A stretch of 64,000 nucleotides of DNA, taken from the NCBI RefSeq assembly GCF_004216565.1, contig NZ_SGWV01000010.1, positions 62,001-126,000 of the forward strand, in the 5' to 3' direction. The DNA comes from Sphaerotilus mobilis. GTDB taxonomy: Bacteria; Pseudomonadota; Gammaproteobacteria; Burkholderiales; Burkholderiaceae_C. Positions within the stretch are counted from its first letter, which is position 1. The number at the start of each line of letters is the position of its first letter. The position numbers and the translations under genes were made by a program. The notes under the pieces are model-generated. The model had not been told where the DNA came from and searched no databases. It worked only from the letters and a program-made list of their open reading frames with translations. Positions 1 through 64,000 of the stretch are shown here, piece by piece.

Positions 1-1780
1 TCGGCGTCTCGGCGGCGGGCACGGCATCGACGCAGGGGAAGTAGAGCGAGAAGGTCGCGCCCTCGCCAGGCCTGCTCTGCACGTCGATCGCGCCGCCCAG
101 GTCGGCCATCACGCTGTGCACCACCGCCAGGCCCAAGCCGGTGCCGCGCAAGGCCGAGCGGGTGGTGAAGAAGGGCTCGAACAGCCGCGCCATGACGTCC
201 GGCGCGATGCCGGGGCCGCCGTCGGCCACGCTCAGGCAGGCATGGCGACCCGGTGCCAGCGTGCTGGCGTGCAGCGGACGGGGCCGGGTCAGCGTCACCA
301 CGCCGAGCGACACCCGCAGCGTGCCGCCTTCGGGCATGGCCTGGACGGCGTTGGTGCACAGGTTCATCGCGGCCTCGTGGATCAGCGTGGCATCGCCGTC
401 GATGGCGGCCTGTGGCGCCTGCAGCGCACGCACCAGCCGGATGCCGGGTGGCAGCGAGCCTTCCAGCATGCGCAAGGCCTCGTCGACCACCGGCTGCAGC
501 CACAAGGTGTCGTGGCGGCGCGGCGTGCCACGGCCGAAGGACAGGATGCGTTCGACCAGCGCCTTGCCGCGCTGGCCAGCCTGCAGCACCTGGTCGAGCT
601 GACGCGCCTGGCTCGACCCGTCGGCGGCCTGCGTGCGTGCCAGCTCGCCCCAGCCGATGACGGCGGCCAGCACGTTGTTGAAGTCATGCGCCACACCACC
701 GGCCAGCGTGCCCAGCGCTTCGAGCTTGCGGGCCCGCAGTGCGCGATCCTGATCGGCCGCCCAGGCCGCCTGCGAGGCCCGCCGCAGCGCCGCCTCGCGG
801 GCATGGCGCACGGTCAGCAGGGTGGTCACCAGCAAGGCCGACGCGGCGAAGGCAGCGATCACGCTGGCCAGCGCGGTCCAGTCGGCCAGCGCGGCGTCCA
901 GGTCACGGCCCAGCACGACCAGCACCGGGTGATGGGCCAGCGGTTGCACGGCCACCAGGCGCTGCTGGCCGTCGCGGGTGGTGTAGCGCAGGCCCTGGGA
1001 CGCGTCCGGGTCGTCCCAGAGGGCCGACAGGACCTCCGGCGGCATCGGTGCGTCCCGCCCGGGCGCCGCACCGCCCTCGCTGGGCTGTGACACCCGCAGG
1101 CCGTCGCGCCGGTAGAGCGCCACGGCGATGTCGGGCGAGGGCATCACGGCCGCATAGCCGCCGTCGATGAAGTCGGGCTGCGTGACCAGCACGACGACGC
1201 CACGGAAGGTGCCGCCGTCGCGGTCGCGCCAGTCCATCGCCAGCCCGATCGAGCGCTCGCCGTCATCCTGCCGGCTGCGAAAGGGCTGGCCGATGTAGAG
1301 CGCCGCCGGCCCGAGCTGGCGCGCGCCAACGTAGAAGTCCCGCGTGGCCAGGGACACGGGCGCGGCCGGGGTCTGTGTGCGCGAGGTCGCGAGGACGTGG
1401 CCCTGGTCGTCGAGCACGGTCAGCGCCCGCACCCGGGGCAAGGCCGCGACACGGGCCCGCAGCAGCTCATGCAGGTCGGCCCTGCCGGGCAGGACCAGCC
1501 CGTCGCCCAGCTCAGCGCGGGTCGCGCGCAGCACCGCGTCGGCCGTGCCCAGCGTGCTGTCGGCCTGCGCCGCCACGGCGTCGGCCAGTGCCGCGAGGGT
1601 GCGCTGTTCGGCCTCCAGGGTCTGGGCCCGCAAGGCCCACAGACCGGCCGCCACCAGCAAGGCCACCGCCAGCTCGCCGACCAGCACGGCCAGCACGCTG
1701 CGGGTGCGCAGCAGTTCAGACCAGCCGGGGGTGGACCAGGGCGTGGTGGTTTCGGTGTCTTGCGCGCGGGCGTCGGTCAT
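1..1780 (-). CDS. Membrane sensor histidine kinase (C-terminus cut by window edge)
   Basis: Inner-membrane sensor kinase that should autophosphorylate on His and pass the phosphate to a response regulator. About 593 codons are visible from the ATG (M-T-D-A-R-A-Q); the gene runs off the left edge. A first membrane helix lies near residues 24-46. A region of about 250 residues, presumably extracytoplasmic and PDC/Cache-like in length, follows, then a second helix near 300-322. The H-box AGGVAHDFNNVL puts the phospho-His near residue 365; the HDFNN form is common in hybrid kinases. An ATPase domain shows an N-box (NLCTNAVQA), G1 (DGGPGIAP) and G2 (GTGLGLAVVHS). A receiver domain could follow beyond the edge. 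It is divergent from the sugar dehydrogenase gene with only about 54 bp between them. Kinase identity is certain; the ligand is unknown. Confidence 0.93.
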   Translation of the reverse strand, partial: MTDARAQDTETTTPWSTPGWSELLRTRSVLAVLVGELAVALLVAAGLWALRAQTLEAEQRTLAALADAVAAQADSTLGTADAVLRATRAELGDGLVLPGRADLHELLRARVAALPRVRALTVLDDQGHVLATSRTQTPAAPVSLATRDFYVGARQLGPAALYIGQPFRSRQDDGERSIGLAMDWRDRDGGTFRGVVVLVTQPDFIDGGYAAVMPSPDIAVALYRRDGLRVSQPSEGGAAPGRDAPMPPEVLSALWDDPDASQGLRYTTRDGQQRLVAVQPLAHHPVLVVLGRDLDAALADWTALASVIAAFAASALLVTTLLTVRHAREAALRRASQAAWAADQDRALRARKLEALGTLAGGVAHDFNNVLAAVIGWGELARTQAADGSSQARQLDQVLQAGQRGKALVERILSFGRGTPRRHDTLWLQPVVDEALRMLEGSLPPGIRLVRALQAPQAAIDGDATLIHEAAMNLCTNAVQAMPEGGTLRVSLGVVTLTRPRPLHASTLAPGRHACLSVADGGPGIAPDVMARLFEPFFTTRSALRGTGLGLAVVHSVMADLGGAIDVQSRPGEGATFSLYFPCVDAVPAAETP

Positions 1781-1834
1781 CGGCGCAAGCGTGCCACGTG
1801 CTTACCATCCGCGCCTTCAACAGGAGACGCTCCC

Positions 1835-3151
1835 ATGCAAGGCCCAGGCTTGTTCACCCAAATCATGTCGCAGGTTGTCGCTGGCATCGGCCATGTGGCG
1901 ATCCGCTGGCGGCGCCGCCAGGGCGGCGTCGAACGCCAGGCCATGGGCACCCAACCCAGCATCCCGCAGGCCCGTCCACAAGGCATCCTGCCGACCCTGA
2001 AGATGCCCACCGCACGCGGCTGGGCACCGGGCAAGCGGCCCGTCGCCGCCGCCGGCCTGAAGGTGAACGCCTTTGCCAGCGGCCTGGACCATCCGCGCTG
2101 GATGCTGGTGCTGCCCAACGGCGACGTGACGGTGGCCGAGGCCTGCTTCCTGCCCGGCACGATCAACTCCCTGTTCGACTACGCCATGGTCAGCACGATG
2201 GCGCGTGCGGCCGCCACCGGCCAGAGCGCCAACCGCATCACGCTGCTGCGCGATGCCGATGGCGACGGCGTTGCCGAGCATCAGGAGCCCTTCCTGAAGG
2301 ACCTGCGCCAGCCCTTCGGCATGGCCTTGCTGGACGGCACCTTCTACGTCGGCAACACCGATGGCCTGGTCGCCTTCCCATATCAGGACGGCCAGACCCG
2401 CATCGACGCGGCCGGCACGCCGCTGGCGAGCTTCAAGCCCGGTGGCCACTGGACCCGCAGCCTGCTGCCCAGCCCGGACGGCCGCAAGCTCTACATCGGC
2501 GTGGGCTCGCTCAGCAACATCGGCGACGACGGCATGGCTGCAGAGGAAGGCCGCGCCTGCATCTGGGAACACGACCGCCAGACGGGTCAGACGCGCCTCT
2601 ATGCCGAAGGCCTGCGCAACCCCGTCGGCCTGGCCTGGGAGCCGACCACCGGCGCGCTCTGGACGGTGGTCAACGAACGCGACGGCCTGGGCGACGAGAC
2701 GCCGCCGGACTACCTGACCTCGGTGCGCGAGGGCGGCTTCTACGGCTGGCCCTACTGCTACTGGGGCAAGACGGTGGACGACCGCGTGCCGCAGGACGCC
2801 GCACGGGTGGCCAGCGCCTTGCAGCCCGACTACGCGCTGGGCGGCCACACCGCCTCGCTGGGCCTGTGCTGGCTGCCCGCCGGCACGCTGCCGGGCTACC
2901 CGGACGGCATGGTGATCGGCCAGCACGGCTCGTGGAACCGCAGCACGCTGAGCGGCTACAAGGTCATCTTCGTGCCCTTCGTCGACGGCCAGCCCTCGGG
3001 CCCGCCGCGCGACATCCTGAGCGGCTTCCTGGCACCGGACGAGAGCGAGTCCTGGGGCCGCCCGGTCGGCGTGACCATCGGCCCGGACGGCCATTCGCTG
3101 CTGGTCGCCGATGACGTCGGCAACGTGATCTGGCGCGTGACCGGGGCCTGA
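1835..3151 (+). CDS. PQQ-dependent-type sugar/sorbosone dehydrogenase family beta-propeller
   Basis: A 438-residue protein of the glucose/sorbosone dehydrogenase (soluble quinoprotein) beta-propeller family. These enzymes oxidise sugars or aldoses with PQQ, usually in the periplasm. Family landmarks are GLDHPRWM near the start of the propeller, QPFGMALLDG, GLRNPVGLAWEP, and GQHGSWNRSTLSGYK near the C-terminus with the conserved HGSWNR. The start is the ATG preceded by CAGGAGA; the open frame upstream has no such ribosome site. The first 45 residues are basic and amphipathic rather than a clean Sec signal, so the location is unsure. It is a monocistron between a divergent kinase and a BON protein. 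The substrate cannot be read from sequence. Confidence 0.9.
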   Translation: MQGPGLFTQIMSQVVAGIGHVAIRWRRRQGGVERQAMGTQPSIPQARPQGILPTLKMPTARGWAPGKRPVAAAGLKVNAFASGLDHPRWMLVLPNGDVTVAEACFLPGTINSLFDYAMVSTMARAAATGQSANRITLLRDADGDGVAEHQEPFLKDLRQPFGMALLDGTFYVGNTDGLVAFPYQDGQTRIDAAGTPLASFKPGGHWTRSLLPSPDGRKLYIGVGSLSNIGDDGMAAEEGRACIWEHDRQTGQTRLYAEGLRNPVGLAWEPTTGALWTVVNERDGLGDETPPDYLTSVREGGFYGWPYCYWGKTVDDRVPQDAARVASALQPDYALGGHTASLGLCWLPAGTLPGYPDGMVIGQHGSWNRSTLSGYKVIFVPFVDGQPSGPPRDILSGFLAPDESESWGRPVGVTIGPDGHSLLVADDVGNVIWRVTGA

Positions 3152-3323
3152 CCGAAGGCGCCTGACACAAGGCGCATGACAACGGTCATGCGCCGTGCCC
3201 AGGCGGTTGCAGCCGCAACCCCCGGGCAACGGACTTGCAGCGGTGCGGTAACGCGTCCGGCCGACAGTGAAGACACCGCAGACGGACCCGTCAGCGGACC
3301 TTCTTCACCTGCAAGGACACACC

Positions 3324-3956
3324 ATGACCACGCTGAATCCGCGCCTTCAACGCCTGGCTGCTGCCACGGCCCTGCTGACCGGCCTGCTGGCCGCCAGCGC
3401 CGCGCCGGCAGGCGAGATCGTCGGCACCACCGAGGCCGATCGGGCCCTGGCCGGCAAGGTCCAGGCGGCCATGCTCAACGCGGCCCCTTTCCATGACCCG
3501 CTGACCGACGTGACCATCCGCGCCGACGCCGGTCGCGTGCTGCTGTCGGGCTGGGTCGCCCATGCCGACCATGAGGCGCTGGCCCGCTCGATCGCGATGC
3601 GTGTCGACGGCGTGCAAGCGGTCTCGACCCAGGTGCGCGCCTGGTCGAGCGATCCGGACTACCGCATCGGCCTGGCCGCCCCCGACCTGCTGGCCGAGCC
3701 GACGGCCGCAGGCCCGATGAGCACGGCCAGTCCGGCCGATCTCGACCTCGCAGCCAAGGTCCGCGCCAGCCTGCTGCAGACCGGTGCCTTCGAGCCGAAG
3801 AACACCGAGCTGCAGGTGCGTGCCAGCGATGGCCGCGTCAGCCTGAGCGGCTGGCTGGCGTCACCGGCCGATGAACCCGCAGTGCGCCAGTCGGCCCTGG
3901 CCGTGCCGGGCGTGACCCGCGTCGACAGCTGGTTCCGCGCCTGGGCCAGCGAATGA
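3324..3956 (+). CDS. Exported protein with two BON domains
   Basis: A 210-residue protein with an N-terminal signal peptide (basic start, hydrophobic stretch, cleavage after SAAPAG near residue 28). Two BON (OsmY/phospholipid-binding) modules follow, roughly residues 35-105 and 125-205. Each repeats the DRVLLSGWV/GRVSLSGWL strand and the V-GV--V pattern near its end. BON proteins sit in the periplasm and help envelope integrity under osmotic stress. I chose the ATG after the GCAAGGACAC ribosome-site-like sequence; the in-frame extension upstream starts inside non-coding sequence. The conserved 'LSGW' core shows the modules arose by internal duplication. Confidence 0.88.
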   Translation: MTTLNPRLQRLAAATALLTGLLAASAAPAGEIVGTTEADRALAGKVQAAMLNAAPFHDPLTDVTIRADAGRVLLSGWVAHADHEALARSIAMRVDGVQAVSTQVRAWSSDPDYRIGLAAPDLLAEPTAAGPMSTASPADLDLAAKVRASLLQTGAFEPKNTELQVRASDGRVSLSGWLASPADEPAVRQSALAVPGVTRVDSWFRAWASE

Positions 3957-3968
3957 CATCGCCGCCGT

Positions 3969-4015
3969 GAGGGCCATGCCCTCAAGCCCGGGACGCCTGC
4001 GGGGTCGTCCCGGGC
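3969..4015 (+). terminator. Two consecutive hairpins between BON gene and response regulator
   Basis: Two perfect stem-loops follow the BON stop codon. GAGGGC-CAT-GCCCTC (6 bp) is followed by a 10-bp stem GCCCGGGACG/CGTCCCGGGC with a 10-nt loop. There is no U-run, so this is not a textbook Rho-independent terminator. It may protect the 3' end of the upstream mRNA or separate the two transcripts. Confidence 0.5.
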
Positions 4016-4086
4016 GCCACTACAGTGGTCCAGCCTGAGCTGCGAGCCGCTTTTGGACCTCGACGGCGCCAGGTGGAGTACCCCGC

Positions 4087-5010
4087 GTGAACACCCTGTC
4101 CACCTTTGCCAACCCGTCCGTGACGGAGCCGCCACCGCCCGTGGGCACGGCCCGCCCGATCGACGACAGCGCCGCCACGATGGCGGCCCCGCACATCCTC
4201 GTGGTCGACGACGACCCCTCGCTGCGCGAGCTGCTGCAGGACTACCTCGGCGACCACGGCCTGCGCGTCAGCGCGGTGGCCGATGGCCGCGCCATGCTGG
4301 CCCGCTTCGAACAGGACACCATCGACCTGGTCGTGCTGGACCTGCGCCTGCCCGGCGAGGACGGTCTGCAGCTGGCCCGCATGCTGCGCGCACGCATGCC
4401 CACGCTGCCCATCGTGCTGCTGACCGGCGTGGCCGAAGAGGCCGACCGCGTGATGGGCCTGGAGCTGGGCGCCGACGACTACATCACCAAGCCCTTCAGC
4501 CCGCGCGAGCTGCTGGCGCGCATCCGCGCCGTCTTGCGCCGTGCCCAGCCACAGGGCCAAGGGCTGTCTGCCTTGTCGACCTTGCCGCCCACATTGCCGC
4601 CCACATTGCCGATGAAGGCGACGCCAACGGCAACACCGACGGGCTTGGCCTCGGAAGGCCCGGCCCTGGCCGTGCGCGAAGACCCGCGCCGCGCCTGCCG
4701 CTTCGCTGGCTGGGAACTCAACCTGCGCACCCGCCGGCTGACCGCGCCGGACGGCCGCAAGCTCGAACTCAGCAATGGCGAATACAGCCTGCTGCTGGCC
4801 TTCTGCAGCGCGCCAGAACGTGTGCTCAGCCGCGATCAGCTGCTGACGCTCTCGCGCCTGCACAACGCCGAGGTCTATGACCGCACCGTCGACGTCCAGG
4901 TCCTGCGCCTGCGCCGCAAGATCGAGTCCGACCCCTTCCACCCCCGCCTGATCGTGACCGAACGCGGCGCGGGCTACCGCTTCGATGCAGCGGTGGAGAC
5001 CTTGTATTGA
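4087..5010 (+). CDS. OmpR/PhoB-family response regulator
   Basis: A 307-residue two-component DNA-binding regulator. The receiver domain spans about residues 35-150, with the acidic pocket HILVVDDD, phospho-acceptor Asp85 in VVLDLRLPG, and the switch Lys in ITKPFSPREL. A winged-helix trans_reg_C domain fills about 205-300 (YSLLLAFCSAPERVLSRDQL, RTVDVQVLRLRRKIE, GAGYRF). The start is a GTG eight bases after AGGTGGAG. The N-terminus is about 33 residues longer than usual for the family. An unusually long Pro/Thr linker (about residues 155-185) contains an in-frame duplicated 12-mer. No partner kinase is adjacent; the sensor kinase at the window start is on the other strand and two genes away. 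Confidence 0.93.
   Translation: MNTLSTFANPSVTEPPPPVGTARPIDDSAATMAAPHILVVDDDPSLRELLQDYLGDHGLRVSAVADGRAMLARFEQDTIDLVVLDLRLPGEDGLQLARMLRARMPTLPIVLLTGVAEEADRVMGLELGADDYITKPFSPRELLARIRAVLRRAQPQGQGLSALSTLPPTLPPTLPMKATPTATPTGLASEGPALAVREDPRRACRFAGWELNLRTRRLTAPDGRKLELSNGEYSLLLAFCSAPERVLSRDQLLTLSRLHNAEVYDRTVDVQVLRLRRKIESDPFHPRLIVTERGAGYRFDAAVETLY
4582..4605 (+). repeat. Tandem 12-mer inside response-regulator linker
   Basis: TTGCCGCCCACA occurs twice in tandem, with a third partial copy before and after. It encodes the LPPT repeat of the inter-domain linker. The period is divisible by three, so copy-number change would alter linker length without shifting frame. Confidence 0.75.
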
Positions 5011-5094
5011 GGCGCGTGGGCGACACCGCCCGGGTTCCGGCACACGCCTGAGCTGACGCGCCTTCAGCCCTCGACCTGTCACCCCTTTGACCGG

Positions 5095-5322
5095 TCACCC
5101 TTTCAGCAAGCGCCGCACCACCACCACCAGCCCCCACGCCACCAGCGCACCGGCGAGGATGGCCAGCGGAATGCCCCAGCGGGCGTCGAGGTCGCCGCCC
5201 AGCAGGGCCAGGCAGTTGTTGGTGGATGCGCGGGCGCTGGCGGCATGGGCCGTTGCCGTCTGCAGCGGGACGGCCGCCCACAGCGTCGCCGCGCGGCAGG
5301 ACCAGCGGCGCATGGCAGGCAT
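5095..5322 (-). CDS. Possible small membrane protein
   Basis: About 75 codons from the first ATG of a cluster (M-P-A-M-R-R-W). The translation has a basic, moderately hydrophobic N-terminus that could be a signal peptide, ending near THAAS-like residues (TAHAAS). A strong hydrophobic helix (IPLAILAGALVAWGLVVVV) follows, then a basic RRLLKG tail. I recognise no family and see no good ribosome site; a second ATG nine bases inward is equally likely. It lies between a plus-strand regulator and the 3' end of the chemosensory cluster. The plausible membrane topology is the only support. Confidence 0.4.
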   Translation of the reverse strand: MPAMRRWSCRAATLWAAVPLQTATAHAASARASTNNCLALLGGDLDARWGIPLAILAGALVAWGLVVVVRRLLKG

Positions 5323-5448
5323 CGGGTGACGAGGGTGGGCGCACGGGAACACGCCCCCGAGTCTGCGCCGGCCAGGTTGGCGGCGCATGGCGCGCAGACC
5401 TGCGGCGTGTGACGGATGCAATCCGCCGGGGCTCAGGCCAGGCCCTGG

Positions 5449-6513
5449 TCAGGCCCGGGCGTCGAACTGCAGGATGGCGCGGCCGATGGCGTCCAGCGGC
5501 AGGATGTCGTCGACCGCGTGCAGCTTGATCGCTTCCTTGGGCATGCCGAAGACCACGCAGGTCTCCTCGTTTTGGGCCACGGTGCGCGCGCCGGTCTCGT
5601 GCATCTGCAACATGCCGCGGGCGCCGTCGTCCCCCATGCCGGTCATGATGATGCCCAGCGCGTTGCGGCCGGCACATTCGGCCACCGAGCGGAACAGCAC
5701 GTCGACCGAGGGCTTGTGGCGGTTGACCGGCGGGCCGTCGCTGACGACCGCGTAGTACTGCCCGCCCGACTTGCGCAACTGCATGTGCTTGCCGCCGGGG
5801 GCGATCAGCGCGACGCCACGTTCGAGCCGGTCGCCGTCGCGGGCCTCGCGCACGTTGATCGCGCACAGGCCGTCCAGGCGCTGCGCATAGAGCGCGGTGA
5901 ACTTCTCGGGCATGTGCTGGGTGATGGCGATGCCCGGCGCATCGGCGGGCATCTGGCGCAAGACCCATTCGATGGCCTGGGTGCCGCCGGTCGAGCTGCC
6001 GATCACCACCGGCTTGTTGATCGCCAGCGCGTGCACGCCGGCCGCTGCGGCGCTGCGCAGCGGTGACGGCATGGCCTCGCTCGCGGCGCTGTCCTGGCTC
6101 CTGCGGCGGGGCTTGGAACGGGCCGCCGCCTTGAGGGTCTGGATCAGCTCCAGCTTGCTTTCCTGCAGGTGCTGCTTGAGGCCCATCTTGGGCTTGCCCA
6201 GCACCGCCACCGCGCCAGCGGCGAGGGCTTCGAGGGCGACCTTGCCGCCTTCGTTGGTCAGCGTCGAACAGATCACCGTGGGGATCGGGTTGCTGACCAT
6301 CAGCTGGCGCAAGAAGGTCAGGCCGTCCATGCCGGGCATCTCGATGTCGAGCAGCAGCACGTCGGGCTTGAGCTTGCGCAGCGCCTCGGCGGCGATCAGC
6401 GGGTTGGGGGCGCTGCCGACCAGCTCGATGTCGGCCAGACCGGACAGCAGGTGCGCGACGGTCTGTCGCACGACGGCCGAGTCATCGACCACAAAGACCT
6501 GGATGGACGCCAT
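5449..6513 (-). CDS. cheB: Chemotaxis protein-glutamate methylesterase/glutamine deamidase CheB
   Basis: A 354-residue CheB, which removes methyl groups from chemoreceptor glutamates and deamidates glutamines, giving adaptation feedback. An N-terminal receiver (residues 1-125) carries the acidic pair in VVDDSAVVR and phospho-acceptor Asp56 (LLLDIEMPGMDG). The C-terminal methylesterase domain has the catalytic serine region IGSSTGGTQAIEWVL, the His in ITQHMPEKFT, and the Asp in MTGMGDDGARGM. The insertion AARSKPRRRSQDS is a basic linker between the domains. It is the last gene of the che cluster, 40 bp after cheD. Confidence 0.97.
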   Translation of the reverse strand: MASIQVFVVDDSAVVRQTVAHLLSGLADIELVGSAPNPLIAAEALRKLKPDVLLLDIEMPGMDGLTFLRQLMVSNPIPTVICSTLTNEGGKVALEALAAGAVAVLGKPKMGLKQHLQESKLELIQTLKAAARSKPRRRSQDSAASEAMPSPLRSAAAAGVHALAINKPVVIGSSTGGTQAIEWVLRQMPADAPGIAITQHMPEKFTALYAQRLDGLCAINVREARDGDRLERGVALIAPGGKHMQLRKSGGQYYAVVSDGPPVNRHKPSVDVLFRSVAECAGRNALGIIMTGMGDDGARGMLQMHETGARTVAQNEETCVVFGMPKEAIKLHAVDDILPLDAIGRAILQFDARA

Positions 6514-6553
6514 GAGAAAGCTTCTGCGTTGTGGCTGATCGGCGCGGTGTCGA

Positions 6554-7084
6554 TCAGGCCTGGGGTTCGGGATCCACCACGGTGCAGACCGGCGCGGCCG
6601 GTCCGACCTGCCAGCTCAGCTTGCGGTAGCCGGTGCCGCCGACCGACTGCTCGATCACGCGGATGCCGCCACCGTCGAGCAGCTCCAGCACCCGAGCGAC
6701 GTTGCGCATGCCCACATGCAGGCCGTCGAAGGTGCCGCGGTACTGGTTGGGGAACATGTTGGCGCCGCCGTAGATCCGCGCCAGACACAGGCGCGGCACG
6801 ATGCCGCGGGCCAGCAGGCCGTCGGCCATGGCCTGCAGCGCGCAGCGGGCGTGGTGAGGATCGGGGGGGCGGCGCGGATCGCTGTCGTTGGCATGCACGA
6901 TGTGGCACATCGCGCCGACCGTGCCGCGTGGGTCGACCAGCGTGACCGCGACGCAGGAACCGAGCAAGGTGTCGAGCCGGTCGCCCGCATTGGCCACCAC
7001 CACGTCACCCGGGTTGAGCAGGTGGACACGCGGTGACGGGTAGACGTCGGCGAGGCTGGCGGGTGCGGTCAGGGCGGCGGGCAT
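6554..7084 (-). CDS. cheD: Chemoreceptor glutamine deamidase CheD
   Basis: CheD deamidates specific glutamines in chemoreceptors and can dock with CheC/CheY-P in other bacteria. The family core is present: LLGSCVAVTL with catalytic Cys44, then MCHIVHAN with the catalytic His about 17 residues later, and IYGGANMFPN. From the ATG the product is 176 residues. A TTG five codons upstream would overlap the cheR stop (TTGA) and give 181 residues; translational coupling makes that start possible. It lies between cheR and cheB in the same direction, so it acts with them in adaptation. Confidence 0.93.
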   Translation of the reverse strand: MPAALTAPASLADVYPSPRVHLLNPGDVVVANAGDRLDTLLGSCVAVTLVDPRGTVGAMCHIVHANDSDPRRPPDPHHARCALQAMADGLLARGIVPRLCLARIYGGANMFPNQYRGTFDGLHVGMRNVARVLELLDGGGIRVIEQSVGGTGYRKLSWQVGPAAPVCTVVDPEPQA

Positions 7085-7095
7085 GGTCAAGCGGC

Positions 7096-7968
7096 TCAAC
7101 GCATGGGCTTGCGGAAGGCGCCGGGTATCAACGGCACCAGCCCCGATTCGGCATGGGCGCGCCCTTCGGCGGTGCCCATGAACAGGATGCCGCCGGGCTT
7201 GATCGTCGCGGCGACACGGTCGATCACCGCACGCTTGGTCTCGGCATCGAAATAGATCAGCACATTGCGCAGGAAGACGATGTCAAAGGGCCCGATGCCC
7301 CCGATCGGCTTGCACAGGTTGAGCTGGCCGAACTGGACCCGCTCGCGCAGCTCGTCCTTGACCATCACCTGGCCTTCGGCCGCGCCTTCACCGCGCAGGC
7401 AATGGCGTTTCAGGCGCTCGGGGCTGACATGGCGCAGCCGGTCGACCGGGTAGATGCCCTGCTTGGCCGACAGCAGCACGCGGTGGCTGATGTCGGTGGC
7501 CAGGATGCGCCAGTCCGAGCCGATCTGGCCGGACTTCTGCAGCTCGGCCAGCAGCATCGCCGTGCTGTAGGCCTCATCGCCGAAGGACGCGGCCGCGCTC
7601 CACAGCGACAGCGGCGCACGGCTGCGTCGGCCGACCAGTTCCTTCTCCAGCAGCTCGAAGTGGTGCGGCTCGCGGAAGAAGTAGGTCTCGTTGGTGGTCA
7701 GCAGGTCGACCGCCATCTGGAACTCGGCCGCCTCGTGTTCATCGAGCAGCAGCGCGAGGTAGTCGTCATAGCCGCGCAGCCCGAGGCGCTGGATGCGTGG
7801 CGCCAGGCGTGAGGCCAGCAGCGACTTCTTCGAGGCGTTCATCGACAGGCCGACCGTCTCGTACATCAGCGCGGTGATGCGCCCGAAGGTTCGGTCGCTG
7901 AGGTCGTTGACGGTGGGCTGTGGTGGCAGGGTCGCCAGCACGGCCGCTGCGGTGGTCTCCAGATCCAT
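7096..7968 (-). CDS. cheR: Chemotaxis protein methyltransferase CheR
   Basis: A 290-residue SAM-dependent methyltransferase that methylates glutamates of MCPs. The N-terminal helical domain (about residues 20-90) recognises the receptor: FGRITALMYETVGLSMNASKKSLLASRL, of which SMNASK is typical. The SAM domain shows LWSAAASFGDEAYSTAML (a variant of the usual GEE-YS motif), WRILATDIS, and FDIVFLRNVLIYFD with the family motif RNVLIYF. I start at the ATG of M-D-L-E-T; the longer open frame upstream is a shadow inside cheW. It lies 22 bp after cheW and its stop abuts cheD. Confidence 0.96.
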   Translation of the reverse strand: MDLETTAAAVLATLPPQPTVNDLSDRTFGRITALMYETVGLSMNASKKSLLASRLAPRIQRLGLRGYDDYLALLLDEHEAAEFQMAVDLLTTNETYFFREPHHFELLEKELVGRRSRAPLSLWSAAASFGDEAYSTAMLLAELQKSGQIGSDWRILATDISHRVLLSAKQGIYPVDRLRHVSPERLKRHCLRGEGAAEGQVMVKDELRERVQFGQLNLCKPIGGIGPFDIVFLRNVLIYFDAETKRAVIDRVAATIKPGGILFMGTAEGRAHAESGLVPLIPGAFRKPMR

Positions 7969-7990
7969 GGTGTGTGACGTGTGACGGCAC

Positions 7991-8533
7991 TCAGGCCGCC
8001 AGACGCTCCTGTTCCTCGTCGCACAGGCAGGCCAGTGCCTCGATGTCGAGCACGTGATCCGTCTCCAGCAGCGTGATGAAACGCTCCTGGCGACGCACCA
8101 CGCCGCGGATGTGTTCGCGCCCGATGGCGCTGCCGAAGGTCGGCGCAGGCTCGATGGTGGCCGGGTCGATGTCGATGACCTCGCTGACCGCATCGACCAT
8201 CAGGCCGAGCTCGATGCGTTCGACATGGCTGCCGTTCGGCCGGCGGGCCTCGAAGATCACGATGCAGGTCTTCTCGCCGACCTCGGCCTGGCCTCGGCCC
8301 AGCCGGGCCTGCAGGTCGATCACCGGCACGACCGAGCCGCGCAGGTTGATCACGCCGCGCACGAAGGCGGGGGTGCGGGGCACCAGCGTCATCGGGCCGA
8401 ACTGGATGATCTCGCGCACCGCCTCGATGCCGACGGCGAAGACCCGCTCACCCAGCCAGAAGGTCAGGTGCTGCAAGGCGGCCGTCTCATCGGACGGGTC
8501 CGCTGCCTGCACCTTGGGGGACACGGCGTTCAT
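7991..8533 (-). CDS. cheW: Chemotaxis coupling protein CheW
   Basis: A 180-residue scaffold that couples receptors to CheA. A single CheW-like beta-barrel domain begins at about residue 25 (LTFWLGERVFAVGIEAVREI), with the RGVINLRGSVVPVIDLQARLG signature that contacts receptor and kinase, then GLMVDAVSEVIDI. The start is set by a strong GAGGAG ribosome site 9 bases upstream. A C-terminal tail (ALACLCDEEQERLAA) slightly exceeds the usual CheW length. It is 10 bp after the PAS-containing receptor gene, so both are probably made in proportion. Confidence 0.96.
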   Translation of the reverse strand: MNAVSPKVQAADPSDETAALQHLTFWLGERVFAVGIEAVREIIQFGPMTLVPRTPAFVRGVINLRGSVVPVIDLQARLGRGQAEVGEKTCIVIFEARRPNGSHVERIELGLMVDAVSEVIDIDPATIEPAPTFGSAIGREHIRGVVRRQERFITLLETDHVLDIEALACLCDEEQERLAA

Positions 8534-8543
8534 GCCGGGCTCC

Positions 8544-10811
8544 TCAGTAGGGGCGGAAGTTGGCAGCACCCAGCGTTCCGGTGGCCCGAGCGGCCAGACC
8601 GCCGCCGGCCGCCTTGGCCGGCGCGGCCGGAGCCGGTCGACGCCGCGTGCTGCCGTCGAAATCGACCACGGTGCGACGGCCGGGCTCGGCCGCATGAGCG
8701 CCGCCGTGACCGACATGGAAGAAGGCGATCGCCTGCTGCAGCTGCTCGGCCTGGCCGGACAGCTCTTCGCTGGTCGCGGCGAGTTCCTCGGAGGCCGATG
8801 CGTTTTGCTGCGTCGCCTTGCTGAGCTGGCCCATCGCGCCGCCGATCTGCGTCACCGACGAGCTTTGCTCCTCGGAGGCGGCCGAGATTTCCTGCACCAG
8901 GTCGGAGGTCTTCTTGATCGACGGCACGATCTCATCGAGCAGCTTGCCGGCGCGCTCGGCGGTCGACACGCTGTTGGCAGCGAGGTCGCCGATCTCCTTG
9001 GCCGCTTCCTGGCTGCGTTCGGCCAGCTTGCGAACCTCGGCGGCGACCACCGCGAAGCCCTTGCCGTGTTCACCGGCGCGCGCCGCCTCGATGGCCGCGT
9101 TGAGCGCCAGCAGGTTGGTCTGGTAGGCGATGTCGTTGACGATGCTGATCTTGGCCGCGATCTGCTTCATGGCCTTGACGGTCAGCGTGACCGCCTCGCC
9201 ACCCTCCTCGGCTTCCTTGGACGCCTTGGCGGCCATGCCGTCGGTGACCTTGGCGTTGTCGCTGTTCTGCGAGATCGAGGCCGACATCTGCTCGATCGAC
9301 GCGGTGGTCTCCTCGACCGAGGCGGCTTGCTCGCTGGCCGCCTGCGACAGCGACTGCGCCGTCGCGCTGACCTGGCTGGATGCGCTGGTCAGCTGGTCGG
9401 CCGCGCCACGCACCTCCTCGATGATCCCGGCGAGCTTCTCGCTGGTCGAGTTGGCGTCCTGCTTGACCTGCTCGAAGATGCCCTCGGCCTCACGCACGAT
9501 GCGCTGGCTCAGGTCGCCGGTGGACAGGCCGGAGAAGACCCGGCCGACGTCCTCGATGATGGCCGCCAGCGTCTCGCTGGTGGCATTGGCATCGGCCTTG
9601 AGCTGGCCGAAGGTGCCGGCGTAGTCGGCGGTGATGCGCTGGGTCAGGTCGCCGTTGGCGAGCGCGGCCAGCACACGGCCGACATCGGCCGAGATCACCG
9701 AGGTGGTCTCCATCAGCGTGTTGACGCCGCTGCACAGGTCGGCGATCGGGCCGGACTTGCCTTCGAGTGGGATGCGGCGCGTCAGATCCCCGGCGGCGGC
9801 GGCCTGGGTCACGGCCTGAGCCTCCTCGACGGCCAGCTTGAGCATCTGGTTGGCCTTGACCTCGGCGGTCACGTCGGTGGCGATCTTGACCACTTTGATG
9901 ACGCGGCCCATCTCGTCGCGCACCGGCGCATAGATGGCCTGGATCCAGACCTCGCCACCGCTCTTGGTGATGCGCTTGAAGACCTCGCTGTGCGACTTGC
10001 CTTCGTTGAGGGTGCGCCAGAACTGCTCGTAGGCCGGCGTCACCGCATAGGTCGGCTCGACGAACATGCGGTGGTGACGGCCGACCACCTCGTCCTCGCG
10101 ATAGCCCATCAGGCCGAGGAAGTTGGCGTTGGCCTTGAGCACTTGGGCCTTCAGGTCGAACTCGATGTAGGCGTAGGACAGGTCGATCGCGCCGAGGATG
10201 CCGCGGGCGTTGTGCCGCTCCAGCTCGGCCTCGGTGATGTCGTAGCGCACGCCCAGGTACTTCTCGGGCTTGCCGTTGGGGCCCAGGATGGGTGCGACCA
10301 CCGCATCGACGTAGTAGGGCGTGCCGTCCTTGGCGCGGTTCTTGATGACGCCGCGGAAGATCTCGCCACGGCCGATGGTCTGCCAGAGCGACTTGAAGGT
10401 CTCCTTGGGCATGTCCGGGTGGCGGGTGGTGTTGTGCGGATGGCCGATCAGCTCGGACTCGCTGTACTTCGAGACCTCCATGAACTTGTCGTTGATGGCG
10501 AGGATGTCGCCCTTCTTGTCCGCCCACGAGACGATGCTCGTGACGTTCATGATGCTGGTGCGGACCTTCAGCTCGGACTCGACGGCGGCCAGCCGGGCCA
10601 ACAACTCGGCCTTCTCGGCCTTCTCGGCATCGGCGGCGGCCAGCGCTTCGGCGCGGGCCTGCTCGGTGGCGGCGCGGGCACGTTCGGCCTCGGCGCGGGC
10701 TCGCTCGCTGTCGAGCCGGGCCTGTTCGGTGCGCTGCACCTGGTGGGCCGCGTCACGCAGCGCGGAGCCGGCCAGCAGCCGGGCGATCCAGGAGGGTTGA
10801 TTCGGGTTCAT
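8544..10811 (-). CDS. Soluble chemoreceptor: PAS-PAS-triple HAMP-MCP signalling domain
   Basis: A 755-residue methyl-accepting protein with no membrane helix. The order is: an Ala/Glu/Arg-rich coiled coil (about 25-80), two PAS domains (about 86-195 and 205-315, each ending in a Y-ITE / ATDVT strand), and three HAMP-like repeats (about 335-480) marked by [18 protein letters not shown] and STGDLSQRI. The cytoplasmic signalling hairpin (about 490-690) has the conserved tip [19 protein letters not shown]. The C-terminus is a Pro/Ala/Arg-rich tail ending RPY, without an NWETF-like CheR-binding pentapeptide. A good ribosome site (AAGGACAG) supports the start. It resembles Aer2-type cytosolic redox/oxygen receptors in plan; I cannot tell whether either PAS binds haem or FAD. 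Confidence 0.95.
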
Positions 10812-10863
10812 GGTGTCTGTCCTTCGGTCTGCGGGCGAGCGTTGTCGGGGTGTTCAACGGTGT

Positions 10864-13173
10864 TCAAGGTCGTTCAGCGGTGGCCACGGGCACGGCGGTC
10901 GGGCCCGGTCGTCGTCGTGCGCCGGGCGGTGGTGGCGTGCGTTCGGCCAGCTGCCCGAGCGCCTGGACATCGAGGATCAGCGCGACCTCGCCATTGCCCA
11001 GGATCGACGAGCCGGAGATGCCGCGCAGCGAGCGGAAGATCGGCCCGAGCGGCTTGATGACGGTCTGGTGCTGGCCCATCAGCGCGTCGACGACGATGCC
11101 GAAGGTGCCCATCTGGCCCTTGACCACGACGATGCTGGGCAGTTCGGCCGGCGGCGCTTCGAGGTCGTAGAGCGTGCGCAGGTCGATCACCGGCAGCATC
11201 TCGCCACGCAGCTCGACGCAGCGCCGGCCGCTGTCGCCGGCCAGCTCGCCGGCATCGTCCAGACGGGCCAGACCGGCCTGGTCGACGCTGGCACGGCGGC
11301 CTTCGATGACCTCCACCACCGAGGCCAGTGGCAGCACGAAGCGCGACTGCGCCGCGCTGACGAGGAAGCCGTCGATGATGGCCAGCGTCAGCGGCAGGCG
11401 GATCTGGATCTGCGTGCCACGCCCGGCCACGCTGTGGACCGTGACGCTGCCACGCAGTGCCTCGATGTTGCGTTTGACCACGTCCATGCCGACGCCACGG
11501 CCGGACAGGTTGGTGACCTGCTCGGCGGTCGAGAAGCCGGGCGCGAAGATCAGGTGGAGGATCTCGGCATCGCTGGGCGTCACGCCGGGCTCGACCAGGC
11601 CGCGCTGCCAGGCCCGCTGCAGGACCTTGTCACGCGCGATGCCGCGGCCGTCGTCCTCGATCGTGATCAGGACCGTGCCGGACTCATGGCGTGCGCTCAA
11701 CATCAGCGTGCCGGTGGCGGACTTGCCCGCTGCGATGCGGTCTGCGGCGTTCTCCAGCCCGTGGTCCAGGCTGTTGCGCACGAGATGCATCAGCGGGTCG
11801 ACGATGCGTTCGACCATGGACTTGTCCAGCTCGGTCTCGCCGCCCTGGATCTCCAGCGCCACGTCCTTGCCCAGCTGCGCCGCCGTGTCGCGCACGACCC
11901 GGCGGAAGCGGCTGAAGGTCTCGCCGATCGGCACCATGCGCAGCTGCAGCGTGCCGTTGCGGATCTCCTCGATCAGCCGGCCCATGTTGAGGTGGGCCTC
12001 GATCAGGCTGCCCTGGCGGGTCTGGCGCGACAGCATGGCCGCCCCGGCACCGGCGGTGACCAGCTCGCCCAGCAGGTTGATGACGGCATCGAGCCGGTCG
12101 GCCTGCACCCGGATGTAGCGCTGTTCATCGGCCGGACCGGCCTTGCGGTCGGCGGCATCGCCGGACAGCTGTTTCTGCTTGACCACGGCCGCATCGATGA
12201 CCTGCGGGTCCACGCCGGTGCGGACCTGGAGCATCTCGCCCAGGCGCGGCGTGTCGTCGGATGACGCGGTCTTCATCGCGGCCTGCTCGCCCAGGCAGAG
12301 GTCCAGCTCCTCACGCGTGACAGCCCCGATGGCCACGAGGATCTCGCCCAGTCGCGGCCGTTCGGGCATGGCATCGATCAAGGCCTTGAAGTGCGACACA
12401 GGCGTGCCCGGCGCCGTCAGGCGCAGCGTGCAGTCGTCGCGCACAAAGGCGAAGGCGGCCTCGATCTCCGCCCGGCTGGCGGTGCTGTCGAAGGTGAACT
12501 GGAAGGCGCCGTGGCAGCTCTCCGGATCGATGCGGTCCAGCGGCGGCACGGCTTCGGTGTCGCAGCAGATGGCATGCACGTCGCCCAGCGTGTCCAGGTA
12601 GGACAGCACCGACAGCGGGTCCATGCCATTGCGGAAGGTGTCGGGGCCGAAGGTCGTGCACAGGTGCCAGCGTGGCAAGGCGGCGGCCGCTTCAGGGCTG
12701 TCCTGGCGAACGGCGGCGGCTTCGGCGCTCGCCGGGACACCGTCGTCCAGCGCGGCCAACATCGCCTTCAGGCGGGTCGACAGATCGGCCCGATGATCGA
12801 TCTGATCGGCCGACTCGGCCTGCTCGTCGGCGGCCTGCGTGATCAGCAGGCGGATCTGGTCATTGCATTGCAGCAGCAGCGTGCTGACCTGCAGGTCCAG
12901 CTCGGCGCGGCCCTCACGCAGCCGGTCCAGCAGCGTCTCCACGTCGTGCGTGAAGGCGACGATGCGGTCCAGCCCGAAGATGCCGGCCGAGCCCTTGACA
13001 GTGTGGGCGCAGCGGAACAGCGCATCGAGCTTGTCGCGGTCGCCGGGCGCTTCCTCCAGCGCCAGCAGCAGCTGCTCGATCTGTTCGACCTGCTCGGTGG
13101 CTTCCTGGATGAAGGCGGGCAAGGCCTCGGCGACGAAGCCGAGGTCGATGTCGCGGGACTTCTTCTTCGTCAT
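10864..13173 (-). CDS. cheA: Chemotaxis histidine kinase CheA
   Basis: A 769-residue CheA. The HPt domain (about residues 1-125) has the phosphorylated His57 in CAHTVKGSAGIFG. A variable middle region (about 140-340) takes the place of a CheY-binding P2. It includes a segment matching the 'AMxxxPRLGEILVAIGAVTxEEL' type extension of large CheA proteins. The dimerisation helices and kinase core carry LVRNSLDHGLE (N-box), EDDGRGIARDKV (G1), FAPGFSTAEQVTNLSGRGVG (lid/G2) and RGTQIQIRLPLTLAI. The CheW-like P5 domain closes the protein, ending in a Pro/Arg-rich tail. The start overlaps the STAS gene stop by four bases (ATGA); a GAGGAC site lies upstream. It phosphorylates the cluster's CheY and CheB. 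Confidence 0.97.
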   Translation of the reverse strand: MTKKKSRDIDLGFVAEALPAFIQEATEQVEQIEQLLLALEEAPGDRDKLDALFRCAHTVKGSAGIFGLDRIVAFTHDVETLLDRLREGRAELDLQVSTLLLQCNDQIRLLITQAADEQAESADQIDHRADLSTRLKAMLAALDDGVPASAEAAAVRQDSPEAAAALPRWHLCTTFGPDTFRNGMDPLSVLSYLDTLGDVHAICCDTEAVPPLDRIDPESCHGAFQFTFDSTASRAEIEAAFAFVRDDCTLRLTAPGTPVSHFKALIDAMPERPRLGEILVAIGAVTREELDLCLGEQAAMKTASSDDTPRLGEMLQVRTGVDPQVIDAAVVKQKQLSGDAADRKAGPADEQRYIRVQADRLDAVINLLGELVTAGAGAAMLSRQTRQGSLIEAHLNMGRLIEEIRNGTLQLRMVPIGETFSRFRRVVRDTAAQLGKDVALEIQGGETELDKSMVERIVDPLMHLVRNSLDHGLENAADRIAAGKSATGTLMLSARHESGTVLITIEDDGRGIARDKVLQRAWQRGLVEPGVTPSDAEILHLIFAPGFSTAEQVTNLSGRGVGMDVVKRNIEALRGSVTVHSVAGRGTQIQIRLPLTLAIIDGFLVSAAQSRFVLPLASVVEVIEGRRASVDQAGLARLDDAGELAGDSGRRCVELRGEMLPVIDLRTLYDLEAPPAELPSIVVVKGQMGTFGIVVDALMGQHQTVIKPLGPIFRSLRGISGSSILGNGEVALILDVQALGQLAERTPPPPGARRRPGPTAVPVATAERP

Positions 13174-13535
13174 CGTGTGTCCTCGAGGATGGCCGCAGCC
13201 GCTTCGTCCACCGCATGCCGATCCAGCCAGGCCGACAGGCCCAGCGTGTGGCAGGCCGCAACCAGCGCATCGCCGGGTGCCTGCAGGCGCCAGGAACGTT
13301 CGTCGCGTTCACACAGGCGTGAGAGCGCCACCAGCAACTGCACGCCGGCACCGTCGACGTCGATCACGGCAGCGGCATCGACCACCAGCGGCGCATCCGC
13401 ATCGGTCGCACCGGCCAGCGCGGCCAGCAGCGCATCGCGGGTCTCGGTGGCCGTGAAGATGGTGAGTTCGGCCGGCAGCGCGAAGTGGGGCGTGCTCGTC
13501 GTGGTGGCTGTGGTTGCTGTGGTGGCTGTGGTCAT
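13170..13535 (-). CDS. STAS-domain protein between cheY and cheA
   Basis: A 121-residue single STAS domain (anti-sigma-factor-antagonist fold). Strand and helix pattern are typical: AELTIFTATETRDALLAAL, LVVDAAAVIDVDGAGVQLLVAL, then a helix and WRLQAPGDALVAACHTLGL. The loop that carries the phospho-Ser in SpoIIAA (DSSG) reads DVDGAG here, so the regulatory serine is missing. This fits a constitutive binding module rather than a phospho-switch. The N-terminus is a low-complexity Thr/Ala run (TTATTATTATTT) written by 9-base repeats. Both junctions are 4-base ATGA overlaps, tying its translation to cheY and cheA. It probably binds CheA or CheY, but that is inference. Confidence 0.9.
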   Translation of the reverse strand: MTTATTATTATTTSTPHFALPAELTIFTATETRDALLAALAGATDADAPLVVDAAAVIDVDGAGVQLLVALSRLCERDERSWRLQAPGDALVAACHTLGLSAWLDRHAVDEAAAAILEDTR

Positions 13536-13900
13536 GGCAGCACCAGCTTGGCCACGGCGTCGAGCAGCACCGGCGGGTTGAAGGGCTTGACGATCCAGGC
13601 CTTGGCCCCGGCCGCCTTGCCCTGCTGCATGCGGTCGCCACCGTTCTCGGTGGTCAGCATGATCACGGGGGTGAACTTGTAGCGGGCGTTGGCCTTCATC
13701 TGCGCGACGAAGGTGATGCCGTCCATGCGGGGCATGTTGACGTCGCTGACGACAAGGTTGATCTTGCGACCGTCGAGCTTGGTCAGCGCGTCCATGCCAT
13801 CGCCGGCCTCGATCACGTCGTAGCCGGCCCTCGTCAAGGCGATGGAGACGACCTGGCGCAAGGAGGCCGAGTCGTCGACGATCAGGATGGTCTTGCTCAT
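13532..13900 (-). CDS. cheY: Single-domain CheY-type response regulator
   Basis: A 122-residue stand-alone receiver. The acidic pocket is LIVDDSASLR, the phospho-acceptor Asp53 lies in VVSDVNMPRMDG, the switch Thr in VIMLTTENG, and the conserved Lys in AWIVKPFNPP. It should be phosphorylated by the CheA encoded just downstream. No DNA-binding or enzymatic domain is attached, so output is through protein contact (a flagellar switch or another partner). It overlaps the STAS gene by four bases; 114 non-coding bases separate it from the upstream receptor gene. Confidence 0.95.
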   Translation of the reverse strand: MSKTILIVDDSASLRQVVSIALTRAGYDVIEAGDGMDALTKLDGRKINLVVSDVNMPRMDGITFVAQMKANARYKFTPVIMLTTENGGDRMQQGKAAGAKAWIVKPFNPPVLLDAVAKLVLP

Positions 13901-14014
13901 GAGCGAAACACCATGGGGTAAGGATCAGGGGAGAAGGATCGATCCGACCGGGTCAACCTGAAGGCAGGAACAGCGGGTGAAAAACCTCGAACCAGTCAGG
14001 GTCGACGGCCAGCG

Positions 14015-15079
14015 TCAGAAGAACACCGCCCCGCCGCTGGCCTGGGTGGCCTGGGTCGGATCAAGGCTCAGGTCCTTCTGTTCGGCCGTCGTGTAGCCAG
14101 CGGCCAGCAGGGCATCCCAGTCCTCGGCGGGCGGCAGGCGGCCGGTCTCGGCGGCCTCCAGCAGGCAGGCACGCGTGGCGCTCATCGACTGGGTGATCTG
14201 GTCGAGGATCTGTTGCACCCGGTCCTGGAACTGGAAGGCGATCAGCAGCTGTTCGACCTGCACGCGCACGTCCTCGCTGCGGCGCGAGAGGTCCAGCGTG
14301 CGGGCGTTGAGCACCTCGACGGTGTGGTCGACACGCTCGATGACGCGGGTGACGGTCTGCTCCGAACGCTGGATCAGCGTCTGGTCCTCGCGCACCTGTT
14401 CGGTCGCCTGCGTCAGCGTGCGCTGGACCTGGTCGCCAAACACACGGACCTGCTCGCCGATGCGCCGGCCGGTCTCGCCCGAGGCGGTCGACAGACGTCG
14501 CACCTCGGCGGCGACGACGCTGAAGCCACGTCCGGCCGGACCGGCGCGGGCCGCCTCGATGGCGGCGTTGATCGACAGCAGATTGGTCTGACGCGCCAGG
14601 CCGTCGACGTCTTCGGCCATGTCGCGCAGACCCGAGGAGGCGCGGTCGAGCGAGCGGACGGTGCCAAGCAACTCGTCGCGCGACGCGATGAAGGCGCCGA
14701 AGCTGCCGATCAGGTCACGCAACTCGCGGTCGCACTGCGACAGCATGTTCACGCGCAGCACCAGATCGGAGCCGTCGACAGGCTCGGCGCTCACCGGGGT
14801 GATGTCATCGAGCTGGTCGAGGATGACGCGGAAGCCGCCGATCAGGCGCTCGGTGGCCTCGCGCATCTGCGTCTGCACGCTTTCGATGTGCTGGGTCCAG
14901 AGCTGCGTGGCGGCCTCGATGCGATGGGCCGCCTCCTGGGCCGACAGGGCCGTCCCGGCGGACATCGGCCCTGCCGCTTCGGCGGGCGCCCGCCGGGCCC
15001 GCCAGCGCTGCAGCAAGACAGCACTCAGCCAGCCCAGCGCGAACAGCGCCGGCCAGACGATGAAGGAAGAGGGTTGCAT
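14015..15079 (-). CDS. Membrane-anchored MCP-like receptor without a sensor domain
   Basis: A 354-residue MCP-signalling protein. It has one N-terminal membrane helix (about residues 5-23, [18 protein letters not shown]) directly followed by Arg-rich sequence and a long coiled coil. The receptor tip is [20 protein letters not shown] (about residues 170-190), a variant of the usual [18 protein letters not shown]. No periplasmic or PAS sensing module is visible. The C-terminal part ([13 protein letters not shown]) recalls proteins that accompany chemosensory arrays. It lies first in the che cluster, ahead of cheY. The start ATG lacks a clear ribosome site. It may report membrane state or bind a partner through its coiled coil. 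Confidence 0.9.
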
Positions 15080-15188
15080 GGGGAAACAGCAGGTGAGAGG
15101 GACACGTCCGGGGGTGTCCAGACTCTCGCTGTTTGCCGGCTGCGGAATGCCCGGATGAAGGGGGTTTTCCGGGTCCAGACCCGAAATG

Positions 15189-15212
15189 AAAAAGGCCGCC
15201 TTGCGGCGGCCT
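15189..15212 (-). terminator. Rho-independent terminator of wrbA
   Basis: Read on the minus strand, the perfect 8-bp stem AGGCCGCC/GGCGGCCT with a 4-nt loop is followed by UUUUU. It lies 27 bases after the wrbA stop and separates wrbA from the chemosensory cluster read in the same direction. Confidence 0.88.
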
Positions 15213-15238
15213 CGGTGCGGCGGAGGGGACGGGCCCGA

Positions 15239-15841
15239 TCAGCCGAACAGCTTGGTGGCGATGGTCGTGACGTGGCGGCCCTGGAAGGCGGCCATGCCGA
15301 GTTCCTGCTCGCTGGGCATGCGCTCGCCGTTGCTGCCAGTGATCGTGGAGGCGCCGTAGGGGCTGCCGCCCTTGATCTCGTCCAGGCCGGTCTGGCGCTG
15401 TTCGGCATAGGGCAGGCCGACGTAGACCATGCCGTGATGCAGCAGGGTCGGGATGAAGGTCAGGATGGTGCTTTCTTGGCCGCCGTGCTGGGTCGCGCTG
15501 GACGCGAACACCGAGCCCACCTTGCCCACCAGTGCGCCGGTCGCCCACAGGCCGCCGGTCTGGTCGAGGAAGTTGCGCATCTGGGCGGTCATGTTGCCGA
15601 AGCGGGTGCCGGTGCCGAAGATGATCGCGTCGTAGTTCGCCAGCTCGCCGGGTTCGGCGATCGGTGCGGCCTGATCGGCCTTGCCGTGGGCCTTGGCGAA
15701 GATGTCGGCGGGCACGGTCTCGGGCACGCGCTTGACGTCCACCTGGGCACCGGCAACCTCGCGCGCACCGGCGGCGACGGCGTGGGCCATCGCTTCGACG
15801 TGACCGTAGAAGCTGTGATAGAGAACGAGAACCTTGGCCAT
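15239..15841 (-). CDS. wrbA: NAD(P)H:quinone oxidoreductase WrbA
   Basis: A 200-residue flavodoxin-fold FMN enzyme that reduces quinones by two electrons and protects against oxidative stress. Diagnostic segments are [19 protein letters not shown] (FMN phosphate loop), [39 protein letters not shown] and PYGASTITG. The length matches E. coli WrbA. The start is fixed by a GCAGGAGTC ribosome site; an in-frame extension upstream is not supported. It is a single gene with its own terminator, divergent from the downstream MCP gene. Confidence 0.96.
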
Positions 15842-16141
15842 GGATGACTCCTGCGCGGGATGTGTGGGGAGGGGGGGGACGGTGGTGGCATGCCTGCGGA
15901 GCACACCGGCCGGAGCGCATGAACGCCGCCGGATGACGCATTGTTGGGACAGAAGGTTCGCCGCGGGCCGCAGGGTTTTGTGGCCTTCGTTCAATCGCGG
16001 CGAACGGTCGAGCGCCATGCATGGGCGCGGCGGGTGTCATAGCTCACGACAAACAGCCCGGTGTCGGTGTTGTTGATCGATGCCTGGATGTCCGACCGGC
16101 TGCCTACCCTCGATCCTTCCTCAACCTCAAGGGAGACGCCG
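15842..16141. other. Divergent intergenic region wrbA / MCP
   Basis: About 300 bases without a convincing gene. It holds the wrbA ribosome site at its left end, a G-run near 15868, and AAGGGAGAC (ribosome site of the MCP gene) at its right end. CTACCCTC near 16104 could be a -10-like element, but I find no matching -35. Confidence 0.5.
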
Positions 16142-17584
16142 ATGCCGTCACGCGCCCCGTCTCGACCGGCTGATCCGGCGATTCCCCAGATCGGCGCCCG
16201 CGCCGATCTGGTCCTGCTCGCGACGCTGGCGGCCAGTGCCGCAGCGTCGCTCGCGATTGCCGACCACTACGGCCAGATGGACCTGGCGCTGATCGTGTCG
16301 GCCGTCTTGCTGGCCCTGGGCGGCGCAGTCGTCACGATGGCGCGCGGCACGCTGCTGTCGCGCCTGGTGCTGTCGGCCACGCTCGCGGCATCGGTCGCGC
16401 TGCACATCCAGCTCGGCCGGGGCACGACCGAGTTCCACTTCGGCGTCTTCGCGCTGCTCGCGCTGCTGCTGGTCTACCAGGACTGGCGGCCCATCGTCTT
16501 CACGGCCGCGCTGTTCGCCGTCCACCACATCGGCTTCGACCGCCTGCAGGCCGCCGGACTGGAGGTCTGGTGCCTGACGACACCCAGCCTGCCGGCCGTC
16601 ATCCTGCATGCGACCTATGTGGTGCTGCAGACCGCGCTGGAGGTCCACATCGCGACGACGATGCGCCGGCAGACCCGCCAAGGCAACGAACTCGGGCACC
16701 TGGTCCGCGAACTGGTGCAGGACGGACGGATCCACCTGGGTGCGGCACGCAACGACACCCGCACGCCAGCGGGCACCGCCCTGGGTGAGGCCCTGGCGCA
16801 GATGCGAGCGGCCATGATCACCCTGCGCCAGTCGGCCGCACTCGTCGAACAGTCCAGTGCAGAGATCGCGCAGGGCAATCAGGACCTGTCCAACCGGACC
16901 GAGACCACCGCGTCGAGCCTGCAGCAGACGGCGGCGTCCATGGCACAGATCGCCAGCGCGGCGCAGCAGTCGGCTGCATCGACCCGGCTGGCCAACGACC
17001 TGGCAGGCTCGGCCGCCGACGTGGCCCGGCGCGGTGGTTCCGTGGTCAGCGACGTCATCGGCACCATGCAGCAGATCGAGAGCAGCTCACGCCAGATCGG
17101 CGACATCATCGGCGTGATCGACGGCATCGCTTTCCAGACCAACATCCTGGCGCTCAACGCCGCCGTCGAGGCGGCGCGGGCCGGCGAGCAGGGACGGGGC
17201 TTCGCGGTGGTCGCCAGCGAGGTGCGCAGCCTCGCCGGGCGATCGGCCGAGGCCGCGCGCGAGATCAAGTCGCTGATCGGCAAGTCGATGACCCAGGTCG
17301 AGACCGGCTCCGGCCATGTCCAGCGCGCCGGTACGACGATGCGGGAGATCGAGCAGGCGGTCGGGCGCGTGACCGAGACGCTGGCCGAAATCAGCGCGGT
17401 CTCGGCCGCGCAGTCGGGCGACATCGCCCAGGTCAACGGCGCGGTCGAGCAACTCGATCACATGACGCAGCAGAACGCCGCGCTGGTCGAACAATCCGCC
17501 GCCGCTGCGGCCAGCCTGCGCGAACAGGCCGGCCGGCTCAGCGTCGTGCTCGACGGCTTCGGCGTCGAGGCTGACCCACGCTGA
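16142..17584 (+). CDS. Methyl-accepting chemotaxis protein with multi-helix membrane sensor
   Basis: A 480-residue chemoreceptor. The N-terminal about 190 residues form five or six membrane helices with almost no periplasmic loop. Histidines sit in or near the membrane ([26 protein letters not shown]), a pattern seen in membrane-embedded sensors of some MCP/GGDEF proteins. A standard signalling hairpin follows, with tip [20 protein letters not shown] (about residue 335-355) and the [13 protein letters not shown] segment near the end. The ATG after AAGGGAGAC is preferred over a GTG 27 codons upstream. It stands alone, outside the che cluster and divergent from wrbA. The His-rich helices might bind a metal or haem, or sense redox state; this is inference. 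Confidence 0.92.
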
Positions 17585-17588
17585 AGCG

Positions 17589-18404
17589 TCAGGCCACCGC
17601 CATGGTCTTGACGATCTGTGCCGGCGTCGGTGCCGGCCAGCCGGCTTCCTGGCAGACCCGCACCATCATCTCGTTGGTGTCGAAGTAGACCTGCCAGTAG
17701 TGGTCGGTGTGGCAGTACGGGCGCACCGAGATCACGCAGCCGACCAGGTTGATGTCGAGCAGGTTGACCTCCGGCGCCGGGCTGGTCGCCACATGGGGGA
17801 TCTGCGCGACGGCCGCCTTGAAGCGGGCGATGGCGTCAAGCGGATCGACGCTGCCGGCCAGCTGCGCGGTGCGTTCGACGCGGCGCACCGGGCGGGCCGA
17901 GTAGTTGACGATGTTCTCGGCAAAGATCTTCGTGTTGCCGATCAGGGTCAGCACGTTGTCGGGCGTGATGATGGCCGTGCCGAACAGGCCCAGCTCATGG
18001 ATCGTGCCGACGGTGCCGCCGATCTGGACAAAGTCACCGACCTTGAACGGCCGCAGCACCAGCATGAAGGCGCCGGCCGCGAAGTTGCCGAGCATGCCGC
18101 TCCAGGCCGCACCGATGGCCACGCCGGCACCGGCCAGCATCGCCGCGAACGAGGTCGTCTGGATGCCGAAATAGCCCAGGATGCCCAGCACCAGGGTGAT
18201 GTTCAGGGCGATCGCGACGATCGAGCCCAGGTACTTGGTCAGGGTCGGGTCGACAGCGCTGCGGTTCATCGCCGCCTGCATCACCGACACCACCTTGCCG
18301 ATCAGCCAGCGGCCGATGATCCAGAACGCGATCGCCGCGGCGATCTTGATGGCGAGCTCGGTCAGCGTCGTGCTGAGAAAGCTCTCGATCGTCTGCATGT
18401 TCAT
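17589..18404 (-). CDS. Small-conductance mechanosensitive channel, MscS family
   Basis: A 271-residue MscS-type channel that opens under membrane tension to release solutes during hypo-osmotic shock. Three membrane helices lie in the first about 115 residues. The pore-lining TM3 shows the Ala/Gly packing pattern (AAMLAGAGVAIGAAWSGMLG) followed by the cytoplasmic beta domain (LRPFKVGDFVQIGGTVGTI, ITPDNVLTLIGNTKIF). The length is near that of E. coli MscS (286). It converges with the MCP gene, with only 4 bases between stops. Its upstream region holds an inverted repeat and two REPIN-like elements. Confidence 0.93.
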   Translation of the reverse strand: MNMQTIESFLSTTLTELAIKIAAAIAFWIIGRWLIGKVVSVMQAAMNRSAVDPTLTKYLGSIVAIALNITLVLGILGYFGIQTTSFAAMLAGAGVAIGAAWSGMLGNFAAGAFMLVLRPFKVGDFVQIGGTVGTIHELGLFGTAIITPDNVLTLIGNTKIFAENIVNYSARPVRRVERTAQLAGSVDPLDAIARFKAAVAQIPHVATSPAPEVNLLDINLVGCVISVRPYCHTDHYWQVYFDTNEMMVRVCQEAGWPAPTPAQIVKTMAVA

Positions 18405-18464
18405 GGGGTTTCCCTCCGGAATAGGTTGGAGCCGGCACCGGCGAAGGCCAGCGCCAAGCGCGGC

Positions 18465-18501
18465 GATTCTGCCGATTCAGGGTTACAACCCAAGCAGAAT
18501 C
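18465..18501. repeat. Nested inverted repeat upstream of mscS
   Basis: GATTCTGC pairs with GCAGAATC; inside it GGGTT-AC-AACCC forms a second short stem. It lies about 60 bases upstream of the mscS start in a relatively AT-rich patch, so it could be an operator or leader hairpin. No regulator is indicated. Confidence 0.5.
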
Positions 18502-18601
18502 TGAGGCAGGGTTCACGGATGAGGCGGAGGCGCCACAGGCCGGGCGGAAGACGGCCGGCCGGATGGCGCGTTGCGGGCGGTTTGGGGGACGGTTGCCCAT
18601 C

Positions 18602-18757
18602 GGCACCAGCCCGTCGGACACGGGGTGTCCGACCTACCGGGGTGCGCCAGGACAGACGACGGCGGCAGGGCGAGATGTACGCCGCTCGCCGGCAATGCTC
18701 CGCTGCGTACGCCTGCTTTCGGTAGGTCGGACACCCCGTGTCCGACGGGCTCGTGCC
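18602..18757. repeat. REPIN-like element, copy A
   Basis: A 156-bp element with 38-bp terminal inverted repeats (one mismatch). Each arm holds a 21-base palindrome, GTCGGACAC-CCC-GTGTCCGAC, directly preceded on its own strand by GTAG (18722-18746 on +, 18613-18637 on -). GTAG plus palindrome is the hallmark of bacterial REP sequences mobilised by RAYT transposases. Two REPs in inverted orientation form a REPIN. The 80-bp interior contains a further GTACGC/GCGTAC inverted pair, so the whole element could fold into one long hairpin. Confidence 0.88.
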
Positions 18758-18852
18758 CGCAGCCACCGATCCAGAACGGTGACCACCGCGCCCATACCAG
18801 CCGCGTGAAGCGGCCCGGCGCGTTCAACACGGTTGCGGGCTGGAGGCCCATC

Positions 18853-19008
18853 GGCACCAGCCCGTCGGACACGGGGTGTCCGACATACCGGGGTGCGCCA
18901 GGACAGACGGCTGCGGCAGGGCGAGATGCCCGCCGGTCGCCGGCAATGCTCCGCTGCGTACGCCTGCTTTCGGTAGGTCGGACACCCCGTGTCCGACGGG
19001 CTCGCGCC
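18853..19008. repeat. REPIN-like element, copy B
   Basis: It has the same 156-bp length and order as copy A, with an interior that differs at only a handful of positions. The right REP is intact (GTAG then palindrome, 18973-18997). The left REP palindrome is intact, but its head reads GTAT on the minus strand (rc of ATAC, 18885-18888), a single-base decay. It ends about 40 bases before the stop of the radical SAM gene. Confidence 0.87.
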
Positions 19009-19047
19009 AAGGACCACCGAACCCAGACCGCGTTCAAGGCGCCCCGC

Positions 19048-21021
19048 TCACCCCTGCGCCAAGGCCCGCGCGATCCGCTGTCGGTTGACCCGGGTCTTGG
19101 GGACGTTGAAGTCGAACCACTGCCGCACGTCCTCTTCCAGGCCGATGCCGTGCATGTAGTTGTAGAGCGCCTTGCGCAGGCCGACGCCCAGGGCGTCGTG
19201 GTCGACGCCGGTCGGGTCGTCGAAACCGATGTCGTTGCGGGCAAACACACGGCCCGGGCCAGGCTCGGGCAGCGGGCGCAGCGTGACGCCATAGGCCGCA
19301 GGGTCCAGGCCGACGGGTGAGTGCACGGTGCAGGCGAAGCGGTGGAAGTAGCCCGACTGGATGCAGCCCTCGGCGAACAGCTGGCGCACGTACTCCAGCG
19401 CGTCCACGGTGTCCTGCACGGTCTGGGTCGGGAAGCCGTACATCAGGTAGGCGTGGACCAGGATGCCGGCCTCCGTGAAGGACCGCGTCACCCGCGCCAC
19501 CTGGTCGACCGAGACGCCCTTCTTCATCAGCGCCAGCAGGCGGTCGGAGGCCACTTCCAGCCCGCCGGAGATCGCGATGCAGCCGCTGTCGGCGAGTTGC
19601 TCGCACAGCTCGCGGCCGTAGCTCTTCTCGAAGCGCACATTGCCCCACCAGCTGATCGCCGTGCCACGACGTTGCAGCTCGCTGGCCAAGGCCTTGAGCG
19701 ACTTGGGCGGCGCGGCCTCGTCGACGAAGTGGAAACCGGTCTGGCCGGTCTCGGCGACGATGGCCTCGATGCGGTCGACCAGCACCTCGGCGCTGGCGGC
19801 GTCGTAGCGGCCGATGTAGTCCAGGCCGACGTCGCAGAAGCTGCACTTCTTCCAGTAGCAGCCATGCGCCACGGTCAGCTTGTTCCAGCGCCCGTCGCTC
19901 CACAGCCGGTGCATGGGGTTGAGCATGTCCAGCAAGGACAGGTAGCGATCGGTCGGCAGGCCGTCCCAGGTCGGCGTGCCGACCTCCTCGAAGGGGATGT
20001 CGGGCTCGATGAAGTTGACGTACTGAACAACCCCTGCGGGCCGATCGGACGTGTCCGCATCGACCGGCCCGGTTCGCACGAAGGTGCGCACCAGGCGGCT
20101 GGGTCCGCGTCGACCGGACAGGTGTTCCAGCAAGGACAGCAGCGGGCGCTCGCCGCCGTCGAGCGTGACGGCGTCGAAGAAGTCGAACACGCGGGGGTCA
20201 TCGAGCGTGCGCAGCTCGGTGTTGACATAGCCGCCGCCCAGCACCGTGACGGTGGCCGGCGCGTGGGCCTTGATCGCCTGCGCGATCCGGAAGGCGGCGT
20301 AGACCGCGCCCGGGAACGGCACCGACACCAGCACGACCTCCGGGCGGTGGCGGTCGAAGGCGCTCATCGTCAGGTCGTGCAGCAACGCGTCGACCAGCGT
20401 CGGCGGCGCGGCCAGCGCCTGCGCCAGCGGGTCGAAGGTGGGCTGGCTCATGGCCAGGCTCTCGGCGTAGCGGACGAACTCGAAGCGCGGGTCGATGGCC
20501 TCGCGCACCACGTCGGCCAGGTCGTTGAGGTAGAGCGTCGCGAGGTGCCGCGCGCGGTCTTGCTGGCCCAGCGCGCCGAAGGCCCAGGCGAGCGGGTCGC
20601 CGCCGTCCGGATCGTCGGGATCCTCGTAGGCATCGAGGCTGGCGAAGCGCGGACCTTCCGGCAGGAAGGTCCGGCTGACGATGCGGTGGGCGACCGTGCT
20701 GTCACGCCCCTGCAGGAAGGCGATCGCCGGCCCGATGGTGGCCAGATAGCGCCCGGCGTTGTCGAGGAAGCCCTGCGCCATCGGCCCGCGCTGGGCCTCG
20801 GGCATCGCCAGGATGCGGTCCCGCACGGCGCCCAGCCCGTCGCGTGACAGCAGCTTGAGCGCCAGCGCCAGCGCCAGGTCCTCCTGCACCGCCAGATGCC
20901 CACGCGAACGCAGGAAGCCGGTCAGGTAGGCCGTCGACGGATAGGGCGTGTTCAGCTGCGTCATCGGCGCGATGACGCTGAGGATGCGCGGCGTGGCGCC
21001 GAGGGTGGTGGGCAGGGGCAT
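19048..21021 (-). CDS. B12-binding radical SAM protein
   Basis: A 657-residue cobalamin-binding radical SAM enzyme of unassigned reaction. The first about 110 residues open with a segment like that of cobalamin rSAM enzymes (RILSVIAPMTQLNTPYPST). A Rossmann/B12-like section lies around 225-310 (PEVVLVSVPFPGAVYAA, VLGGGYVNTELR). The radical SAM barrel starts near 380. Its cluster motif reads C-YWKK-C-SF-C, that is CX4CX2C rather than the canonical CX3CX2C. Downstream are HFVDEAAPP, GGLEVASDRLL and AYLMYGFPTQT (SAM-binding glycine-rich and beta strands). No precursor peptide or obvious pathway partner is adjacent. It is divergent from an SDR gene 67 bp away. Function is not predictable from sequence alone. 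Confidence 0.88.
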   Translation of the reverse strand: MPLPTTLGATPRILSVIAPMTQLNTPYPSTAYLTGFLRSRGHLAVQEDLALALALKLLSRDGLGAVRDRILAMPEAQRGPMAQGFLDNAGRYLATIGPAIAFLQGRDSTVAHRIVSRTFLPEGPRFASLDAYEDPDDPDGGDPLAWAFGALGQQDRARHLATLYLNDLADVVREAIDPRFEFVRYAESLAMSQPTFDPLAQALAAPPTLVDALLHDLTMSAFDRHRPEVVLVSVPFPGAVYAAFRIAQAIKAHAPATVTVLGGGYVNTELRTLDDPRVFDFFDAVTLDGGERPLLSLLEHLSGRRGPSRLVRTFVRTGPVDADTSDRPAGVVQYVNFIEPDIPFEEVGTPTWDGLPTDRYLSLLDMLNPMHRLWSDGRWNKLTVAHGCYWKKCSFCDVGLDYIGRYDAASAEVLVDRIEAIVAETGQTGFHFVDEAAPPKSLKALASELQRRGTAISWWGNVRFEKSYGRELCEQLADSGCIAISGGLEVASDRLLALMKKGVSVDQVARVTRSFTEAGILVHAYLMYGFPTQTVQDTVDALEYVRQLFAEGCIQSGYFHRFACTVHSPVGLDPAAYGVTLRPLPEPGPGRVFARNDIGFDDPTGVDHDALGVGLRKALYNYMHGIGLEEDVRQWFDFNVPKTRVNRQRIARALAQG

Positions 21022-21088
21022 GCAGGGGTGCGTGGGCGGGATCGGGCGGGATCGGGCGGGATTTTCCGGCAGCCGCTACGCTGGCCGC

Positions 21089-21844
21089 ATGAGCCTGCCC
21101 GACAACCCCGCCCTGCCCTTGCCGCCCAGCGCCGTGATGAGCCGTTTCCCGCCCGGATTCCACGCCCTCGTGACCGGCGCCAGCGGGGCCATCGGCGCGG
21201 CCCTGGTCGAACAGCTGCAGGCCTTGCCGCAAGCGCCCCGGGTGCGCGCCCTGAGCCGCCGGTCCGACCCGCCGCTGGACCTGTGCGACGAGGCCGGCAT
21301 CGCCACCGCCGCGCGGCGCCTGGCCGACGAGGTGGCCGCGCACGGGCCCTTCCAGCTGGTCATCCATGCCGGCGGCCTGCTGCACACGCCGGACTTCATG
21401 CCCGAGAAGCGGCTGGCCGACCTGAACCTGGCGCAGTTGCAGCAGACCTTCGCGGTCAACACCTTCGGCCCAGCGCTGCTGATCCGTCACCTGAGCCCGC
21501 TGCTGGACCGCCAGCGCGCCGTCTTCGCGCTGCTGTCGGCCAAGGTCGGCAGCATCGGCGACAACCGGCTCGGCGGCTGGACGGCCTACCGGGCGTCCAA
21601 GGCGGCACTGAACATGGTCATCAAGACGGCGGCCATCGAACTTCGCCGCAGCCAGCCGCGCACCAGCCTGATCGCGCTGCACCCGGGCACGGTGCAATCG
21701 CCGCTGTCACAACCCTTCCGCGGCGGCGAACTCGGCCGCCCGCCCGAACAGGCCGCCACCGACCTGCTGCGGGTCATCGACGGACTGACGGCCGAGGACA
21801 GCGGCGAGTTCTTCAGCTGGGACGGCAGCCGCCTGCCGTGGTGA
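21089..21844 (+). CDS. Short-chain dehydrogenase/reductase (SDR)
   Basis: A 251-residue classical SDR. The NAD(P)-binding motif is TGASGAIG (about residues 30-37). VIHAGGLLHT takes the place of the NNAG strand, and NTFGPALL follows. The catalytic set is Ser in FALLSAKVGSIGDN and YxxxK in AYRASK, with HPGTV after it. It resembles the C-factor/CsgA-like SDR subgroup. The start is uncertain: an ATG 16 codons further in (M-S-R-F-P-P-G) sits closer to the Rossmann fold. The substrate is unknown. It is divergent from the radical SAM gene and followed by a REPIN-like element. Confidence 0.9.
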   Translation: MSLPDNPALPLPPSAVMSRFPPGFHALVTGASGAIGAALVEQLQALPQAPRVRALSRRSDPPLDLCDEAGIATAARRLADEVAAHGPFQLVIHAGGLLHTPDFMPEKRLADLNLAQLQQTFAVNTFGPALLIRHLSPLLDRQRAVFALLSAKVGSIGDNRLGGWTAYRASKAALNMVIKTAAIELRRSQPRTSLIALHPGTVQSPLSQPFRGGELGRPPEQAATDLLRVIDGLTAEDSGEFFSWDGSRLPW

Positions 21845-21884
21845 GGGTGTGCCGCTGGGCCGGCGTTTGGGCTGGAGGCCTGTC

Positions 21885-22063
21885 GGCACCAGCCCGTCGG
21901 ACACGGGGTGTCCGACCTACCGGGTGGAGGCCTCCGCCACGGCATGGCGTCTGGCCTGGCCTCGAACACCGGCGTCTGGCCTTCGGCCGGTTGGACACCG
22001 GCGCACCGCCGCACCGGCGTTTTGCCTTCGGTAGGTCGGACACCCTGTGTCCGACGGGCTCGT
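21885..22063. repeat. REPIN-like element, copy C
   Basis: Both arms match copies A and B. The left arm is 38 bp (palindrome 21896-21916, head CTAC 21917-21920). The right arm keeps 35 bp (GTAG 22031-22034, palindrome 22035-22055 with CCT in place of CCC in the loop). The interior is unrelated and longer (106 bp), so the arms were copied or kept independently of the core. It lies between the convergent 3' ends of the SDR and FAD-oxidase genes. Confidence 0.85.
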
Positions 22064-22097
22064 CATCGAAGGCGCGTTGGCGCTACGGCCTGAACGC

Positions 22098-23519
22098 TCA
22101 CATCACCTTGCCCGGATTCATGATCCCCAGCGGGTCCAGCGCCTGTTTCACGGTGCGCTGCAGGGCCTGTTCAACGGGGCTCTTGTAGCGCGCGGCCTCG
22201 TCGCGGCGCAGCACGCCCAGGCCGTGTTCGGCGGAGATCGAGCCGCCCCGTTCGGCGACGGCATCGTGGACCAGGCGGTTGAGGTCCGCCTCATGCGCCA
22301 GGAACCAGGCCGCGTCCGCCGAGCCCGCCGGGCCGCAGCGATCGGCCGGGGGCGAGACGTTGAAGTGCAGGTTGCCGTCGCCCAGATGGCCGAAGGTGAC
22401 CAGGCGCAGATCGGGCCAACGCGCGGCGATGGCGGCGTCGGTCGTGGCGATGAACTCGGCCAGGCGCGAAATCGGCAAGGCGATGTCGTGCTTGATGGTG
22501 CGGCCCTCGGCACCCTGGGCCTCGGAGATGTGCTCGCGCAGGGCCCAGAGGGCCTCGAACTGCGCCAGCGAGGTCGACATCGCCGCGTCCTGCAGCAGGC
22601 CGGCGTCCATCGCGTCGGCCAGCAAGGCTTCGAGCGCGGCCATGGCGTCGGCCTCGTCGCGTGGCTCGCTCAGCTCGATCAGCACGTACCAGGGCGAGCG
22701 CTGGGCGAGCGGCGTGCGGCAGGCCGGCATGTGGCGCTCGACCATGCGCAGGCAGGTGTCGCTGAGCAGCTCGCAGGCGGTCAGCCGGGAACCGAGCGCG
22801 GCCTGGGCGCGTTGCAGCAGGGCGACCGCATCGGCCGGGCTGGCGACGGCCACGAAGGCGGCGACCTGGGCGGCCGGTGGCGGCACCAGCTTGAGCACGG
22901 CGGCGGTGATGACCCCGAGCGTGCCCTCGCTGCCGATGTAGAGATCGCGCAGGTCGTAGCCGGTGTTGTCCTTGCGCAGGCCGCGCAGGCCGGACCAGAT
23001 CTCGCCCTCGGCGGTGACGACCTCCAGCCCCAGGCACAGCTCGCGGGCATTGCCATGCCGCAGCACCTGCACGCCACCGGCATTGGTGGCGAGGTTGCCG
23101 CCGATGGTGCAACTGCCCTCGGCGGCCAGGCTGAGCGGAAAGAGCCGACCGGCGGCCAGCGCCGCCTGCTGGGCGTCGAGCAGCGTCAGGCCGGCCTCGA
23201 CCGTCATCGTGTTGTTGAGCGGATCGACCTCGCGCACCCGCCGCAGCCGGCGCAGCGACAGCAGCAGCGCGGCGCCAGTCTCGTCCGGCGTCGCGCCACC
23301 CGACAGGCCGGTGTTGCCCCCTTGCGGCACGACCGGCACGCGGTGCTCGTGACACCAGCGCACCAGCGCGGCGACCTGTTCGGTGGTGTCGGGCTGGGCG
23401 ACCGCGAGGGCGCGGCCGGTCCACTTGCCGCGCCAGTCGGTCAAGAAAGGCGCCGTCTCGGCCGGGTCGGTGAGCAGCCGGCCGGCGTAGACGCGACGCA
23501 GGGCGTCGAGCGGGTTCAT
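22098..23519 (-). CDS. FAD-binding 2-hydroxyacid dehydrogenase (GlcD/D-2-HGDH-like)
   Basis: A 473-residue flavoenzyme of the VAO/FAD_binding_4 family that oxidises D-2-hydroxyacids such as D-lactate, glycolate or D-2-hydroxyglutarate. The FAD domain shows VPVVPQGGNTGLSGGATPD (about 60-80), CTIGGNLATNAGGVQVLR, and LRDLYIGSEGTLGVITA. The C-terminal FAD-oxidase_C part has FGHLGDGNLHFNV, whose His coordinates metal or substrate in the family, and SISAEHGLG near the end. It ends in the family tail LDPLGIMNPGKVM. Its ATG overlaps the stop of the upstream nitronate monooxygenase gene by four bases, so the two are co-translated. The exact substrate is unresolved. Confidence 0.94.
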   Translation of the reverse strand: MNPLDALRRVYAGRLLTDPAETAPFLTDWRGKWTGRALAVAQPDTTEQVAALVRWCHEHRVPVVPQGGNTGLSGGATPDETGAALLLSLRRLRRVREVDPLNNTMTVEAGLTLLDAQQAALAAGRLFPLSLAAEGSCTIGGNLATNAGGVQVLRHGNARELCLGLEVVTAEGEIWSGLRGLRKDNTGYDLRDLYIGSEGTLGVITAAVLKLVPPPAAQVAAFVAVASPADAVALLQRAQAALGSRLTACELLSDTCLRMVERHMPACRTPLAQRSPWYVLIELSEPRDEADAMAALEALLADAMDAGLLQDAAMSTSLAQFEALWALREHISEAQGAEGRTIKHDIALPISRLAEFIATTDAAIAARWPDLRLVTFGHLGDGNLHFNVSPPADRCGPAGSADAAWFLAHEADLNRLVHDAVAERGGSISAEHGLGVLRRDEAARYKSPVEQALQRTVKQALDPLGIMNPGKVM

Positions 23520-24670
23520 GCGGCGCTCCCGAGCGGGTGGTCAGGACGGTCCTGCCAGGCCACGCCGTCGAACAGCGAGCGCACGACCTCGGCGGCCGGC
23601 ACGGCGCGACAGCCGCTGGCGTTCTGGCCCGACCACAGCGGCGAGAAGTCGGCACAGCCGACCGCCTCGGCCGCTGCCCGCAGCGGGGCCAGCGCGGCGG
23701 TGGCGAGCGGGAAGGCCGGTGCGATCGGCCGTTGCGGGTCGATCGGCCCCAGCTCGGCCATCAGCCGCGTCACCAGTCCCCGAGCCGGCCGGCCGGTGTA
23801 GAGGTTCGTCAATGCCGTGCGGTCGGCCGCCGTGCCGAGCAGGGCGGCGCGGTGCATGTCGCTGGTCAGGGCCTCGTCGCAGCACAGGAAGGCGGTGCCG
23901 ACCTGGACGGCGCTGGCGCCCAGCGCAAAGGCTGCCCGCACCCCCGCCGCATCGGCGATGCCCCCGGCGGCGATGACCGGCACACGCACCGAACGCACGA
24001 CCTGTGGCAGCAGCGCGAACAGGCCCGGCTGCGTGGCCATCGCGGCCAGCGGGTCGAAGGGCGCGGCGCGCACCGCGTCGATGCCGGCGCGGAACCGGTC
24101 GATGCCGTCGGGCAGGAAGGTGCCGCGGTGGCCGCCGGCCTCCAGACCCTGGGCGATGACGGCGTCGACACCTTGGCGTTCGAGCCAGACCGCCTCGTCG
24201 CAGGTGGTGGCAGAAGCGATGACCCGGGCGCCGATGGCCCGCACGGCGGTGAGCAAGGTCGGCTCGGGCAGGCCGAAGTGGAAGCTGACGACCTCGGGGC
24301 GGAACGGCGCGAGGGCCTCGGCCATCGCGGCGTCGAACGGCGCACGGCCCGGTCCGGCCGGTATGGCCGCCGCATCGATGCCCCATTCGGCGTGATAAGG
24401 GGCCAGCGCGGCGCGCCAGGCGGTGTCGCGGGACGGGTCCGGCACCGGCGGCACATGGCAAAAGAAGTTGACGTTGACCGGCCCGTCGTGTGCAGCGCGC
24501 AGGGCGCTGAGCTGGGCGCGAAGGCTCTCGGGCGTCAGCATCGCAGCGGGCAAGGACGCCAGCGCGCCGGCCGCGCCGGCTGCGGCCGCCAGGCGGTGGT
24601 CCTGGGCACCGGCCATCGGGGCCTGGATCAGCGGCAGGCGGGTGCCGATCAGGTGGGTCCAGCGGTTCAT
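23516..24670 (-). CDS. Nitronate monooxygenase-like FMN enzyme
   Basis: A 384-residue TIM-barrel flavoenzyme of the nitronate monooxygenase (2-nitropropane dioxygenase) family. It oxidises propionate-3-nitronate or related nitronates. Family features are LIQAPMAG at the N-terminus, VSFHFGLP, GVDAVIAQGLEAGGHRG (with His-Arg after the Gly pair), VPVIAAGGIAD, and ALGASAVQVGTAFLCCDEA. The ATG of M-N-R-W-T is chosen because it precedes the first barrel strand. A downstream four-base overlap with the FAD dehydrogenase gene suggests the pair share a role in clearing a toxic or reduced metabolite. Confidence 0.92.
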   Translation of the reverse strand: MNRWTHLIGTRLPLIQAPMAGAQDHRLAAAAGAAGALASLPAAMLTPESLRAQLSALRAAHDGPVNVNFFCHVPPVPDPSRDTAWRAALAPYHAEWGIDAAAIPAGPGRAPFDAAMAEALAPFRPEVVSFHFGLPEPTLLTAVRAIGARVIASATTCDEAVWLERQGVDAVIAQGLEAGGHRGTFLPDGIDRFRAGIDAVRAAPFDPLAAMATQPGLFALLPQVVRSVRVPVIAAGGIADAAGVRAAFALGASAVQVGTAFLCCDEALTSDMHRAALLGTAADRTALTNLYTGRPARGLVTRLMAELGPIDPQRPIAPAFPLATAALAPLRAAAEAVGCADFSPLWSGQNASGCRAVPAAEVVRSLFDGVAWQDRPDHPLGSAA

Positions 24671-24789
24671 GTCGGGGCTTCTGGGCAGTGTTCGTGACAC
24701 GACAGTTTGCCCTCGTCGCAACGCTCAGGTGTCGCGCCGGCACCCCGTCGATGACGCCAGACGGCGGTGCCGCGCCGATACTTGAGCCC

Positions 24790-26481
24790 ATGACATCCAA
24801 GCGCCCCAACCGTGCCGCCGCCGCGCTCCGCGTGGCCCTGTCCGCCACGCTGCTGGCCGCCGGCCTGAGCGCTTGCACGACAACCCCGCCGCCGCCCTTG
24901 CGCGTCAAGGTGCTGGCGATCAACGACTTCCACGGCAACCTGAAGCCGCCGCTGGGTGGCATCCGGCTGGCTGACCCGGCCGATCCGAAGAAGACCGTGT
25001 CGGTGCCAGCCGGTGGGGCCGAGTACCTCGCCAGCGCGGTGGCGGCGGCGCGGGCGAAGAACCCGAACCATGTCTTCGTGGCGGCGGGCGACCTGATCGG
25101 TGCGAGCCCGCTGCTGTCGGCGCTGTTCCACGACGAGCCGACGCTGGAGTCGCTGGGCCTGATGGGGCTGGAGGCCAGCGCGGTCGGCAACCACGAGTTC
25201 GACCAGGGCCGCGCCGAGCTGCTGCGCCAGCAACGCGGCGGTTGTCATCCGAAAGACGGCTGTCGCGGCCCGAAGCCGTCCTGGGGCGGCGCGCCGTTCC
25301 AGTACCTGGCCGCCAGCACGATCGATGACGCGACCGGCCAGCCGCTGCTGCCGCCCTATGTCATCAAGCGTTTCGAGGACGTGCCGGTGGCCTTCATCGG
25401 CCTGACGCTGAAGGACACGCCGACCATCGTCACGCCCACCGGCGTCGCCGGCCTGACCTTCCGCGACGAGGTGAGCACGGTCAACGCGCTGGTGCCGGGC
25501 CTGCGCGCCCAGGGCGTCGAGGCGATCGTGGTGCTGATCCACGAAGGCGGCTTCCCGAGCGGCGGGCCGAACGAGTGCCCGTCGATCTCCGGGCCGATCG
25601 TGAAGATCGTCGAGGGCTTCGATCCCGCCGTCGACGTCGTCATCAGCGGTCACACCCACCGGGCCTACAACTGCCGCATCGCCGGCCGGCTGGTGACCAG
25701 CGCCGACAAGTACGGCACGGTGCTCAGCGAGATCGACCTGGTGATCGACCGGCGCAGCCGCGACGTGCTCGAAGCACGCGCCGACAACGTCGTGGTGCGC
25801 CATGACCAGTACGCCCGCGAGGCGGCGCAGACCCGTCTGATCGCCAGCTGGGAGCCGCTGGCAGCACCGCTGGCGCGCCGCATCGTCGGCCAGCTGAGCG
25901 CGCCGCTGACCCGCGACGAGAGCACCGCCGGCGAGAGCACGCTGGGCCAGGTGGTGGCCGACTCGCAGCTCAGCGCGACCGAGCACCCGTCCAGCGGCGG
26001 CGCCCAGATCGCGCTGATGAACCCGGGCGGCCTGCGCGCCGACCTCAAGCCCGGTGACGACGGCCAGGTGCGCTACGAGGACGTGTTCGCGGTCCAGCCC
26101 TTCTACAACAACCTCGTCACGCTGAGCCTGAGCGGCGCACAGATCCAGCAGGTGCTGGAACAGCAGTGGCTCAACCAGCCCAAGCCGCGCATCCTGCAGG
26201 TCTCGCGCGGGCTGCGCTACCAGTGGCGCGCCAGTGCGCCGGTCGGACAGCGGGTGGTGCCCGGCAGCCTGACGCTCAACGGCGAGCCGATCGAGCCGGG
26301 CCGGCGCTACCGCGTCACCGTCAACAGCTTCCTGGCCGCCGGCGGCGACGGCTTCACCGTGCTGGCCCAGGGCCAGGAACGCCGCACCGGCCTGATGGAC
26401 CTGGATGCGATCGAGGTCTGGTTCCGTGGCAACGACCGCATCCGCCCGGGCGCGCTGGACCGCATCGTGCGTGTCGACTGA
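24790..26481 (+). CDS. Lipoprotein bifunctional metallophosphatase/5'-nucleotidase
   Basis: A 563-residue exported 5'-nucleotidase that hydrolyses nucleotide monophosphates or sugar nucleotides outside the inner membrane. A lipoprotein signal ends in the lipobox LSAC at about residue 26. Calcineurin-like metal ligands follow: LAINDFHGNL (D-x-H), AAGDLIGAS, VGNHEFDQG, and VISGHTHRAYNC. The C-terminal 5_nucleotid_C domain (about 375-540) carries NPGGLRADL and SFLAAGGDGFTVL. The ATG is placed just before the signal peptide; the longer open frame upstream is not needed. It stands alone before serC. Confidence 0.95.
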   Translation: MTSKRPNRAAAALRVALSATLLAAGLSACTTTPPPPLRVKVLAINDFHGNLKPPLGGIRLADPADPKKTVSVPAGGAEYLASAVAAARAKNPNHVFVAAGDLIGASPLLSALFHDEPTLESLGLMGLEASAVGNHEFDQGRAELLRQQRGGCHPKDGCRGPKPSWGGAPFQYLAASTIDDATGQPLLPPYVIKRFEDVPVAFIGLTLKDTPTIVTPTGVAGLTFRDEVSTVNALVPGLRAQGVEAIVVLIHEGGFPSGGPNECPSISGPIVKIVEGFDPAVDVVISGHTHRAYNCRIAGRLVTSADKYGTVLSEIDLVIDRRSRDVLEARADNVVVRHDQYAREAAQTRLIASWEPLAAPLARRIVGQLSAPLTRDESTAGESTLGQVVADSQLSATEHPSSGGAQIALMNPGGLRADLKPGDDGQVRYEDVFAVQPFYNNLVTLSLSGAQIQQVLEQQWLNQPKPRILQVSRGLRYQWRASAPVGQRVVPGSLTLNGEPIEPGRRYRVTVNSFLAAGGDGFTVLAQGQERRTGLMDLDAIEVWFRGNDRIRPGALDRIVRVD

Positions 26482-26557
26482 CGCAGGTCAAGTCCGCTGC
26501 AGGGGATTGGCTATCCTCGCCGACCACCCGTCCATCCCGAATCAGGAGAGCCCCGGC

Positions 26558-27643
26558 ATGACCCGCGTCTTCAACTTCAGCTCCGGACCCGCCGTCCTGC
26601 CCGAGAGCGTGCTGCGGCAGGCCGCCGAGGAGATGCTTGACTGGCACGGCTCGGGCATGTCGGTGATGGAGATGAGCCACCGCGGGCCGCAGTTCATGGC
26701 CATCCTGGACGAGGCCCAGTCGCTGTTCCGCGAGCTGCTGGGCGTGCCCGATGACTACCGCACGCTGTTCCTGCAGGGCGGCGCGATCGGCGAAATGGCG
26801 ATCGTGCCGATGAACCTGCTGGGCGCGAAGACCAGCATCGACTTCGTCAACACCGGCACCTGGTCGAGCAAGGCCATGAGCGAGGCCGGCCGCTATGCCC
26901 GCATCAACGAGGTGGCGAGTTCGGCGGCGACAGCGTTCGACCGCATCCCGGCCTTCGAGACCTGGCGGCTGGACCCGGATGCGGCCTATGTGCACATCTG
27001 CTCGAACGAGACCATCGGTGGCGTCGAATACCACTGGACGCCCGACACCGGCGACGTGCCGCTGGTGGCCGATGTCTCCAGCAACATCCTGTCGGCCCCG
27101 CTGGACGTGACGAAGTTCGGCCTGCTCTACGGCGGTGCGCAGAAGAACGTCGGCCCGGCCGGCCTGACGCTGGTGGTGGTGCGCGACGACCTGCTCGGCC
27201 GGGCCCTGCCGATCACGCCCTGCGCCTTCGACTTCGCCCAGCAGTCCGACAACGGCTCGATGCTCAACACCCCGCCGACCTATGCGATCTACATCGCCGG
27301 CCTGGTGTTCCGCTGGCTCAAGGCCCAAGGCGGCCTGGTCGCCATCGAGGCGCTCAACCTCCGCAAGGCCGGCCTGCTCTACGACACCATCGACGCCAGT
27401 GGCGGCTTCTACGTCAACCCGGTGGCGGTGGCGGACCGCTCGCTGATGAACGTGCCCTTCCGCCTGCCGGACGCGCGCCTGGACGCGCCCTTCCTGGCCG
27501 AGGCCGAGGCGCTCGGCATGGTCCAGCTCAAGGGCCATCGCTCGGTCGGCGGCATGCGCGCGTCGATCTACAACGCGATGCCGGTCGAGGGCGTGCAGCG
27601 CCTGGTCGATCACATGCTGGACTTTGCCCGTCGCCATGGTTGA
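26558..27643 (+). CDS. serC: Phosphoserine aminotransferase SerC
   Basis: A 361-residue PLP-dependent class V aminotransferase. It converts 3-phosphohydroxypyruvate plus glutamate to phosphoserine in serine synthesis, and also serves pyridoxal phosphate synthesis. It opens with the family motif VFNFSSGPAVLPESVL. The substrate and cofactor loops are MEMSHRG and LQGGA, and the PLP-binding Lys196 lies in YGGAQKNVGPAG. NTPPTYAIY and the C-terminal GHRSVGGMRASIYNAM complete the signature. The start is fixed by ATCAGGAGAG. It is the first gene before the substrate-binding protein/c-di-GMP trio, with 17 bases to the next ATG, so it may lead that operon. Confidence 0.97.
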   Translation: MTRVFNFSSGPAVLPESVLRQAAEEMLDWHGSGMSVMEMSHRGPQFMAILDEAQSLFRELLGVPDDYRTLFLQGGAIGEMAIVPMNLLGAKTSIDFVNTGTWSSKAMSEAGRYARINEVASSAATAFDRIPAFETWRLDPDAAYVHICSNETIGGVEYHWTPDTGDVPLVADVSSNILSAPLDVTKFGLLYGGAQKNVGPAGLTLVVVRDDLLGRALPITPCAFDFAQQSDNGSMLNTPPTYAIYIAGLVFRWLKAQGGLVAIEALNLRKAGLLYDTIDASGGFYVNPVAVADRSLMNVPFRLPDARLDAPFLAEAEALGMVQLKGHRSVGGMRASIYNAMPVEGVQRLVDHMLDFARRHG

Positions 27644-27660
27644 CGCGTCCTGAAGACCCC

Positions 27661-28665
27661 ATGCCCTTGCCCACCAGCCAAGCCGTCGACGATCCCGCGC
27701 GCCGCCACTGGCTGGGCCGTGGCCTGGGCGCCGCCGCCGGGCTGCTGGCGCTGCCGGGCCTGAGTGGCTGCAGCCGCCCGGAGCCGCTGCTGCGGGTGGC
27801 CAGCAACAACTGGCCCGGCTATGCGCTGATGCATGCGGCGCAGGCGCTCGGGCGCTTCGACCCGACGCGCCTGCGGCTGATCGAGATGCCCTCGTCGTCG
27901 GACGTGGTGCAGTCGCTCGCCGCCGGGACGGTCGAGGCCGGCGCGCTGACGCTCGATGAGCTGCTGGCCGCCCGCGCCGACGGACTGGACCTGGTCGCCG
28001 TGCTGGTGTTCGACGAGTCTCGCGGCGGTGATGCGGTGGTGGCGCGACCGATGGTGCGTGACCTCACCGACCTGGCCGGACGACGCATCGGCGTCGAGCA
28101 GAGCGCCGTGGGCGCGCTGGTGCTGCACGCCACCTTGCGCAGCGCCGGGCTGCGGCTGGATCAGGTCCGGCCGGTCGTGATGACCGTGGCCGAGCATGTG
28201 CAGGCCTGGCGCGAAGGGCTGGTCGACGCGCTCGTGAGCTTCGAGCCGGTGGTCAGTCAGGTGATGGCACTCGGCGGCAAGCGCCTGTTCGACAGCCGCT
28301 CCATGCCCGGCGCGATCGTCGACGTGCTGGCCGTGCCACGACCGGTCCTGGCCCAGCACCCGCGCGGTCTGCGCCAGATCGCGGCGGCGCACTTCGAGAT
28401 GCTGGCCCTGTGGCAGCAGGACCCGCAAAGGCTGCTGCCGCTGCTGGGCGAACAGCTTGGCCTCGGACCCGAAGCCGTGCGACAGGCCTTCGAAGGCCTG
28501 TACCTGCCGGACCTGGCGCTCAACCGCGACTGGCTGACGGGCGAGACACCGAAGTTGACGGCCAGCGCCAGCGCCCTGGTCGAGGTCATGCAGATCGGGC
28601 ACATGCTGCCGCGCCCGCCTGCGCTGGCGGGCCTGGCCAGCGGCCTGGCACTGGAACCCAGATGA
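27661..28665 (+). CDS. Substrate-binding lipoprotein (ABC-type SBP, no transporter nearby)
   Basis: A 334-residue periplasmic binding protein of the NMT1/ThiY/SsuA-like type. A lipoprotein signal with arginines before it (ARRHWLGRGLG) ends in LSGC near residue 38, so it should be tethered to a membrane. The mature part has LLRVASNNWPGYALMHAA, VVQSLAAGTVEAGALTLDE and GVEQSAVGALVLHATL, typical of two-lobed solute receptors. No permease or ATPase gene is adjacent. Its TGA overlaps the next gene's ATG (ATGA), linking it to a HAMP/PAS sensor and a GGDEF-EAL protein. I infer a sensing rather than an uptake role. The ligand is unknown. Confidence 0.88.
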   Translation: MPLPTSQAVDDPARRHWLGRGLGAAAGLLALPGLSGCSRPEPLLRVASNNWPGYALMHAAQALGRFDPTRLRLIEMPSSSDVVQSLAAGTVEAGALTLDELLAARADGLDLVAVLVFDESRGGDAVVARPMVRDLTDLAGRRIGVEQSAVGALVLHATLRSAGLRLDQVRPVVMTVAEHVQAWREGLVDALVSFEPVVSQVMALGGKRLFDSRSMPGAIVDVLAVPRPVLAQHPRGLRQIAAAHFEMLALWQQDPQRLLPLLGEQLGLGPEAVRQAFEGLYLPDLALNRDWLTGETPKLTASASALVEVMQIGHMLPRPPALAGLASGLALEPR

Positions 28666-30413
28666 GCGCCACCTTGCGCCACGTCTTCCGGCTGCCCTTG
28701 CGCATCACCCTGCCGCTGGTGGTCGCACTCGTGTTGCTGGTCACCACAACGGCCAGCCTCGTCAGTGCCTGGCAACGGTCGATCGAACGACTGAGCGCGA
28801 CGTCGGAGATGCTGCTGCACACCGAGATGCACCGGCTGATCCGCCTCGACAGCGATGCCGAGGACCTGCACGACCGCCGCCCCACGGACCACGTCTGGCG
28901 CGAGATCAGCCACCTGGCGACCCGGCCACTGGTGCGCGAGGTGGCGTTGATCGACCCCGACGGCAAGGTCCGTCAGGCCCACCGGCGCAACTGGACCGGC
29001 CAGCCGGCCGCAGCGGTGATCGACGGCTGGCAGCCCGAATGGCTCGCCCGCGGCCTGGCCACGCGCCAACCCATCGTGCTGACCAGCCGCGACGGCGAAC
29101 GCATGACGGGTCTGCAGAGCTACCAGCGCCGTGCCCTGGACCCGAACCAGCCTCGGCAACTGGCGACGTCGCTGGTCTACGTGCGCACCGATCTGCGGTC
29201 GGCCCGACAGGAACTGGCGGTCAGCGAATTCCGCGAGCGCCTGCCCGAACTCGTCGCCCAGGTGGTGTTGATCCTGCTGGTGGGCGGGCTGGTCCACGCC
29301 GGTCTGGCGCGGCCGCTGAACCGGCTGGAGCAGACCAGCGCCCGCTGGGCCCGAGGCGATCTGAGCCTGCACGCCTCGGAACAAGGTCCGGCCGAGATCG
29401 CCCGGCTGGCCGCGTCGTTCAACCAGATGGTCGACACCCTGCGCCGGCATCGCGACGACCTCATCGCCAGCGAGGACCGGCTCTCCACCGTGCTCTATTC
29501 GACCGGCGACGCGCTGCTGGCCACCGATGCGCAACACCGCATCACGCTGCTGAACCCGACGGCCGAGGCGTTGACCGGCTGGCGCGAGTTCGAGGCCTGT
29601 GGCCGGCCGGTCGCCGAGGTCTTCCGGATTGAACATGCGCAGACCGGCGAACCGGCGGAGATTCCCGTCCAGCGTGTGCTCGACAGCGGCCTGGTGGTCG
29701 GTCTGGCCAACCACACCGTGCTGGTCTCGCGTCAGGGCCGTCGCACCCACATCGCCGACAGCGCCGCGCCGCTGCGCAACGCCAGCGGCGACCTGCGCGG
29801 CGTGGTGATCGTGTTCCGCGACGTGACCGAGTCCTACCGGCTCGAACAGGCCCTGGCCGAGAGCGAACTGCATTACCGGGCGCTGGCCAATGCCGGCCAT
29901 GCCCTGATCCTCACCACCGACCTCGACGGCCGCAGCCTCTGGAGCAACGAGCCCTGGCTGACCTGGACCGGCCAGACCGAGGCCAGCCGCGGCGAGGTCG
30001 ACTGGCTGTCGCTGGTCCACCCGGAAGACCTGGACGCAGCCTGGATGGACTGGCGCCGCGCCATTGCCCAGCACGCCCCTTTCGAGCAGAGCCTGCGCCT
30101 GCGCCGGGCCGATGGCAGCCATGCCTGGGTGCGGGTCAAGGCGGTCCCCCGGCTCGGGGCTGACGGGCGATTCCAGGGCCATGTGCTGCAGGCCATCGAC
30201 ACCAGCCACGAGCGCGAGGCCGACCAGCGCCTGGCGTCCCAGGTCGACGAATTGCGGCGCTGGCAGACCGGGGTGATCGGGCGCGAGGAACGCATCGCGG
30301 CCTTGAAGGCCGAGGTCAACGACTTGCTCCAGCAACTGGGACGCCCCGACCGCTACGAGACCGGCGCGAGGGTGACGGTGTCCAACCCGAACGAATCCGA
30401 CAGGAACCCGTGA
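28662..30413 (+). CDS. HAMP-PAS-PAS membrane sensor with no output domain
   Basis: A 583-residue sensor. The order is membrane helix (about 13-36), periplasmic domain (about 37-194), second helix (about 196-217), HAMP (about 215-268), PAS (about 272-390), PAS (about 400-518), and a coiled coil ending ERIAALKAEVNDLLQQLGRP. That last motif normally bridges a PAS domain to a kinase or GGDEF domain, yet here the protein stops about 20 residues later. No histidine kinase, GGDEF, EAL or MCP module is present. It shares a four-base overlap with the binding-protein gene upstream and with the GGDEF-EAL gene downstream. It probably relays the ligand signal by direct contact. Confidence 0.9.
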   Translation: MSATLRHVFRLPLRITLPLVVALVLLVTTTASLVSAWQRSIERLSATSEMLLHTEMHRLIRLDSDAEDLHDRRPTDHVWREISHLATRPLVREVALIDPDGKVRQAHRRNWTGQPAAAVIDGWQPEWLARGLATRQPIVLTSRDGERMTGLQSYQRRALDPNQPRQLATSLVYVRTDLRSARQELAVSEFRERLPELVAQVVLILLVGGLVHAGLARPLNRLEQTSARWARGDLSLHASEQGPAEIARLAASFNQMVDTLRRHRDDLIASEDRLSTVLYSTGDALLATDAQHRITLLNPTAEALTGWREFEACGRPVAEVFRIEHAQTGEPAEIPVQRVLDSGLVVGLANHTVLVSRQGRRTHIADSAAPLRNASGDLRGVVIVFRDVTESYRLEQALAESELHYRALANAGHALILTTDLDGRSLWSNEPWLTWTGQTEASRGEVDWLSLVHPEDLDAAWMDWRRAIAQHAPFEQSLRLRRADGSHAWVRVKAVPRLGADGRFQGHVLQAIDTSHEREADQRLASQVDELRRWQTGVIGREERIAALKAEVNDLLQQLGRPDRYETGARVTVSNPNESDRNP

Positions 30414-33400
30414 GCGATCCGGCCCGTGCAGCGGCAGGCGCCGCCCTCGTCTTCGCGACCAGCCTCGGCATCGCCGCACTGGGCGTCACCGACCCGAACG
30501 ACATCGCGCTGTCGGCATGGCTGCAGGCTGTGGCGGCGGGGCTGCTGGCAGGCGTGCTGATCCTGCTGGCCCTGCACGGGCGACAGCAGGCCCGCGACGA
30601 TCAGGCGCGGCAGCGCGAACTGATCGAGATGGCCGACGTCGGCATGAGCCTGACCGAGTCCGATGGCCGACTCGCTCAGGTCAACCGGCGCTACGCAGAA
30701 ATCGTCGGGCGCAGCGTCGAGCAGCTGCTGACGCTGCGCTTCCAGGACCTGACCCACCCTGACGACCTGGACAGCGACCTGACCCAGATGGCCGAACTGC
30801 TGGCCCGCCAGATTCCCTACTACCGGATGCAGAAGCGCTACCTGCGACTGGACGGCAGCTCGGTGTGGGTCCTGCTCACGGTCACGCTGGCCCAGTCGAG
30901 CGGGCGCGCGTCCGGCCTCGCCCGTCGCGTGATGCGCGACGAACCACCGCGTTTCATCTCGACGATCCAGGACATCAGCGAGCTGCGTCAGACCCAGGAC
31001 GCGCTGCAGCACCAGCGCACCCAGCTCGAACAGGTCATCCGCGGCATTCCCGACTGCCTGACGATGCGCGACATCGACGGCCGCTACCAGCTCGTCAACC
31101 CCGCCGCCGAGCGGCTGATCGGGCGGCCGGCGGCCGAGATCCTCGGCAAGCGCGCCGAGGAGGTCTATCGGCACGGCGTCATGGCCGAGACACCCGAGAT
31201 CGACCGGCGCGTGATCGACCGTGGCGAGCCGGTCCGGCACGAGGCCCGCCTGAGCGGCGACAACGGCGCGCTGGCCACGATCGACCTGGTGATCTCGCCG
31301 CTGGTCGGACCCGATCAGCGGCCCTACGGTGTCATCTCGGTGGGCCGCGATGTCACCCATGAGCGCCACAACCTGCGCCTGCTCGAACAGGCCAGCCATC
31401 GCAACCGCGAACTGCTGACGGAGGCCGAACGGTCGCGCCTGGCCCTGTTGTCGTTGCTCGAAGACCAGCGCGATGCACAGGCGGCCCTGAGCGCCAGCGA
31501 AGCCCGGCTGCGCGCCGTCGTCGCGGCATTGCCCGACCTGATCTTCCTGTTCGATGCCCAGACCCGCCTGATCGACATCTGGAGCAGCAGCGACGACAAC
31601 CTGCTCGGACCGCGCGAAGCCTTCATCGGCCAGCGGCTGAGCGAGTTCCTGCCGCACGCGTTGGCCGCGCTGGCCACAGAGGAGATCCGCGCGGCGCTGG
31701 AACACGGCAAGGGCCAGCCCTTCGAGTACAGCCTGACGCTGCCCGCCGGTGAACGCTGGTACGAGATGCGCACGGCCCGGGTCGGCCACGACGTGGCCCT
31801 GGGTGTCGCACGCGACATCACCCGTGAACGCGAGGCTCGGCAGGCCCAGCGACGCACCGAGGACAACCTGCTGCTGGCCGTCGAAGGGACCGGCGATGGC
31901 CTGTGGGACTGGGACCTCATCAGCGACAACGTCGGCTATTCGGTGGCCTTCGAGCGGCTGCTGCGCTACGAAGGTCAGACGCCGTTCTCGGCCCGCTTCC
32001 TGTTCCGCGACCGGCTGCACCCGGACGACCGCGAGCGCTGCGTGAACGCCGTGCGCGACGCGATCAAACAAGGCATCCGCTTCGACGCCACCTACCGGCT
32101 CATGTGCTTCGACGGCGAATACCGCTGGTTCCAGGGCCGCGGCATGTGCCACCGAGCCCCGGACGGCCAGCCGCTGCGCTTCTCCGGCGTCCTGTCGGAC
32201 CTGTCTGACCGTTTGCGCGACGAGGAGCGGCTGCGCCTGGCCGCGCAAGTCCTCGACAGCACGCAAGAGGGCGTCATGATCACCAACGCCCAGCGCCGCA
32301 TCGTCTCGGTCAACCGTGCCTTCACCACGCTGCTGGGCTACACCGAGGCCGAGGTGCTGGGCCGCACGCCGCGCATGCTCAGCTCCGGTCGCCACGAGGC
32401 CGCCTTCTACGACGCGATCTGGGCCGAGCTGGACCAGACCGGCCAGTGGAAGGGCGAGATCTGGAACCGTCGCAAGGACGGCGAACTGATGCCCGAGCTG
32501 CTGTCGATCAGCGCGGTGCACGACATCACCGGCGCGATCTCGCACTATGTGGGCGTGTTCGCCGACATCTCGCGCATGAAGGACTCCGAGGCCCGGCTCG
32601 AATTCCTGGCCCACCACGACCCGTTGACCCGCCTGCCCAACCGCCTGCTGTTCAACCAGCAGATGGAACAGGCGCTGCATCAGGCCCAGCGCGAGCACCG
32701 TCGCCTGGCCGTGTTGCTGCTGGACCTGGACCGCTTCAAGGACATCAACGACAGCTACGGCCACCTCGCCGGTGACGAGCTGCTGCAGCACGTCGCACAG
32801 CGCCTGACCGGTCGGCTGCGCCAGTCCGACACCCTGGCCCGGCTGGGTGGCGACGAGTTCGCCCTGCTGATGCACGACCTGCGTTACGACGACGACGCCG
32901 CCCGGCTGGCAAGCGAGCTGCTGGGCGCGCTGTCGCAGCCCTGGCGCAGCAGCGACGGCGTGGAGGTCAACGTCGGCGTCAGCATCGGCATCTGCATCTA
33001 CCCGGACCACGGCCAGACCTCGCAGGCGCTGCTGCAGGGTGCGGATGCGGCGCTCTACCGCGCCAAGGGCGACGGTCGCGGTGTCTACCGCTACTACGCC
33101 GATGAGATGACCCAGTCCGCCCGCGAGCGCCTGCACCTGGAGACCCGGCTGCGCCGCGCGCTGGTCGACGACCAGCTGGTGCTGCACTACCAGCCTCAGG
33201 TCGAGCTGCAGACCGGGCGCATCGTCGGCGCCGAGGCGCTGGTGCGCTGGATGGACCCGGAACACGGCCTGATCCCGCCCGGTCGCTTCATCCCGGTGGC
33301 CGAGACCACCGGCCTGATCGGCGACATCGGCGCCTGGGTGCTGGCCGAGGCCTGCCGGCAGGGCAAGGCCTGGCTGGACGAGGGCCTGCCGCCGCTGACG

Positions 33401-33934
33401 CTGGCGGTCAACGTCTCACCGCGCCAGTTCCGCCATGCCGACCTGGCCGCCCAGGTCATGCAGACCCTGATCGAGACCGGTCTGCCGGCCGAGCAGCTGG
33501 AGCTGGAGCTGACCGAAGGCGCGCTGATGGAGCGCGAGCAGGAGGCGCTCGACGTCCTGCAGCGCCTGCGTGCGATCGGCGTGGGCGTCGCCATCGACGA
33601 CTTCGGCACCGGCTATTCCTCGCTGGCCTACCTCAAGCGCTTCCCGCTGGACGTGCTCAAGATCGACCGCAGCTTCATCGCCGACATCCCCAACGACCCG
33701 GACGACATGGAGATCGCCGCAGCCGTCATCGCCATGGGTCACAGCCTGGGCATCCGCGTGCTGGCCGAAGGCGTCGAGACGGTCGACCAGCTGGCCTTCC
33801 TGCGCTTCAAGCACTGCGACCGCTACCAGGGTTTCCTGTGCAGCCGCCCGGTCCCGCCCGATGAGTTCGCGGCCCTGCTGCGCGCGCAGATCACCCGGGC
33901 CGACAACGAGGACCCTCAGCCCTTCGACGCGTAG
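30410..33934 (+). CDS. Multi-PAS diguanylate cyclase/phosphodiesterase (GGDEF-EAL)
   Basis: A 1174-residue c-di-GMP enzyme. It has two N-terminal membrane helices (about 8-28 and 37-58) and about five PAS domains (about 65-190, 205-330, 360-475, 485-600, 605-725). The GGDEF domain (about 735-895) has an intact GGDEF and, five residues before it, the RQSD inhibitory I-site. The EAL domain (about 910-1160) has GAEALVRW, NVSPRQF, ELTEGALM, IDDFGTGYSSL, KIDRSF and AEGVET, so both halves look catalytically competent. It starts at a GTG overlapping the previous stop (GTGA). The balance of synthesis and hydrolysis presumably depends on the sensor encoded upstream. Its last 19 bases overlap the flippase gene on the other strand. 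Confidence 0.95.
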   Translation: MSDPARAAAGAALVFATSLGIAALGVTDPNDIALSAWLQAVAAGLLAGVLILLALHGRQQARDDQARQRELIEMADVGMSLTESDGRLAQVNRRYAEIVGRSVEQLLTLRFQDLTHPDDLDSDLTQMAELLARQIPYYRMQKRYLRLDGSSVWVLLTVTLAQSSGRASGLARRVMRDEPPRFISTIQDISELRQTQDALQHQRTQLEQVIRGIPDCLTMRDIDGRYQLVNPAAERLIGRPAAEILGKRAEEVYRHGVMAETPEIDRRVIDRGEPVRHEARLSGDNGALATIDLVISPLVGPDQRPYGVISVGRDVTHERHNLRLLEQASHRNRELLTEAERSRLALLSLLEDQRDAQAALSASEARLRAVVAALPDLIFLFDAQTRLIDIWSSSDDNLLGPREAFIGQRLSEFLPHALAALATEEIRAALEHGKGQPFEYSLTLPAGERWYEMRTARVGHDVALGVARDITREREARQAQRRTEDNLLLAVEGTGDGLWDWDLISDNVGYSVAFERLLRYEGQTPFSARFLFRDRLHPDDRERCVNAVRDAIKQGIRFDATYRLMCFDGEYRWFQGRGMCHRAPDGQPLRFSGVLSDLSDRLRDEERLRLAAQVLDSTQEGVMITNAQRRIVSVNRAFTTLLGYTEAEVLGRTPRMLSSGRHEAAFYDAIWAELDQTGQWKGEIWNRRKDGELMPELLSISAVHDITGAISHYVGVFADISRMKDSEARLEFLAHHDPLTRLPNRLLFNQQMEQALHQAQREHRRLAVLLLDLDRFKDINDSYGHLAGDELLQHVAQRLTGRLRQSDTLARLGGDEFALLMHDLRYDDDAARLASELLGALSQPWRSSDGVEVNVGVSIGICIYPDHGQTSQALLQGADAALYRAKGDGRGVYRYYADEMTQSARERLHLETRLRRALVDDQLVLHYQPQVELQTGRIVGAEALVRWMDPEHGLIPPGRFIPVAETTGLIGDIGAWVLAEACRQGKAWLDEGLPPLTLAVNVSPRQFRHADLAAQVMQTLIETGLPAEQLELELTEGALMEREQEALDVLQRLRAIGVGVAIDDFGTGYSSLAYLKRFPLDVLKIDRSFIADIPNDPDDMEIAAAVIAMGHSLGIRVLAEGVETVDQLAFLRFKHCDRYQGFLCSRPVPPDEFAALLRAQITRADNEDPQPFDA

Positions 33935-35523
33935 CGTTGCAAGGCCAACACGCGGCGGCCGATGGGGCCGAAGCGGCGGGTCTGATCGGCCAGGAAGGCC
34001 AGGTCCTCGGCGCTCCACGCACGCACCCAGAAGGTCGCGGCGATGTAGAGGGCGATGAAGGCGGCACCGGCGATGAAGGGCGCGAGCAGGCCGCCGATCC
34101 AGATCGTCGGCACCGCAAGCAGGCCAGCCGACAGCAGCGCGGCGACGCTCAGGCGCAGCATCGGACCGGTCGGGATCGTCATGCCACCGACCTTCGCGGC
34201 CACCACCAGCCAGGCGATGTGGATCACCACCGCGCTGGCACCGTAGGCCAGCAGCGCACCGTTCAGGCCATGGCGGGGCACCAGCCACCAGGCGGCGGCG
34301 CCGAACAGCAGCACCGAGCCGCCGGTCACCGCCGTGCGCACACGCTGGCGGTCGGTGGTCGACAGCAGCGTGGCCAGCACACCGGCGGGCAGCGTCAGGC
34401 CGCCCAGCACGACCAGGACCTGGAAGGACAGCACCGCCTCGGCATAGCGCGCGCCATAGAGCGTCAGCACCAGCGGCTCGGCCCAGAACAGGCCGACACC
34501 GGCCAGCAGCAGGCCGAAGGCATGGAAGACCCGCACCGCGTTGGCACCGATGCGCTGCGTGCGCTCCTGGCCGCCCTCGCCGTAGCCGTGCGACATCAGC
34601 GGCATCAGCACCGAGTTCAGGCCGGACGACAGCAGCTCGATGCCGCCGCGCGTCAGCGACATCGCCACGCTGAAGTAGCCCACCGCGTCGGCGCCGACAT
34701 GCTGGTTCAGGAAGGGCACCATCATCGACGGGCCGTAGAGCACGGCCATCAGCGTCAGCAGCGCCGTCCAGAGGTAGTGGTTGTTGACCCGCGCGGCCAG
34801 GCCGGGGTCGAGCGGCTGGGGCGCGAGCGGCCGCCTGACGCGGTCCTTCATGCGCGAGAGCATCAGCGGGTGGACCAGGTTGCTCAGCACGAACAGCGCG
34901 AGGAAGGCGTCCAGGTCGGCATCGACCAGCATCAGCGCGACGATGCAGGCGGCGTTGACCAGGCTCAGCACCGACATGGTCTTGGCCTCGATGCCGAAGC
35001 GGCCGTGGCCCTTGGCCATCGAGATGCCGAACAGGTACCAGGCCTTGGGCACCGAGGCGCAGGCGACGATCAGCCAGACGCTGCCCAGGTGGCCTTCCCA
35101 GCCGGCCGGCTGCAACAGCGGCAGGGCCAGCGCCAGCAGCGCGGCCACCACGACGATCGAGCCCCACTGACGTCGCCAGAACCAGCGGTGCAGGCTGGCC
35201 ACGCCCACCGGATCGCCGCGCCCGAGGGACTCGGAGACGTAGCGGATCGAGGTCGTCGTCAGGCCGTTGTTCATGAACATGACCACCAGCCCGCCCAGCC
35301 ACACCAGGTAGGCATAGCGGCCATAGTCGGCCGGGCCGAGCGCACGGGCGATCAGCAAGCTGCCGATCAGGCCGGCGGCATAGGCGACATAGGTCGAGCC
35401 GGTCACCATCAGCGCGGCACGCAGCGCGGCGGCGGCGCCAAAGCCCTTGTGGGCAGGGGCGGGTGCGGGTGCGGGTGCGGGTGCGGGTGCGGGTGCGGGT
35501 GCGGAAGTCGGGGTGGCGCTCAT
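33916..35523 (-). CDS. Polysaccharide flippase (Wzx/oligosaccharide translocase family)
   Basis: An about 535-residue MATE/MOP-superfamily membrane protein with 12-14 predicted helices. It begins with the family-type segment VAYAAGLIGSLLIARALGPADYGRYAYLVWL, shown here only in part as LLIARALGPADYGRYAY. It flips lipid-linked oligosaccharide across the inner membrane for exopolysaccharide or O-antigen assembly. The N-terminus has an Ala-Pro repeat (about residues 6-21) encoded by a hexanucleotide microsatellite. A second ATG 18 codons upstream would overlap the deacetylase gene stop and is a real alternative. It is last in a minus-strand operon and overlaps the GGDEF-EAL gene tail to tail. Confidence 0.9.
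   Translation of the reverse strand: MSATPTSAPAPAPAPAPAPAPAPAHKGFGAAAALRAALMVTGSTYVAYAAGLIGSLLIARALGPADYGRYAYLVWLGGLVVMFMNNGLTTTSIRYVSESLGRGDPVGVASLHRWFWRRQWGSIVVVAALLALALPLLQPAGWEGHLGSVWLIVACASVPKAWYLFGISMAKGHGRFGIEAKTMSVLSLVNAACIVALMLVDADLDAFLALFVLSNLVHPLMLSRMKDRVRRPLAPQPLDPGLAARVNNHYLWTALLTLMAVLYGPSMMVPFLNQHVGADAVGYFSVAMSLTRGGIELLSSGLNSVLMPLMSHGYGEGGQERTQRIGANAVRVFHAFGLLLAGVGLFWAEPLVLTLYGARYAEAVLSFQVLVVLGGLTLPAGVLATLLSTTDRQRVRTAVTGGSVLLFGAAAWWLVPRHGLNGALLAYGASAVVIHIAWLVVAAKVGGMTIPTGPMLRLSVAALLSAGLLAVPTIWIGGLLAPFIAGAAFIALYIAATFWVRAWSAEDLAFLADQTRRFGPIGRRVLALQRYASKG
35461..35502. repeat. Hexanucleotide microsatellite (GGGTGC)7
   Basis: Seven uninterrupted GGGTGC units lie near the 5' end of the flippase gene, where the minus strand encodes (Ala-Pro)n. 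The six-base period keeps the frame, so slippage would change only the length of the AP tract before the first membrane helix. Confidence 0.92.
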
Positions 35524-35563
35524 CGGACGGTGTTCCAGGGGCGGGCCGGCAGGGGCCGCCGGA

Positions 35564-36544
35564 TCAGGTCGAGCCATGTCGCACGTAGGACGCAGCCCGC
35601 ATCAGCTGCAGGAAGACCTTGGCGTAGGTGGTCTTGGACAGCGCCACGCGGGGGTACTCGTAGCGGTCGGTCTGGCGGTCGCCCACGCCATAGGCGGTCG
35701 ACACCGCCGAGCTGTAGCCGGCCTCGCGCACGATGGCCGCATGGCGGGCGTTGTAGTCGGCGCCCGGCTTGCCGTTGGGGTAGGCAAACGTCATCGGCGT
35801 GATGCCGGTCAGGTCGCGCAGGGCATCGCGGTTGGACACGATCTCGCGCCGCGCGGTGTCGTCGTCGACCGTCGACAGGATCGGGTGATTGACGGTGTGG
35901 CCGCCGATCGACATGCCGCGCCGGGCCATGGTGACGACCTGCTCGGGGGTCATCATCACGTCCTCGGGCAGGGGGCAGGCGGCCAACGCGGCCAGTGCCT
36001 CGGTGGCGGCCTGGCGCTGGTGCGGCTCGTTGTGCTTGATGTCGCGCGTGATCACCGAGATGGCCCGCACCCGCGAGGCGGCGTCACCCAGCATCAGCGG
36101 CTCGATGCCCCAGTCGGCCAGATCCAGCGGGCCGTCAGGCAGGCGGCGGACCGCCTCCAGCACGGTGTCGTTGAACATCCGGCCGGTGCCCAGAAAGCCC
36201 GAGGCGACGAAGAAGGTCGCCGTCAGCTTGTGGCGCTCCAGCAGCGGCAGCGCGACGTCGTGGTTGTCGCGGTAGCCGTCGTCGAAGGTGATGCACAGCG
36301 TGCGCGGCTTGAGCCGGCCGGTGTGCAGCTCATCGATCGCGGCCTCCATCGGCACCACCCGGAACAGCTCGGACAGCAGCTTGAACTGCAGATCAGCCAG
36401 TGCGGCGTCGGGCACGCTGGGCTGGAGCGGATCGGGTTGGGCCAGGATGCGGTGGTACATCAGCACCGGCAGACGCACGGGGCCTCGCGCCGCATAGGCA
36501 AGGCTGGCCGTGGTGCGCAGGAGGCCGTTGGTGAGGATGCTCAT
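35564..36544 (-). CDS. Polysaccharide deacetylase (NodB-fold, CE4-like)
   Basis: A 326-residue deacetylase. The NodB fold shows VLMYHRIL, then the catalytic Asp/metal Asp pair in CITFDDGYRDN, TFFVASGFLG, the metal His pair in SIGGHTVNHPIL (HxxxH), and TFAYPNGK. Such enzymes remove acetyl groups from polymer sugars, usually in the envelope. A GTG four codons upstream is another possible start. It sits in the acyltransferase/GNAT/deacetylase/flippase operon, 40 bases before the flippase start, which ties it to the same polysaccharide. It shows no obvious signal peptide. Confidence 0.92.
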   Translation of the reverse strand: MSILTNGLLRTTASLAYAARGPVRLPVLMYHRILAQPDPLQPSVPDAALADLQFKLLSELFRVVPMEAAIDELHTGRLKPRTLCITFDDGYRDNHDVALPLLERHKLTATFFVASGFLGTGRMFNDTVLEAVRRLPDGPLDLADWGIEPLMLGDAASRVRAISVITRDIKHNEPHQRQAATEALAALAACPLPEDVMMTPEQVVTMARRGMSIGGHTVNHPILSTVDDDTARREIVSNRDALRDLTGITPMTFAYPNGKPGADYNARHAAIVREAGYSSAVSTAYGVGDRQTDRYEYPRVALSKTTYAKVFLQLMRAASYVRHGST

Positions 36545-36619
36545 GTGGTTCTGCACTTTCCCTGAGACGGCTGAGCGGCGCCTGATCCGCGTGCCGTGTG
36601 AACCCAGTATGCGGAGGGT

Positions 36620-37885
36620 TCAGTCTTCTTCCTTGGCGGGCGCTGAAGCCACCTCGCCCGGGCTCTCTTGGCCCTTCTGTCTGTGCTGTCTGACCTGCCG
36701 GACCCAGATCCGCAACTGCTGTTCGAGGCGGAAGCGCCACGCCGGCTTGCGCCAGACCGACCAGGTCATGCCTTCATGGTCGGTCGCCACGGTGGCCTTG
36801 TACTGCGACTCGCCGGCCAGCAGGTCGTAATAGCCATGGCCCAGACCGGCGTTGTGCTGGATCGCCAGCGCATGCGTGACCAGGCCCGGGCGGCCGTGTT
36901 TCTCCAGCAGGCCGTAGTCGAAGCCAGACTGGTAGACGTAGAGCCGCCCGCCGCGCACGAAGCTGTAGAGGTAGCCCATCGGCCGGTCGCCGGTGCGCAC
37001 GCGCAGCAGCTGCACGCCGCCGTCGGGCCAGGCCAGGTCGATCAGGCGGTGGTGGAAGTCGAGCACGCCGGAGCCGGCGAAGGCGCCCGTCAGGCCGCGC
37101 TTGTGCCAGATCGCCTCGTGCAGGCGGATCAGCTCGTCGAGGAACTGGCCGGCCTGCACACGGCTGTCGGCGACCTCCACGGCGAGCGGGCCGATGACGG
37201 TCTGGTACTCCTTCATGCTGCGGCGCACGAAGCGGCGCGCATGGCTGCTCAGCAGCGGCGTGAAGTCCAGCTTGGCGTCACGCACAGGGCCCAGCGCGAC
37301 GCCGGCCGAAGGCTTGGTCTCGTCCTCGGCTGTCATGCCGGCGGGCAGCAGCCGGGCCCAACCCTCGCCGACCAGGCCGGGCAGGTGCAGCTCGGCGGCC
37401 GAGCCGGCCACCTGCTGCCAGTGCGCCAGCATGGCCGCGCGCAGCGCGTCGGCGTGTTCGGGCAGGACCAGGAAGTCGTTGTGTTCGATGCAGATCTTGT
37501 CCAGCACCGGATCACCGCTGGCGTGCAGGTGCCAGGCCTCGCAGAAGGAGACGGGGCCAAGCTTGCGCCGGGTGCGCACCAGCAGCGCGAGGCCGACCAC
37601 CCGGCCTTGCAGGCGGGCCTGCAGCACCCGGACATCGGCCGATGGCGGCAGCATGCCCAGCCAGGCGCCGATCCAGGGCCAGTCGAGGAAGGCACTGGCA
37701 GCAGCGCCGACACGGCCGGCGAGTTCGCGCCACTGGCCTTCCAGGCCGTGGACCTCGCGCAGCGGCCGGCAGCTCAGTTCCAGGCCCGACAGGCTTGCGG
37801 CACTGGCCGAAGGGGTCGTGCGCGCGGCGGACGGGACAGGGTCTGCGGACCCTTGCAGTTTCGAGACGGGGGCGAAGCTCATCAT
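36620..37885 (-). CDS. GNAT/FemAB-like acyltransferase of polysaccharide operon
   Basis: A 421-residue protein of the BioF2-like/CelD-BcsL acetyltransferase group found in exopolysaccharide and cellulose clusters. A GNAT-like core lies around residues 220-375: RRSMKEYQTVIGPL, ELIRLHEAIWHKRG, GYLYSFVRGGRLYVYQSGFD, and YYDLLAGESQYKATVA. The segment with Y-x-G-FD and GE--YK is typical of this family. Two adjacent ATG codons make the start ambiguous by one residue. It is ten bases after the acyltransferase 3 gene and 75 bases before the deacetylase gene. It likely acylates a sugar or lipid intermediate in the cytoplasm. Confidence 0.85.
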   Translation of the reverse strand: MMSFAPVSKLQGSADPVPSAARTTPSASAASLSGLELSCRPLREVHGLEGQWRELAGRVGAAASAFLDWPWIGAWLGMLPPSADVRVLQARLQGRVVGLALLVRTRRKLGPVSFCEAWHLHASGDPVLDKICIEHNDFLVLPEHADALRAAMLAHWQQVAGSAAELHLPGLVGEGWARLLPAGMTAEDETKPSAGVALGPVRDAKLDFTPLLSSHARRFVRRSMKEYQTVIGPLAVEVADSRVQAGQFLDELIRLHEAIWHKRGLTGAFAGSGVLDFHHRLIDLAWPDGGVQLLRVRTGDRPMGYLYSFVRGGRLYVYQSGFDYGLLEKHGRPGLVTHALAIQHNAGLGHGYYDLLAGESQYKATVATDHEGMTWSVWRKPAWRFRLEQQLRIWVRQVRQHRQKGQESPGEVASAPAKEED

Positions 37886-37895
37886 GGGTTCGGCC

Positions 37896-38954
37896 TCAGA
37901 CGGTCTGCGCGGCGGCCGACGACGGCTTGGCCACCAGCTTGGCCCAGCCCGGGCGGACGAACAGGAAGCGCAGCGGGCCGTTCTGGATCAGGCGATGCAG
38001 CAGCAGCGGCACGGCCGCGCCGAAGACCACCGCCAGCGTCGCCACCACGTCCATCGGCAGGCCCGGCAGGTGCTGATGCAGGAGCCGCGTGAACTGGGTC
38101 AGCGGGATGTAGAAGCCGAGATAGACCACGATGGACTGGCTGCCCGAGTAGCTCAGCCAGCGCAGCCAGGACACCTCGGCGACCAGGCTGCTCAGCGCGA
38201 TGATGGCGCTGATGCCCACAAAGCCGGCCAGCAGGTCCAGCCCGCCGATCTGGGTCAGGCCGGCGCTGACGGCCAGCTGGTTGAGCACGGCCCACAGCGC
38301 GATCAGGCCCCAGGTCAGCGGCGGGCGCTGGCGGGCCCTTTCGGCCAGCTGGTGGATCAGCGGCGCGCCGAAGTGGCCGCTCAGGAAGAAGACGTAGTAG
38401 GCGTTGAAGTTGTCGACCGGGGCGAAGCCGGTCTTGACATGGCTGGCCATGGCGGCGGCAGCGACCGTCCAGAGCAGCCAGTTCGGCACCCACTTGAGCA
38501 GCCGGGTGACGATGAAGAACACCGGCAGCGTCTGGATGAACCACAGCATGTGGTCCGGGTAGATCAGCTTCCAGATGTAGGCCTTGATCAGCGCCACCGC
38601 ACCGCCGCCGGCGATCTCCACATGGCCAAGCACGGCCACGTCATAGGCCAGCAGGATGGCGACCCACAGGAACAGGAAGTAGGCGTAGTGCGCGACCTTG
38701 GTGTCGAGGTAGCTGCGCCACGGCCGGTGGATCACGGCCGACAGGAACAGGCCCGAGAGCAGGAAGAAGTCGGGCATCCGGAACGGCCGGGCAAAGGCCG
38801 ACCAGGGGTCGAGCCAGCCGGCCTGGCCGAACAGGGCTTCAAGGTCGTTGCGGGCGTAGAGCCCGACCACGGCAATGATGCAGATGCCTTTGGCGATGTC
38901 GACCCAGCCATGGCGGCTGGGGCGGGCGGCACGGACCGGAGAGGTGCTGTTCAT
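37896..38954 (-). CDS. Acyltransferase 3 family membrane protein
   Basis: A 352-residue integral membrane O-acyltransferase with about ten helices. The family N-terminal motif is RHGWVDIAKGICIIAVV, with MPDFFLLSGLFLS after the second helix (the 'R--ee--FF-SG' region). SYSGSQSIVVYLGFYIPL lies near the C-terminal third. These enzymes carry acetyl or other acyl groups across the membrane to decorate polysaccharides. I start at the ATG just before S-T-S-P-V because the longer frame upstream lacks coding character. It is the first gene of the four-gene polysaccharide operon. Confidence 0.9.
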   Translation of the reverse strand: MNSTSPVRAARPSRHGWVDIAKGICIIAVVGLYARNDLEALFGQAGWLDPWSAFARPFRMPDFFLLSGLFLSAVIHRPWRSYLDTKVAHYAYFLFLWVAILLAYDVAVLGHVEIAGGGAVALIKAYIWKLIYPDHMLWFIQTLPVFFIVTRLLKWVPNWLLWTVAAAAMASHVKTGFAPVDNFNAYYVFFLSGHFGAPLIHQLAERARQRPPLTWGLIALWAVLNQLAVSAGLTQIGGLDLLAGFVGISAIIALSSLVAEVSWLRWLSYSGSQSIVVYLGFYIPLTQFTRLLHQHLPGLPMDVVATLAVVFGAAVPLLLHRLIQNGPLRFLFVRPGWAKLVAKPSSAAAQTV

Positions 38955-39106
38955 GCGTCGGCGATGAGTCAGGGGCGCGCAAGGGCTGCGCGGCGAGCGA
39001 TCGAAGAATACGGGTGAAACCCTCGGTTCGTTCAGCTTGCAGCCAGCTGTCTGCGGCAACTATTGCCGCATCGCCGCATTCATGCGCAGGGTCTTGCCAG
39101 ACATGA

Positions 39107-39132
39107 AAAAAGCGGGCCGAAGCCCGCTTTTT
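39107..39132. terminator. Bidirectional terminator
   Basis: AAAAAGCGGGC-CGAA-GCCCGCTTTTT is a perfect 11-bp stem whose A and T runs serve both strands. On the minus strand it ends the PEP-CTERM gene transcript, 40 bases after the stop, before the acyltransferase operon promoter region. Confidence 0.92.
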
Positions 39133-39171
39133 GTGGTGCCGCCGACCCACCGGTCGACGCGCCTGGGCCGC

Positions 39172-39801
39172 TCAGGCCGCTTGCTTGCGACGACGGCTCA
39201 GGAAGCCGATGGCGCCCAGGCCAGCCAGCATCATGGCGTAGGTCTCGGGTTCGGGGACGGCGGTGGTGATGCTGACCGAGTCGATCAGCGCGCTCTGGCT
39301 CGGAGTGGTCGAGAAGCTCACCTTGTAGTAGCGAGTCGGGTCGGTGACCGTGAAGTTCTGCGTGTTCAGCGTCCAGCTGGCGCCTGGCGTGAAGTCCTCG
39401 TCAAGGAGGTTGACGAGCGGCAGAGGATTCCCGCCGCCTTGCGCTTGCGAGTAGATCCGAGACGCGCCTTCGCCGATGCTGTAGAAGGACAGCGTGTAGT
39501 TGCCTGCGAGCAATTGGAAGGCGGTCGAGTAGATCGACGTGTCAGCACCGAGACTGACGTACTGGTTGCCCGAGTGCGCTTGCGTGTACGTGAGTGAAGA
39601 CGCCGGGTTCACCAGGAGCGGGGCATTCCGGACGCCCCACGAGTCGGTGAGGTTGTTGAACGCGTCTTGGAACTGGACGACACGCGAGGAGCCGTCGGTG
39701 ACAACGCCGGCCTCGAACGAGCCATTGACGACCTGGGCCTGGGCACCCAGGGCAGCCACGCCGAGGGCGATGGCGCTGAGGAACTGTGCAATCTTGCGCA
39801 T
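39172..39801 (-). CDS. PEP-CTERM sorting-domain protein
   Basis: A 209-residue exported protein. The signal peptide (MRKIAQFLSAIALGVAALGAQA) is followed by VVNGSFEAG, the usual opening of extracellular jelly-roll 'choice-of-anchor' proteins. The C-terminus is a textbook PEP-CTERM tag: VPEPETYAMM, a hydrophobic helix (LAGLGAIGFL) and SRRRKQAA. Such proteins are recognised by exosortase and delivered to the exopolysaccharide layer. A strong GGGAG ribosome site fixes the start. Its codon and base use are less extreme than its neighbours (more A/T in the Ser/Thr-rich middle), common for surface proteins. No exosortase gene is in this window. Confidence 0.95.
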   Translation of the reverse strand: MRKIAQFLSAIALGVAALGAQAQVVNGSFEAGVVTDGSSRVVQFQDAFNNLTDSWGVRNAPLLVNPASSLTYTQAHSGNQYVSLGADTSIYSTAFQLLAGNYTLSFYSIGEGASRIYSQAQGGGNPLPLVNLLDEDFTPGASWTLNTQNFTVTDPTRYYKVSFSTTPSQSALIDSVSITTAVPEPETYAMMLAGLGAIGFLSRRRKQAA

Positions 39802-39816
39802 GTGAACTCCCTGCAT

Positions 39817-39833
39817 GACTGGCTCGGCCAGTC
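39817..39833. promoter_or_regulatory. Palindrome in PEP-CTERM gene leader
   Basis: GACTGGC-TCG-GCCAGTC is a perfect 7-bp inverted repeat with a 3-base centre, just upstream of the ribosome site of the PEP-CTERM gene. It could be an operator or an mRNA hairpin controlling translation. I find no convincing sigma-54 -24/-12 pair nearby. Confidence 0.5.
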
Positions 39834-39983
39834 GGGTTAATCGGGTGCGGGTCCGGGAACCGGGCATGGACTGAAATCTATCGACGTCGGTCCGGTCGCA
39901 CAGCCCCGTGATCAGGGGTTCTTCAGGTGGAAAGATGAGCACACCCCATGAATGAGGGGGCGGTTCCAGCCCGATCCGGCAGC

Positions 39984-40004
39984 GTGGAGCGTGGAGCGTG
40001 GAGC
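39984..40004. repeat. Tandem heptamer GTGGAGC x3
   Basis: Three exact GTGGAGC copies lie in the about 300-bp region between the PEP-CTERM gene and the DUF3149 gene. The rest of that region holds the PEP-CTERM leader and no credible gene. Confidence 0.8.
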
Positions 40005-40098
40005 AGGGAACGCTGCGCTTGACCTGGCACAAAGGGCAGCGGGCGGGGCCGGCGTCTGATGCAGGCATCGACCCAACGACCGCGAAGAGAGCGCCACC

Positions 40099-40266
40099 AT
40101 GCACGCCCTGATCGACTTCTTCTCCACCGACTACGGCCTGATGAGCGCCATCGTGATCGCGATCACGCTCGGCATGGGCGCGTTCTTCACGCACTTCTTC
40201 CTGAGCCACATGCGCGCCGACGAGGCCGCCGCCAAGGCCGCCGCCGCCAAGAGCGGCCAGGCCTGA
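40099..40266 (+). CDS. DUF3149-type small membrane protein
   Basis: A 55-residue protein. It reads MHALIDFFSTDYGLMSA, then a single membrane helix (IVIAITLGMGAFFTHFFL), then SHMRADEAA and an Ala/Lys-rich tail. The 'TDYGLMS-hydrophobic-GM--F---F' layout matches the DUF3149 mini-proteins common in Betaproteobacteria. A purine-rich GAAGAGAG precedes the ATG. The function of the family is unknown; a role as a small inner-membrane accessory is only a guess. It converges with the pseudouridine synthase gene 23 bases downstream. Confidence 0.8.
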   Translation: MHALIDFFSTDYGLMSAIVIAITLGMGAFFTHFFLSHMRADEAAAKAAAAKSGQA

Positions 40267-40289
40267 CCCGGGCCCGGGCCCGTGCCGAT

Positions 40290-40979
40290 TCAGAACGGCG
40301 CCGGGCTCTCGAACACCCGCGTCGACCCGTCGACCGGATGGGGCAGTTCCAGCCGGCAGGCATGCAGCAGCAGCCGCGGTGACAAGGCCAGCGCCTGCGG
40401 CGGCGCATAGAGCGCATCGCCCAGGATCGGGTGGCCCAGCGCCAGCAGATGGACCCGCAACTGGTGGGTCCGGCCGGTGACCGGCTCCAGCGCGACGCGG
40501 CAGGTGCCTGCGGGCAGGTGGGCAGATCGCCCGTCCTCATCGAGCCGGCGCCAGTGTGTGCGCGAGGGCTTGCCCTCGACCGCATCGACCTTCTGCAGCG
40601 GCCGGTTCGGCCAGTCGCAGATCAGCGGCAGATCGACCGTACCGGCCGCATCGACCGGGATGCCGGCCACCACCGCCTCGTAGTGCTTGCGCACCCGGCG
40701 TTGCTCGAAGGCCAGGCTGAGCGTGCGCAGCGCGGCCGCGCCGCGCGCCATCACCAGCACGCCGGAGGTCGCCATGTCGAGCCGGTGCACGATGCGGGCA
40801 TCCGGCCAGATCGCCTGGGCGCGCGCGGACAGGCAGTCCTGCAGGCTCTCGCCACGCCCCGGCACCGAGGGCAGGCCGGCGGGCTTGTCGAACACCAGCA
40901 GCGCGTCGTCCTGGTGCAGCACGACCAGCGGCGCGTCGGCCAGTTCGGGAGGGATGCGGGTCTGGGGCAGCGGTGACAT
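40290..40979 (-). CDS. RluA-family RNA pseudouridine synthase
   Basis: A 229-residue enzyme that isomerises uridine to pseudouridine in rRNA and/or tRNA. Motifs are LLVFDKPAGLPSVPG, the catalytic Asp in RIVHRLDMATSGVLV, KHYEAVVAG, and the C-terminal VTGRTHQLRVHLLALGHPILGD. Its small size and lack of an S4 domain match RluA (23S U746/tRNA U32) rather than RluC or RluD, but I leave the symbol open. The start is the ATG of M-S-P-L-P; the much longer frame upstream overlaps the divergent MscS promoter region. Confidence 0.93.
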   Translation of the reverse strand: MSPLPQTRIPPELADAPLVVLHQDDALLVFDKPAGLPSVPGRGESLQDCLSARAQAIWPDARIVHRLDMATSGVLVMARGAAALRTLSLAFEQRRVRKHYEAVVAGIPVDAAGTVDLPLICDWPNRPLQKVDAVEGKPSRTHWRRLDEDGRSAHLPAGTCRVALEPVTGRTHQLRVHLLALGHPILGDALYAPPQALALSPRLLLHACRLELPHPVDGSTRVFESPAPF

Positions 40980-41080
40980 CGGGGCACACCTTGCCACAGT
41001 TGCCAGGCCACAGCCGTCATGGCGCGGGACCACAATCGCGGCCGTCCCCAACCTGAGCCGCCCACGAGCGGCCGCACCCG

Positions 41081-42343
41081 ATGTTTGCTGCGCCCCCCGA
41101 ACTCGATCGCCTGCTGACCGCCCTGACGCGCCCGGACGCGCTGATCGAGGCCGGCGTGCTGGCGCTGGCCCTGTTGATCGCCGCCGGCATCGTCGCGCTG
41201 CTGCGCTCGCGCGTGTTGCGGGCCCGCGCGGCGGCTGGCGAGACCGCACCGCTGGCCTCGATCTGGTTCGGCGAGGCACTGGTCGACGGCGTGTTGTTCC
41301 CGACCCTGGCGCTGTCGCTGGCCTACCTGATGCGCCACCTGCTGCGCGACGCCGGCCTGTCGCTGGCCGTCTTCAAGGTCGCCATCCCGGTGCTGCTGAG
41401 CCTGGCGCTGATCCGCCTGAGCGTGCGGGTGCTGACGGTCGCCTTCCCCACGTCGCGCCTGATGCGGCTGGTCGAACGCACCATCTCCTGGATCGCCTGG
41501 GCCGCCGTCGTCATGTGGGTCACCGGCGTGCTGCCGGCCGTCATGGAGGGGCTCGACGAGATCAGCTGGAAGCTGGGCAACCACAGCATCAGCCTGCGCA
41601 CGCTGATCGAGGGCACGCTGTCGGCCGGCTTCGTGTTGATGGTCTCGCTGTGGATCTCGGCCGCGCTGGAATCCCGCCTGCTGGCCGGCGTGCAGGGCGC
41701 CCAGCTGTCGCTGCGCAAGGCGGCGGCGAACGCGCTGCGGGCGATGCTGATGTTCGTCGGCCTGCTGGTGGCGCTCAGCGCGGTGGGCATCGACCTGACG
41801 GCCTTCAGCGTGATCGGAGGCGCGCTGGGCGTGGGCATCGGCTTTGGCCTGCAGAAGCTGGCGGCCAACTACGTCTCGGGCTTCGTGATCCTGGCCGAGC
41901 GTTCGGTGCACATCGGCGACCTGGTGCGGGTGGCCGATTTCGAGGGCCGCATCACCGACATCACGACCCGCTACACCGTGATCCGCGCCGTCAACGGCCG
42001 CGAGGCCATCGTGCCCAACGAGGTGCTGATCACCACCACGGTGCAGAACCTGACGCTGTCGGACACCCGACTGCTGCTGTCGACCAGCGTGGTCGTGGCC
42101 CATGGCACCGACGTCGACGCCTTGATCCCGCAGCTGGTCGAGGGCGTGGCCACGGTGCCACGCGTGCTGACCGACCCCGGCCCGGCGGTGCACCTGCGCA
42201 GCTTCGCCAACATTGGCCTGGAGCTGGCCATCCATGTCTGGATCGCCGACCCCGACAACGGCCAGGGCAATGTGCTGTCGGACGTCAACCTGAAGGTGCT
42301 CTCGATGCTGCGCGAGCGCGGCATCGAGATCCCGAGAGCCTGA
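41081..42343 (+). CDS. Large MscS-family mechanosensitive channel
   Basis: A 420-residue MscS-type channel with about five or six membrane helices. The pore helix and beta-domain junction read FSVIGGALGVGIGFGLQKLA, NYVSGFVILAERSVHIGD and VRVADFEGRITDITTRYT, then NGREAIVPNEVLIT, all strongly family-typical. It has extra N-terminal helices compared with the 271-residue MscS paralogue elsewhere in the window, so the two channels probably gate at different tensions. The gene is divergent from the pseudouridine synthase gene with about 100 bases between. ACCACAATCG in that gap recurs upstream of the MFS-acyltransferase gene and may be part of a -10 region. Confidence 0.94.
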   Translation: MFAAPPELDRLLTALTRPDALIEAGVLALALLIAAGIVALLRSRVLRARAAAGETAPLASIWFGEALVDGVLFPTLALSLAYLMRHLLRDAGLSLAVFKVAIPVLLSLALIRLSVRVLTVAFPTSRLMRLVERTISWIAWAAVVMWVTGVLPAVMEGLDEISWKLGNHSISLRTLIEGTLSAGFVLMVSLWISAALESRLLAGVQGAQLSLRKAAANALRAMLMFVGLLVALSAVGIDLTAFSVIGGALGVGIGFGLQKLAANYVSGFVILAERSVHIGDLVRVADFEGRITDITTRYTVIRAVNGREAIVPNEVLITTTVQNLTLSDTRLLLSTSVVVAHGTDVDALIPQLVEGVATVPRVLTDPGPAVHLRSFANIGLELAIHVWIADPDNGQGNVLSDVNLKVLSMLRERGIEIPRA

Positions 42344-42369
42344 TCAGGCCAAGCCCAGGCCACCCGCCG

Positions 42370-42431
42370 GGCCGCCCCAAGGGTGACCTGCGCCCGCACG
42401 GGGGGGCAGCGAACGCCGTGAGCGTGGGGGC
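42370..42431. repeat. Intergenic repeat-like sequence between convergent genes
   Basis: CCGCCCCAAGGGTGACCTGC followed by a G-run, CAGCGAACGCCGTGAGCG and TGGGGGC resembles, from memory, a widespread intergenic repeat of Burkholderiales genomes. It often sits between convergent 3' ends, as here (MscS + / fumarase -). It can form short G/C stems and may act as a terminator. I could not confirm the match by search. Confidence 0.4.
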
Positions 42432-43955
42432 TCAGGCTTCAACCACGGGGATCTTGCCGATCCGGGCCTGCCAGATCTTCGGACCCTCGATGTGGGCGCT
42501 GGTGCCACCGGCGTCGACCGCCACGGTCACCGGCATGTCGACCACGTCGAACTCGTAGATCGCCTCCATGCCCAGGTCCGCGAAGCCCACGACCTGGGCA
42601 CCCTTGATCGCCTTGCTGACCAGATAGGCGCTGCCGCCCACGGCCATCAGGTAGGCGCTCTTGTTGTCCTTGATCGCCTGGATCGCGACCGGGCCACGCT
42701 CGGCCTTGCCAACCATCGCGATCAGGCCGGTCTGCTCCAGCATCATGCGGGTGTAGCCATCCATGCGGGTGGCGGTCGTGGGGCCGGCCGGGCCGACCAC
42801 CTCGTCGCGCACCGGATCGACCGGGCCAACGTAGTAGATGACGCGGTTGCGGAAGTCCACCGGCAGGGCCTCGCCCTTGGCCAGCATGTCGGCGATGCGC
42901 TTGTGCGCGGCGTCGCGGCCGGTGAGCATCTTGCCGTTGAGCAGCAGCGTGTCGCCGGGCTTCCAGCTGGCGACCTCGGCGGGCGTCAGGGCGTTCAGGT
43001 CGACGCGCTTGCTCTGGTTGTAGTCCGGCGCCCAGTGCACGTTGGGCCACAGGTCCAGGCTCGGCGGCTCCAGGTAGGCCGGGCCGGAGCCGTCCAGCAC
43101 GAAGTGCGCATGGCGGGTCGCCGCGCAGTTCGGGATCATCGCGATCGGCTTGCTCGCCGCATGCGTCGGGTAGGTCTTGATCTTGACGTCCAGCACCGTC
43201 GTCAGGCCGCCCAGGCCCTGTGCGCCGATGCCCAGCGCGTTGACCTTCTCGTAGAGCTCGATGCGCAGTTCCTCGAGCTTGTTGCTCGGGCCGCGGTCGA
43301 GCAGCTCGTACATGTCGATGTCGTCCATCAGGGCTTCCTTGGCCATCAGGACGGCCTTCTCGGCCGTGCCACCGACGCCGATGCCCAGCATGCCCGGGGG
43401 ACACCAGCCGGCGCCCATCGTCGGCACCGTCTTGAGCACCCAGTCGACGATGTTGTCGCCTGGGTTGAGCATGTTCATCTTCGACTTGTTCTCGCTGCCA
43501 CCGCCCTTGGCGGCCACCGTCACCTCAACGGTGTTGCCCGGCACCACGTTCATGTGGATGACGGCCGGGGTGTTGTCCTTGGTGTTCTTGCGGGCAAAGA
43601 TCGGGTCGTCCAGCACCGAGGCGCGCAGCACGTTGTCGGGGTTCAGGTAGCCCTGGCGCACGCCCGCGTTGACGGCGTCCTCGATCGAGCCGGTGAAGCC
43701 CTCCCAGCGCACGTCCATGCCGATCTTCAGGAAGACGTTGACGATGCCGGTGTCCTGGCAGATCGGCCGGCGGCCTTCGGCGCACATCCGGCTGTTGGTC
43801 AGGATCTGGGCGATCGCGTCCTTGGCGGCGGGCGATTCCTCGCGCTCGTAGGCGCGGGCCAGATGGGCGATGTAGTCGGCCGGGTGGTAGTAACTGATGT
43901 ACTGCAGCGCGGCGGCGACGCTCTCGACGAGGTCGGCTTGACGGATGGTGGTCAT
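42432..43955 (-). CDS. Fumarate hydratase, class I (Fe-S)
   Basis: A 507-residue single-chain class I fumarase that interconverts fumarate and malate in the TCA cycle with a [4Fe-4S] cluster. The three cluster cysteines are visible in RPICQDTGIVN, AGWCPPGMLGIG and MIPNCAATRHAHF. The C-terminal swivel domain has LLNGKMLTGRDAAHKRI and YYVGPVDPVRDEVVGPAGPT (typical 'GP---GPTT' strand), then GKAERGP. The ATG before T-T-I-R-Q-A-D is preferred over an upstream in-frame codon. The length matches the fumA/fumB type. It is iron-dependent and oxygen-sensitive in relatives. Confidence 0.96.
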   Translation of the reverse strand: MTTIRQADLVESVAAALQYISYYHPADYIAHLARAYEREESPAAKDAIAQILTNSRMCAEGRRPICQDTGIVNVFLKIGMDVRWEGFTGSIEDAVNAGVRQGYLNPDNVLRASVLDDPIFARKNTKDNTPAVIHMNVVPGNTVEVTVAAKGGGSENKSKMNMLNPGDNIVDWVLKTVPTMGAGWCPPGMLGIGVGGTAEKAVLMAKEALMDDIDMYELLDRGPSNKLEELRIELYEKVNALGIGAQGLGGLTTVLDVKIKTYPTHAASKPIAMIPNCAATRHAHFVLDGSGPAYLEPPSLDLWPNVHWAPDYNQSKRVDLNALTPAEVASWKPGDTLLLNGKMLTGRDAAHKRIADMLAKGEALPVDFRNRVIYYVGPVDPVRDEVVGPAGPTTATRMDGYTRMMLEQTGLIAMVGKAERGPVAIQAIKDNKSAYLMAVGGSAYLVSKAIKGAQVVGFADLGMEAIYEFDVVDMPVTVAVDAGGTSAHIEGPKIWQARIGKIPVVEA

Positions 43956-44075
43956 GGCGTTCACGGGGGAGTGAGCAGGCAAGACAGCCAGTTTAGCCAG
44001 CCCACCCCCGCCGCAGCCTGACAGGTGTCAGCCCCGCCGCGCGGGGTGCGCGGCCGGGGATGTCGTCGCGCCCGG

Positions 44076-44675
44076 TCAGTGGTGAGCGCCGTCCTTGACC
44101 GGTGCCGACATCAGCTTGTCGGTGTAGGCGATCGCCAGCGCCGACAGCAGGAAGACCACGTGGATGGTGGTCTGCCACAGCAGCACTTTCTCGGTGTAGT
44201 TGTCGGCGTTGATGAAGGTCTTGAGCAGGTGGATCGAGCTGATGCCGATGATGGCCGTGGCCAGCTTGACCTTCAGCACCGAGGCGTTGACGTGGCTGAG
44301 CCACTCGGGCTGGTCGGGGTGGCTTTCCAGCCGCAGCCGCGAGACGAAGGTCTCGTAGCCGCCGACGATGACCATGATCAGCAGGTTGGAGATCATCACC
44401 ACGTCGATCAGTGCGAGCACCACCAGCATGATGATGGTCTCGTTGAGCGAGGTGACCGGCAGGTCGCTCTTGTAGCCGATGCTGGTGACCAGCTTGGCCA
44501 GCGCGGCCTGGTTGCCGAACGCCGCCTCGATCAGGTGGACCAGCTCGACCCAGAAGTGGAAGACGTAGACGCCCTGGGCCAGGATCAGGCCGAGGTAGAG
44601 CGGCAGCTGCAGCCAGCGGCTGGCGAAGATCAGGTTGGGCAGCGGGGCGAGCTTGACTTGTGCAGGGTCCTTCAT
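44076..44675 (-). CDS. yqhA: UPF0114 (YqhA) inner-membrane protein
   Basis: A 199-residue membrane protein with four helices. The family patterns are [45 protein letters not shown] and [18 protein letters not shown]. The short C-terminal tail ends KDGAHH. UPF0114 is conserved in Proteobacteria, but its function is not established. It is a monocistronic gene upstream of fumarase in the same direction, with about 120 bases between, so co-transcription is possible but unproven. Confidence 0.93.
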
Positions 44676-44852
44676 CGGGGCTCTTCTTGGGCAGGTGACG
44701 ACGGTTGATGAGCGCCGAACGGTCCGGCGGCAGCGGGAAAACCGGGGCGATTCTAGGGTTGGGGCCGTGTCACGATGGTGTCGTCCGGGGACGGGCCGTC
44801 ACCGTCAGGCTGACGCCCGCATGACAGCGCTTGACAGCCACCCACCATCGAT

Positions 44853-44898
44853 GGCACCACAGAGTCAGGGGCTCGTAAGAGCCCCTTTCTAAGGTGCC
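44853..44898 (+). promoter_or_regulatory. Nested hairpin in acs leader
   Basis: An outer stem GGCACC/GGTGCC encloses a perfect 7-bp hairpin GGGGCTC-GTAA-GAGCCCC followed by UUUCU. It ends 45 bases before the acs start. The inner part looks like an intrinsic terminator in the leader, and the outer stem offers a competing fold, as in attenuators. It could instead be the terminator of an unseen upstream transcript. About 177 bases between this and the yqhA start show nothing else. Confidence 0.55.
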
Positions 44899-44942
44899 GG
44901 CAGTTTTCCATCCTGACCCACTGACCTGTCGGAGACAAGCAC

Positions 44943-46913
44943 ATGAGCGAAGCAGACATCAAGCTGTACAACCCGAGCGCTGCGGCCCAAGCCGCCGCCC
45001 ATGTGTCCGGCATGGCCGCCTACCAGGCCCTGGTCGACGAGGCCGAGCGCGACTACGAGGGCTACTGGGCCCGTCTGGCGCGCGAGATGCTGGCGTGGAA
45101 GACCCCGTTCACCAAGGTCCTCAACAGCGACAACTCGCCCTTCTTCAAGTGGTTCGAGGACGGCACGCTGAACGCGTCCTACAACTGCCTGGACCGCAAC
45201 GTCGAGCGCGGCCTGGGCGACAAGACCGCCATCATCTTCGAGGCCGACGGCGGCGAGGTCACCAAGGTGACCTACAGCGAGCTGCTGACCAAGACCAGCC
45301 AGATCGCCAACGGCCTGAAGAGCCTGGGCATCGTCAAGGGCGACCGGGTCGTCATCTACATCTCCATGTCCATCGACGGCGTGGCCGCCATGCAGGCCTG
45401 CGCCCGCATCGGCGCGACCCACTCGGTCGTCTTCGGCGGCTTCTCGGCCCAGTCGCTGCGCGACCGCATCGAGGACACCGGCGCCAAGGCCGTCATCACC
45501 GCCGACTTCCAGGTCCGTGGCGGCAAGCAGCTGGCGCTCAAGAGCATCGTCGACGAGGCGATCGCCCTGGGCGGCTGCGAGTCGATCCGCAACGTCGTGG
45601 TCGTCAAGCGCACCGGCGCGCCGATCAACATGACCGCCGGCCGCGACCTGTGGATGGACGAGCTGACCGCTGGCCAGTCGACCACCTGCGAGCCGACCTG
45701 GGTCGAGGCCGAACACCCGCTGTTCCTGCTCTACACCTCCGGCTCGACCGGCAAGCCCAAGGGCGTCCAGCACAGCACCGGCGGCTACCTGCTGCATGCC
45801 GCGCTGACCACCAAGTGGACCTTCGACCTGAAGGCCGACGACGTCTTCTGGTGCACCGCCGACATCGGCTGGGTCACCGGCCACACCTACATCACCTACG
45901 GCCCGCTGGCCCTGGGCGGCACCGAGATCGTCTTCGAAGGCGTGCCGACCTACCCGGACGCCGGCCGCTTCTGGAAGATGATCCAGGACCACAAGGTCTC
46001 GATCTTCTACACCGCGCCGACGGCGATCCGCTCGCTGATCAAGGCTGCCGAGGCCAACGATGCCGTGCATCCCAAGAGCTACGACCTGAGCAGCCTGCGC
46101 CTGCTCGGCTCGGTCGGCGAGCCGATCAACCCCGCCGCCTGGGAGTGGTACCACCTGCATGTGGGCGGCGGCCGTTGCCCGATCGTCGACACCTTCTGGC
46201 AGACGGAGACCGGCGGCCACATGATCACCCCGCTGCCGGGCGCGACGCCGCTGGTGCCGGGCTCCTGCACGCTGCCCTTCCCGGGCATCCAGGCCACCGT
46301 CGTCGACGAGACCGGCAAGGAAGTGCCGTGGGGCCAGGGCGGCATCCTGGTCGTCAAGAAGCCGTGGCCGTCGATGATCCGCAACATCTGGGGCGACCCG
46401 GAGCGCTTCAAGAAGTCCTACTACCCCGAGGACTTCAAGGGCCAGCTCTACCTGGCCGGCGACGGCGCGATCCGTGACGCCAAGAACGGCTACTTCACCA
46501 TCACCGGCCGCATCGACGACGTGCTGAACGTGTCGGGCCACCGCATGGGCACGATGGAGATCGAGTCGGCGCTGGTCAGCTGCACCGAGCTGGTCGCCGA
46601 AGCCGCCGTGGTCGGCCGTCCGGACGACACCACCGGCGAGGCCATCTGCGCCTTCGTCGTGCTCAAGCGCCCGCTGCCGGTCGGCGACGAGGCCAAGGCC
46701 ATCGCCAAGCAGCTGCGTGACCACGTTGGCAAGGAGATCGGCCCGATCGCCAAGCCCAAGGACATCCGCTTCGGCGAGAACCTGCCCAAGACCCGCTCGG
46801 GCAAGATCATGCGCCGCCTGCTGCGCTCGATCGCCAAGGGCGAGACGATCACGCAGGACACCAGCACGCTGGAGAACCCGGCGATCCTGGGGCAGCTGGG
46901 CCAGAACTACTGA
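44943..46913 (+). CDS. acs: Acetyl-CoA synthetase
   Basis: A 656-residue AMP-forming acetate-CoA ligase that activates acetate through acetyl-AMP to acetyl-CoA. The P-loop-like motif is [35 protein letters not shown] and [19 protein letters not shown] follow. The hinge Asp is in [10 protein letters not shown] with [20 protein letters not shown]. The regulatory Lys621 lies in [14 protein letters not shown], the site acetylated by Pat-type enzymes in relatives. A GTCGGAGAC ribosome site precedes the ATG. Length and motifs match canonical Acs. It has its own terminator downstream and a structured leader upstream. Confidence 0.98.
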
Positions 46914-46936
46914 TCAAGGCTTCCCGCCTGACCTGC

Positions 46937-46962
46937 AACGCCCCGCCCTGCGGGGCGTTTTT
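46937..46962 (+). terminator. Rho-independent terminator of acs
   Basis: A perfect 10-bp stem AACGCCCCGC-CCT-GCGGGGCGTT is followed by UUUUU, 23 bases after the acs stop. The U-run touches the last base of the convergent XRE regulator gene, so the 3' ends of the two genes nearly meet. Confidence 0.93.
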
Positions 46963-47696
46963 CATGGGCGCTTGAGTTCCGCAAACGGCCCGAACAGCCA
47001 TGACCGCATCCCGATGACCAGCGTGTAGGGCCGCTTGTGGGCCTCGGCCAGTCGCTGGTCGGCGAGGTGTTGCTGGGCAAAGTCCTGGGCGACCCGGGCG
47101 AGGCGCTCGTGGAAGGCGCTGGCCTGGGCATGGCCGATCTCGCCGTGCACCAGCGTCAGCAGTTCGCCCTCGGCGTCGAAGCCGCCGGCGTAGTAGTCGG
47201 GCACGACGGTGCTGCGGAAATAGTCCATGACCGGGCCCATCGGCCGCCAGCGGAAGGTCTTGGCCAGGCGCAGGCGGTAGCGGTTCAGGGGCTTAAGCTC
47301 GATCACGCCCAGCCGGTCGAGCTGCACGAAGTAGCGCACCAGCTCGGCCTCGTCGTAGCGGTAGCTGGCCAGCACCTGTTCGAAGGTCCACTGGCTCAGG
47401 CAACAGATCGCCGCCAGCAGCAGCTTGCGGTCGGCCACCACGGCACGTTCCTGGTCCAGCGTCAGCTCATGGCGGGCCGGCTGCTGTTCGGCCACCCGGC
47501 GCGCCAGTTCGGCGAAGTCGGTGCGCAGCACCTGGCAGATCGCGTCGATGCGGCTGAGCGGCATGTCGCCCTGCGACAGCATGCGCTTGACGCTGGACTC
47601 GGCCATGCCGAGCGCCACCGCCAACTGTGCATAGGTGATGCCGGCGGTCTTCAGCTCGCGCTTGAGGACCTGGATCAGGTCGGCGGTGGTCGACAT
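46962..47696 (-). CDS. XRE-family (Cro/CI-type) transcriptional regulator
   Basis: A 244-residue regulator. The N-terminal helix-turn-helix (about residues 5-65) reads LKRELKTAGITYAQLAVALG, MAESSVKRMLSQGDMPLSRI. The C-terminal about 170 residues (VVADRKLLLAAICCLSQWTF to the end) have no domain I recognise; they may bind an effector. The longer open frame upstream is a shadow, since the ATG of M-S-T-T-A-D is where the HTH begins. It is divergent from the exported hypothetical/DUF2145 pair. A 21-base palindrome lies in the shared promoter region, suggesting control of its own gene and of the pair. Confidence 0.88.
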   Translation of the reverse strand: MSTTADLIQVLKRELKTAGITYAQLAVALGMAESSVKRMLSQGDMPLSRIDAICQVLRTDFAELARRVAEQQPARHELTLDQERAVVADRKLLLAAICCLSQWTFEQVLASYRYDEAELVRYFVQLDRLGVIELKPLNRYRLRLAKTFRWRPMGPVMDYFRSTVVPDYYAGGFDAEGELLTLVHGEIGHAQASAFHERLARVAQDFAQQHLADQRLAEAHKRPYTLVIGMRSWLFGPFAELKRP

Positions 47697-47732
47697 CGGT
47701 GCAGTCCTTCCCGGGCAAGCCCGCAGCGGCTT

Positions 47733-47753
47733 CGGTATCTCAAAACGATACCG
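47733..47753. promoter_or_regulatory. Candidate operator for the XRE regulator
   Basis: CGGTATC-TCAAAAC-GATACCG is a perfect 7-bp inverted repeat with a 7-base spacer. It lies 37 bases upstream of the regulator start and 98 bases before the divergent gene. It sits in the only markedly AT-richer stretch of the region, as expected for a promoter-overlapping operator. Binding by the XRE protein is inferred from position. Confidence 0.6.
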
Positions 47754-47850
47754 ATGGTGCAGATCGATGATATGTCGTGCCTTCTCGTTGCACCTTCGGG
47801 TCAGCCCTTGCACGATGCATTCCTCGACACCACCCCCACGAGGAATCACC

Positions 47851-48315
47851 ATGAAGACCTTCCCGCTGACGACCTTCCCGCGCCGCCTGCTGGCGCTCGC
47901 CCTGTCCGCGGCGCTGCTGAGCGCCGCCCCGGCCCAGGCCCAGGCCCAGGGCCGCGCTGGCGATGCCGTCGTCGACGCCAGCGCGGCGTCGTCTGCGGCG
48001 CTCAGCCTGCCGGTTGCGCTGGTCGCCTCGACCGGCCTGGTCGTGCTGGGCGGCGCGGCCGTGCTGACGGTGGTGGCCGTGCAGGCCTCGGCCACCGGCA
48101 CGGTCTGGGTGCTGGAGCGGGCCTCCGATGGCGCCCGTGTCGTGCTGCGCTTCTCGGGCCGTGTGGCACGCGGCGCGGCCATCGGCGCCGGCACGGCCTT
48201 GAGCGTCACCACCATCGCCGCCGGCACGCTGCTGTCGGCCTCGGGCGAACTGTTGTGCTTCGTGCCGAACCCGCAAGCCAGCGCGCTGATGCACGACCAG
48301 CGCCTGAGCTGGTGA
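47851..48315 (+). CDS. Exported hypothetical protein paired with DUF2145
   Basis: A 154-residue protein. A signal peptide (MKTFPLTTFPRRLLALALSA through AQAQAQ) is followed by two Ala/Val/Gly-rich hydrophobic stretches: LPVALVASTGLVVLGGAAVL, which may be a membrane helix, and GAAIGAGTALSVTTIAAGTLL. The end is CFVPNPQASALMHDQRLSW. CGAGGAATC supports the ATG. I do not recognise a family. It is followed after 71 bases by a DUF2145 gene in the same direction and is divergent from the XRE regulator, so the three probably form one regulated module in the envelope. Confidence 0.75.
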   Translation: MKTFPLTTFPRRLLALALSAALLSAAPAQAQAQGRAGDAVVDASAASSAALSLPVALVASTGLVVLGGAAVLTVVAVQASATGTVWVLERASDGARVVLRFSGRVARGAAIGAGTALSVTTIAAGTLLSASGELLCFVPNPQASALMHDQRLSW

Positions 48316-48386
48316 ACGCCGACCGTCCCACCCGCCCTACCCGCCCTACCCCCATGACCCGCACCACCACCCAAGCGGAGACCCCC

Positions 48387-49202
48387 ATGACCCCCACGAC
48401 CCCCATCTGGACGCGCGTTCGCTTGACCTTCACCGCCCTGGCGCTGGCATCGCTCGGCGCCATCGCCTCGCCCGCCCTGGCCGGCCAGAACTGCGAGGCC
48501 CGGCCCCTGCGCACCGAAGCCGTCGCCCAGGCGCTGGAGCTGGCCAGCCGCGTCGGCGACGCGCTCGATGCCAGCGGCGCGCGGGTCGTGCTGCTGGCGC
48601 GCGCCGGCCGCAACCTCGACGAATGGGGCCTGCGCTGGTCGCACATGGGCATCGCCTATCGGGACGACGCGGCCGGCGGCTGGCTCGTGGTGCACAAGCT
48701 CAACGCCTGCGGCATGTCGACCGGCAACCTGTTCCGGCAGGGCCTTGGGCCCTTCTTCCTGGATGACGTGTACCGCCACGAGGCCGGCATGGTGGTGCCC
48801 ACACCGGCGCTGCAGGCCGCGCTGCTGCCGCTGCTCAAGGACGATGCGCGGGTCACGACCCTGCAACACCGGCCCTACAACATGGTCGCCTTCCCCTGGT
48901 CAACCCGCTACCAGCAGAGCAACCAGTGGGCGCTGGAGACGCTGGCGATGGCCGCCGAGCCCGGCATCGTCGACCGCGCCGGTGCGCAGGCCTGGCTGCG
49001 CTTCAAGGGCTACCGGCCGACGGTCCTGAACATCGGGCCGATGAAGCGACTGGGCGCGCGCATGGGCACCGCCCACATCGCCTTCGACGACCACCCGGAC
49101 GCCGATCGCTACGCCGACCGGATCGCCACGGTGACGGTCGAGTCGGTCTTCGGCTTCGTCGCCAGCGGCGGCTTGGGCGCTCCGATGCAGGTGCTGCGGT
49201 GA
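48387..49202 (+). CDS. DUF2145 exported protein
   Basis: A 271-residue protein with a signal peptide (FTALALASLGAIASPALAG, cleavage near residue 31). The DUF2145 domain begins at QNCEARPLRTEAVAQALELA. Conserved blocks are VVLLARAGRNLDEWGLRWSH (then MGIAYRDD), WLVVHKLNACG, GLGPFFLDDVY, and YRPTVLNIGPMKRLGARMG. The His after RWS, a Cys in LNACG and the 'H-GIAYRD' stretch recall NlpC/P60-like or papain-like folds, but this is inference. A GCGGAG site precedes the chosen ATG; another ATG lies 11 codons upstream. Function unknown. Confidence 0.85.
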   Translation: MTPTTPIWTRVRLTFTALALASLGAIASPALAGQNCEARPLRTEAVAQALELASRVGDALDASGARVVLLARAGRNLDEWGLRWSHMGIAYRDDAAGGWLVVHKLNACGMSTGNLFRQGLGPFFLDDVYRHEAGMVVPTPALQAALLPLLKDDARVTTLQHRPYNMVAFPWSTRYQQSNQWALETLAMAAEPGIVDRAGAQAWLRFKGYRPTVLNIGPMKRLGARMGTAHIAFDDHPDADRYADRIATVTVESVFGFVASGGLGAPMQVLR

Positions 49203-49285
49203 GCGCCGCGCGCCCCGGGCAGATCCGAGGCCTTGCACCACAATCGTCGTCCGCAGGTTCGACCGCAACCCGAGGTGATCCGTCC

Positions 49286-51241
49286 ATGACCCACGCCACA
49301 CCTTCGACCGAGGCCAGTCAGTTCGACCTGCTGCGCCAGCGCCGTTTTGCGCCCTTCTTCTGGACCCAGTTCCTCGGCGCGGCCAACGACAACCTGTTCA
49401 AGTTCGCCTTCACCGTGCTGGTGACCTACCAGCTGCAGGTCGCGTGGTTGCCGGCCTCGCTGGCCGGGCTGGCGATCGGGGCGCTGTTCATCCTGCCCTT
49501 CGTGCTGCTGTCGGCCACCAGCGGCCAGCTCGCCGACAAGTTCGACAAGGCCCGCGTGATGCGCGCGGTCAAGAACCTCGAGATCGCCATCATGGCGTTG
49601 GCCGCCTGGGGCTTCCTGCTCGATGACGCCGGCCTCAAGGTCAGCGTGCTGCTGGGCTGCGTCTTCCTGATGGGCCTGCACTCGACGCTGTTCGGCCCGG
49701 TCAAGTTCGCCTACCTGCCGCAGCACCTGGACGAACACGAGCTGACCGGCGGCAACGGCATGGTGGAGATGGGCACGTTTGTCGCCATCTTGCTGGGCAA
49801 CGTGGCCGGCGGCCTGCTGATCGGCCTGCCGGAGATCGGCGCCAGCGCCGTGGCCGTGGCCTGCCTGGCTGTCGCCGTCGCCGGCCGGCTGGCGGTGCAG
49901 CGCGTGCCGGACACGCCGGCCACCGATCCGGGCCTGCGCATCAACATCAACCCGTTCACCGAGACCTGGGCCAACCTGAAGCTGGCCCACGGCAACCGGG
50001 TGGTGTTCCGCTCGCTGCTGGGCATCTCCTGGATGTGGTTCTTCGGCGCGGTCTTCCTGAGCCAGTTCCCGTCCTTCGCCAAGGATGTGCTGCACGGCGA
50101 CGAGCGGGTGGCCTCGCTGCTGCTGGTGGTGTTCTCGATCGGCATCGGCGTGGGCTCGCTGCTGTGTGAGGTGCTGTCGCGCCGCCATGTCGAGATCGGC
50201 CTGGTGCCGCTGGGTGCCATCGGCATGAGCGTGTTCTCGATCGACCTTTACCTGGCCACGCGAGGCTTGCCGCCGATCGACGCCGGCATGTCCCACACCC
50301 TCGGCAGCTTTCTCGCCCAGCCGGCGCACTGGCGCCTGATGCTGGACCTGGCGCTGCTGGCGCTGTCGGCCGGCCTCTACAGCGTGCCGATGTATGCGCT
50401 GATCCAGCTGCGTTCGCCGGCCAGTCACCGGGCCCGCATCATCGCGGCCAACAACATCCTCAACGCCCTGTTCATGATCGCCAGCTCGCTGCTGGCCGGG
50501 CTGCTGCTGTCCTCGGGCGCCAGCATCCCGCAGGTCTTCCTGGCGACCGGGCTGGCCAATGTGCTGGTGGCCGGCTACATCTTCCTGCTGGTGCCGGAAT
50601 ACCTGCTGCGCTTCGTCGCATTCGTGATGACGCACGTCGTCTACCGGGTGCGGCTGCGCGGTGACACGCACCTGCCGGTGCAGGGCGCGGCGATCGTCGC
50701 GGCCAACCACGTCAGCTACGTCGATGCGGTGCTGCTGATGGCGATCAGCCCGCGCCCGATCCGCTTCCTGATGGACCACCGCATCTTCGCGGTGCCGGTG
50801 CTGGGCTGGCTGTTCCGGCTCGCCAAGGCGATCCCGGTGGCGCCGCAGAAGGACGATCCGGTGGCCTATGAACGGGCTTTCGAGCAGGCCCGTGCGGTGC
50901 TGGCCGAGGGCGACCTGCTGGGCATCTTCCCGGAAGGCGGCATCACCCGCGACGGGCAGTTGCAGCCCTTCAAGGGCGGCATCATGAAGATCGTGGCCAG
51001 CCACCCGGCGCCGGTCGTGCCGGTCTCGCTGCGCAAGCTCTGGGGCTCGACCTTCTCGCGCATCGAGGGCGGACAGGCGATGGCGAGGCCCTTCCGGCGT
51101 GGCATCTTCAGCCGCGTGGAGGTGCTGGTGGCCGAGCCGATCGCGCCGGAACACCTGTCCCCGGAAGGTCTGCGGCAGGTCATCCAGCAAGGCCTGGATG
51201 TGCCGCTGCCGCGACGCCGGCCACAGACCGGCATGGCATGA
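49286..51241 (+). CDS. LplT-type MFS transporter fused to PlsC-type acyltransferase
   Basis: A 651-residue two-domain protein. The first about 430 residues are an MFS transporter (about 12 helices) of the lysophospholipid transporter type (LGAANDNLFKFAF, SGQLADKFDKARVMR, FGPVKFAYLPQHL). Residues about 445-640 are a 1-acyl-glycerol-3-phosphate acyltransferase with the HX4D motif NHVSYVDAV, the FPEGGITRDG block and PVVPVSLRKLWG. In E. coli LplT flips lysophospholipid inward and the PlsC half of Aas re-acylates it. Here the acyl-ACP synthetase part of Aas is absent. It likely repairs membrane lysophospholipids. The ATG follows CCGAGGTGA. Confidence 0.94.
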   Translation: MTHATPSTEASQFDLLRQRRFAPFFWTQFLGAANDNLFKFAFTVLVTYQLQVAWLPASLAGLAIGALFILPFVLLSATSGQLADKFDKARVMRAVKNLEIAIMALAAWGFLLDDAGLKVSVLLGCVFLMGLHSTLFGPVKFAYLPQHLDEHELTGGNGMVEMGTFVAILLGNVAGGLLIGLPEIGASAVAVACLAVAVAGRLAVQRVPDTPATDPGLRININPFTETWANLKLAHGNRVVFRSLLGISWMWFFGAVFLSQFPSFAKDVLHGDERVASLLLVVFSIGIGVGSLLCEVLSRRHVEIGLVPLGAIGMSVFSIDLYLATRGLPPIDAGMSHTLGSFLAQPAHWRLMLDLALLALSAGLYSVPMYALIQLRSPASHRARIIAANNILNALFMIASSLLAGLLLSSGASIPQVFLATGLANVLVAGYIFLLVPEYLLRFVAFVMTHVVYRVRLRGDTHLPVQGAAIVAANHVSYVDAVLLMAISPRPIRFLMDHRIFAVPVLGWLFRLAKAIPVAPQKDDPVAYERAFEQARAVLAEGDLLGIFPEGGITRDGQLQPFKGGIMKIVASHPAPVVPVSLRKLWGSTFSRIEGGQAMARPFRRGIFSRVEVLVAEPIAPEHLSPEGLRQVIQQGLDVPLPRRRPQTGMA

Positions 51242-51305
51242 TCCGCGCCCCGCGCCGGAACCCGAGCATCCGGCGGGCTCCCTCCACCACCACTAGCCCC
51301 GCACC

Positions 51306-51680
51306 ATGGACCTGAAGCTGCCGATCACCATCAACGACGAACTCAGTGACGACGTCATCGAGTCCACCGGCATGCTCGACCTGGCCAGCGGCGAGATCCG
51401 CGACGTGAAGTACCTCGAACACGATCTGGAGGCCGACGGCTTCCCGGCCGAGTCCGAGGACTATGAGTTCACCTGCGGCATCCTGCGCAACGGCAACAAG
51501 GAAGTCGAGTTCCGCATCGAGGTCGACGTGGTCGGCCGCAAGTACTCGATCACCCCGACCGAGTTGCTCGAACTCAAGGGCCGCGCTGCCAAGCTCTTCA
51601 CCGCCCCGCCGCCGGAAGTGGCGGCCGCAGCAGCGGCGGCCGCAGCGAAGGCGGCCGCGAAGAAGCGGCCGCGCAAGTGA
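51306..51680 (+). CDS. Small acidic protein with Ala/Lys-rich tail
   Basis: A 124-residue protein with two parts. Residues 1-98 are acidic with alternating strand and helix (MDLKLPITINDELSDDVIES, DYEFTCGILRNGNKEVEFRI, YSITPTELLELKGRAAKLF). Residues about 99-124 form a low-complexity tail with a nine-alanine run ending in AAAKKRPRK. A basic AAK/PRK tail recalls histone H1-like or nucleic-acid-binding extensions. I recognise no family. No strong ribosome site is visible. It lies 64 bases after the LplT-PlsC gene in the same direction and converges with the acetyltransferase gene. Confidence 0.75.
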   Translation: MDLKLPITINDELSDDVIESTGMLDLASGEIRDVKYLEHDLEADGFPAESEDYEFTCGILRNGNKEVEFRIEVDVVGRKYSITPTELLELKGRAAKLFTAPPPEVAAAAAAAAAKAAAKKRPRK

Positions 51681-51752
51681 TCTGACGAGCTGAAGAGCTG
51701 AAGAGCTGAAAAGCAGGTAGCCGGCTCGGCGCCCGGCCCCCGCTGGCCGCGA

Positions 51753-52253
51753 TCAGCGCCAGACGGCCGGGATGCCCAGCGCCGTCTTGCCCGGCGGCAC
51801 GTCCTTGGTGACGACCGCGTTGGCGCCGACCTTGCAGCCATCGCCCAGGCGCAGCCCGCCGATGACCTTGGCACCCGAGCCGATGAAGACGTCGTCGCCG
51901 ATCACCGGCACGCCGCCGCGGTTGTCGCCGATGACGACGCCGCTCTCGATCCAGACGTTGCGCCCGCCGCGCACGGCCGAGTTGATGACCACGCCGACAG
52001 GGTGGATCAGCACCAGCCCCGGGCCGAACTGCGTCTTCACACCGATGACGCAGCCGTTGAGCCATTTGTTGAGCACATGCGGCAGCAAGGCCAGCGGCGC
52101 CAGCCGCCAGCGCACCAGCTGACCCTGCAGGCGCACCAGCACATTGGCCAGCGTGCCGTCGGCCAGGATGGCCTTGGGCAGCGAACACGGCGTGCCGTAC
52201 TGACCATAAAGGGCCTGCTTGGCGCGCAGGTCCGACATCAGCAGCGTGAACAT
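51753..52253 (-). CDS. Hexapeptide-repeat serine acetyltransferase-like protein
   Basis: A 166-residue acetyltransferase with the left-handed beta-helix of the CysE/WcaB family. The hexapeptide turns are seen in LVLIHPVGVVINSAVRGGRN, VWIESGVVIGDNRG, VIGDDVFIGSGAKVIGG, and KVGANAVVTKDVPPG, with the family end ALGIPAVWR. Lying 13 bases after a glycosyltransferase gene in an exopolysaccharide locus, it more likely acetylates a sugar polymer unit than serine. The His of LIHPVGVVIN is the probable catalytic residue. The start ATG has only a weak ribosome site and relies on coupling. Confidence 0.9.
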   Translation of the reverse strand: MFTLLMSDLRAKQALYGQYGTPCSLPKAILADGTLANVLVRLQGQLVRWRLAPLALLPHVLNKWLNGCVIGVKTQFGPGLVLIHPVGVVINSAVRGGRNVWIESGVVIGDNRGGVPVIGDDVFIGSGAKVIGGLRLGDGCKVGANAVVTKDVPPGKTALGIPAVWR

Positions 52254-52266
52254 CGCGTTGCCGTGT

Positions 52267-53466
52267 TCAGTGGCCAACCAGCGACTTGCGGAAGGCCAGC
52301 AGCTGCAGGATGTTGTGACGCCACTGGCGGTTCTCGGCGACGTAGTGGCGGGCGGCGGCGCCGACCTGCTTGAGCGTGGCGACGTCCTGGCTGTGCTGCA
52401 GCACCATCTGCACGGCCTGTTCGAGGTCACCGGCCTTGAACATCCAGCCGGTCTGGCCGGCCTGGACCACTTCCTGGATCGGCTCGAAGTCCGGCGCGAT
52501 CGGGGCGATGCCGCAGGCCATGAACTCGAACAGCTTGACCGGCGAGGTGTAGTCGCCCGCGCTGGGCAGCACGGCCATGTCCATCGCGGCCAGCAGGCCC
52601 GGGACCTGGTCGTGTGCGACGCGACCGGTCATGACGACCTGGTCGGACAGGCCGGCCTCGGCGACGCGGCGCTGGACCTCATCGAAGGTGGCCCCGTCAC
52701 CGACCAGCAGCAGGCGCAGGTGCGGCGCGGCCTTCAGGCGGTCGGCGATGCGGTAGACGAACTGGTCGATCGCATGCCAGGGCACGAAGGCGCCGAGGTA
52801 GCCGCAGACCACATGGCCTTCAAGCTTCCAGTGCGCCCGCGCCTCGTCGCGCTGCGCTTGCGTGAAGCTGAACTTGTCGATGTTGGCCGCATTGGGCGTG
52901 ACGATGGCCGGGGCCATGGTGCCGTGGGCCTTGAGCAGCCGGTCGCGGAAGACGCCGGAGACAAAGACCAGCCCGGTGGCGTGGCGCACCACCCAGCCCT
53001 CGATCCACTTGGCCAGGCCGAGGAAGAACAGCGGCCGGACGCGGTAGACCATCGCCGAGTCGTTGATCTCCAGGATGATGGGGATGCCGCGTGCCCGCGC
53101 GATCAGCACGGTGATGAACATGAACAGCGAGTAGCGCTCGTAGATCAGCTCAACGTCGCGGTGCGCGTTGAGGTACTGGCGGATGCGCCAGCCGGCCACG
53201 AGGTTGTAGCCCAGCTCGGCCAGCTCGAAGAAGGGTTCGGGCAGCTTGGTGACCCACTTCATCCAGGGCCGCGCCTGCTGGGTCGGCGACATGGCCTTGG
53301 GGCTGGAGTAGGGATCGGCGCCCGGCAGGGAGATCACGTCCACCGCCACGCCTTCGGCCTTCAGCGCATCGGCGATGCCGCGGATGTGCACGCCTTCCAC
53401 GGCCTTGCCCTGGGTGCGGTGGTGGTAGAGCACGCGCTTGAGCGGCGCTGCAGCGTTCGTCGTCAT
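52267..53466 (-). CDS. Glycosyltransferase family 4 (GT-B)
   Basis: A 399-residue GT-B glycosyltransferase for exopolysaccharide assembly. The N-terminal domain opens LKRVLYHHRTQGKAVEGVHI and holds ARARGIPIILEINDSAMVY. The nucleotide-sugar domain has HVVCGYLGAFVPWHAIDQ, LLLVGDGATFDEV and VVMTGRVAHDQVPGLLAAMD. The EX7E-type motif is KLFEFMACGIAPIAPDFEPI. A GAGGAAT site fixes the ATG. The same open frame continues far upstream on the minus strand, but that part is antisense to the polymerase gene. It is translated just ahead of the hexapeptide acetyltransferase. Confidence 0.93.
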   Translation of the reverse strand: MTTNAAAPLKRVLYHHRTQGKAVEGVHIRGIADALKAEGVAVDVISLPGADPYSSPKAMSPTQQARPWMKWVTKLPEPFFELAELGYNLVAGWRIRQYLNAHRDVELIYERYSLFMFITVLIARARGIPIILEINDSAMVYRVRPLFFLGLAKWIEGWVVRHATGLVFVSGVFRDRLLKAHGTMAPAIVTPNAANIDKFSFTQAQRDEARAHWKLEGHVVCGYLGAFVPWHAIDQFVYRIADRLKAAPHLRLLLVGDGATFDEVQRRVAEAGLSDQVVMTGRVAHDQVPGLLAAMDMAVLPSAGDYTSPVKLFEFMACGIAPIAPDFEPIQEVVQAGQTGWMFKAGDLEQAVQMVLQHSQDVATLKQVGAAARHYVAENRQWRHNILQLLAFRKSLVGH

Positions 53467-53697
53467 TCGGATTCCTCGGGTCAGGCGCTGTCTTGAAACC
53501 GGCCGCATGGTAGGCGCAGGCTTTCGCGGCCCGAACCTGCGGAGCGTGGCGGATCGCCGCTTTCCGGGCCGGATCGTGATCGCCGCTGCCTCCGGGCCGA
53601 AATCGCTGCGGCGATGCGTGACGCAGTCCCCGACTCGACCGGCTGTCCCCCGGGTGGACACCAGTAGCATCCGGCGCTGTCCTGACGGTACCTGCCG

Positions 53698-55080
53698 ATG
53701 AGCTTCGCGCTGTTCCTGACCTACGTCTTCCTGAGCTTCTTCCGCCCCATTGAGCTGTTCTCGCCCGCACTGGGCGAGTACCGCCCGATGCTGATCCTGT
53801 GGGGCATCGCCTTCGTGCTGGCCTTCGGCCGCGCGGTCACGCGCCGCGAGATGGCCGGCCGCGGCCTGCACCTGTGGCTGCTGACGGGCCTGTGCACGAT
53901 GGTCGCGCTGTCGCAGATCTTCGCCGGCTGGGCCGGTGGTGCCACCCAGGCGCTGTCGGACTTCAGCCCGTCGGTGATGCTGTTCGTGCTGGTGCTGCTC
54001 AACGTCACCAGCCTGTCGCGCCTGAAGGCCACCGTGGCCGTCCTGGCCTTCTCGATGCTGTGCGCAGCGGGCATGAGCATCCACGCCTACCGCTCGGGCG
54101 CATACGCCAGCCAGCTGGTGCTTCGGCAGAACTCGCCGGCGATGGACGAGGCCGAGGACCAGGGCCGCGACATGACCGCCGCGCAGGCCGCCGAGATGAT
54201 CCCGGCGCAGGACACCTCCGGCTGGTTCCTCTGGCGCATCCGCGGCATGGGCTTCCTCAACGACCCGAACGACTTCGCCCAGACCCTGGTCGCCGTGCTG
54301 CCGCTGCTGTGGATCGGCTGGTCCCAGGGCCGCTGGCTGTTCAACCTGCTGCGGGTGCTGCTGCCGGCTGGGCTGATCGGCTACGCGGTCATCCTGACGC
54401 AGTCGCGCGGCGCGCTGGTCGGCTTGGGCGCGATGGGCATGATCGCGATCGCCCGGCGGCTGGGCACCACCCGCACGCTGGTCCTGGGCGGCGTGCTGGC
54501 GGCGGTGGCGATCGCCGGCAGCGTGGTCGGCGGACGCGGCTTCAGCTCCAAGGAACGCTCGGCCGAAGAACGCATCGAGGCCTGGCAGGTCGGCCTGCAA
54601 CTGCTGCAGTGGCGACCGCTGTCGGGTGCGGGCTTTGGCAACTTCACCGATCACAACCCGCTGACGGCGCACAACTCCTTCGTGCTCGGCTTCTCCGAAC
54701 TCGGCCTGGTCGGCTACTTCTTCTGGATCGCCCTGATCGTGCTGGCCTACAAGGGCCTGAGCCGCCCGCTCGATGCCTTGTCGCGGCTGGCGCCGGCCAG
54801 CCCGGCATTGCGCGTCGCGACGCTGATGCGCGCCTCGCTGGTCGGCTTCCTGGCCTGCGCCTGGTTCCTGTCGCGCACCTATGCGCCGAGCCTGTTCTTC
54901 ATGCTGGGCCTGTGCGTGGCCGGCGGTTGGGTCGCCCGTCAGGCGATTCCCGACGAGGCCGTGCGCGACGACCTGGCCGTGATCCCGTGGCGTCGTGACG
55001 CCCTGCTCTTCCTGATCGCCACCATCCTGGCGGTCTATGGCTTCGTGCTGATGCACCGCTTGTCCGGTGGCGGTGGCTGA
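53698..55080 (+). CDS. O-antigen ligase/polymerase family membrane protein
   Basis: A 460-residue membrane protein with about 11 helices of the Wzy_C/O-antigen ligase family. It joins polysaccharide units or ligates polymer at the periplasmic face. Landmarks are GFLNDPNDFAQTLVAVLPLL, VILTQSRGALVGLGAMG, and the conserved periplasmic loop end DHNPLTAHNSFVLGFSELGL followed by a helix. A large loop between helices includes EAWQVGLQLLQWRPLSGAGF. Whether it polymerises or ligates cannot be told from sequence. It starts the plus-strand half of the locus, divergent from the GT4 gene with about 230 bases between them. Confidence 0.92.
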   Translation: MSFALFLTYVFLSFFRPIELFSPALGEYRPMLILWGIAFVLAFGRAVTRREMAGRGLHLWLLTGLCTMVALSQIFAGWAGGATQALSDFSPSVMLFVLVLLNVTSLSRLKATVAVLAFSMLCAAGMSIHAYRSGAYASQLVLRQNSPAMDEAEDQGRDMTAAQAAEMIPAQDTSGWFLWRIRGMGFLNDPNDFAQTLVAVLPLLWIGWSQGRWLFNLLRVLLPAGLIGYAVILTQSRGALVGLGAMGMIAIARRLGTTRTLVLGGVLAAVAIAGSVVGGRGFSSKERSAEERIEAWQVGLQLLQWRPLSGAGFGNFTDHNPLTAHNSFVLGFSELGLVGYFFWIALIVLAYKGLSRPLDALSRLAPASPALRVATLMRASLVGFLACAWFLSRTYAPSLFFMLGLCVAGGWVARQAIPDEAVRDDLAVIPWRRDALLFLIATILAVYGFVLMHRLSGGGG

Positions 55081-55146
55081 GCGCTGGCCCGCCCTGCGCC
55101 ACGCCACGCCTGCCTGCATTCCTTCACCCCCAACACCCACCTGCCC

Positions 55147-56328
55147 ATGCTGCGCATAGCCGTCGTCACCCCGATGCTGCCCGTCCCTTTCGACCAGACC
55201 CGGGGGCGCTACATCCACGAGACCGCCCGCGCGCTGGGCAAGCTCGCCACGGTGCGGACCTTCTTCCAGACCCTGCAGTACCCGAAGCTGCCGGGCCTGC
55301 GCTCGCGCAGCTTCATCTATGGCGAGGTCGGCGCCGACTACCGGCTCGACGGCTGCGACGTCGAGACCTACACCTACCCGGCACTGCCGGTGCTCACGCG
55401 CGGCCTGAACGGCCACCTCGCCAGCCGGGCGCTGACGCCACGGGCGCGCCGCTTCCAGCCCGATGTGATGCTGGGCTACTGGGTCTACCCGGACGGCTAC
55501 GCCGCGCTGCGCACCGCCCGCGCGCTGGGCATCCCCTGCGTGATCGGCGCGCTGGGCTCTGACATCCATGTGCGCGACGGCCTGAACGCACGCATGACCC
55601 GCGCAGCGATCGACGGCGCCGATGCGCTGGTGACCGTCAGCGAGGCGATGCGCGGCTATGCCATCCGTAACTTCGGCGCCGCGCCCGAGCGGGTCCACAC
55701 CGTCGTCAACGGCTTCAACACCGCCGTGTTCCGGCCGATGGACCAGACCGCGCTGCGCCAGAAACTCGGCGTGAAGGCCGACGAGAAGCTGATCGTCTAC
55801 GTCGGCCGCTTCGTCGAAGCCAAGGGCATGCGCGAGCTGATCGACGCCTTCACCACGCTGGCCCGGCGCGATGCGCGCGTCACGCTGGCGCTGGTCGGCG
55901 ACGGCACGATGAAGGACCAGCTGCTCGATCTGGTCAAGTCGACCGGCCTGACCGGGCGGGTCCACCTGCCCGGCGGCCTGCCGCCCGAGCAGGTCGCCGA
56001 GTGGATCAACGCCGCCGACACGCTGACCCTGCCGAGCTGGAGCGAGGGCTATCCCAATGTGGTGGTCGAGGCGGTGGCCTGCGGCCGACCGGTGGTCGGC
56101 ACCGACGTGGGCGGCATGCGCGAGATCCTGGATGCGGACAACGGCCTGCTGATCCCGCCCAAGGACACCGCCGCGCTGACCGAGGCGCTGGCCCAGGTGC
56201 TGGCCCGCGACTGGGACCAGCAGGCCATCGCCGCGCGCATCCGCCGCACCTGGGACGACGTCGCGGTCGACACGCTCAAGGTCTGCGAGGCGGTGGTGGC
56301 GCAGCGCCGCGCAGCGCCCAGGAAGTGA
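55147..56328 (+). CDS. Glycosyltransferase family 4 (GT-B)
   Basis: A 393-residue GT-B glycosyltransferase. It opens MLRIAVVTPMLPVPFDQTRG, with the glycine-rich acceptor loop after the first strand. The donor domain has KLIVYVGRFVEAKGMRELID, LALVGDGTMKDQL, and VHLPGGLPPEQVAEWINAAD. The E-x7-E region is PSWSEGYPNVVVEAVACGRP then VVGTDVGGMREI. It lies 66 bases after the polymerase gene. It should add one sugar to the lipid-linked repeat unit in the cytoplasm. The donor sugar is not predictable. Confidence 0.94.
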   Translation: MLRIAVVTPMLPVPFDQTRGRYIHETARALGKLATVRTFFQTLQYPKLPGLRSRSFIYGEVGADYRLDGCDVETYTYPALPVLTRGLNGHLASRALTPRARRFQPDVMLGYWVYPDGYAALRTARALGIPCVIGALGSDIHVRDGLNARMTRAAIDGADALVTVSEAMRGYAIRNFGAAPERVHTVVNGFNTAVFRPMDQTALRQKLGVKADEKLIVYVGRFVEAKGMRELIDAFTTLARRDARVTLALVGDGTMKDQLLDLVKSTGLTGRVHLPGGLPPEQVAEWINAADTLTLPSWSEGYPNVVVEAVACGRPVVGTDVGGMREILDADNGLLIPPKDTAALTEALAQVLARDWDQQAIAARIRRTWDDVAVDTLKVCEAVVAQRRAAPRK

Positions 56329-56538
56329 TCAGGGCCCCTTTTTCGGTGTTATTCCCGCGCACTTCTGCGCAGTGGTTCCGGCTCCCGGCACTGGTCTGCC
56401 AGCGGTGCCGCTCTGCCGGGAAAACCCGATGCTAGAGTGCCGCGACCGGCAGCATCCCACCTGCCATCGACCCGTGTCCCGACCCTCGGCCTCGCCGCTC
56501 GGACCCCGGCTCAAGACCCTCAAGACCCCCACCTATCC

Positions 56539-57714
56539 ATGAGCTTCCTGCTCGTTCTTGCCGGCCTGCTGCTGGCCGCCTTCCTCGTGCTGGTCGTGTT
56601 CATCCGCCAGCGCAACATCCATGTCTGGCTGCGGGCCTGGATGCGGCAGGACTGGCGTGCCCGCACGCCCGTCCCGGCCGGCACCACGAAGCACGTGATC
56701 TTCTGCTTCGTCGACCACTACGAGCCGCAGTGGAAGCAGCCGAGCTACGAGGTCGAATGCCAGCGCGTGCAGCGCTGGGTCGACGACTACCCCAAGCTGT
56801 GCGCCGGGCTGAGGGACGCGGACGGCCGCGAGCCCATCCACAGCTTCTTCTACCCGGGCGAGGAATACCGCCCGGAGCACCTGGACAAGCTGGTCGACAT
56901 CTGCCGCATGGGCCTGGGCGAGATCGAGATCCACCTGCACCACGACAAGGACACGGAAGCCGGCCTGCGCGAGAAGCTGCAGTCCTTCACCCGCACGCTG
57001 GTGGACCGCCACGACGCGCTGCCCGTCGATGCGAAGACCGGCCAGCCGCAATGGGCCTTCATCCACGGCAACTGGGCGCTCGACAACGCCCACCCGGACG
57101 GCGTGGGCTGCGGCGTCGACAACGAGCTGATCGTGCTGCGTGAAGAGGGCTGCTACGTCGACTACACGCTGCCGGCCGCGCCGGACCCGTGCCAGACGTC
57201 GACGATCAACAGCATCTACTACGCCAAGGACGATCCGCACCACTGCAAGTCGCACGACACCGGCTCGCGCGTGAAGGTGGGCGGCAAGCCCGATGGCGAC
57301 CTGATGCTGATCCAGGGTCCGCTGGGGTTCATGTGGCACAGCCGCAAGTTCGGCCTGATCCCGCGCATCGAGAACGCCGACGTGCGCACCAGCTCCCCGC
57401 CGACGCCCGCACGCATCGACCAGTGGATCGAGACCGGCGTGCACGTCGAGGGCAAGCCGGAATGGATCTTCGTGAAGATCCACACCCACGGCACCCAGGA
57501 ACGCGACACCGACACGCTGCTGGGCCCGAAGATGCGCGCCGGCTACGAGTACCTGCTGGGCAAGTACAACGACGGCCGCGAGTGGCAGACCCACTTCGTC
57601 AGCGCGCGCGAGATGTACAACATCGCCAAGGCCGCCGAGGCCGGCTTGCCCGGCGCGCCGGGCCAGTACCGCGACCTGGTGATCCAGCGTCCGGCCTACG
57701 CGCCGCGAGGCTGA
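56539..57714 (+). CDS. Membrane-anchored deacetylase-like protein of EPS locus
   Basis: A 391-residue protein with an N-terminal membrane helix (SFLLVLAGLLLAAFLVLVVF). A soluble domain has repeated His/Asp/Glu-rich motifs: VIFCFVDHYEPQW, HSFFYPGEEYRPEHL, GEIEIHLHHDKD, AFIHGNWALDNAHPDG and IFVKIHTHGTQE. The strand-loop spacing (Asp-His early, H-H in the middle, Trp/His late) resembles the NodB/glycoside hydrolase-deacetylase beta-barrel, but the canonical TFDDG is absent. I do not assign a reaction. It is followed by a GT2 gene only three bases later, so it belongs to the EPS operon. Topology suggests the domain could be on either side of the membrane. Confidence 0.8.
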   Translation: MSFLLVLAGLLLAAFLVLVVFIRQRNIHVWLRAWMRQDWRARTPVPAGTTKHVIFCFVDHYEPQWKQPSYEVECQRVQRWVDDYPKLCAGLRDADGREPIHSFFYPGEEYRPEHLDKLVDICRMGLGEIEIHLHHDKDTEAGLREKLQSFTRTLVDRHDALPVDAKTGQPQWAFIHGNWALDNAHPDGVGCGVDNELIVLREEGCYVDYTLPAAPDPCQTSTINSIYYAKDDPHHCKSHDTGSRVKVGGKPDGDLMLIQGPLGFMWHSRKFGLIPRIENADVRTSSPPTPARIDQWIETGVHVEGKPEWIFVKIHTHGTQERDTDTLLGPKMRAGYEYLLGKYNDGREWQTHFVSAREMYNIAKAAEAGLPGAPGQYRDLVIQRPAYAPRG

Positions 57715-57717
57715 TCG

Positions 57718-58926
57718 ATGGGCGAGACGCTGAGGCTGGCCCTCGAGGTCGTCGCCTGGGGCGGCATCGGCGCGGTGGTCTATTCCTACGCGCTGTTCCC
57801 GGTCGTGCTCTTCCTGGTCGCCGCGCTGCATCAGGCCGGCCGTGACGCAGCCTTCGTGCTGCGCAAGCGTGACCGCCGCAAGGCGCTTGACCGGGTTGAC
57901 CTGGACTGGCCGCATGTGGCGGTGGTGATCTCGGCCTACAACGAGGAACGCCACCTGCAGCAGCGCATCGACAACCTGATGGCGCTGGACTACCCGGCCG
58001 ACCGGCTGCATGCCTACATCGGCTCGGACGGCAGCCGCGACGGCACCGCAGCGATCCTGACGGGCCAGGGCGACGAGCCGCGCCTGAAGGCCTTTGCCTT
58101 CGAGGTCAACCGCGGCAAGGCCAGCGTGCTCAACGACCTGGTCTCGCGCGGCGACGAGCCGATCCTGGTCTTCTCGGACGCCAACACCTTCTTCCGGCCG
58201 GACGCGCTCAAGCGCCTGGTCGCTGGCTTTGCCGACCCGGGCGTCGGCGGCGTCAGCGGCGAGCTGCGCCTGATCGGCGCGGGCGGCGACAACCAGGACA
58301 GCCTGTACTGGCGCGTCGAGCAGTTCCTGAAGTTCTTCGAGGCCCGCATCGGCGCGCTGCTCGGCGCCAACGGCGCGATCTACGCGATCCGCCGCAGCCT
58401 GTGGAAGCCGCTGCGCCCGGACACCATCTGCGACGACTTCTGCGTCGCGATGAACGTCGCCGCCGCGCGCTCGCGCCTGCTCTACGAGCCGCGCGCCTGG
58501 GCCGAGGAAGAGACGCCCGAGCGCATCGGCGAGGAGGTCAAGCGCCGCATCCGCATCGGCATCGGCAACTTCCAGGCCCTGGTGCGCCACCCCGAATACC
58601 TGCTGCGCACGAGCTGGGCGACGCGATTCGCCTACCTGTCGCACAAGGTGCTGCGCTGGATCGCCCCGCACCTGCTGATCGTCGCGATGGCCGCATCGGC
58701 CGCGCTGGCGGTCGAGTCGACCGGCTGGCGCTGGGGCCTGCTGGCTCAGGCGCTGAGCTACTTGGGCGCGGCCGCCGCGCTCGGCCTGACCCAGCGTGGC
58801 GTCAAGCTGCCCAAGGTGATCACGCTGGCCGCCTTCCTCTATGCCCTGAACTGGGCCTTCCTGGTGGCCTCCTGGCGCTATGCCACCGGCCGCTACGCCG
58901 GTTCCTGGGCCCGCAGCAGCCGATGA
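57718..58926 (+). CDS. Membrane glycosyltransferase family 2
   Basis: A 402-residue processive-type GT2. One N-terminal helix (about 12-40) precedes the GT-A domain: VAVVISAYNEERHLQQRIDN, YIGSDGSRDGTAA (DGS donor loop), ILVFSDANTFFRPDAL (DxN/DxD metal site), GLLGANGAIYAIRR-like acceptor strand (ALLGANGAIYAIRRSLW), and TICDDFCVAMNV. Three helices lie in the last 110 residues. EEETPERIGEEVKRRIRIGI sits where cellulose-synthase-like enzymes have QxxRW. It probably extends or starts the glycan at the inner membrane. Its TGA overlaps the next ATG (ATGA). Confidence 0.93.
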   Translation: MGETLRLALEVVAWGGIGAVVYSYALFPVVLFLVAALHQAGRDAAFVLRKRDRRKALDRVDLDWPHVAVVISAYNEERHLQQRIDNLMALDYPADRLHAYIGSDGSRDGTAAILTGQGDEPRLKAFAFEVNRGKASVLNDLVSRGDEPILVFSDANTFFRPDALKRLVAGFADPGVGGVSGELRLIGAGGDNQDSLYWRVEQFLKFFEARIGALLGANGAIYAIRRSLWKPLRPDTICDDFCVAMNVAAARSRLLYEPRAWAEEETPERIGEEVKRRIRIGIGNFQALVRHPEYLLRTSWATRFAYLSHKVLRWIAPHLLIVAMAASAALAVESTGWRWGLLAQALSYLGAAAALGLTQRGVKLPKVITLAAFLYALNWAFLVASWRYATGRYAGSWARSSR

Positions 58927-60119
58927 CCTCCGGCGCGAAGCCGGACCCCGAACCGACAACCGAATCCCACGGCCGCAGCCCCAGCGGCCCCTCGAACCCG
59001 AAGGACCCCCAGGTGCTCAAGATCGCCATCATCGGCTGCGGCAAGATTGCCGATGGCCACGTTGAACAGATCCGCGCAACCGGCCGCGGCGAGGTGGTCG
59101 CGGTGTGCGACCGCGAGCCGCTGATGGCCGAACAGCTGGCCGTGCGGCTGGGCATCCCCGGCCAGTACACCGATGCCGCGCAGATGCTGGCCGAGTGCCG
59201 CCCCGACGTGGTCCACATCGCCACGCCGCCGGACTCGCACCGCTTCCTCGCCGAGCTGTGTTTTGCCGCCGGCTGCCACGTCTTCATGGAAAAGCCGTTT
59301 GCGCTGACCGAGGCCCAGTCGCGCGAGATCGTCGTGCTGGCCGAGCGTGCCGGCAAGCAGGTCGGCGTCAACTACCTCTACAACTACGAGCCGCCCGGCC
59401 TGGAGCTGGAACAGTGGGTCGCCGGTGGCAAGTTGGGCGAGATCGTCCACCTCGACACCAGCTATGGCTACAACCTCGCTGGCGACTACGGCCTGGCCGT
59501 CATGTCCGACCCCAACCACTGGGTCCACCGCCTGCCCGGCAAGCTTTTCCACAACGTGCTGGACCATGTGCTGGCCAAGGTCGTGCCCTTCCTGGGCGAC
59601 GAGATCGAGACCCGCGTGCTGGCCTTCCGCCGCCGTGGCCTGACCGGCTCGGCCATCGTCGACGCGATGCCCGATGAGCTGCGCTTCGTGCTGCGCAGCG
59701 GCCACGTCACCGTGACCGGCAATGTCAGCGCCCACGGCCGCCCGGTGCAGCACCAGCTGCGCGTGATCGGCACGCAGGAATCGCTGGAGCTGGACTACAC
59801 CGCCCGCACGCTGGTGCGCACCGCCCGCTGGGCCCAACCCAGCGCACTGGGCCGGCTGTTCCCGGCCTGGGTGCAGGCCAAGCAGTTCGCGGGCAACGGC
59901 TGGCGCAACCTGGGCCGCTTCCGCCGCCACGAGTACCACTACTTCCAGTGCATGCGCGAGCTGCTCACGCGCTTCTACGACGCCGTCGAGGCCAAGGGCC
60001 CGCCACCGCTGCCGACCGCGCAGATCCTGCGCGTGACCCGCATCATCGACCAGATCGTCGCCGGCATCGCCGCCCAGGAAGCGGGCCAGAACGCCGCACC
60101 GACCGAGGCCCACGCATGA
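58923..60119 (+). CDS. Gfo/Idh/MocA-family oxidoreductase
   Basis: A 398-residue NAD(P)-dependent sugar oxidoreductase. The Rossmann motif is IAIIGCGKIADGHV (about residues 33-46), after a Pro/Ser-rich 30-residue leader that is unusual. PDVVHIATPPDSHR and HVFMEKPFAL contain the conserved EKP (Lys catalytic). GVNYLYNYEPPGL and HNVLDHVLAKVV lie in the C-terminal alpha/beta domain. These enzymes oxidise nucleotide-sugar carbons, for example UDP-sugar 3-positions, for polysaccharide precursors. A start further in (V-L-K-I-A or its upstream codons) is possible, but the ATGA overlap with the GT2 gene supports the chosen one. It overlaps the epimerase gene by four bases. Confidence 0.93.
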   Translation: MTSGAKPDPEPTTESHGRSPSGPSNPKDPQVLKIAIIGCGKIADGHVEQIRATGRGEVVAVCDREPLMAEQLAVRLGIPGQYTDAAQMLAECRPDVVHIATPPDSHRFLAELCFAAGCHVFMEKPFALTEAQSREIVVLAERAGKQVGVNYLYNYEPPGLELEQWVAGGKLGEIVHLDTSYGYNLAGDYGLAVMSDPNHWVHRLPGKLFHNVLDHVLAKVVPFLGDEIETRVLAFRRRGLTGSAIVDAMPDELRFVLRSGHVTVTGNVSAHGRPVQHQLRVIGTQESLELDYTARTLVRTARWAQPSALGRLFPAWVQAKQFAGNGWRNLGRFRRHEYHYFQCMRELLTRFYDAVEAKGPPPLPTAQILRVTRIIDQIVAGIAAQEAGQNAAPTEAHA

Positions 60120-61123
60120 AAGTCCTGCTCACCGGATCGGCCGGTTTCCTTGGCCGCCAGATCGCCCGCAGCCTGCTCACGCTGGGCGTGACCGACCTGC
60201 GCCTGCATGTGCGCAACGTCGGCCCGAGCGCCCAGGTCGATGCGCTGCGGCGCGACTTCCCCGCCGCCACGATCGAGGTCGTCGGCGCCAACCTGCTGAG
60301 CCGCCCCGCCGTCGACGCGGCGCTGCTGGGCGTGCACACCGTCGTGCACGCGGCAGCCGGCATGAAGGGCGCGGCGGCCGACATGTTCGCCAACACCGTC
60401 ATCGCCAGCCGCAATGTCTTCGAGGCCGCCGGTGCGGCCGGCGTCAAGCGCCTGGTGCTGATCAGCTCCTTCTCGGTCTACAAGACCGAACACCTGCGCG
60501 CGGGCGCGACGCTGCATGACGACAACCCGCTGGAGCCGGTCGGTGTCGACAAGGGCCCCTACGGCTATGCCAAGACCCGCCAGGAACACCTGCTGGCGCA
60601 GTGCAAGGCCCGCCACGGCTACGAGACCGTCGTGCTGCGTCCGGGCGTGATCTACGGCCCCGGCGGCGGTGCGCTGTCGCCGCGTGTCGGCCTGAACGTG
60701 ATGGGCTGGTTCTTCAGCCTGGGCGGCGCGGCCACCTTGCCGCTGACCTATGTCGACAACTGCGCCGACGCGGTCGCGCGGGCCACGCTGCACGCGCCCG
60801 ATGGCGCGGGCTACAGCGTCGTCGACGACGCGTTGCCGAGCTGCAGGGCCTACCTGGACGGCTACCGCCGCCACGTCCGCAAGCTGCGTGTGATCCCGGT
60901 CCCGGGCTTCCTGTTCCGCTGGGGTGCCCAGCAGCTGGTGGGCTATCACAAGCGCTCCAAGGGCCAGTTGCCGGCCGTCTTCACGCCCTATGTGGTGCGC
61001 TCGATGTATACCCCGCTGGTCTACAGCAATGCCGGCCTGAAGGCCATCGGCTGGACCCAGCGTGTGCCGACGCCCGAAGGCATGAAGCGGACCTATGCCT
61101 GGCTGAAGGAAGTTGGCAAGTAG
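60116..61123 (+). CDS. NAD-dependent epimerase/dehydratase (extended SDR)
   Basis: A 335-residue extended SDR that modifies nucleotide-activated sugars. The motif MKVLLTGSAGFLGRQIA binds NAD. VVHAAAGMKG, VLISSFSVY (catalytic Ser) and the YxxxK in GPYGYAKTRQE follow. VLRPGVIYGPGGG and TYVDNCADAV are in the C-terminal substrate domain. Its ATG overlaps the upstream stop (ATGA), so it is translated with the Gfo/Idh/MocA enzyme and probably works on the same sugar. After its stop come imperfect direct repeats (AGCCGGCAAGTAGCA) and a hairpin. Confidence 0.94.
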   Translation: MKVLLTGSAGFLGRQIARSLLTLGVTDLRLHVRNVGPSAQVDALRRDFPAATIEVVGANLLSRPAVDAALLGVHTVVHAAAGMKGAAADMFANTVIASRNVFEAAGAAGVKRLVLISSFSVYKTEHLRAGATLHDDNPLEPVGVDKGPYGYAKTRQEHLLAQCKARHGYETVVLRPGVIYGPGGGALSPRVGLNVMGWFFSLGGAATLPLTYVDNCADAVARATLHAPDGAGYSVVDDALPSCRAYLDGYRRHVRKLRVIPVPGFLFRWGAQQLVGYHKRSKGQLPAVFTPYVVRSMYTPLVYSNAGLKAIGWTQRVPTPEGMKRTYAWLKEVGK

Positions 61124-61155
61124 GAAGCCGGCAAGTAGCAAGCCGGCAAGCAGGA

Positions 61156-61175
61156 CGCCGTCCAGCAGGACGGCG
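61156..61175. terminator. Hairpin between convergent epimerase and GT4 genes
   Basis: CGCCGTCC-AGCA-GGACGGCG is a perfect 8-bp stem between the two convergent stops. There is no U-run on either side, so termination is plausible but not certain. Confidence 0.5.
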
Positions 61176-61183
61176 ACCCGCGA

Positions 61184-62296
61184 TCAGGTCGGCCGCAGTT
61201 GGTAGAAGGCGTCGTAGGACCGTGCCAGCGTCGCCACCGAGCCATGCTCGCGGACCCAGGCGCTGGCCGATGCGGCCAGGCGCACCCGCAGCGACGGGTC
61301 GTCGAGCAGGCGCAGCAGCGCCTCCATCAGCGCCGAGCCATCGTCGACCGGCACCAGCAGACCGGTCTCGCCATCGCGCACGATCTCGGGGTTGCCGCCG
61401 ACGTCGGTGGCGACGATGGCCAGCCGGTTGGCGGCCGCTTCCAGCAAGGCGATCGACAGGCCCTCGGTGCGCGAGGGCAAGGCAAACACGTCGAAGCCCA
61501 CGGTCAGATCGGCGACGTCCCGGCGCTGGCCCAGCAGCCGCACCTTGCCGGCCAGGCCGAGCTGGTCGATGCGGGTCTGCAGCTCGTCATGCAGCGGGCC
61601 GCTGCCGACGATGACCAGCCGGGCGCGCGGCTCGCAGTCGAGCAGCGCGGGCATCTGGTCGATCAGCAGGCGGTGGTTCTTCAGCTCGACCAGCCGGCCG
61701 ACCGCGCCGATCAGCAACTCGTCGCCAGACACGCCGATGGCAGCGCGGGCACGCTCGCGGCGTTCGGGCGTCCAGCCAAAGCGTTCGACCGGGATGCCGT
61801 TGAGCACGGTCACCGCGCGCGACGCATCGACATAACCTTCGCCGACGAACTTGTCGTAGACCTGCCGGCCAACCATCGCGACACCGGCGGTGTGGCGCAG
61901 CGACCAGCGGTAGAGCCGGCGCAGCCGGGCGTTGCTCAGGCGCATGCCCATGTTGTGGGTCGTGCTGACCAGCAGCGGCTTGCGCCAGAGCATCCCCCAG
62001 AGGGCGACGGCCGCGTGGTAGTTGGGCACGAAGTCGTGGCTGTGCACGACCTCGATGCGGCGCTCGCGCACCGTCTGGCGCAGCAGCCGCAGCAGCTTCA
62101 GGTCGGCCGTGCCCTGCTTGTGGCCGATCAGCACGGGCACGCCGGCGGCCTCCAGTTCGCCGACCAGGCCGGTCGTGCTTTGCAGGCTGAAGACCGCGAC
62201 CTCGTGGCCGATGCGCTTCTGTTCGATCGCCAGGTCGGTCACGACCCGCTCCAGCCCCCCGAATTCGAGGGAATCCACCACGTGCAGGACGCGCAT
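61184..62296 (-). CDS. Glycosyltransferase family 4, exosortase/EPS type
   Basis: A 370-residue GT-B enzyme. It opens MRVLHVVDSLEFGGLERVV, the glycine-rich start typical of the sugar transferases that accompany PEP-CTERM/exosortase polysaccharide loci. The acceptor side has VVHSHDFVPNYHAAVALWG and LVSTTHNMGMRLSN. The donor side has LLIGAVGRLVELKNHRLLID, RLVIVGSGPLHDEL and the E-x7-E run in PSRTEGLSIALLEAAANRL followed by DVGGNPEIV. The start is the ATG preceded by GGAGAG; an ATG nine codons upstream is less likely. It is transcribed toward the epimerase gene. Confidence 0.93.
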   Translation of the reverse strand: MRVLHVVDSLEFGGLERVVTDLAIEQKRIGHEVAVFSLQSTTGLVGELEAAGVPVLIGHKQGTADLKLLRLLRQTVRERRIEVVHSHDFVPNYHAAVALWGMLWRKPLLVSTTHNMGMRLSNARLRRLYRWSLRHTAGVAMVGRQVYDKFVGEGYVDASRAVTVLNGIPVERFGWTPERRERARAAIGVSGDELLIGAVGRLVELKNHRLLIDQMPALLDCEPRARLVIVGSGPLHDELQTRIDQLGLAGKVRLLGQRRDVADLTVGFDVFALPSRTEGLSIALLEAAANRLAIVATDVGGNPEIVRDGETGLLVPVDDGSALMEALLRLLDDPSLRVRLAASASAWVREHGSVATLARSYDAFYQLRPT

Positions 62297-62415
62297 TCCG
62301 AGGGCTCTCCGCCTTGTTGACATCACCAGACCGGACAATCCGGCGGCGCATGCTAGCGGAGGGTCCGCAGCATCCCGGGGCCGCTGTCGCGGCGCCGACA
62401 CCCTCAGGAGTTCAC

Positions 62416-64000
62416 ATGCCACGCAACGCCCGAAAAACTGCATCCGGCCTGTGGCTGGCGGTGCTGGCGCTGGTCGGCAGCCTGCCCGGCAGCCCCGCGA
62501 TGGGCCAGCGCGTGATCGTGCCCAGCGCCGAATCGGGCACCGAGATCCCCGGCGCCATGCCGGGCGGTGGATCGATGATCGGCGAGCCGTCCGGCGCCTC
62601 CGGTGGTGCGGCGGCGATCGGCACCTCGACGAACTTGCCTGCGACACCCGCGAGCACGACAGCCACCAGCACGACCGCATCCAACGACGCACCCTGGCCG
62701 CCCGCGCCTCAACCCCCAGCCCGCGACGACGGCTGTGCCGGCCCGCTCAAGGGCAGCGGCACGACCTACGACGTCGGCCCCGGCCAGCCACTGGCCGAAC
62801 TCGAACAGGTGCCGTGGCTGAGCCTGCAGGCCGGTGACGTCGTCAACATCCACCACCGCGAGCAGCCCTACCGCGTCAAGGCCGGCATCCGAGGGCAAGG
62901 CACGGCGCAGGCGCCCATCGTCATCAACGGCGTGACCGACCGCGACTGCCGCCGGCCGGTCGTCAGCGGCGAGAACGCGGTGACCGCGCAGGACGCCCGC
63001 GCGCGTCGCCACTTCAGCAAGCAGTACACCGAGAACCTCGGCGTGTTCTTGCTCTACAAGACCGGCAGCGACCCCTACGGCTGGCGGCCGCGCCACATCC
63101 AGTTCCGCAACCTGACGATCACCGGCGGCCACCCGACCAAGACCTACACCGCGCAGGACGGCAGCACCGGCACCTACGGGCGCGGCGCGGCGGGCATCTA
63201 CGCGGTCACGGTCGACCACCTCTTGGTCGAGAACTGCGAGATCACCGGCAACGCCAATGGCGTGTTCGTCAACAGCAAGTCGCGCGAGGAAAGCAGCGAC
63301 ACGGTGATCGTGCGCAACAGCCGCATCCACGACAACGGCGTGGTCGGCAGCTGGTTCGAGCACAACCTCTACGTGCAGGTGCGGCGTGCGCTCTATGAAG
63401 GCAACTACATCGGCCAGCTGATCCCGGGCGCACGCGGCTCGTCGATGAAGGACCGCTCCAGCGCGACGGTGATCCGCTACAACCACATCGTCGCGGCGGC
63501 CCGCGCCATCGACCTGGTCGAGATCGAGGGCGGCGTGCCGCCGGTGCTCGATGACCCGCTCTACCCGCATGCCTGGGTGCACGGCAACCTGATCGAGGAC
63601 CACGCCAAGGCAGGCGCCGGCCGGGCCTGGTCGGTCAAGCTGATCCACTGGGGCGGCGACAACGACCCGCGCTACTTCCGGCGCGGCACGCTCTTCTTCA
63701 CCCAGAACACCGTGCGCATCCGGGTCGACCGGGCCGATGCCTGGTACGTCGGCCTGTTCGACCTGCCCGGCCCGGAACAGCGTGTGCTGATGCGCGGCAA
63801 CGTGGTCCAGAACCTCGGCACCACCGAGCTGCGGCTGGGCCTGGAGCGCGGCACGATCGAGTTGGCCGACACCAACCTGTTCGCCGGCAAGCGGGTCGAC
63901 GGCTCGCCCGGCCATGACCTGCGCCTGCGCATCGGCGGTCGTGCGCTCGATGTCACCGATGCCGGTCTGGACGACAGCGGCCGCCCTCGCCCCGGCGCAC
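62416..64000 (+). CDS. Exported right-handed parallel beta-helix protein (C-terminus cut by window edge)
   Basis: At least 528 codons, running off the right edge. A signal peptide (MPRNARKTASGLWLAVLALV to about residue 30) is followed by a Ser/Thr/Ala/Pro-rich linker (about 35-105) and a Cys (DDGCAGPL). From about residue 115 come repeated short strands and Asn-turns: IQFRNLTITGG, LLVENCEITGNANGVFVN, VIVRNSRIHDNGVV, ALYEGNYIGQLI and VIRYNHIVAA. These are rungs of a right-handed parallel beta-helix of the pectate-lyase/NosD (PbH1) type. A strong CAGGAGTTCAC site fixes the ATG. Such proteins bind or cleave acidic polysaccharides, so it may trim or modify the local exopolysaccharide. Which face is catalytic is unknown. 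Confidence 0.9.
   Translation, partial: MPRNARKTASGLWLAVLALVGSLPGSPAMGQRVIVPSAESGTEIPGAMPGGGSMIGEPSGASGGAAAIGTSTNLPATPASTTATSTTASNDAPWPPAPQPPARDDGCAGPLKGSGTTYDVGPGQPLAELEQVPWLSLQAGDVVNIHHREQPYRVKAGIRGQGTAQAPIVINGVTDRDCRRPVVSGENAVTAQDARARRHFSKQYTENLGVFLLYKTGSDPYGWRPRHIQFRNLTITGGHPTKTYTAQDGSTGTYGRGAAGIYAVTVDHLLVENCEITGNANGVFVNSKSREESSDTVIVRNSRIHDNGVVGSWFEHNLYVQVRRALYEGNYIGQLIPGARGSSMKDRSSATVIRYNHIVAAARAIDLVEIEGGVPPVLDDPLYPHAWVHGNLIEDHAKAGAGRAWSVKLIHWGGDNDPRYFRRGTLFFTQNTVRIRVDRADAWYVGLFDLPGPEQRVLMRGNVVQNLGTTELRLGLERGTIELADTNLFAGKRVDGSPGHDLRLRIGGRALDVTDAGLDDSGRPRPGA

Follow-up and report, generated by a model that had tools for sequence, protein, structure and literature searches.

A binding lipoprotein, a membrane sensor without output domain and a GGDEF-EAL enzyme as a probable three-gene relay in Sphaerotilus mobilis

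Why would a lipid-anchored solute-binding protein (SBP) be encoded in front of a membrane sensor that has no output domain, which is itself followed by a large GGDEF-EAL enzyme? This is the question raised by three consecutive genes (genes 1, 2 and 3) in the 64-kb stretch of S. mobilis DNA analysed here, which we call the window. By inspecting the open reading frames (Table), we could confirm that the three genes overlap by ATGA and GTGA junctions, as claimed in an earlier, sequence-only reading of this DNA. The set is preceded by an aminotransferase class-V gene and followed by a gene for polysaccharide synthesis (flippase-type), and no ABC permease or ATPase gene was found beside gene 1 among the called neighbours in the window. 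The polysaccharide genes were considered as a target of gene 3 and set aside, other genes being found at this place in Leptothrix discophora. We propose that the three genes make up one relay, running from gene 1 through gene 2 to gene 3, and we put the probability of this reading at roughly three in four.

Table. Positions in the window of the three genes and of two of their parts
Feature	Position	Strand	Remarks
Gene 1: lipoprotein-type SBP, NMT1/SsuA-like	27661..28665	+	334 aa; sensor-dedicated group; lipobox LSG-C37
Gene 2: membrane sensor without output domain	28662..30413	+	583 aa; ATGA overlap with gene 1
Gene 2: conserved C-terminal tail, coiled-coil-like	30210..30374	+	residues 517-571; from alignments, genome searches and gene contexts
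Gene 3: predicted TM helices, five PAS segments, GGDEF with I-site, EAL	30410..33934	+	1174 aa; GTG start; GTGA overlap with gene 2
Gene 3: residues 443-1164 (last two PAS, GGDEF, EAL)	31736..33901	+	counterpart fused directly to the SBP-linked sensor in locus L077

By searching the three products against Pfam and NCBIfam, we found that gene 1 matches the Pfam family NMT1 with 52 bits (cut-off 20.5) and stays below the cut-offs of the curated NCBIfam models SsuA_fam (88.9 bits against 163.5) and ABC_peri_uca (74.2 bits against 333.9). With its lipobox and no ABC gene adjacent, it fits the earlier description of a lipid-anchored receptor without a transporter. According to Pfam and hydropathy, gene 2 consists of a transmembrane (TM) helix, a periplasmic region (about residues 39-192), a second TM helix, a HAMP domain (215-261), two PAS domains (273-393 and 429-503) and a tail, and the Pfam search returned no kinase, GGDEF or EAL match for it. 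The sequence-only reading had this protein ending exactly where an output domain should begin; the output domain is indeed missing, but a conserved tail of about 55 residues follows the second PAS domain. Structures predicted for genes 1 and 2, with the window and L. discophora sequences as the only inputs, reached a mean pLDDT of 46.8 and 35.7 and were too weak for further use.

Gene 3 matches GGDEF with 169.9 bits and EAL with 251 bits in Pfam, and five separate segments of it each score above the cut-off of at least one PAS family. Its motifs LGGDEF (residues 812-817), RxxD (804-807), EAL (942-944) and DDFGTGYSS (1063-1071), which serve as GGDEF, I-site, EAL and loop motifs, are complete, and the GGDEF, R804/D807, EAL and loop residues are invariant in four aligned gene 3 sequences, as expected from the earlier claim that GGDEF, I-site and EAL are intact. 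Gene 3 would be a putative bifunctional c-di-GMP enzyme, with both catalytic activities predicted from these motifs. Since two TM helices are predicted by hydropathy at its start (one to three in relatives), it is probably anchored in the membrane. Its best NCBIfam match is the DibA phosphodiesterase (NF045675; 747.8 bits over residues 597-1152, below the cut-off of 980), compared with which gene 3 has the predicted TM helices and further PAS segments on its N-terminal side. When gene 3 was compared with up to 5000 plasmid records, the matches listed included GGDEF-EAL proteins of less than 60% identity.

Then, we looked at how the three genes are distributed. Gene 2, the N-terminal 600 residues of gene 3 and close homologues of gene 1 (51-100% identity) occur in the same four of 13 genomes of the genus (G000-G003) and are absent from the other nine. 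In all four carriers, the three genes are adjacent and in the same order, with 4-nt overlaps in three of them, whereas in the fourth they are 17 and 5 nt apart; these lengths depend on the choice of start codons, which differed under a second gene caller in L. discophora CCM 2812 (L027), a carrier of the set whose gene 1 is 75% identical. This all-or-none co-occurrence supports the proposal that the genes form a linked unit, and their linkage holds in related genomes. Moreover, the sequences of genes 2 and 3 from the four genomes can be aligned over their lengths, which rules out a chance arrangement. In a draw of 250 family genomes, the N-terminal part of gene 3 was found in two (G000 and G003; G001 and G002 are not among the rows listed). 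The three-gene form with a GGDEF-EAL enzyme was found in one genus only, in which more distant sensor-type SBPs also stand before kinases (L031-L035) or form a second copy in the S. mobilis genome (L004).

In two relatives, the sensor and the enzyme are one protein. Behind the SBP in L077, a chain of 945 aa corresponds to residues 13-284 of gene 2 (28.6%) and to residues 443-1164 of gene 3, the latter with 55.7% identity over 722 aligned positions. In L075, a single chain of 948 aa corresponds to residues 78-525 of gene 2 (41%) and to residues 704-1157 of gene 3 (43%). Since both proteins join the two parts, an output like the one missing from gene 2 is present in the same chain as the sensor. 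The tail of gene 2 was sought in both chains and not found, so the fusion speaks for the pairing of sensor and enzyme and not for the role of the tail here. Taking the co-occurrence and these single chains together, the best reading of the sequences is that gene 2 would act on the separate gene 3, with the fused relatives as the strongest evidence.

To place gene 1 among its homologues, SBP loci were picked by sequence score and not by context; 88 were searched in six frames, and the SBP counts rest on this search rather than on gene calls. Classing took 87 of them, L206 being left out as it was drawn from the search for the tail: 70 score at least 230 with a sensor-type model (sensor-type class) and 17 score 215 or less (low-scoring class). 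In 63 of the 70 sensor-type loci, a signalling ORF starts within 100 bases of the SBP match, and it encodes a kinase (27 loci), a GGDEF-EAL protein (26), a GGDEF protein (5), a chemoreceptor (1) or a split sensor (4). The remaining seven are diverse. L078 has an apparent fused sensor-GGDEF-EAL gene with a broken frame, whether real or due to assembly, and was left out of the split cases; L082 and L094 are truncated at contig ends; L237, L238 and L252 have no signalling gene of the search library behind the SBP on its strand. In L235, an SBP-linked sensor without output and without tail has no same-strand output gene within the 7 kb searched downstream, so that an output-less sensor need not adjoin its effector. 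Low-scoring SBPs are accompanied by ABC genes, with the ATPase nearby, in 14 of 17 loci, the exceptions being L265 (before a kinase), L096 (neither) and L095 (SBP in two pieces, then a kinase). Regular neighbourhood to ABC permease genes, which the sequence-only reading had named as speaking against it, is therefore found only outside the sensor-type class.

In a tree of 83 rows, rooted at the midpoint for drawing, the 72 sensor-type rows are set apart from the 11 others (10 ABC-linked and L096) with a support of 99/99. The SBPs of the four split systems fall into one group, weakly supported on its own (85/24) and strongly together with the SBP of the fused L077 (97/90). Over all eight output labels, 28 changes are needed on this tree against a mean of 46.2 after shuffling, and the type of output behind these SBPs has changed often. 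Together, these data place gene 1 within a sensor-dedicated SBP group that is coupled to kinases and c-di-GMP enzymes across many families of the class.

The group next to the sensor-type SBPs in this tree also gives a lead on the ligand. It comprises the ABC-type SBPs of guanidine-riboswitch operons (SsuA_fam and ABC_peri_uca being the nearest NCBIfam families). Three features set these 11 SBPs apart from the sensor-type ones: ABC genes accompany 10 of them, the lipobox cysteine is missing throughout, and a guanidine-I riboswitch immediately precedes 10 of them (L005, L036, L037, L038, L039, L040, L096, L097, L098 and L264); the eleventh, L041, has a contig end close to its start. Import of guanidine by ABC transporters under such riboswitches is covered in the available part of a review (PMC12186494). 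No guanidine riboswitch scored above threshold at the 19 sensor-type loci examined, window and L004 included, so guanidine control of sensor-type loci is not supported, and none was found at L042 and L043, two other ABC-linked NMT1 loci. Eight residues (T97, D118, S120, G122, D124, S212, P216 and D221) are all present in 9 of 10 ABC-side and 21 of 33 sensor-type SBPs; among the latter, position 118 is D in 25 and the seven other positions are kept in 31-33. Four other NMT1 proteins of the genus have none or single ones of these residues, never the whole set. Our guess at a first ligand candidate for gene 1 would be guanidine or a similar small cation, and it is kept as a candidate because the shared residues may reflect ancestry rather than the same ligand. 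A literature search returned no paper on periplasmic guanidine sensing, as judged by title.

We also asked whether the tail of gene 2 is found elsewhere. It follows the pattern ELxR[WF]...RE...LKxE[VI]NxL..LGxPPxY and is conserved in the four split systems at about 100 bits, against at most 5.6 bits for the other proteins of the first neighbourhood set. Among 299 family genomes, 13 had a match, five of them by weak matches only (L122-L126, E 0.001-0.009), which were later dropped: the matches of L123-L125 fall within proteins of another family, and no called gene of L122 or L126 contains a tail. The equally weak L121 (E 0.0012) was retained by hand as it ends an output-less protein before a kinase, so that context influenced this choice; it scores 60 bits with the later tail model, which it helped to build. 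This model, made from 12 sequences, found matches in 49 of 349 genomes of the phylum.

Gene contexts were determined for 52 tail loci, 12 of which had been used to build the model. In 35 loci an output-less protein has the tail no more than 40 residues from its C-terminus, and in 12 the tail is internal to a chain with a kinase further on; of the remaining five, L212 and L225 have the tail and then PocR before a separate kinase gene, and L211, L217 and L223 run off contig ends. For 25 of the 35 C-terminal tails, an output gene follows immediately on the same strand (within 250 nt), compared to 24 of 301 other output-less genes in the same loci. An output gene is among the next two genes for 33 of the 35, and for 21 of the 23 outside the model (the two misses, L205 and L218, being at contig ends); without L121, the counts are 34 C-terminal tails in 51 loci and 32 of 34 with an output gene. 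Several of these loci come from the same genera and are not all independent. The output genes encode kinases, KaiC-like proteins or, in the window, the GGDEF-EAL enzyme. The same parts can also be joined: L115 has a tail protein and a PocR-kinase as separate genes, and L191 has tail, PocR and kinase in one chain. In another family of the order, L206 has genes for an SBP, a sensor with tail and a separate kinase, each overlapping the next by 4 nt. Since the tail recurs as the end of output-less proteins before output genes, gene 2 is not the lone oddity that the sequence-only reading took it for, and an output-less sensor is one form of a pair whose members may be joined in one chain or encoded separately.

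A search of the PDB with the tail was not informative: most matches were coiled coils that are short or designed, the best being 2yon with E 0.002 over 21 residues. The nearest known linker is the S-helix, a helical segment of about 40 residues that joins sensory domains to catalytic ones (among them PAS, PocR, kinases, diguanylate cyclases and EAL), which, in the available text of its description (PMC1592074), has a central ERT signature and lies almost always between two signalling domains. The tail lacks both marks: ERT is absent from the window tail and occurs in 5 of 48 tails, always in the N-terminal half, whereas RE-x-x-[IVM] is present in all 48 checked; and the window tail is not placed between two domains, in line with the prevalence of C-terminal over internal tails in the 52 loci. 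No paper on the tail or such split pairs, nor on NMT1 SBPs with GGDEF partners, stood out in a literature search that had most subscription journals outside its reach.

How could the three proteins work together? Gene 1, lipid-anchored and with no transporter beside it, would change shape on binding or losing a small solute and would dock, depending on that solute, on the periplasmic domain of gene 2. As a presumed dimer, gene 2 would relay the change along its membrane helices, the HAMP domain and the two PAS domains to the coiled-coil tail, which may directly contact the membrane-anchored and separately encoded gene 3 and shift its balance between making (GGDEF) and breaking (EAL) c-di-GMP, in one direction or the other. 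The candidate site of signal entry is the N-terminal TM-PAS part of gene 3, which has no counterpart in the fused L077. For the earlier proposal of an SBP feeding a sensor that regulates the enzyme in trans, the single unit is supported by its all-or-none occurrence in 4 of 13 genomes, and action of the sensor on the enzyme by the fused relatives. We observed the domains, the linkage, the SBP group, the fused chains and the use of the tail in both split and fused proteins; we infer the rest.

Having five PAS segments, gene 3 could respond to cytoplasmic cues. With these segments and its probable own membrane anchor, it might do so without contact to gene 2, which would signal to another partner, the operon serving co-expression only; kinases also follow sensor-type SBPs about as often as c-di-GMP enzymes do (27 against 26 GGDEF-EAL, 5 GGDEF and 4 split). 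We consider such independence unlikely, as L077 and L075 combine sensor and enzyme in a single protein, and as the N-terminal 600 residues of gene 3 were found only in those four genomes of the genus in which genes 1 and 2 are present, both hits of the family draw being among these four.

The other alternatives concern gene 1. The solute could act directly on gene 2, with gene 1 as its mere scavenger or chaperone. Cache domains often bind ligands themselves, and the periplasmic region of gene 2 has a weak Cache-like match (dCache_1, 17.2 bits, cut-off 45). Against this, an SBP stands ahead of a signalling gene of one type or another in 63 of 70 loci and gene 1 retains most of the motif common to the riboswitch-linked SBPs, which makes direct sensing by gene 2 quite improbable. 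It is less probable still, indeed very unlikely, that gene 1 serves an ABC transporter encoded elsewhere and that its place before a sensor is secondary: its lower-scoring relatives are mostly in ABC operons, and an ABC ATPase lies within 5 kb at 7 of the 70 sensor-type loci (directly upstream on the same strand in L082 and L086), but sensor-linked and ABC-linked SBPs stand well apart in the tree, and the lipobox cysteine C37 is present in 27 of 33 aligned sensor-type SBPs (the other six have a gap there) and in none of 14 ABC-type SBPs. The relay from gene 1 through gene 2 to gene 3 is the reading that we retain.

The relay can be compared with NspS-MbaA of Vibrio cholerae. NspS belongs to a different SBP family from gene 1, which is NMT1/SsuA-like by its Pfam match. 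Likewise in both systems, an SBP gene is linked to a membrane GGDEF-EAL receptor with no transporter gene beside it; unlike MbaA, which is one chain, the receptor is here split over two ORFs, and it is one chain in L077 and L075. According to the available text of PMC8967002, NspS is a periplasmic SBP that binds polyamines and controls MbaA, an inner-membrane GGDEF-EAL protein making or breaking c-di-GMP. A pair of the NspS-MbaA type is also on record for Sinorhizobium meliloti. More generally, ligand-loaded SBPs activate kinases, chemoreceptors and c-di-GMP enzymes (PMC9602780), and the available part of that article does not mention a separate output-less sensor between SBP and enzyme; the sensing of c-di-GMP is the subject of a review, likewise available in part (PMC8846402). 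Control of c-di-GMP enzymes by binding proteins is already known, and the separate output-less sensor in between is the difference here.

Put together, the tail may be a general docking module that we did not find described, by which output-less sensors drive separate kinases, KaiC-like proteins and GGDEF-EAL enzymes with switching between fused and split forms, and the large sensor-dedicated SBP group may detect guanidine or a related small cation, which would make the locus a candidate guanidine-to-c-di-GMP pathway; as a whole, this combination is tentative and we hold it to be rather doubtful. As the SBP group lies next in the tree to the SBPs of guanidine-riboswitch operons, the ligand is directly testable. 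The tail provides a sequence handle for pairing orphan sensors with their effectors. Finally, the occurrence of the same pair as one chain in relatives makes the junction directly comparable, and offers a test bed for the control of an unfused enzyme by a sensor.

Loci of the compared set carried different genes behind proteins that bear the tail, the conserved coiled-coil-like C-terminal segment of gene 2. At five loci (L116, L220, L221, L224 and L226) the tail-bearing protein was followed by another gene resembling a solute-binding protein (SBP) and then by a kinase-REC gene; the SBP-like product was confirmed as NMT1 by Pfam in L220 only, the other four giving weak scores with the SBP model. 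At L114 and L117, genes that are KaiC-like by sequence motif only lay behind the tail-bearing proteins, with gaps of 24 and 110 nt. An output-less sensor was also found without the tail: in L235 (6886-9374), an SBP gene precedes a gene for a 500 aa sensor with two transmembrane segments and neither output domain nor tail, behind which the genes lie on the opposite strand. In L030, a TPP riboswitch (5601-5706, minus strand) immediately precedes the split system, in which sensor and GGDEF-EAL enzyme are separate proteins, and is oriented away from it. Two further SBP loci of the window's genome are listed below with the flanks of the three-gene set.

Genes flanking the three-gene set and further SBP loci of the same genome
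Location	Strand	Content	Remarks
Window 26558-27643	Same as gene 1	Aminotransferase class-V gene	Ends 17 nt upstream of gene 1
Window 33916-39801	Minus	Polysaccharide-synthesis (flippase-type), polysaccharide deacetylase, GNAT and acyltransferase genes; further on, a PEP-CTERM-like gene	Behind gene 3; Pfam for the first four
L004 5345-11059		Second sensor-type SBP, then fused sensor-kinase-REC-REC gene and REC-HDGYP gene	
L005 5978-8871		Riboswitch-linked SBP, then 358 aa and 260 aa genes, then ABC genes	

Elsewhere in the window, an Rfam Bcj11 match (49971-50092, plus strand; 98 bits against a cut-off of 49) falls within an ORF called at 49286-51241, and the stretch 4087-14965 appears, as judged by eye, to hold chemotaxis-cluster-like genes, with response-regulator-like and CheA-like N-termini.

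By comparing neighbourhoods, we found that the polysaccharide-synthesis group, in which we presume the protein after the acyltransferase to be PEP-CTERM-like, is absent beside gene 3 in the L. discophora locus (L027). The aminotransferase gene, which is probably serC, lies immediately upstream in L027, one gene farther in L029 and not upstream in L030. Since it shares its strand with gene 1 and is only 17 nt away, the two may be co-transcribed.
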